A stretch of 20,303 nucleotides of DNA from a virus, in IMG/VR virus record IMGVR_UViG_3300030107_003165, positions 1-20,303 of that record. The stretch is one strand, 5' to 3'. The translations under genes and the position numbers were made by a program. Positions 1 through 20,303 of this stretch are shown here, in pieces (position 1 is the stretch's first letter; each line of letters starts with the position of its first letter). A model generated the notes under the pieces. That model was not told the DNA's origin. It saw only the letters and a list, made by a program, of their open reading frames with translations, and ran no database searches.

Positions 1-137
1 ATCTCTATTCAAAGTTTGCAGTATTAGATGATGATGGACAAGTAGATTATGTAAAGCAGTCTATGTTGTTTAGAGAGAATGAGAAAAGATGTTACGATTA
101 TATAAAAGAAAATAAACCAGAACTATTAAAACAATAA
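1..137 (+). CDS. C-terminal fragment of an unknown protein (5' end outside window)
   Basis: An open frame enters from the left edge (codons in phase with position 3) and stops at TAA 135-137, leaving 44 readable residues. The visible part is hydrophilic and mixed-charge (for example FRENEKRCYDYIKENK) with no recognisable motif. The next ORF begins four bases after the stop, which fits a tight phage early operon. No function can be assigned. Confidence 0.6.
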   Translation, partial: LYSKFAVLDDDGQVDYVKQSMLFRENEKRCYDYIKENKPELLKQ

Positions 138-141
138 AACT

Positions 142-318
142 ATGAGAATATATATAGAGGATTACTATGGTAATGACATAGTAGTATTACACATTAAAAA
201 CACAAATCATACAGAAGAAGTTTTACATAATATTATAGAAACAGATGAATATAATATAGCAGATGTAGATGATGATGAACACGGAGAATATATAAGAGTA
301 CAATTAACTAAAAACTAA
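142..318 (+). CDS. Small acidic hypothetical protein (58 aa)
   Basis: ATG at 142 follows an A-rich leader (aaacaataaaact) typical of Bacteroidota translation starts. The product starts MRIYIEDYYGND and carries an acidic DVDDDEHGE stretch near its C-terminus. It has no signal peptide, membrane segment or known motif. It sits four bases after the previous stop and six before the next start, in a chain of very small ORFs of the kind that often encode host-takeover proteins. That role is inferred from position only. Confidence 0.6.
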   Translation: MRIYIEDYYGNDIVVLHIKNTNHTEEVLHNIIETDEYNIADVDDDEHGEYIRVQLTKN

Positions 319-324
319 ATAACT

Positions 325-483
325 ATGACAACAAATGAATATTTAAAAATCTTTGGGCAAGAATTAGCCGAAGAACATATCAAGAAACTTAAACAAGAAA
401 ACGGAGTAAGAGATGTGAATGTGGATCAGTTTATAATAAACACTGAACTATTTTTAGAGAGAATGAAAAAACTAAATAAATAA
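325..483 (+). CDS. Small hypothetical protein (52 aa)
   Basis: ATG at 325 lies six bases after the previous stop and is preceded by aaataact. The product (MTTNEYLKIFGQE...) is charged and predicted mostly helical, ending in a Lys/Asn-rich tail. No family is recognised. Its tight spacing to both neighbours and a length typical of early phage ORFs support it being real. Confidence 0.55.
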   Translation: MTTNEYLKIFGQELAEEHIKKLKQENGVRDVNVDQFIINTELFLERMKKLNK

Positions 484-487
484 AATT

Positions 488-640
488 ATGAAAACAAAAA
501 TTGAAATACAAATAATAAGTTATACTGATAACAATGGTAATATTGTGTATGACTTTGAGGGAATGGCTGAAGAATTTGAGAATAAATTATCACAATTAGA
601 TGAAAGGGTGGTGGTAATGTGTTCAGTAGATGAAAAATAA
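488..640 (+). CDS. Small hypothetical protein (50 aa)
   Basis: ATG at 488 is four bases after the previous stop. The product begins MKTKIEIQIISYTDNNGNIV and ends in a short hydrophobic strand (RVVVMCSV), suggesting a small alpha/beta fold. No signal peptide or recognised family. Supported by operon spacing and the A-rich start region; function unknown. Confidence 0.55.
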   Translation: MKTKIEIQIISYTDNNGNIVYDFEGMAEEFENKLSQLDERVVVMCSVDEK

Positions 641-659
641 ACTTTAAAACAATAAAATT

Positions 660-986
660 ATGGAAACAAGAAATGATTTAGAATACGCAAATTCTCAACC
701 AAATGAGAATGAATTAGAAAAAGAAAGATTAGTAACAATATCAAACAGAAGTGTATATCATAAATACGCAGAGGTAACTATACCTATACCTAAACATATC
801 AAACAAGATGATGTAGCAGATTGGTTATTTGAAAATGAACATTTATACACAGATGATTTAGATCAAGCAATAAGTGAAGCAGAGTTAGATTTTGGCTTTG
901 GACTAGGGGGTGGTATGGATGAGAAAGATGAAGAAAGCGAAACGAGGTATGATATAGAGGGAGAAAAATATGGGGGACATTTATAA
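660..986 (+). CDS. Acidic hypothetical phage protein (108 aa)
   Basis: The ATG at 660 is preceded by an A-rich leader (actttaaaacaataaaatt). The middle (residues about 30-75) reads as strand-loop-helix with YAEVTIPIPKHI followed by an acidic helical segment. A Gly-rich patch (FGFGLGGGMDE) and a strongly acidic tail ending in RYDIEGEKYGG follow. There are no cysteines, signal peptide or transmembrane segment. It resembles unnamed conserved small proteins of environmental Bacteroidota phages, but that is from memory. A role as a soluble early regulator or host-interaction protein is only possible by position. Confidence 0.75.
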   Translation: METRNDLEYANSQPNENELEKERLVTISNRSVYHKYAEVTIPIPKHIKQDDVADWLFENEHLYTDDLDQAISEAELDFGFGLGGGMDEKDEESETRYDIEGEKYGGHL

Positions 987-1012
987 ACAATTAAAAACTA
1001 AAATTAAATAAA

Positions 1013-1405
1013 ATGAAAATAAAAATAAAAACAAAAGAGTTAGCAAGGAAACTAACGAACAATAAATTAATGGAAATATATGGAGAAGAGGCAGTGTTTG
1101 AAGATAACTATGATGAGTTTTATGGTAGGAAATATAGAAAAGAAGTTATGAGTGATGCTAATAAATACTTTGACTATTACTATGGTAAAATCAAAGAGTG
1201 TATAGTATACCCATTTAAAGAAGGGGAGACTTATTATACCATCAAGAATGGGGAGATTATTGAAAGTTGTTGGGATGATGTTAGTGAAGAAATGTATAGA
1301 GCAGATCCAGATATAAGGTTTTTTAAAAAAGAAAGTGTAGCACTTATGTATATGGTACAACACAGAAATGATGAACAAATTAAAATGCTTAAACAAGATG
1401 AGTAG
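1013..1405 (+). CDS. Hypothetical protein with a conserved phage 'YYTI...SCWDD' C-terminal module (130 aa)
   Basis: The first 70 residues are basic then Tyr-rich (YFDYYYGK). The C-terminal half (about 71-118) has the pattern YYTIKNGEIIESCWDDVSEE followed by a strand/helix ending (FFKKESVALMYM). That short module recurs in many unnamed phage proteins, so this is probably a genuine conserved family of unknown function. No signal peptide or membrane segment. The last eight bases overlap the start of the next small membrane ORF (ATGAGTAG), indicating translational coupling. Confidence 0.75.
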   Translation: MKIKIKTKELARKLTNNKLMEIYGEEAVFEDNYDEFYGRKYRKEVMSDANKYFDYYYGKIKECIVYPFKEGETYYTIKNGEIIESCWDDVSEEMYRADPDIRFFKKESVALMYMVQHRNDEQIKMLKQDE

Positions 1406-1544
1406 TTTCTGGGAAAATATGGCTATACTTGGGCAAGTATGCTTTATGTATATATGTTTATGTATAACAATTATGTGGGCTTATATGGTGTTTATTGTAA
1501 TAAAACACATTTTAATAACTATAAAAAATAATATAAATGAATAG
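1398..1544 (+). CDS. Single-pass small membrane protein (48 aa)
   Basis: A short ORF from ATG 1398 to TAG 1542-1544, overlapping the upstream gene by eight bases and the downstream gene by eight (ATGAATAG). The product has an uninterrupted hydrophobic stretch from about residue 9 to 41 (ILGQVCFMYICLCITIMWAY and onward) ending in a short Lys/Asn tail, so one or two inner-membrane helices are expected. The paired stop/start overlaps on both sides are the main evidence that it is translated. It could be an inhibitor of a host membrane process or a lysis accessory; neither can be shown. Confidence 0.6.
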   Translation: MSSFWENMAILGQVCFMYICLCITIMWAYMVFIVIKHILITIKNNINE

Positions 1545-1875
1545 AATAAATATAAAGGACATGGGGTTATCTGTTTCACTATCTCCAGATCCAGATCTGT
1601 CAACCTCTGCTTGTAGTGATTATGTAAAAGAGGTGAGATTAAAAAAGATTATAAAACAAACAATACACGATCCAGAAGTGATAAGTAAACTGAAAGGTAA
1701 AAAAGGTTTTGGTAAAACTGACTATATGGTTTCTAAAAAAATTAGCGATATGGTTGACTTTAAAATACAGAAACTAAACAAAGATCAGTTAGAAAAATAT
1801 ATTAAAAAAATAGATCAAAACGAACCTCTGTTTAAGTGTATATTTGAAATGAAAAGAGAGGGAAATAGGTGGTAA
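1537..1875 (+). CDS. Hypothetical basic protein (112 aa)
   Basis: ATG at 1537 overlaps the stop of the small membrane ORF. An N-terminal Ser/Pro/Asp-rich segment (SLSPDPDLSTSAC) precedes a Lys-rich helical part (about 28-105) with KGKKGFGKTDY in the middle. High lysine content suggests possible nucleic-acid binding, but there is no recognisable HTH or zinc motif. It is the last gene before an 83-bp gap that probably starts a new transcript or translation block. Confidence 0.7.
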   Translation: MNRINIKDMGLSVSLSPDPDLSTSACSDYVKEVRLKKIIKQTIHDPEVISKLKGKKGFGKTDYMVSKKISDMVDFKIQKLNKDQLEKYIKKIDQNEPLFKCIFEMKREGNRW

Positions 1876-1958
1876 AGTAAAAAAAACTTTCAGAAACTAT
1901 TGTAAAAGTGAAAAAATATTATTAATATTGTATATAATTTAATTTAAAAAAAGAAAAT
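1876..1958 (+). promoter_or_regulatory. AT-rich leader/possible promoter before the recombination genes
   Basis: This 83-bp gap is nearly all A/T and contains TATAATTT at 1933-1940 followed by an A-rich translation leader (aatttaaaaaaagaaaat) immediately before ATG 1959. No matching -33/-35 element at a proper distance is clear. It is one of the larger gaps in the plus-strand block and lies where gene content changes from unknown small ORFs to recombination/replication genes. Confidence 0.25.
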
Positions 1959-2465
1959 ATGTCAAACTTAAAAACCATAAATATCAAAGGGAAGAGTTAT
2001 GTAGAAGTATCAGAAAGATTAAAATACTTTAGAAATAACTATAAAGATTATTCATTAACAACTCAAATTATAGAATGCACAAGCGATCAATGTGTAATGG
2101 TAGCAAACGTTGTAGATCCTAGTGGAAGGATCGTGGCTACTGGACATGCACACGAAACAAAGAACTCAAGTTATATTAATAAAACAAGTCATGTGGAGAA
2201 TTGTGAGACATCTGCTTGGGGTAGGGCATTAGCTAATTTTGGTATAGGAATAGACTCAAATGTAGCATCTGCTAATGAAGTTCAGATGGCCATAGCACAA
2301 GAATCTACAAAGACAAAACCAAAGGGTAAGAAAAAAATGACTACTAAAATATTTGAAGCCATGTTAAAATCAATATCGGATGGGCATCCAGATTTAGTTA
2401 AAGATCATATGCACAAATACGATATGACTGATGCACAAAAATCAACCTTAGAAGAACAACTATAA
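1959..2465 (+). CDS. ERF-like single-strand annealing protein (putative, 168 aa)
   Basis: The signature ENCETSAWGRALA (residues 80-92), closely followed by GIGIDSNVASANEV (95-108), is the conserved core of ERF-type phage recombination proteins. These coat single-stranded DNA and anneal complementary strands during recombination and end repair. The N-terminal part (about 10-75) supplies strands and a VANVVDPSGRIVATGHAH segment that fits that fold. A Lys-rich linker (119-127) leads to a short helical C-terminal part. The next gene encodes a RecE-type exonuclease 11 bases downstream, the expected partner in a two-component recombination system. The family call is from motif memory and not alignment; another ssDNA-binding role is possible. 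Confidence 0.6.
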   Translation: MSNLKTINIKGKSYVEVSERLKYFRNNYKDYSLTTQIIECTSDQCVMVANVVDPSGRIVATGHAHETKNSSYINKTSHVENCETSAWGRALANFGIGIDSNVASANEVQMAIAQESTKTKPKGKKKMTTKIFEAMLKSISDGHPDLVKDHMHKYDMTDAQKSTLEEQL

Positions 2466-2476
2466 AACCATTAGAT

Positions 2477-3253
2477 ATGTTTGAAACATTTATAAAGAAG
2501 TTTCGTTCAGACGAAAACTACTACACAGACTTTGATTTTATTACAAACTCACAACTGGGTTTAATATCAAGAAGTCCTGCAACTTATGATCACTATAAAA
2601 ACAATCCAAGCATGAGGCCAGAAACTAAAGCACTAAAGTTTGGTAGAGCCTTTCATATGTGTATGTTAGAACCAAAGAAATTTGATGAAAGGGTTGTTGT
2701 AGAGCCAGATGTAAACAAAAGAACTAAGGCGGGTAAAGAAGAGATCGCTAAGTTTAATGAGGACAATATAGATAATACCATACTAACAAGAGATGATCAT
2801 GAGTCATTAATAGGAATGAGAAATAGACTATTCTCATCACACGAATGTATGAATTTATTATCTAACGGAGAGGCTGAAATTCCACAAGTATGGAAAGATG
2901 AGGATGTAGATGTCTTGTGTAAATGTAAGGCAGACTATTGGAATAAGGATAAAAAAATATTAGTTGATATAAAAACAACTACAGACGCAAGTCCAAGTGG
3001 CTTTAAGTTATCTGTAAAAAAATACTCTTATGATAGACAATCCGCTTACTATTCTGATGGATTTAATGCAGACCGATTTATATTTATTGTTATAGAAAAA
3101 ACGGCTCCATATAATATGGGTATCTATGAGTGTAGTGGAGAAACTTTAGAGGTTGGTAGGGATAAGTATAAATATCTATTGGGTGTTTATAAAAAATTCT
3201 TTATCAACTCTGAAATAGATCCATATGAATTTGTACATCAAGAATTAATTTAA
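2477..3253 (+). CDS. RecE/ExoVIII-like PD-(D/E)XK exonuclease (258 aa)
   Basis: Predicted dsDNA 5'-3' exonuclease that makes 3' single strands for the upstream annealing protein. Visible family marks are KFGRAFHMCMLEP (54-66, containing the GxxxH-type element), NKRTKAGKEE (80-89), the catalytic Asp in KADYW (D153), VDIKTT (163-168, Asp-x-Lys with D164 and K166), and the QSAYY motif (188-192). These occur in the order seen in the C-terminal nuclease domain of exodeoxyribonuclease VIII. The protein is the size of the bare nuclease domain, without the long N-terminal part of E. coli RecE. No signal peptide; it acts in the cytoplasm. Its pairing with the ERF-like gene supports the role. Confidence 0.85.
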   Translation: MFETFIKKFRSDENYYTDFDFITNSQLGLISRSPATYDHYKNNPSMRPETKALKFGRAFHMCMLEPKKFDERVVVEPDVNKRTKAGKEEIAKFNEDNIDNTILTRDDHESLIGMRNRLFSSHECMNLLSNGEAEIPQVWKDEDVDVLCKCKADYWNKDKKILVDIKTTTDASPSGFKLSVKKYSYDRQSAYYSDGFNADRFIFIVIEKTAPYNMGIYECSGETLEVGRDKYKYLLGVYKKFFINSEIDPYEFVHQELI

Positions 3254-3266
3254 AAATAAAAAAGCC

Positions 3267-3473
3267 ATGAGTAAACTACTTAAAACAATGAAGGAAAATA
3301 AGATTACAAGAAAAGAAGTTGGACATATAACTGGGCTTTCTTTACCAACATTAAGGAAGTATTTAAAATCTCCAGATCTATTTTCTTGTAGAAGTGCTAA
3401 CCAAATTATGAAAAAACTAAAAACCGAAGACTATGAAGAAACTTTTAGAAAGTTATTTAATATTGAAAAGTGA
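3267..3473 (+). CDS. Small helix-turn-helix DNA-binding protein (68 aa)
   Basis: Residues about 13-34 (ITRKEVGHITGLSLPTLRKY) read as a Cro/XRE-like or resolvase-like helix-turn-helix: a first helix, a Gly at the turn, and a recognition helix SLPTLRKYL. The rest is a short helical tail. It probably binds DNA and may regulate early transcription or assist replication. It precedes the DnaA-domain gene; if the latter starts at 3475 the genes are separated by a single base, otherwise they overlap by 41 bases. Confidence 0.65.
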   Translation: MSKLLKTMKENKITRKEVGHITGLSLPTLRKYLKSPDLFSCRSANQIMKKLKTEDYEETFRKLFNIEK

Positions 3474-3474
3474 T

Positions 3475-3891
3475 ATGATCACAGATCAATTTAATAAGTT
3501 GGTTACTGCGGTAGGCAGTTACCATACTATACCACCTAAAGAACTTATGGTTCTTTCAGGAAGAAAAAGGGAAATTGTTCAGGCTAGAAATTGTGCATGT
3601 TATATTATGAGAACAGCACTTGAGCTACCGCTTGAAGAAATTGCTGAAAGGCTGGGCTATAAGTCACACGCTTCTGTTGTTCATGCTATAAAGATGCACG
3701 AAATGGACATGAAGTTTGACAAATCTTATAGTGAAAAGTATCACTCTATTATGGAGTGTTTAGTGGAGGATAATCACAATAAAAAACCCGTCAAGATAGA
3801 CGTTTCTGAGGACACAATGAGAATGTTTCATCTCAGGTTGTTATCTTTTGAAACAAGGCTTGATGAATTAAGTAAAATGTTTAATCAATAA
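3475..3891 (+). CDS. Stand-alone DnaA domain IV-like DNA-binding protein (138 aa)
   Basis: Residues about 20-80 match the C-terminal DNA-binding domain of DnaA: SGRKREIVQARN (28-39) for the basic loop/first helix, then LPLEEIAERLGYKSHASVV for the HTH and signature helix (51-69). There is no AAA+ ATPase region, so it can bind DNA but not assemble or unwind like full DnaA. In bacterial DnaA the signature reads DHTTV; here the aligned residues are SHASV, so box specificity may differ. The C-terminal 55 residues are helical and unassigned. I prefer ATG 3475, just after the upstream stop. An in-frame ATG at 3433 would add 14 residues. It may recruit replication proteins to the phage origin, or occupy host DnaA boxes. 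Confidence 0.75.
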   Translation: MITDQFNKLVTAVGSYHTIPPKELMVLSGRKREIVQARNCACYIMRTALELPLEEIAERLGYKSHASVVHAIKMHEMDMKFDKSYSEKYHSIMECLVEDNHNKKPVKIDVSEDTMRMFHLRLLSFETRLDELSKMFNQ

Positions 3892-3901
3892 ATTATTAAT
3901 T

Positions 3902-4162
3902 ATGGAAAAAAATGAAACTGTTTACTGTGGAAACGGTAAAGAAAAAAGGTTTGACGATGGAGGATCTATCGTTAACTTTAGTGTTGACTTAATGAAAATT
4001 AAGGATCACGTTTATGAGTACAAAGGTAAGAAGTATGTAAACCTTACTATGTGTGCTAATAGAGATGGTGAGAATGAGTATGGTAAGACTCACTATATTA
4101 AAATCAACGACTTCAAGCCAGAGGCTAAAACCGAAAAGGTTGAAGAACCATTACCATTTTAA
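3902..4162 (+). CDS. Mini SSB-like protein with acidic C-terminal tip (86 aa)
   Basis: A small, strand-rich protein: NFSVDLMKI (about 25-33), KKYVNLTMCANRD (43-55) and HYIKIND (63-69) look like three beta strands of a compact barrel. It ends in EKVEEPLPF, resembling the acidic ...DIPF tip by which bacterial SSB proteins recruit replication and repair enzymes. At 86 residues it is about half the length of a normal SSB, so a full OB-fold is not certain. Its place between the DnaA-domain gene and the primase-helicase supports a replication role. It is a single-strand-binding candidate, not a proven one. Confidence 0.5.
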   Translation: MEKNETVYCGNGKEKRFDDGGSIVNFSVDLMKIKDHVYEYKGKKYVNLTMCANRDGENEYGKTHYIKINDFKPEAKTEKVEEPLPF

Positions 4163-4176
4163 TTAAATGAATGATT

Positions 4177-4259
4177 AAGGGGAGTGCTCGTTGTAAGTAG
4201 CGGTTATTCACTCAAACGTACATGTAGTTAATTCAAGCATGTGAGAGCTCCCCTTTTTT
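4177..4259 (+). terminator. Branched hairpin with T-run after the SSB-like gene (terminator or structured RNA)
   Basis: A closing stem pairs 4179-4189 (GGGGAGTGCTC) with 4243-4253 (GAGAGCTCCCC), with one G.A mismatch and one G-U. It is extended by AA/TT and followed by six T residues (4254-4259). Inside are two further stems: GTT/AAC plus GTAAGTA/TTATTCAC (4190-4217, imperfect) and ACATG/CATGT (4220-4224 with 4238-4242). This would give a three-way junction. It lies 14 bases after the stop of the SSB-like gene. A simple terminator would not need inner arms, so it may also act as a stable small RNA or origin structure. Confidence 0.5.
4204..4212 (+). other. Near-consensus DnaA box (TTATTCACT)
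   Basis: TTATTCACT differs from the DnaA box TTATNCACA only at the last base. It lies inside the first inner arm of the structured gap, 313 bases after the end of the DnaA-domain gene. In DNA this AT-rich a single near-match can be chance, so its value depends on the opposed site at 4310-4318. Confidence 0.3.
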
Positions 4260-4271
4260 ATTAAAGAAATA

Positions 4272-4350
4272 TAGAAGGGTGTCTTTAGTAGATTACTTAT
4301 AATAAATCATGTCCATAATCTACGACTGTGTTCTAAAAGGCACCCCTCTA
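4272..4350 (+). ncRNA. Second long branched dyad ahead of the replication genes
   Basis: The closing stem pairs 4272-4286 (TAGAAGGGTGTCTTT) with 4336-4350 (AAAGGCACCCCTCTA): 14 of 15 positions pair, with one A.C mismatch and one T-G. A perfect inner 8-bp stem joins GTAGATTA (4288-4295) and TAATCTAC (4316-4323) around a 20-base loop. Unlike the first element there is no T-run, so termination is unlikely. It ends 19 bases before the start of the helicase-loader-like gene. It could be a regulatory leader, a small RNA, an RNase-processed element or an origin hairpin. Its dimensions parallel the element 20 bases upstream. Confidence 0.35.
4310..4318 (-). other. Near-consensus DnaA box (TTATGGACA on minus strand)
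   Basis: On the minus strand this reads TTATGGACA, one mismatch (sixth base) from TTATNCACA. It overlaps the loop and 3' arm of the second dyad's inner stem and faces the opposite way to the site at 4204-4212. It is significant only if the gap is an origin; otherwise probably chance. Confidence 0.25.
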
Positions 4351-4369
4351 ATTAAAACTAAAAACCTAT

Positions 4370-4870
4370 ATGTATTTAAAACTAAAAAACAATATGTCCG
4401 TAGACAGTAATGCTATAATAAGCTTTACTATGATGGATAAAACTATACACATATTAACTAAATATAGTGATATGCCTGTAGTTGTTACGTATAATTCAGA
4501 AGAGGATTGTAAACAAACCTATCTAAATTTAGACACACACTTTAAATCAAAAAGTCTTCATAAGGAAAGAAGGGTTATAAAAGAGTCTGACTCAGATCTA
4601 AAAACAAAAGAAGCTTTATTTAAAACATTCTGGGATTCTTATAATAAAAAGATAGGTACGCATAAGTGCAAAGAAAAGTTTATGAGATATAGTATTACTA
4701 ATATGGGTAAGATAGTATCTTCTTGTATAGAGTATGTAAGAACAACTCCAGAAATTAAGTATAGAAAAAACCCTTTGACTTGGTTAAATGGAGAATACTG
4801 GAGGGATCAAAAAGAAATAACAAAAGAAAAAGTAAAACAAGATTTTGATGTAGATCAATTATTTAGATAA
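4370..4870 (+). CDS. Phage replication/helicase-loader-like protein (166 aa)
   Basis: The C-terminal half (about 83-147) carries the pattern LFKTFWDSYNKKIG...YRKNPLTWLNGEYWRD. This matches a module found at the ends of many phage replication initiator or helicase-loader proteins (FW..YP.K..., then ...R.P.TWLNG..W.D). The N-terminal 65 residues are strand-rich with no known motif. The final A of its stop codon is the A of the next ATG (TAATG at 4868-4872), so it is translationally coupled to the primase-helicase. I infer that it helps load that helicase or initiates replication at the neighbouring gap. Confidence 0.6.
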   Translation: MYLKLKNNMSVDSNAIISFTMMDKTIHILTKYSDMPVVVTYNSEEDCKQTYLNLDTHFKSKSLHKERRVIKESDSDLKTKEALFKTFWDSYNKKIGTHKCKEKFMRYSITNMGKIVSSCIEYVRTTPEIKYRKNPLTWLNGEYWRDQKEITKEKVKQDFDVDQLFR

Positions 4871-6630
4871 TGAGTTTAAACAACGATAGAATAAATATAG
4901 ATAACAATAACTCCGAGGAGGTTAGACTTGTGTGTAGAAACTGCTCACATGATCGTAAAAAGAAAAACGAAAAATGTCTAGCAGTAAATGGAGAGTCTGG
5001 TGCGTATGTTTGTCATCACTGTGGAGACAGTGGTATATTAAACACTCATAAAACTTATACAAAAAAAGAAAAGATCCAGTATAATAGACCGATATTAAGT
5101 AACACTACGGATCTTTCTGATGAAACCTTACAATGGTTTAGCACTAGGGGTATAACACAAAGTGTTATTAAAAGAAATAAGATAACACAGAAAAAAGAAT
5201 ACATGCCTCAAGTATCTAAAGAAAGGCAAGTGATATGCTTTAATTACTACAGAGATGGAGAGCTTATTAATATTAAATATAGAGACGGAGAAAAGAATTT
5301 TAAACAAGTAAAAGATGCTGAAAAGATATTTTATGGACTAGATGATATTAATGATTGTGAACAAGTTATTATAGTAGAGGGAGAAATGGATAAGTTAGCT
5401 ATGGAAGTGGCTGGTTATATAAATTGTGTTTCTGTTCCTGATGGTGCACCTAATCCTGGTACAAAAAACTTTAATAATAAATTCTCTTATTTGGATAATT
5501 GTTGGGAATATTTTGAGAACAAAGAAAGAATATATTTATGTACAGATAATGATGTAAATGGAAGAGTTCTGTTAGAAGAAATAAGCAGAAGACTTGGTAG
5601 GGAAAGGTGTTATATAGTAAAGCTACCCGATGATACAAAGGACGCTAATGAAATGCTACTTAAAAAGGGTCCAGTAGGAATAGCAGAAGCTATATCTAAC
5701 GCAGAGCCCTACCCAGTTGATGGTGTGTTCACTGTTAATTCTGAAAAAGAATATATGATTGATGTGTTTAACAACGGTAAGAAGAAAGGGTTAACAACTG
5801 GCTATAGTGTTTTAAATAATCATTATACCTTAAGAACCTCAGAGTTAGATGTGTGGACAGGTATACCAGGATCAGGAAAAACTATGATGGCTCTACAAAT
5901 AATGCTCAACGCATCTGTTATGTATGGATGGAAGTGGGGAGTATTTTCTCCAGAGAATTATCCTATTGGAGATTTGTTTGATACACTAGCAGAGATGTAT
6001 ATAGGGAACACCTCTGATCTTGATGTGGAAGATAGAATGAGTATACATGATTATGAAACGGCTATAAACTTTTTGCACGAACATTTCTTTGCTATATATC
6101 CTGAAGATGATTTTTCTTTAGACAATATACTATCAAAGTTTAAACACCTAGTAATGAGGTATGGAATAAAAGGTTGTTTACTAGATCCATTTAATCAGCT
6201 GGACCATAACTTTAAGGGTAAAGATGAGACTACTTATATAGGAGAATGTTTAACAAAGATAAGAAGGTTTGAGCAAGTTAATGATCTTAAGTTTATTATA
6301 ATAGCACACCCTAGGAAAATGGATAGGGATGAAAGAGGTGGCTATAAACAACCAACTGCCTATGATATAAGTGGTAGTCAGAACTGGTTTAATAAAGCAG
6401 ATAATGTTATCTGTATACATAGAAACGATTCTATGGATATAAGCAACACCTCTGTTAAGTTTACAGTTCAGAAGGTTAAGTTTCAAAAGCTTGTAGGTAT
6501 ACCAGGAGAAGAAGAACTTAAGTATGATAGAAGATCTGGTAGGTATTTAGACTTTTCTAACTCCTGTCCTTTAGATACAATAAGTGGTACTCACAGTGTT
6601 TGGTCTAGGATAGAAAATACTTTTAGATAA
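4870..6630 (+). CDS. T7 gp4-like DNA primase-helicase (586 aa)
   Basis: A bifunctional replicative enzyme. An N-terminal zinc-binding module has CRNC (22-25) and CHHCG (48-52). The TOPRIM primase domain shows IIVEGEMDKLA (167-177, E170 catalytic) and CTDNDVNG (224-231, metal-binding D226/D228). A RecA-fold DnaB-type helicase follows, with Walker A GIPGSGKT (331-338), Walker B CLLDPFNQLD (436-445), the IIIAHPRK strand with sensor His (477-484), and a SGSQNWFNKADNVI segment (501-514). Total length and domain order match T7 gp4 (566 aa). It should unwind DNA and prime lagging strands at the fork. TAATG junctions on both sides couple it to its neighbours. Confidence 0.92.
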   Translation: MSLNNDRINIDNNNSEEVRLVCRNCSHDRKKKNEKCLAVNGESGAYVCHHCGDSGILNTHKTYTKKEKIQYNRPILSNTTDLSDETLQWFSTRGITQSVIKRNKITQKKEYMPQVSKERQVICFNYYRDGELINIKYRDGEKNFKQVKDAEKIFYGLDDINDCEQVIIVEGEMDKLAMEVAGYINCVSVPDGAPNPGTKNFNNKFSYLDNCWEYFENKERIYLCTDNDVNGRVLLEEISRRLGRERCYIVKLPDDTKDANEMLLKKGPVGIAEAISNAEPYPVDGVFTVNSEKEYMIDVFNNGKKKGLTTGYSVLNNHYTLRTSELDVWTGIPGSGKTMMALQIMLNASVMYGWKWGVFSPENYPIGDLFDTLAEMYIGNTSDLDVEDRMSIHDYETAINFLHEHFFAIYPEDDFSLDNILSKFKHLVMRYGIKGCLLDPFNQLDHNFKGKDETTYIGECLTKIRRFEQVNDLKFIIIAHPRKMDRDERGGYKQPTAYDISGSQNWFNKADNVICIHRNDSMDISNTSVKFTVQKVKFQKLVGIPGEEELKYDRRSGRYLDFSNSCPLDTISGTHSVWSRIENTFR

Positions 6631-7112
6631 TGAGAGAAAAAAGATATGAAAAACAAATAGATAGAAACAGGCAGTCTAAAGCACTATCGCAATTATGCAA
6701 GGAGCACAGGCTGGGGTTTGTAGAACTAGAGTCTTTAAGCAAAGTGGATGCTGTCTTATTTGATGAGAAAACATTAGGAGAGGTTGTGAAAGGTGTTAAC
6801 GAATCAATAGGAGAAAAGAATTATGTTAGGGTTTCTGTTAGAAAATTACATCACTGTCAAAAACAACAGATAGAAGAGGGTAGACCCGTTTGTATTGTAT
6901 GGGCCTTTTATGATGGTATAGGTTATATATGGGTTAAAGATATTGAAGGATCTGTTAAATGGTTAGGGATGAAAAAAATAAGGCCTGGGTCTCTATGGGA
7001 TAGAGAGCTCATGTTTTATATGAATCAAGATAAATTAAAATATGTATTATATGAAGAAAATAATGTTAATAGCGATAATGCTGGGGAGTCAGTTGTTCGC
7101 ACAGATAGATAA
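6630..7112 (+). CDS. Unknown protein, possibly decayed PD-(D/E)XK-like (160 aa)
   Basis: Coupled to the primase-helicase by TAATG at 6628-6632. The central part (about 25-115) has an alternating pattern: VDAVLFDE, LGEVVKGV, YVRVSVRKLHHCQK, RPVCIVWAFYDGIGYIWVKD. The order Asp-strand, xVVK strand, helix, hydrophobic strand resembles restriction-endonuclease-like folds in other phage proteins. However, the catalytic ExK would read VVK, so activity is doubtful. The C-terminal 30 residues are polar. Its position between helicase and endonuclease fits DNA metabolism. This assignment is weak; it may be an unrelated family. Confidence 0.55.
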   Translation: MREKRYEKQIDRNRQSKALSQLCKEHRLGFVELESLSKVDAVLFDEKTLGEVVKGVNESIGEKNYVRVSVRKLHHCQKQQIEEGRPVCIVWAFYDGIGYIWVKDIEGSVKWLGMKKIRPGSLWDRELMFYMNQDKLKYVLYEENNVNSDNAGESVVRTDR

Positions 7113-7434
7113 CGGAACTTATTATTGTAATGATATTCATAACAGCTTATCTGAAGATCAAATTGTTGTTCACACAAGTCCTGTAAATGGGTACTCGTAC
7201 TTATATATAGATGAGTACGGAATTAGAATAAAGCACAATAAGAATATAGGTTTTTATTATCCATGGGCTTATATAGGAAAATTTGTAGGCTATCAAACAT
7301 ACCTATTAGATAATGGGGATAAGATTGTGTTGGCTCCAGAAATAAATGGACTCTATCATTTTTATGACAGACAGGATGATGAAAAAGAATATAAAAAATT
7401 AACTGAATATCGTAATGTTCAAAAGAAGAAGTAG
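7051..7434 (+). CDS. Secreted small protein with Sec signal peptide (127 aa)
   Basis: From ATG 7051 the product begins MKKIMLIAIMLGSQLFAQ: a Lys pair, a hydrophobic core, then LFA before Gln. That is a standard signal peptide of Bacteroidota, where cleavage just before Gln is common. An in-frame ATG at 7042 would add only MYY and fits a signal peptide less well. The mature part is strand- and Tyr-rich (YSYLYIDEYGIRIK, YQTYLLDNGDKIVL) and looks like a small beta protein of the periplasm or outer surface. It overlaps the upstream gene by 62 bases and the downstream one by 20. An exported protein inside a replication block is odd; it may alter the envelope early, for example superinfection exclusion. 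No family recognised. Confidence 0.65.
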   Translation: MKKIMLIAIMLGSQLFAQIDNGTYYCNDIHNSLSEDQIVVHTSPVNGYSYLYIDEYGIRIKHNKNIGFYYPWAYIGKFVGYQTYLLDNGDKIVLAPEINGLYHFYDRQDDEKEYKKLTEYRNVQKKK

Positions 7435-7888
7435 AAATAAAAAAGTTAGAAATGCTACAACAAATACCTATAAAGGTATTAAGTTTAGATCTAAATTAGA
7501 AAGATTTACTTATCAGTATTTAACATCTTGTAAAGTTCCTTTCGATTATGAAAAGGTTAGGTTCACTGTTATGGACCCATTTAAATATGAAGGAGAGTGC
7601 ATAGAAAAAAAAGTAAGTAAGGGTAAGAATGTTTTCTTTAAAGTTTCAAACAGGATATCTAAAGCAACTTATCTACCAGACTTTGTTAATTTAGATCAAG
7701 GCTGGATCATAGAATGTAAAGGAGTTAGAACAGAAGCCTTTAATTTAAGGTGGAAGATGTTTAAAAAATCACTTGTAAAAGAGAAAAAAAATTACGATCT
7801 TTATATGCCTGGTACTCAAAAACAAGTTGTTGAGACTGTGGAAATGATAATTAAAAAAAATAAAGATGTTAAAAGGAATATTAAATAA
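7415..7888 (+). CDS. PD-(D/E)XK endonuclease, phage endonuclease I/DUF1064-like (157 aa)
   Basis: The layout is that of small phage endonucleases of the restriction-endonuclease fold: KGIKFRSKLERFTY (20-33) with the first acidic residue E29, FDYEKVRFTV strand (43-52), LPDF (87-90) with D89, and IIECKG (98-103) giving the E100-x-K102 catalytic pair. A following helix ends in LRWKMFK. Members cut branched or junction DNA, as T7 endonuclease I does, or serve as resolvases. A role in resolving recombination/replication intermediates or host DNA degradation is inferred. It overlaps the upstream secreted-protein gene by 20 bases and the holin gene by 23. Confidence 0.8.
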   Translation: MFKRRSRNKKVRNATTNTYKGIKFRSKLERFTYQYLTSCKVPFDYEKVRFTVMDPFKYEGECIEKKVSKGKNVFFKVSNRISKATYLPDFVNLDQGWIIECKGVRTEAFNLRWKMFKKSLVKEKKNYDLYMPGTQKQVVETVEMIIKKNKDVKRNIK

Positions 7889-8255
7889 ATTAGTTGGTGA
7901 CGCTGGAAACATTATAGATAATGTAGTTACTACTAAGGAGGAGAAAATGAAGCTAAAGAACGAGATGAAGAAGATGCTTCTTGACTCTGAGAATGATTTA
8001 CAAAAAAACGTTACTGATCGTTGGACCGCAGACATGAAATCAGATAGCTGGTTGAGTAAAAATGTACGGCCAATGACCCTTATATTTGTGCTAGTATGCA
8101 CTATGTTATTAATCTTTATTGATGCTGGAACTATAGAGTTTCATGTCGAAGAAAAATGGACGGATCTGTTACAATTAGTTTTGATAACAATCGTGGGATC
8201 CTATTTCGGAGGAAGGTCCATCGAAAAGTTAAAATCAAATAATAAAAATAAATAA
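7866..8255 (+). CDS. Holin, 3-TM gene-transfer-release type (129 aa)
   Basis: The marker segment RWTADMKSDSWLSKNVRPMT (52-71) is typical of the GTA/phage holin family PF11351. Two clear hydrophobic helices follow (about 69-88, TLIFVLVCTMLLIFIDAG; and about 99-114, LLQLVLITIVGSYF), then GGRSIEKLK and a basic tail. The N-terminal 45 residues are amphipathic and charged. It should sit in the inner membrane and form the lesion that lets lytic enzymes through. It overlaps the upstream endonuclease gene by 23 bases. Finding a holin at the end of the rightward block, away from the wall-degrading genes on the other strand, is notable. Confidence 0.8.
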   Translation: MLKGILNKLVGDAGNIIDNVVTTKEEKMKLKNEMKKMLLDSENDLQKNVTDRWTADMKSDSWLSKNVRPMTLIFVLVCTMLLIFIDAGTIEFHVEEKWTDLLQLVLITIVGSYFGGRSIEKLKSNNKNK

Positions 8256-8256
8256 A

Positions 8257-8553
8257 ATGAAAGAAAATAAATTAGACGAAAAAGAAATATCAGAAATTAG
8301 AAATGCAAGAGCTGATAACGGAATGATAGCTTACGAAATGGGTAGGTTAAAAATTGAAGTTATAAACCTTGAGTCTAGATTAGACGATCTAGATAAGATG
8401 GAAGAAGACATGGTGGCTAGGTATAAAGGCAATGTAAAAAAAGAAATGAAAATGACCTCTAAGCTTAGTAAAAAATACGGAGAGGGCTCAATAGACCTAG
8501 AGAAGGGCGTATTTATATCTTCAGAGAAGAGTAATATCATACTACCTAAGTAA
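8257..8553 (+). CDS. Coiled-coil hypothetical protein (98 aa)
   Basis: Starts two bases after the holin stop. Residues about 10-70 are charged with heptad spacing (MGRLKIEVINLESRLDDLDK), a good coiled coil. The tail KYGEGSIDLEKGVFI resembles the ends of short phage coiled-coil proteins of unknown role. No signal peptide or membrane helix, so it is not itself a spanin. It is the last gene of the plus-strand block and could be a small structural/chaperone protein or a holin partner. Confidence 0.65.
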   Translation: MKENKLDEKEISEIRNARADNGMIAYEMGRLKIEVINLESRLDDLDKMEEDMVARYKGNVKKEMKMTSKLSKKYGEGSIDLEKGVFISSEKSNIILPK

Positions 8554-8585
8554 AAGAAAAACCCGCTAACGGGGAGTTAACGGGT
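8551..8585 (-). terminator. Intrinsic terminator of the minus-strand late transcript
   Basis: On the minus strand, ACCCGTTAAC (8585-8576) pairs with GTTAGCGGGT (8570-8561) around a TCCCC loop. All ten pairs form (one G-U), and the stem runs straight into TTTTCTTTTA (8560-8551). The minus-strand genes end at 8679. Read on the plus strand the same hairpin has a C.A mismatch and no T-run, so it is a poor terminator for the rightward block, which stops at 8553. Confidence 0.7.
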
Positions 8586-8678
8586 CTTACAAACTAAAAA
8601 CCATGAAAAACAGATGTGTTTCACATTATCAAAGATAATAAAATATATTATATATAACAATATATTCCTAAAAACTTA

Positions 8679-9176
8679 TTAACAACTTATTGGTGAAGAC
8701 GCTTTATCGAAATCAATATATGTTATATTAACTTCCTCTCCATCTTCTATAGCTTTCATTATATGATCGTAAACTCTTTTATAAGCTTGAGTTGATTTGC
8801 CTATAAATCCGTTTGTAATAATTTGATTATTCTCTTGAGAGTCTCCAACAAGAAGACATCCTGCTGTATGCTCATCTGTGTTTCCACAGTGGATTAATAT
8901 GTATTCAAAACCTGGGACATCCACAATATGAAGCATACCACGGTGAGCAGTCCCAAATCTTTTCTTATATTTTGAATGGAATCCACCAACTTTCCTAACC
9001 TTAATCTTGTAAGATCCAGCTGGTATACGAGTCTCCCCTTTAACTTTACTCTTTCTCTCCTCATCTTCTAGGGTGTAGCATAAGAATTTTTTACCATCTA
9101 GTGTGTTACTAGAGTCGAACAGTATTCCATTAGTAGAATCTGACTCACTAGAAAACCTTACTACCTCAAGTTCCAT
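8679..9176 (-). CDS. DUF5675 family protein, L,D-transpeptidase-like motif (165 aa)
   Basis: Recognised by GETRIPAGSYKIKVRK (47-62), GGFHSKYKKRFG (64-75), HRGMLHIVDVPGFEYILIHC (78-97) and GNTDEHTAGCLLVG (98-111), which together define DUF5675 proteins of phages and Bacteroidota. The pair H96 ... G106-C107 imitates the His...Gly-Cys centre of YkuD/L,D-transpeptidase folds. A peptidoglycan cross-linking or cutting role is plausible but unproven. There is no signal peptide, so it would need the holin or delivery within the virion to reach the wall. Its ATG directly follows the stop of the upstream virion-type gene (TAAATG). It is the last gene before the terminator. Confidence 0.75.
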   Translation of the reverse strand: MELEVVRFSSESDSTNGILFDSSNTLDGKKFLCYTLEDEERKSKVKGETRIPAGSYKIKVRKVGGFHSKYKKRFGTAHRGMLHIVDVPGFEYILIHCGNTDEHTAGCLLVGDSQENNQIITNGFIGKSTQAYKRVYDHIMKAIEDGEEVNITYIDFDKASSPISC

Positions 9177-9590
9177 TTACGCAGATATGAATAACATGTA
9201 CTCAAAAGTCATGCTAGTAGCTACACTAGGAGTAACTTTAATATCATTATCTGTATCATGAGCTCCCCAAGGTATAAACATCCAGTCTCCAGCATATAAT
9301 CTACCAATCTCCTCAGCATTAATAGAAACAGTTAAGTATTCTGATCTAGTTGTAGAACAGTTCTTAACATATACTTTATGAGCTTTATTAGCACCATAAG
9401 CGGTGTGCGGAGCAGCGTTAAATAAAGTAACATCTGAGGTAGATGTTGTTGTTTTTCTAGCAGGTCCTCGAGCTTGTGTTACTCCAGTTGTTGTTCCAGC
9501 GTCATATAACGTAGCTGTTGTTGTTAAACTTAATGAGTCTGTTAAAAGATCACTAGATGTTAATGTAATTTGTGCTGTTGTTGTTGCCAT
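9177..9590 (-). CDS. Virion-type beta-rich protein, paralogue B (137 aa)
   Basis: Thr/Ser-rich at the start (MATTTAQITLTSSDLL) and strand-rich throughout. Features include a KAHKVYVKN strand (69-77), GRLYAGDWMFIPWG (95-108) and a TPSVATSMTFEYM C-terminal strand. It is a clear duplicate of the gene directly upstream: the first 28 residues and the GRLYAGDWMFIPW segment are almost identical, with the middle diverged. Size, Thr-rich jelly-roll-like strands and late position suggest a capsid decoration, spike or minor head protein. No signal peptide. It has an 18-base gap to its twin and shares that gene's transcript. Confidence 0.65.
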   Translation of the reverse strand: MATTTAQITLTSSDLLTDSLSLTTTATLYDAGTTTGVTQARGPARKTTTSTSDVTLFNAAPHTAYGANKAHKVYVKNCSTTRSEYLTVSINAEEIGRLYAGDWMFIPWGAHDTDNDIKVTPSVATSMTFEYMLFISA

Positions 9591-9608
9591 TTGTAATTAA
9601 TTTTTATA

Positions 9609-10004
9609 TTAAGATGCTATTATAACCATATATTCTACTGTAACTGAAGTTGAGACATTTGGAGTTAACTTTACATCTGTATCACCATTCCAAGGGATAA
9701 ACATCCAATCACCAGCGTATAGCCTACCAACATTTTGACTAGCAAGTTTAACATCTACTCTATCAGAAGCGGTAGTCCCAACATGTTTTACGTAAATCTT
9801 ATGAGCCTTATCATCAGCGTAGTCCGCTTCAGCAAGCAAAGTATATTCAGAATTAGCAGTTGTTATCTTTCTGGATAAACCGCTAGTTTCAGTGACACCT
9901 ACCGAACTTCCAGTATCAGTTAAAGTGGCTGTAGTTGTTAAGCTTAACGCATCAGTAGTTAAATCGCTAGATATTAACGTAATTTGTGCAGTCGTTGTTG
10001 CCAT
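9609..10004 (-). CDS. Virion-type beta-rich protein, paralogue A (131 aa)
   Basis: Starts MATTTAQITLISSDLTTDAL and shares with its downstream twin KAHKIYVKH, GRLYAGDWMFIPW and TPNVSTSVTVEYM. The centre differs, including charge (EADYADD here). It is probably a small exposed structural protein of the particle; exact role unknown. A Bacteroidota-type promoter lies 32-62 bases upstream and the leader before ATG is almost pure A, suggesting strong expression of this pair. A dominant structural product such as a decoration protein would fit. Confidence 0.65.
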   Translation of the reverse strand: MATTTAQITLISSDLTTDALSLTTTATLTDTGSSVGVTETSGLSRKITTANSEYTLLAEADYADDKAHKIYVKHVGTTASDRVDVKLASQNVGRLYAGDWMFIPWNGDTDVKLTPNVSTSVTVEYMVIIAS

Positions 10005-10035
10005 TTATTTTTTTTTAAATTGTTAATAATTTTAT

Positions 10036-10066
10036 CAAATATAATTCTTTTATACCTTAAATCCAA
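10036..10066 (-). promoter_or_regulatory. Bacteroidota-type promoter (TTG-N20-TAnnTTTG) for the paralogue pair
   Basis: On the minus strand, TTG (10066-10064) and TATATTTG (10043-10036) are 20 bases apart. This matches the Bacteroidota sigma consensus TTTG/TTG, 17-23 bases, TAnnTTTG. Transcription would begin about 25 bases before ATG 10004. The -33 element overlaps the extreme 3' end of the upstream gene, a common arrangement for an internal promoter. Confidence 0.5.
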
Positions 10067-10770
10067 GATCCAGGACTAAAAATATCAGTACCTTTATCCA
10101 TAAATTTTGGAACAACTCCTTGTGGATCACTATCTCCAGTTTCACTAGGAACGTTGTGATCAAAAAAATCATCATAAAATTCATTAAAGTTTTCTAATAA
10201 ATCATCATAATCCTCATCCCCTTCTTCACCAACACCTTTACCATTATATCCTAAATACCAAGTTTCCCAAATATCTTGAGAGGTCATCTCTGGTAATGGG
10301 TTAGGATCAAGTGAATACTTTAATCTAGCCATATAAGCCCCTGTTAAAGCGTTATCGTTGTTTAAGTCTTTAACAAACTTCTCCATACTCTCAGGGTCTC
10401 CAGGATTATAACCAGCTCTTTCTAAAAATTTATTGTAATTATTATTTCTAAGTTGATCTGTTTTTCTACCATGTTTGTCTACAGCATAACCACTTTTAGT
10501 AAGTATATCATTAAGAAAATCCTCATCTATAGACCATGGGCCGCTAGTGTAATCCCTATTATAAGAGTCATCATTATAACCTAAAGAGTTTTCTAAAAAA
10601 GCAGTGCTTATTAATAGTGCTGATAATTGTTTCTTGTTTTCTTCTGATGTATCATCATTCTCTAGAACCTCATTTATAGCATCCATTATTTCTTTATTTC
10701 TATCCTCTTCAGACTTTCCATTCTTTTTGTTAGCCCTTGTTCCTCCTGTTTTCTTTTTATTTAATAACAT
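10057..10770 (-). CDS. Lysozyme-like/virion-associated muramidase candidate (237 aa)
   Basis: A basic N-terminus (KKKTGGTRANKKNGK) precedes a helical domain (about 25-180). This has TAFLENSLGYN (56-66) with a candidate catalytic Glu (E60), then YTSGPWSIDEDFL (74-86), similar to the Glu...GP(W/Y)QID pattern of lysozyme/transglycosylase-like proteins. RLKYSLDPNPLP (149-160) and IWETWYLGYNGKG (167-179) resemble the conserved end of phage lysozyme-like proteins. The last 60 residues are very acidic. It would cleave the glycan strand during entry or lysis. The assignment is by pattern, and catalytic identity is uncertain. Confidence 0.5.
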   Translation of the reverse strand: MLLNKKKTGGTRANKKNGKSEEDRNKEIMDAINEVLENDDTSEENKKQLSALLISTAFLENSLGYNDDSYNRDYTSGPWSIDEDFLNDILTKSGYAVDKHGRKTDQLRNNNYNKFLERAGYNPGDPESMEKFVKDLNNDNALTGAYMARLKYSLDPNPLPEMTSQDIWETWYLGYNGKGVGEEGDEDYDDLLENFNEFYDDFFDHNVPSETGDSDPQGVVPKFMDKGTDIFSPGSWI

Positions 10771-10772
10771 AA

Positions 10773-10946
10773 TTATATTTCAAATCCAAAGTTTAATATC
10801 ATAAGTCTACACCTTTTACATTCATTATCTTTTTCACAAGAGTTAAGGCAAAGGTAAAACTCAAATATAGTTAATGTTCCAAACCTTAATTTTATATCAA
10901 GTTTGTTTTTTTTATTTCCTTTTTTCCAAGAGTTAATCCAATTCAT
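10773..10946 (-). CDS. Cys-rich microprotein (57 aa)
   Basis: ATG at 10946 lies one base after the stop of the thioredoxin-like gene, and its stop is two bases before the next start, so it fills an otherwise empty gap exactly. The product begins MNWINSWKKGNKKNKLDIK and has C33, C37, C43 and C46 (CLNSC...CKRC), a spacing that could bind zinc or form disulfides. It is basic with a central aromatic stretch (IFEFYLC) and no classical signal peptide. Function unknown. Confidence 0.65.
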   Translation of the reverse strand: MNWINSWKKGNKKNKLDIKLRFGTLTIFEFYLCLNSCEKDNECKRCRLMILNFGFEI

Positions 10947-10947
10947 A

Positions 10948-11349
10948 TTAATTAAATTTATTTAGTAATAATGTGTCAATGGAGTTCTGTACAGTTTTTT
11001 TATCAGCATCTAACTGAAACATAACAGTGGCTCCAAATTTTTCTTTAAGTATTCCGTTGTCAAATATAATAACTGTAGGTATAGCCGATACATCATAATT
11101 CATTTGAATGTCCATATGTTTTGATATATCTATTCTATAGACCATACAATCTTTTAATTTTTCTAATTCTTTAAACTCATTCTGAGCATTCCATCCAGCC
11201 CAAAACTCCACAACAACAATGTCTTTAGCTATTTTATTTTTAAAATTATCTGAAGAAATAAATTCCTGACTAAAGGCGGTACCACAAGTAAATATTAATA
11301 TCATTAATAATATGTAAACAAAACCTGTAATATCTATTCTTTTTGTCAT
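10948..11349 (-). CDS. Exported thioredoxin-fold protein lacking CxxC (133 aa)
   Basis: A long hydrophobic N-terminus (about 8-27, ending TAFSQ) is a signal peptide or anchor. The rest follows the thioredoxin fold: VVVEFWAGW (45-53), a helix, MVYRIDISKH (69-78), then YDVSAIPTVIIFDNG (85-99) with the conserved cis-proline P91. Where thioredoxin has WCGPC, this protein has WNAQN (53-57), so both redox cysteines are lost. It cannot act as a normal oxidoreductase and more likely serves as a binding or scaffold domain in the periplasm. It overlaps the upstream gene by four bases (ATGA). Confidence 0.75.
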   Translation of the reverse strand: MTKRIDITGFVYILLMILIFTCGTAFSQEFISSDNFKNKIAKDIVVVEFWAGWNAQNEFKELEKLKDCMVYRIDISKHMDIQMNYDVSAIPTVIIFDNGILKEKFGATVMFQLDADKKTVQNSIDTLLLNKFN

Positions 11350-11690
11350 TTTTTTAGTTCTTTAAGTTCATCTTTAAGTTCGTCTAATTCTTTTATTATA
11401 TTATCAATTTTCTGTCTAGCCATCTCATCTTTCATATTAAACTCCATTCTAGTTGGTGGCCAAGTTTGTGATGCAGCAGGATCCCCCATATCTATAGTAT
11501 ACGTTCCTGTTCCTGGCTTAGGTTTTTCTAGAGCCTCCTCAACTTTTTGTTCTAGCTCTACGAATTTAGTATTTATATTTGAAAGCATTCCATAATAACC
11601 AGCAATAGCGGCAGCTACACCAGCTATGATCCAAGCAAGGGTTTTAATACTTATTTTAAACTTACTGTCTTCTGATAATTCTTTTGTCAT
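11346..11690 (-). CDS. Membrane-anchored coiled-coil protein (114 aa)
   Basis: A short polar N-terminus is followed by one membrane helix (about 18-36, LAWIIAGVAAAIAGYYGML), then a heptad-rich segment (KFVELEQKVEEALEK). A Pro/Gly/Thr linker (KPKPGTGTYT) and a final coiled coil (IIKELDELKDELKELKK) complete it. This is the architecture of an inner-membrane protein with a periplasmic rod, like many phage spanin-like or lysis-regulator proteins, but no outer-membrane partner motif is visible. It lies next to a small holin-like gene and an exported thioredoxin-like gene. Confidence 0.6.
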   Translation of the reverse strand: MTKELSEDSKFKISIKTLAWIIAGVAAAIAGYYGMLSNINTKFVELEQKVEEALEKPKPGTGTYTIDMGDPAASQTWPPTRMEFNMKDEMARQKIDNIIKELDELKDELKELKK

Positions 11691-11707
11691 TTTATTTCTT
11701 TTTAATA

Positions 11708-11726
11708 CCCCCCTAATAAAAGGGGG
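11708..11726 (-). promoter_or_regulatory. Short GC hairpin between holin-like and coiled-coil genes
   Basis: CCCCC on the minus strand (11726-11722) pairs with GGGGG (within 11713-11708) around a TTTTATTA loop, in a 58-base spacer. No good T-run follows on the minus strand (TATTAAAAAG), so it is a weak terminator at best. It could partly attenuate transcription or protect an mRNA end. Confidence 0.35.
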
Positions 11727-11748
11727 ATATCTTTTAAATAGTTGTTAT

Positions 11749-11988
11749 TTATTTTTTATCACAATTCTTCTCACAGTTTTTCTTAGCGAATTTTTCAACT
11801 CCACTAATACCAAAACAACCAAGAACAATCCACACAAATGAATCGTATACAAACTCGTTTATAACTAAGTCTGAGCCAGTCCATCCTGTAATCATATCAG
11901 CCATCATAATCATACACATAATAAGGAACGCAATAAAACCAACTATAGCTTTTTCATTCCAATCGTTATTGTCTTTAAAAATATTCAT
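11749..11988 (-). CDS. Small two-helix holin-like membrane protein (79 aa)
   Basis: Two hydrophobic helices (about 14-34, AIVGFIAFLIMCMIMMADMI; and about 48-65, VYDSFVWIVLGCFGISGV) flank a short polar loop. A charged, Cys-containing tail (EKFAKKNCEKNCDKK) follows. Size, topology and basic tail fit a small holin or antiholin. The end of the second helix plus EKF resembles the G..sxEKL end of the plus-strand holin, hinting at a distant relation. Late position beside a coiled-coil membrane gene supports a lysis or virion-entry role. Confidence 0.6.
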   Translation of the reverse strand: MNIFKDNNDWNEKAIVGFIAFLIMCMIMMADMITGWTGSDLVINEFVYDSFVWIVLGCFGISGVEKFAKKNCEKNCDKK

Positions 11989-12006
11989 TATAAAATTATT
12001 TAATTA

Positions 12007-12381
12007 TTAAATCCTTTTGCCACCATCATATTCCGTAGCGTGACCTTCACTAACAAGCATCTCGTTAATACAGGCTTGGGTTATTGTATCCTTTCCTGAT
12101 AATTTGTTGATATATATAACACCAAGAACCCTTCCGTATTTTCCAATCTCCTTGCTTTCTAGTTCAAAAACATTAGCAGCTCCCTCCATTAATTCTATTA
12201 ATCTTTCTTTAGCGGCCAGTCCTAGTTTTTTTTCTACTTTATTTCTAGTTCTAGACTCTGGTGCATTAATACCAGCAAGTCTAATTCTTTTTTTAACTTG
12301 TATATCAAAACCTAAGTCAATCATAGCATCTACAGTATCTCCATCTACCACCCTAACTAAGGTTGCGTTATAATAATGCAT
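12007..12381 (-). CDS. Staphylococcal nuclease-like (SNase/thermonuclease) protein (124 aa)
   Basis: Clear SNase fold motifs: VVDGDTVDA (11-19, metal-binding Asp), IRLAGINAPES (33-43, with catalytic R34 and E42), and EIGKYGRVLGVIYI (78-91, with catalytic R84). The final part, INEMLVSEGHATEY, matches the usual C-terminal helix. It should be a Ca2+-dependent endo/exonuclease that cuts DNA and RNA. Unlike many bacterial relatives it has no signal peptide, so it acts in the cytoplasm or is packaged. One base separates its start from the stop of the upstream secreted-protein gene. Possible roles are late host DNA degradation or delivery with the virion. Confidence 0.88.
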   Translation of the reverse strand: MHYYNATLVRVVDGDTVDAMIDLGFDIQVKKRIRLAGINAPESRTRNKVEKKLGLAAKERLIELMEGAANVFELESKEIGKYGRVLGVIYINKLSGKDTITQACINEMLVSEGHATEYDGGKRI

Positions 12382-12382
12382 A

Positions 12383-13126
12383 TTATTTTATTTTAAATTT
12401 AACCTTCCCGTCCTCTATGTACAAACCATTAGGTTTTCTTATCTCTTTACCTAGTAAATCATATATTCTATTATCTCCTTTAGAGTTTTCTAAAAACTCA
12501 GGTATATTAGACGTACAAGGAAGGCCCGTATCACAATCTAAATATTCTGTGTTAATTACCTCTACATACTCTATTATAGTATCTGTAGTAAAAAACTCTA
12601 TGTATTCTGTTTCTATTTCTACTATTGTGTCAAATACAAACACATCTACATACTCTATTACATCTATAAACATAGTATCTAATGCTCCTTCCATCCACAA
12701 CGTGTCTGTAACAAATATCTCTTCAAATATAGTTTCATATTCAATTTCTACTATAGTATCAAAAACTATTTGTGTAATATATTCTGTGTTATAAATAGTA
12801 TCTGTTTGGAAAATAGTTTCATATATATAAACAGGTACATCTACATATACAGTATCACAATCTGGTGGGGGCGGTATACAATCTAAAGGTAAAGTAGGAA
12901 CTACATCATCCCCCTCATCGCTGGCATCCACACAATCGACCCACCCATCGTTAATCCAAGATGTTTGAACACAGCCTAAAGGAGCGTATTGGGTCCAGTT
13001 TGCTGGATCATCTCCACAGTAAAACCCTTCTGCCTCAGCACATTGTAAACATAATTGTTGAAAATCGTATTGTGCGTTAGCAAACGAACTTATAAACGCA
13101 AATAGTATTATAATATATTTCTTCAT
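12383..13126 (-). CDS. Secreted LDLa-like/repeat-stalk protein with T9SS sorting-type C-terminus (247 aa)
   Basis: Four regions are visible. A signal peptide spans 1-19 (ending SSFANAQ). A Cys-rich module (26-71) ends in WINDGWVDCVDASDE (57-71), closely like the calcium cage of LDL-receptor class A repeats. An acidic Thr/Ile/Tyr-rich stalk (about 90-200) has many DTI/DTV steps, including VFDTIVEIE at both 121-129 and 164-172. The C-terminus (221-247) reads IYDLLGKEIRKPNGLYI, then DGKVKFKIK, matching the type A sorting domain used by the T9SS of Bacteroidota. The prediction is export by Sec and delivery to the host outer surface by the host T9SS, or incorporation in a fibre. It sits two bases after the beta-barrel gene. 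Confidence 0.8.
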   Translation of the reverse strand: MKKYIIILFAFISSFANAQYDFQQLCLQCAEAEGFYCGDDPANWTQYAPLGCVQTSWINDGWVDCVDASDEGDDVVPTLPLDCIPPPPDCDTVYVDVPVYIYETIFQTDTIYNTEYITQIVFDTIVEIEYETIFEEIFVTDTLWMEGALDTMFIDVIEYVDVFVFDTIVEIETEYIEFFTTDTIIEYVEVINTEYLDCDTGLPCTSNIPEFLENSKGDNRIYDLLGKEIRKPNGLYIEDGKVKFKIK

Positions 13127-13128
13127 AA

Positions 13129-14190
13129 TTAAAATATTAAATAGTTAAACCCAAACTTTACTTCGTAAATTTCTTTACCCCAGTACCTCATGTGAGTCCC
13201 CTCTACAAATAAACCAAGGTTTTTAGTTATTCTAGTACCAAACACTAAACCAGCATCCCACTCTATATTGTCCCCATCATACTCATAAGAATATTCATCT
13301 AATCCGTAATGATATGGCAAACAATTAAACCAACCATGAATCCATGTTGTTGGTGTGTACTTATAATAAGCTAATCCTACTACAGCACTAAGCTCTTTTT
13401 GTAAACCTAACTTATCTAATTCTTGCTCATTAAATCTAGCGACAGCATCACCAAACCACCAATTATAAAATTCATCATTTGATGTAGCAATCAATATAGA
13501 ATCACCGCTACTAACGTCATACCAGTTTTGATCTACATAAAAACCTTGTACCCACTGTTCTGAAGCGTAACCAAAATCTTCTGCTAAATCTTGAAATGTA
13601 GATTCTCCAGGTACCCAAAAATCTTCAATAGGGTTTATCCCGTATGCTGGGTGAACTCTAAATACACTACCAATAGTTAAATCCCAATTACCTTTACTCA
13701 ATCTAAATCTGTAATCTAAAGAAGTATATTTTAAATTTACTCTTTGGTTGTCCGTGTATTGTGCTTTCGCAACGAATTTATTTCCAAGGTATCTAAGCCA
13801 GAAATTTTGCTCAGTAAACTTATCACCCCTATTCCGTATAAAAGAATAATTAAAAAGATACTCCCAACCAGGAGCGTTACCAATAGTAACGTTGTCTGCA
13901 GTATTTCTTTCAGTACCATAATACCATGTTTGGCGTTTTGTTTCATAATCAAATCTTGCTATTTTTCTCAGGCCTATTGTTAAATTATAATCATAAGGAC
14001 TAACCCAAGTCACATCCTCATAACCTTTATCTACCGCTATATAGTCTTCTCTTTCTGTAAAAGGTGTACCAACCGTTACTGAAGTATAAAAAGTAGAATA
14101 TTTAAAAAAGTCTTCTATTTGTGCACAACATTTTTTTGGTGTAGCACACGATATTAGTAATACTAATAATAATAATATTAATTTTTTCAT
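13129..14190 (-). CDS. Predicted outer-membrane beta-barrel protein (353 aa)
   Basis: The N-terminus (MKKLILLLLVLLISCATPKK) is an export signal. LISC fits a lipobox (C15), while CCA|Q at 23/24 fits ordinary signal peptidase, so lipidation is undecided. The mature part is a run of amphipathic, aromatic-rich strands (YNLTIGLRKIARF, FWLRYLGNKFVAKAQY, WDLTIGSVFRV, LSAVVGLAYYKY, VFGTRITKNLGLFVEG). It ends in a strand closing with Phe (EVKFGFNYLIF), the usual outer-membrane-protein insertion signal. No enzyme motif is visible. It probably inserts in the host outer membrane late in infection, perhaps for lysis or superinfection exclusion. Similar barrels occur unannotated in environmental marine phages, as far as I recall. 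Confidence 0.7.
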   Translation of the reverse strand: MKKLILLLLVLLISCATPKKCCAQIEDFFKYSTFYTSVTVGTPFTEREDYIAVDKGYEDVTWVSPYDYNLTIGLRKIARFDYETKRQTWYYGTERNTADNVTIGNAPGWEYLFNYSFIRNRGDKFTEQNFWLRYLGNKFVAKAQYTDNQRVNLKYTSLDYRFRLSKGNWDLTIGSVFRVHPAYGINPIEDFWVPGESTFQDLAEDFGYASEQWVQGFYVDQNWYDVSSGDSILIATSNDEFYNWWFGDAVARFNEQELDKLGLQKELSAVVGLAYYKYTPTTWIHGWFNCLPYHYGLDEYSYEYDGDNIEWDAGLVFGTRITKNLGLFVEGTHMRYWGKEIYEVKFGFNYLIF

Positions 14191-14194
14191 TTTA

Positions 14195-14202
14195 CAAATA
14201 TA
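14195..14202 (-). promoter_or_regulatory. Possible -7 promoter element (TATATTTG) before the beta-barrel gene
   Basis: TATATTTG on the minus strand matches TAnnTTTG and ends five bases before the ATG region of the barrel gene, in a 48-base spacer. No TTG/TTTG is found 17-23 bases upstream, and initiation here would give an almost leaderless message. Kept as a weak candidate only. Confidence 0.25.
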
Positions 14203-14238
14203 GTTATTTTTTATTAGACACCCTTAATTATCAGAGGT

Positions 14239-17200
14239 TTATTGTTTTTCTTTCTTTACGTATTCTTCCATTAAATCGTTCCAGTAATTTTTAAAATCCT
14301 CGTTTTTACTATACTCTACACGAAGGGTGTTAATATCTTTCCAAAGCTGTTCGGGAAAACCCTCTCCTTTTAATTTATTATACTTTTCCCAATCGTGAAA
14401 AAGAAGATATGCAGCAGCCTCAGGTTCATTGTAAACCTCAAATGCGTTAACAATATCCTCTAACTGAGGGCTCATTACACCAATACCTAATTCCGCATCA
14501 ACCATTTTTTTAATCTGTTTCTTTATATAATCTTCTGTTTTTTCATTAAAGCCTTCGTCTGACAATCTATCTTCAGTAGTTATACCCATAGCCTCAATAA
14601 ACGTTCTTTTAGCCATATCAATAGCATCATCTCCTATAAAATTATATATCTCTCCCATTGAAAGTTTTAAAGATATCTTTTCTCCTATTTTGTTGTTCAC
14701 AAGGTACTTTTCCCCATCTATAGTTTTAAGCTCAAAACTATAAAAATCAAGTGCTTCATTAACCGATTTTTGTCTTATAGCTATTTGCTGATCTTTATTT
14801 TTAATTATCTCATCAGCATCTTTTTGTAATTGACTTTTCTTATCGTACTTAACAACCTCATAACTTATAAAATCATCCCCACCAACAGAGACACCTAAAT
14901 CATGAAGATACCTAGAAAACCAATTATCAAACTCTTTTTGTTCTTCTACACTTAAACCTTCTTTTATTTTATATGTAGCATCAAATACTTGGTAAATAAA
15001 ATTATCATCTAAATTAGTAAATATAGATCCTAACATTTCTTTTGTTCTTGTAACATCCCAACCAGTAAGATACTTGCTTATATCTCTTAAAAAAACATCT
15101 TTTTTCTCACTAAGTTTTTCAACCTGCAAGTGGCCATCTATAATCCTATCATCCCTTCTTATATTTCTATTTTTAAAAGCGTCATAATTAGCAAAGTATT
15201 TTAACGCTAAATTTAAAGTAGGGTATGACGATACCATATCCTCGAAGCTACCAAGCCCTGCGGGCATCATGTTTTTAAACCTTCTTAAATATTCTCCTTG
15301 ATCAAAATAAGACTCAGGAACAAATGGTGCATATTCCCATAAAGAATTTGAAACCCCTCTCCCTAATCTTTTACCTGTTATATTTTCGTAAGCATAATCT
15401 TCAAAAATTGTACTAGGAAAACTTACAAACTCAGGCTTACGTATTTTTATATACTGAGGGCTTCCATCGTCATTGTAATATCCAGTTAAATAAACCCAAT
15501 ATTTATCTAAAACATGATCTGGTATTCGATCATAATCATACTTTTTATTTTCTTGTAACAATATTCTTAATCTTTTTTCCTCTTCTTTATCCCCCCTTTC
15601 AACAGCCTGTTCTATTAATTTTTCTAATTCCTCCTCATCTTGCTCTCCCTCATATTGATATCTAGATAAATTCCAGGCCATTAATCCAGCTCCTAAACCA
15701 ATAGATATTTGAATTATATCTGACGCAAATAAGAAAGGGTGTTTTGATGCATGTTTAGCAGGTGTATAAACACTTTGCCAACTCGCATTAAGATAGGGAA
15801 ATCCCATATGATCTAGAGCTTTTATAGCAGTACCACCTTTATTAAAGTTTACAGTATTAGTAGAGTTACTAACAGCCCTTTTCTTTATTGCTAAAAGATC
15901 AGCCCCTGTTGGTTCCTTACCTCCATTTTCTTTTTTCCAATTATTTGTGTGTCTAATTAAATTTCTTTTATAATTAGCTAAACGTCCCATTTTCTCAGAA
16001 AATTGATTAAGGTACCCTAAAAATCTTTTAGTAGCCTCCCATGACCCTCTGTCTACAGGATTTGAAAACGGTTTATCTATTCCCTCTATTTGACCTAAAG
16101 ACTCCTCTCTTAAAGCTTGTTGTATAGCATCGTATTCTGATATGTTTGGGTCATTATTCATTATCTCAACTATTCTTTTAGATACTACATCTTTAGTTTC
16201 TTGAAGAAGATCTCCGTAACCACCCCTTCTAGAGTAAGCATAATAATAATCCATGCTACCACCTAGTTCGGCAAACTCTTTCCATAAAGGACCATCAAAT
16301 GCGGCTTGCTTTGCTACACTCATCCAATCAAAAGCAGCTAATCCTAATTTAGCATAAGTAAAATATTTTGTTATAGGATTTCCATGATAAGTTTTTGTAG
16401 CTAAAACTTGTTGGGCAAAATCTAAAGGCATGTTTGCCATAAAAAATGAAGGATTACCAAAACCAGTAGCACCCGTTTTTATCCCAATAGAAAACATCCT
16501 AGGTAAAATTAAATCTCTAGCCGCCTGAACTACAGGTCTATTGTAATTACTTTTAGGCCCCGTGTTAAAACTTTTGTAAGAAGATTTTAAAACAGCAAAC
16601 TTAATTTTTTTACCACCTTCTAAATAACTTACTTCAACATAATTCTCTGTATCTATAGGAGATTCTGGGGTAATTGTGTAACCAATAACATCCCTAACCT
16701 TAACAGTTTTACCATTTATTATTCCAAATAAATTTGATAAATTTTTAGTTTTTATAGGATCTTTTCCAGATTCAACTTCTTCCATTAATTTTATAAAATC
16801 AGCTAGTTTTTTTCTAGATTGATTTTCAAACCTAATCTTATAAGAGGCTGCTATACGCATTTGCATTAACCGTACTGGATCCATTAATAAAATCTCATCA
16901 CTACCGTGCTTTAATTTTTTAATAGGGCCGTCTAAATTATCTATCATAGGGGAGTCAGACTTTCTTGTTCTATGAACATTGGTTTCTGCAAACAGAAGGT
17001 GATCTAAAAATTTTCTAGGGTTATAATTTATGTCTTTTAATTCCGCATAAAGATCAGGATCAATAAGTCCGTTATCAAACTCTGTTTTTAGTATTTTCTT
17101 ATATTCCTCAAATATTTGATCACTCTTTCTTTTTTTAAGTTCCCACTCTGGGTCACTTTTTGATTTCACCTCAATAATCTTTTCAGCCCATTCTTTACTT

Positions 17201-20200
17201 AAACCGTGGCTTGTTTCATTATCAACATTAACTCCTGGAATCTTAGGGTGTTTTCTTCTATGAAATTTTTCCCCATCATAATTAAAACCAGAAGGCACAT
17301 CAACGGTTTCTCCATTAGAATCTTTAGCAACTAATTTATACTGACCATTTTCTACCACATATGACATTTTATCCCCAACTCCCATTTTTTCTATTAACTT
17401 ATCTAACTCTTTTTCTAAAGATTTAATTTGTTTTTTATCGGTAGTTTTATTAAGCTCTACTATTATAGCATCAGCAACTGATTTGTTTTGATCTGATAAT
17501 TGATCAAGTTGAATAACTCTATATAATGTGTTTATAAAACCAATATCTTTTATTTGGGGTTTAGTTAAAGCTTTTCCTGTTTTAGTAAAAAGACCACCAA
17601 CATAACCATATTTATGTATAGGATATACTCTATTCTTCTCATCTCTCCATAAACGGTTTTCAACACCTTTAGCGTATTCTTTAGCTGCACCTGGTGATTG
17701 TAATTCTAAACCCATCTCCACTAAAATCATCATGTCACTTTCTTTAAGGTTGTATTGTTTAGCTATATTTCTTATCCTTTTTCTAAGAACATATTTAGAC
17801 TCAACCGTTCCTACCATAAATTTTTCTGGAGATTTTTTTATAAACTCTAATAACCTAGCGAATCCATTTTTTCTGTTTCCAGAAATCTCAGAATCATGCT
17901 TATCTTTTATAGCCTTTTCTATATCTAAAATCTCTTGTTCTGTGTATTCTCTATCAGGACCCCTGTTTTGTGATTTAGGTTTTATTTTTTTAGGTTCTTT
18001 TAAAACATCTTCATTAATACTTTCTTTATGAGAGTCTTCTTTAGATATTTCTAAACTACCATCTGAATTAACTGGTATTCCAAAGTCTGAAAAACCTTCT
18101 GGATTTAATATATCATCTACATGATTTTGGAAATGAGCTCTTATTTTTTCTTCTACAGATTTATCAAAAACCTCCCCTTTTTTTGAGTTAGCTTTAATGT
18201 AATTTATACCAGCATCTATGGAGACTAAAACATTATTAGTGGCCCTAAGAGTTTTCTCCATTACATATAACCCAGCCTTAACGATTGGTGTTATCATAAA
18301 CGGATCATTATATAATCTTTTTCCTAGATCCTCTCGTAATTTTTTAAGTTGTTTAGCAAAGTCTAGTAAGATTTGAAATCTTTGAAGGCCTCTCTCATCA
18401 TGTGCATCTCCTGATTGTTTATTAATGATATCCTTGGAACTGTCCCCATAGTCAGCCGCTTTTTGTTTTCTGGCAAGTTCTGTGCCGATGTCAGTCTTAA
18501 ACGACTTTTCTTCTGATTTAATTGTTTCGTATTCGCCATTTGTAAAAATTTTAGTGTTAACATGTCCTTTCTCTATGGTGTTAAAAATACCTTCACCAAA
18601 GGTAGCTTTAATTTCTGCCAAAGCCGAGGCAGTGTTGTTTAAATGTTTTTCTTCAAACTCTTTTACATTATCTATAGTTAATCCATCTTCCATTAAAAAT
18701 TCAGGTATAAACTGGAATGATAATCCTATAGTTTGACCCTCTTGGTTTTTATGAATAGTAAACCCATCTATTTCATTGTTACGAAGTGCGTCTGAAATTT
18801 GTTGTAACTCAGTTTCATTAACTGGGCTATTAAACTCTATTCTAGTAAAAGGTCTTGCGTTTGGATGAGAAGAATCTGTTGTTACAGAAACAAAAACTTC
18901 ATTTTGATTATTATCAGACCCTATTTTTATAACTTGATTCACAACCCCTGAAATATCTGCGTCTTTATCAAAAACAATTTCAGCGTCTATATTTGGCTCA
19001 GCCTGACCCATATACATACCCTCTGATACAGAGGCTTTACCCGCTAAAGGATTTATTTCTAATATAGCTTCATTAAGATCGTTTATGGCTTGATCCATCC
19101 TAACCTCTCCATTAAGCTTATCGACCATCATAGCTTCTATTTCCATTTCAGGTAATCCCTTAGCTTGAGCCTCGGCAACAGCATCTGCTATTAAGTTATT
19201 CATTCTAGTTTGTTGTTGTTCAGTTACATTACCAATATAAGCCGTAGCTCCAATCATTAATCTTTCTGTAGACTTAGATGCAATAACTTGCTCTTCCATT
19301 GTAGATTTTTCAAAACCAGATTTATTAGAGTTCCATTTATTATTAAACCACGTATCTTTTTCTATAAACCACATAGCAGCTTGTAAATCATCTGCGTTCT
19401 CTAATCCTAATTTTTCAGCAGCTTTTTGATATACACTTTGAGCAAATGCAAAATCTTTAGCATTAACCCCATTTTCCTGTGAAGGACTAAATCTCCAAGG
19501 AGTACCTGAGTCCTGGTACAACAATCTTCTAAGATTTCTGCCCGCCCAAACATCTATAGTAGCTCTTTTATTTCTTCCAGAAAGATTTTCTGTAAATTGT
19601 TTAGTTTTAGGTCCTGGTTGCATATTCATCCAATGACCATATAAAACCCTAGTAATAGCACCCGTAGTTCCTGTTATGCCAAACATCATTCCATTTCTTT
19701 TTCGTATTCCAGAATTTTCAGAAGCTTGTTTAATTTGACTTATAAATATATCTTTTGTTTTTACTAAAGCTGGGTTTCCAAAGACACCTGACTCAAATTT
19801 TTCTATTATATTTTGGACATCTGTATTATAAGATTCTAAAGCTTGATCAAAATAACCCTGACTATACATCTCTATAGCCTCTGTAGCTTTCTGCCAATTA
19901 GCCTCTGGTGTTGATCTTGGAGATGTTACTCCTAGTAATTCAATAAAAGTATTAGAATTTGATCCAAACTTTTTTTGTATAAGATCTTTTGTTTTACTAT
20001 ACCAACCAAAACTCTCCTCAGAAATACCTTTGTTTTGATTAAATTCCTGAACCATTCTATCTGAAGAAACATTAATCTTCTGCTCCTCACTCATTCCTTT
20101 TAATACTGGGCTTTCGCTAAAGTCATAATTATATGTTTTAAAAAGAACCTCTCCCTTTGTATTTATAACCACCTTACCATCACCGTCAATCACTATCTCC

Positions 20201-20303
20201 AATGGAACTAAAGTTGGGTCTGTTCTACTAATATTTACTTTTTCTATAGCAGAATCTATTAATTTTAATTCAGAATTACTATAATCTTCCCTTGAAATAA
20301 TAG
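14239..20303 (-). CDS. Giant polyvalent/internal virion-type protein, 5' end outside window (at least 2020 aa)
   Basis: The frame is open to the right edge. A TTG at 20202 could be read as a start, but 33 more residues continue upstream without a stop, so the true N-terminus lies outside. Residue numbers here count from that TTG. About 90-105: GVTSPRSTPEANWQKA. About 170-290: a conserved phage domain with GPKTKQFTENLSGRNKRATI and DLQAAMWFIEKDTW. About 990-1450: long helical segments with YNPRKFLDHLLF, TGATGFGNPSFFMANMP and VNFNKGGTAIKALDHMGFPY, resembling the LPD38-type end domain of phage polyvalent proteins. About 1495: one hydrophobic helix (IIQISIGLGAGLMAWNL). Such proteins are carried in the particle and enter the cell with the DNA. 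No protease, polymerase or toxin centre could be recognised. Confidence 0.7.
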   Translation of the reverse strand, partial: IISREDYSNSELKLIDSAIEKVNISRTDPTLVPLEIVIDGDGKVVINTKGEVLFKTYNYDFSESPVLKGMSEEQKINVSSDRMVQEFNQNKGISEESFGWYSKTKDLIQKKFGSNSNTFIELLGVTSPRSTPEANWQKATEAIEMYSQGYFDQALESYNTDVQNIIEKFESGVFGNPALVKTKDIFISQIKQASENSGIRKRNGMMFGITGTTGAITRVLYGHWMNMQPGPKTKQFTENLSGRNKRATIDVWAGRNLRRLLYQDSGTPWRFSPSQENGVNAKDFAFAQSVYQKAAEKLGLENADDLQAAMWFIEKDTWFNNKWNSNKSGFEKSTMEEQVIASKSTERLMIGATAYIGNVTEQQQTRMNNLIADAVAEAQAKGLPEMEIEAMMVDKLNGEVRMDQAINDLNEAILEINPLAGKASVSEGMYMGQAEPNIDAEIVFDKDADISGVVNQVIKIGSDNNQNEVFVSVTTDSSHPNARPFTRIEFNSPVNETELQQISDALRNNEIDGFTIHKNQEGQTIGLSFQFIPEFLMEDGLTIDNVKEFEEKHLNNTASALAEIKATFGEGIFNTIEKGHVNTKIFTNGEYETIKSEEKSFKTDIGTELARKQKAADYGDSSKDIINKQSGDAHDERGLQRFQILLDFAKQLKKLREDLGKRLYNDPFMITPIVKAGLYVMEKTLRATNNVLVSIDAGINYIKANSKKGEVFDKSVEEKIRAHFQNHVDDILNPEGFSDFGIPVNSDGSLEISKEDSHKESINEDVLKEPKKIKPKSQNRGPDREYTEQEILDIEKAIKDKHDSEISGNRKNGFARLLEFIKKSPEKFMVGTVESKYVLRKRIRNIAKQYNLKESDMMILVEMGLELQSPGAAKEYAKGVENRLWRDEKNRVYPIHKYGYVGGLFTKTGKALTKPQIKDIGFINTLYRVIQLDQLSDQNKSVADAIIVELNKTTDKKQIKSLEKELDKLIEKMGVGDKMSYVVENGQYKLVAKDSNGETVDVPSGFNYDGEKFHRRKHPKIPGVNVDNETSHGLSKEWAEKIIEVKSKSDPEWELKKRKSDQIFEEYKKILKTEFDNGLIDPDLYAELKDINYNPRKFLDHLLFAETNVHRTRKSDSPMIDNLDGPIKKLKHGSDEILLMDPVRLMQMRIAASYKIRFENQSRKKLADFIKLMEEVESGKDPIKTKNLSNLFGIINGKTVKVRDVIGYTITPESPIDTENYVEVSYLEGGKKIKFAVLKSSYKSFNTGPKSNYNRPVVQAARDLILPRMFSIGIKTGATGFGNPSFFMANMPLDFAQQVLATKTYHGNPITKYFTYAKLGLAAFDWMSVAKQAAFDGPLWKEFAELGGSMDYYYAYSRRGGYGDLLQETKDVVSKRIVEIMNNDPNISEYDAIQQALREESLGQIEGIDKPFSNPVDRGSWEATKRFLGYLNQFSEKMGRLANYKRNLIRHTNNWKKENGGKEPTGADLLAIKKRAVSNSTNTVNFNKGGTAIKALDHMGFPYLNASWQSVYTPAKHASKHPFLFASDIIQISIGLGAGLMAWNLSRYQYEGEQDEEELEKLIEQAVERGDKEEEKRLRILLQENKKYDYDRIPDHVLDKYWVYLTGYYNDDGSPQYIKIRKPEFVSFPSTIFEDYAYENITGKRLGRGVSNSLWEYAPFVPESYFDQGEYLRRFKNMMPAGLGSFEDMVSSYPTLNLALKYFANYDAFKNRNIRRDDRIIDGHLQVEKLSEKKDVFLRDISKYLTGWDVTRTKEMLGSIFTNLDDNFIYQVFDATYKIKEGLSVEEQKEFDNWFSRYLHDLGVSVGGDDFISYEVVKYDKKSQLQKDADEIIKNKDQQIAIRQKSVNEALDFYSFELKTIDGEKYLVNNKIGEKISLKLSMGEIYNFIGDDAIDMAKRTFIEAMGITTEDRLSDEGFNEKTEDYIKKQIKKMVDAELGIGVMSPQLEDIVNAFEVYNEPEAAAYLLFHDWEKYNKLKGEGFPEQLWKDINTLRVEYSKNEDFKNYWNDLMEEYVKKEKQ

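Follow-up and report, generated by a model that had tools for sequence, protein, structure and literature searches.

A phage gene family for candidate T9SS cargo with a short sorting tail, an LDLa-like module and an outer-membrane barrel neighbour

Phage genes whose products carry the sorting tails of the T9SS have been described before. Cryophage encodes three T9SS type A cargos, which differ from one of its variants to the next, and its authors proposed that the phage hijacks the host T9SS and linked these proteins to superinfection (PMC7468147). In crAss-like gut phages, proteins with T9SS sorting domains are encoded near the head genes (PMC6949934), while P. gingivalis phages encode secreted proteins that follow the Q-rule (PMC10367356). 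In view of these precedents the idea of a phage T9SS cargo is not new, and the statement of an earlier note on the DNA analysed here, that no described phage cargo of this kind was known, does not hold, since the Cryophage and crAss-like proteins had been annotated earlier.

Among bacteria, a short form of the T9SS C-terminal sorting domain (CTD) is functional in Prevotella intermedia, the species from which it has been known so far and where 48 short CTDs of 43–55 residues are predicted, cleavage sites have been determined for five of them, the predicted fold is a three-stranded sheet, and CTDs bind the shuttle PorV (PMC11969387). Small C-terminal determinants are also known from HBP35, whose last 22 residues a GFP fusion needs in order to reach the cell surface (PMC3120885).

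The locus described here comes from an IMG/VR virus record of 20,303 nucleotides, the whole of which is called the window (20.3 kb). A plus-strand replication block with members of exonuclease and primase-helicase families is opposed in it by a minus-strand block that contains a gene for a cargo-like protein. The features of the locus are collected in Table 1.

Table 1. Features of the cargo-like gene and of its neighbours in the window (residue numbers refer to the cargo-like protein).
Feature	Coordinates	Strand	Basis
T9SS-cargo-like phage gene, 247 aa including signal peptide	12383..13126	-	ORF boundaries exact
Predicted signal peptide, residues 1-18, Q19 next	13073..13126	-	Q-rule; AF2 helix at residues 2-14
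Cys-rich N-terminal module, residues 19-90	12857..13072	-	Cys 26, 29, 37, 52, 65, 83 and 90 invariant
Candidate LDLa-like calcium cage WINDGWVDCVDASDE, residues 57-71	12914..12958	-	PF00057 and PDB profile matches
Acidic DT-rich repeat stalk, residues 91-197	12536..12856	-	Composition, repeat; AF2 pLDDT <50
Conserved CDTGLPC closing the stalk, residues 198-204	12515..12535	-	End of the Lys/Arg/His-free region
Candidate short T9SS sorting tail (CTD), residues 205-247, 43 aa, 7 K + 2 R	12386..12514	-	Profile, motif, composition
Predicted phage outer-membrane beta-barrel protein, 353 aa, upstream partner	13129..14190	-	AF2, Foldseek, synteny
Secreted thioredoxin-fold protein, NxxN for CxxC, frequent downstream partner	10948..11349	-	Pfam Thioredoxin, E 2.9e-9
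Small protein, apparent N-terminal membrane segment and coiled coil	11346..11690	-	Topology read from sequence; neighbour in 38 loci

Architecture of the cargo-like protein and its family

The earlier note had placed a gene for a secreted protein at exactly this interval without giving its strand; it lies on the minus strand, and frame 1 of the plus strand holds many stops there. The open reading frame is not a chance one, since 49 relatives were found in IMG/VR (45–87% identity, mostly near full-length matches) and the N-terminal module was subsequently found at 220 loci; among isolated phages (INPHARED) the protein has no relative. Searches of IMG/VR returned 261 loci with the neighbouring barrel gene as the anchor and the 220 with the N-terminal module alone, of which 80 each were taken into the analysis, and the motif and composition counts given below refer to 119 unique family members. 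One plan is common to all members: a signal peptide, a Cys-rich module, a DT-rich stalk, a CDTGLPC-like closure and a tail.

Two further readings of the note are borne out. The signal peptide that it recognised ends at residue 18 and is followed by a glutamine, Q19, which all 36 aligned members share and which marks a putative cleavage site according to the Bacteroidetes Q-rule (PMC10653852). The repeat that it described, VFDTIVEIE with a spacing of 43 residues, begins at residues 121 and 164; exact repeats in the stalk reach a length of 9 residues, and those in 2000 shuffled versions at most 7. The stalk itself ranges from 44 to 170 aa across the family. A weaker match to residues 65–170, mostly stalk, lies at positions 8001–8975 of a Bacteroidales MAG from goat omasum and may represent another stalked surface protein. 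Structure prediction, which the note had put forward as a check, was informative for part of the chain: AF2 gave a pLDDT of about 77–83 for residues 21–60 and 61–73 for residues 61–90, but fell below 50 in the stalk and reached about 63–72 in the CTD, where clear strands appear only at residues 234–238 and 241–245. Foldseek returned no match for the full-length model because the stalk is unmodelled.

The note had further compared the segment WINDGWVDCVDASDE with the calcium cage of LDLa domains, and here the cage stands but full LDLa membership does not. The Pfam model PF00057 matches the window protein at E 0.026 and 15.2 bits, below its gathering cut-off of 24.1 bits, and it matches 30 of 36 relatives with a best E of 4.2e-4. 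A profile of the N-terminal module compared with the PDB gave 47 matches, mostly to LDLa-bearing chains, with a best E of 6.5e-5 and the cage in register. All 119 unique proteins keep the acidic side chains at the four cage positions, D60, D64, D70 and E71, the ligand positions being those of LDLR repeat 5. On the other side, the fourth LDLa cysteine is replaced (by N59 in the window protein), leaving less than the six cysteines and three disulfides of an LDLa domain; five cysteines lie between the CGD motif and CDT in 118 of the 119 members, and the N-terminal half of the module is unlike that of LDLa. Because CysIV is missing and the score lies under the Pfam cut-off, the module is best classed as LDLa-like and not as a member of the LDLa family, and it probably binds calcium. 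Our literature search found no paper on phages with LDLa domains. The same module occurs twice in tandem (E 1.7e-28 and 2.2e-27) in a chromosomal protein of 1138 aa from a Crocinitomicaceae MAG (PBMY01000001.1); this protein ends in a long type A CTD (41.9 bits), and the module therefore belongs to the world of Bacteroidota T9SS cargo.

The C-terminal tail and the absence of basic residues

The final 27 residues of the window protein, IYDLLGKEIRKPNGLYIEDGKVKFKIK, were assigned by the note to the type A class of sorting domain. A T9SS-type tail is retained here, but not the type A class: the TIGR04183 model (T9SS type A; a domain of 72 positions with a curated cut-off of 23 bits) has no match at E<=10 in the window protein or in 36 relatives, nor any match elsewhere in the 20.3-kb window, and a short CTD fits better. 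The tail is 42–45 residues long in all 119 members and 43 in the window protein, within the range of about 40–55 residues, ending at the C-terminus, that characterises short CTDs. With the assignment made after the description in PMC11969387, a relaxed motif that places the putative motifs B, D and E in order and at the proper spacing is present in 119 of 119 members. TIGR04183 would be silent because the tail is a short form of the signal; the Bacteroidales tails considered below likewise escape this model, so the negative result says little against a sorting tail.

A profile built from the phage tails alone was compared with 149 Bacteroidales genomes and found matches in 13 of them at E<=0.05, with 20 matches in a single genome. 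The good matches end 2–5 residues before the C-terminus of large open reading frames, and some weaker ones are internal. SprA is present in all seven genomes tested, which include the one with 20 matches and, with four more, every genome that has a match at E<0.001. When the same profile was compared with 297 genomes drawn from across the Bacteroidota, it gave one match at E<0.001, which indicates that the search is not promiscuous and that short CTDs look rare outside the Bacteroidales; to our knowledge none has been reported from the likely hosts of the window phage. Profile-profile comparison of the phage and Bacteroidales tails gave a probability of 98.4 and an E of 9e-15, a value that is not independent because the Bacteroidales tails had been picked by the same profile, and the C-terminal position of the matches is the better evidence. 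Compared with the PDB, the CTD profile gave weak matches only, one of which is a Por-sorting chain (E 1.3), and we place no weight on them. Judged by length, motifs and profile, the tail matches the short T9SS CTD class.

The part of the protein that precedes the tail has an extreme composition. Residues 19–204 of the window protein contain no Lys, Arg or His, whereas the last 43 residues contain 9 Lys or Arg; given the 14% of Lys plus Arg in the other proteins of the phage, and taking the window protein by itself, 186 residues would lack both with a probability near 1e-12. Between the CGD motif and the CxxGxPC closure, all three basic residues are absent in 119 of 119 unique phage proteins, which are related and are not independent draws. 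Lys and Arg are absent from the first CxxC onward in 93 of 93, and the tail that follows contains 4–11 of them. The compositional border falls at the predicted start of the CTD, and we take its sharpness as independent support for a tail that would be cut off there.

A similar composition is seen in bacteria. The two-module Crocinitomicaceae cargo is devoid of Lys and Arg over residues 18–1079 (1062 residues), and the other T9SS cargos of this MAG are poor in them (median 3.4%), several having basic-free runs of more than 300 residues; the Bacteroidales cargos with short CTDs, at 6.9%, are less poor than these. Poverty in Lys and Arg could characterise the T9SS cargo of the Crocinitomicaceae lineage in general. 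As to why basic residues should be banned, one can only guess, for instance at resistance to trypsin-like proteases or at an anionic surface that repels.

The phage group, the barrel partner and the neighbouring genes

The window contains neither a terminase nor a capsid gene, and the affiliation of the phage was read from 19 related records, 18 of which encode a terminase of family phrog_6681 and eight a crAss-type capsid. The phrog_6681 terminase of one member record is common to crAss-like, Flavobacterium and Cellulophaga phages, and since the crAss-type capsid is found in only eight records, the group is broader than the crAss-like phages proper. The common terminase family phrog_2 is absent, phrog_6681 being the right family. 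By its primase-helicase, the closest isolate is a Tenacibaculum phage (39%). Together, the relatives of the terminase, this match and the Q-rule signal peptide point to a host among the Bacteroidota, probably in the Flavobacteriia. Many of the member records are presumably marine, to go by their IMG sample numbers.

The gene directly upstream of the cargo-like gene encodes a protein that carries a signal peptide, has an aromatic C-terminus and is modelled by AF2 as a closed beta-barrel (pLDDT 72). Nearly all of its Foldseek matches in the PDB are barrels of the outer membrane, none of them below E 1.5e-3, and the predicted fold resembles porins and channels; one viral protein of no known name matches it well (E 4e-27), and among isolated phages (INPHARED) it has no relative. 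An identity as PorV or PorP/SprF was rejected, as the NCBIfam and Pfam models found no match in 32 members, and so was a bacterial origin, 297 genomes having given one poor match with internal stops.

The two genes are tightly linked. In loci anchored on the barrel, the cargo-like gene lies downstream in 77 of the 77 with room for it, directly adjacent in 50, and all 78 module-anchored loci with room have the barrel upstream. The genes between and around them vary while the pair persists, and by this measure of gene content barrel and cargo belong to the core of the phages that have a crAss-like terminase. In many of the 27 loci where the two are separated, small variable genes stand between them, whose products have different bodies and a similar N-terminal tag, many starting with MAFKMKGxSAFTK or similar. 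Directly upstream of the barrel in the window is a giant open reading frame of 1987 aa (14239–20202); in a related record, positions 281–13831 hold one of 4517 aa followed by one of 1796 aa, which resemble the giant proteins known from crAss-like phages.

That a surface-type protein is obligately paired with an outer-membrane barrel, and that this barrel resembles porins and channels, would also suit a phage-encoded uptake or binding system, in which the calcium module captures an ion or ligand and the barrel imports it to feed the infected cell. We consider this unlikely, although it fares best among the alternatives, since the barrel has no match among known transporter families and shows neither a recognisable plug nor a TonB box, and the mature protein resembles a stalked module and not a substrate-binding lid.

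Downstream of the cargo-like gene, the thioredoxin-fold gene is present in 45 of 49 and in 70 of 80 loci; Asn54 and Asn57 of its product are invariant in 23 aligned relatives and the cis-Pro region is kept, and the protein is predicted to be a redox-dead thioredoxin. Elsewhere in the window, two paralogous proteins of 131–137 aa (MATTTAQITL...) are encoded side by side on the minus strand (9177–9590 and 9609–10004), with relatives that differ in copy number and position, and the opposite block (7042–7434, plus strand) encodes a small secreted protein, with what looks like a Q-rule signal peptide, whose gene overlaps the end of the preceding one.

The small protein at 11346–11690 has a weak spanin-like PHROG match (E 0.011), other small membrane proteins are encoded close by, and the same block encodes a DUF5675 protein. 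These neighbours would make sense if the cargo-like protein were not a T9SS cargo at all and instead acted with the barrel as a periplasmic or outer-membrane factor in lysis or release, its tail resembling a CTD by convergence. Such convergence would have had to recreate the order, spacing and C-terminal position of the motifs together with the compositional border in 119 of 119 proteins, and the module is common to a real T9SS cargo; this second alternative is accordingly improbable.

Proposed role and comparison with known systems

The architecture of the protein, its short-CTD match, the module held in common with a bacterial cargo, the basic-free mature part and the link to the barrel gene are features that can be read directly in the sequences. 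We propose that they reflect a pathway in which the protein would be exported by Sec and cleaved before Q19, its Cys-rich LDLa-like module would fold in the periplasm, binding calcium, and the 43-residue short CTD would be recognised by the host T9SS with its PorV shuttle. After export through SprA, the sortase PorU would cut off the CTD and so leave a mature protein without basic residues, displayed on the surface or released. The barrel encoded next door would serve as the outer-membrane partner of the cargo, and we infer a complex between the two; display together with the barrel is plausible. The outcome would be a remodelled cell surface, for example a shield against adsorption of further phages or readsorption of progeny.

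Surface display of a phage-encoded cargo by the host T9SS is likely, and it is the step that we hold with most confidence. To the explanation as a whole, a phage-made cell-surface protein that takes the host's secretion route and remodels the surface of the infected cell, we assign a probability of roughly 0.7. What the remodelling achieves is a more tentative matter: superinfection exclusion, receptor masking or protection from readsorption is possible, with the odds somewhat against it. An adhesin-like role and display late in infection, both proposed by the note, are conjectures. Still more speculative is the fullest form of the proposal, a core two-gene surface kit in which a polyanionic, calcium-binding T9SS cargo, fixed beside the barrel, bars other phages or progeny. 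Least probable of all is that the tail is a decoy, a short cargo flooding PorV and jamming the host T9SS so that surface proteins, possibly phage receptors or defence proteins, are blocked, for although the tail is a good CTD match and CTDs bind PorV (PMC11969387), a decoy would need neither a conserved basic-free mature part of 120–241 residues with a strictly kept calcium cage nor a barrel partner.

If the display of a phage-made cargo is correct, phages would use a secretion system found only in Bacteroidota as a standard component of infection and not as an occasional passenger gene, and a minimal T9SS signal would be defined outside Prevotella. The family could also serve to test why certain T9SS cargos lose all basic residues, and it would offer a handle on how Bacteroidota phages alter the surface of the infected cell.

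In comparison with known systems, the family shares with the short-CTD cargos of Prevotella intermedia a C-terminal tail of 40–55 aa with YNLxGQ-type (B), GlYI (D) and NGKxxxxK (E) motifs (PMC11969387); it differs in being phage-encoded, in its mature part, which is unlike theirs, and in that its export is predicted. With the Crocinitomicaceae cargo (PBMY01000001.1) it has in common the N-terminal module, there in two copies, and the absence of Lys and Arg before the CTD, whereas the bacterial protein is chromosomal, ends in a long type A CTD and contains many additional domains. Like Cryophage and the crAss-like gut phages, the window phage carries a gene with a T9SS sorting tail, but the cargos of those phages are built of other domains, those of Cryophage, which are highly variable, of endoglucanase, GH39 and PA14 domains, whereas the family described here combines a short CTD with a stalked LDLa-like module and has a barrel neighbour at every testable locus. 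As far as our searches show, what is new is that a phage protein has a short CTD, that its gene is core and not accessory, that it has a barrel partner and that basic residues are totally absent.
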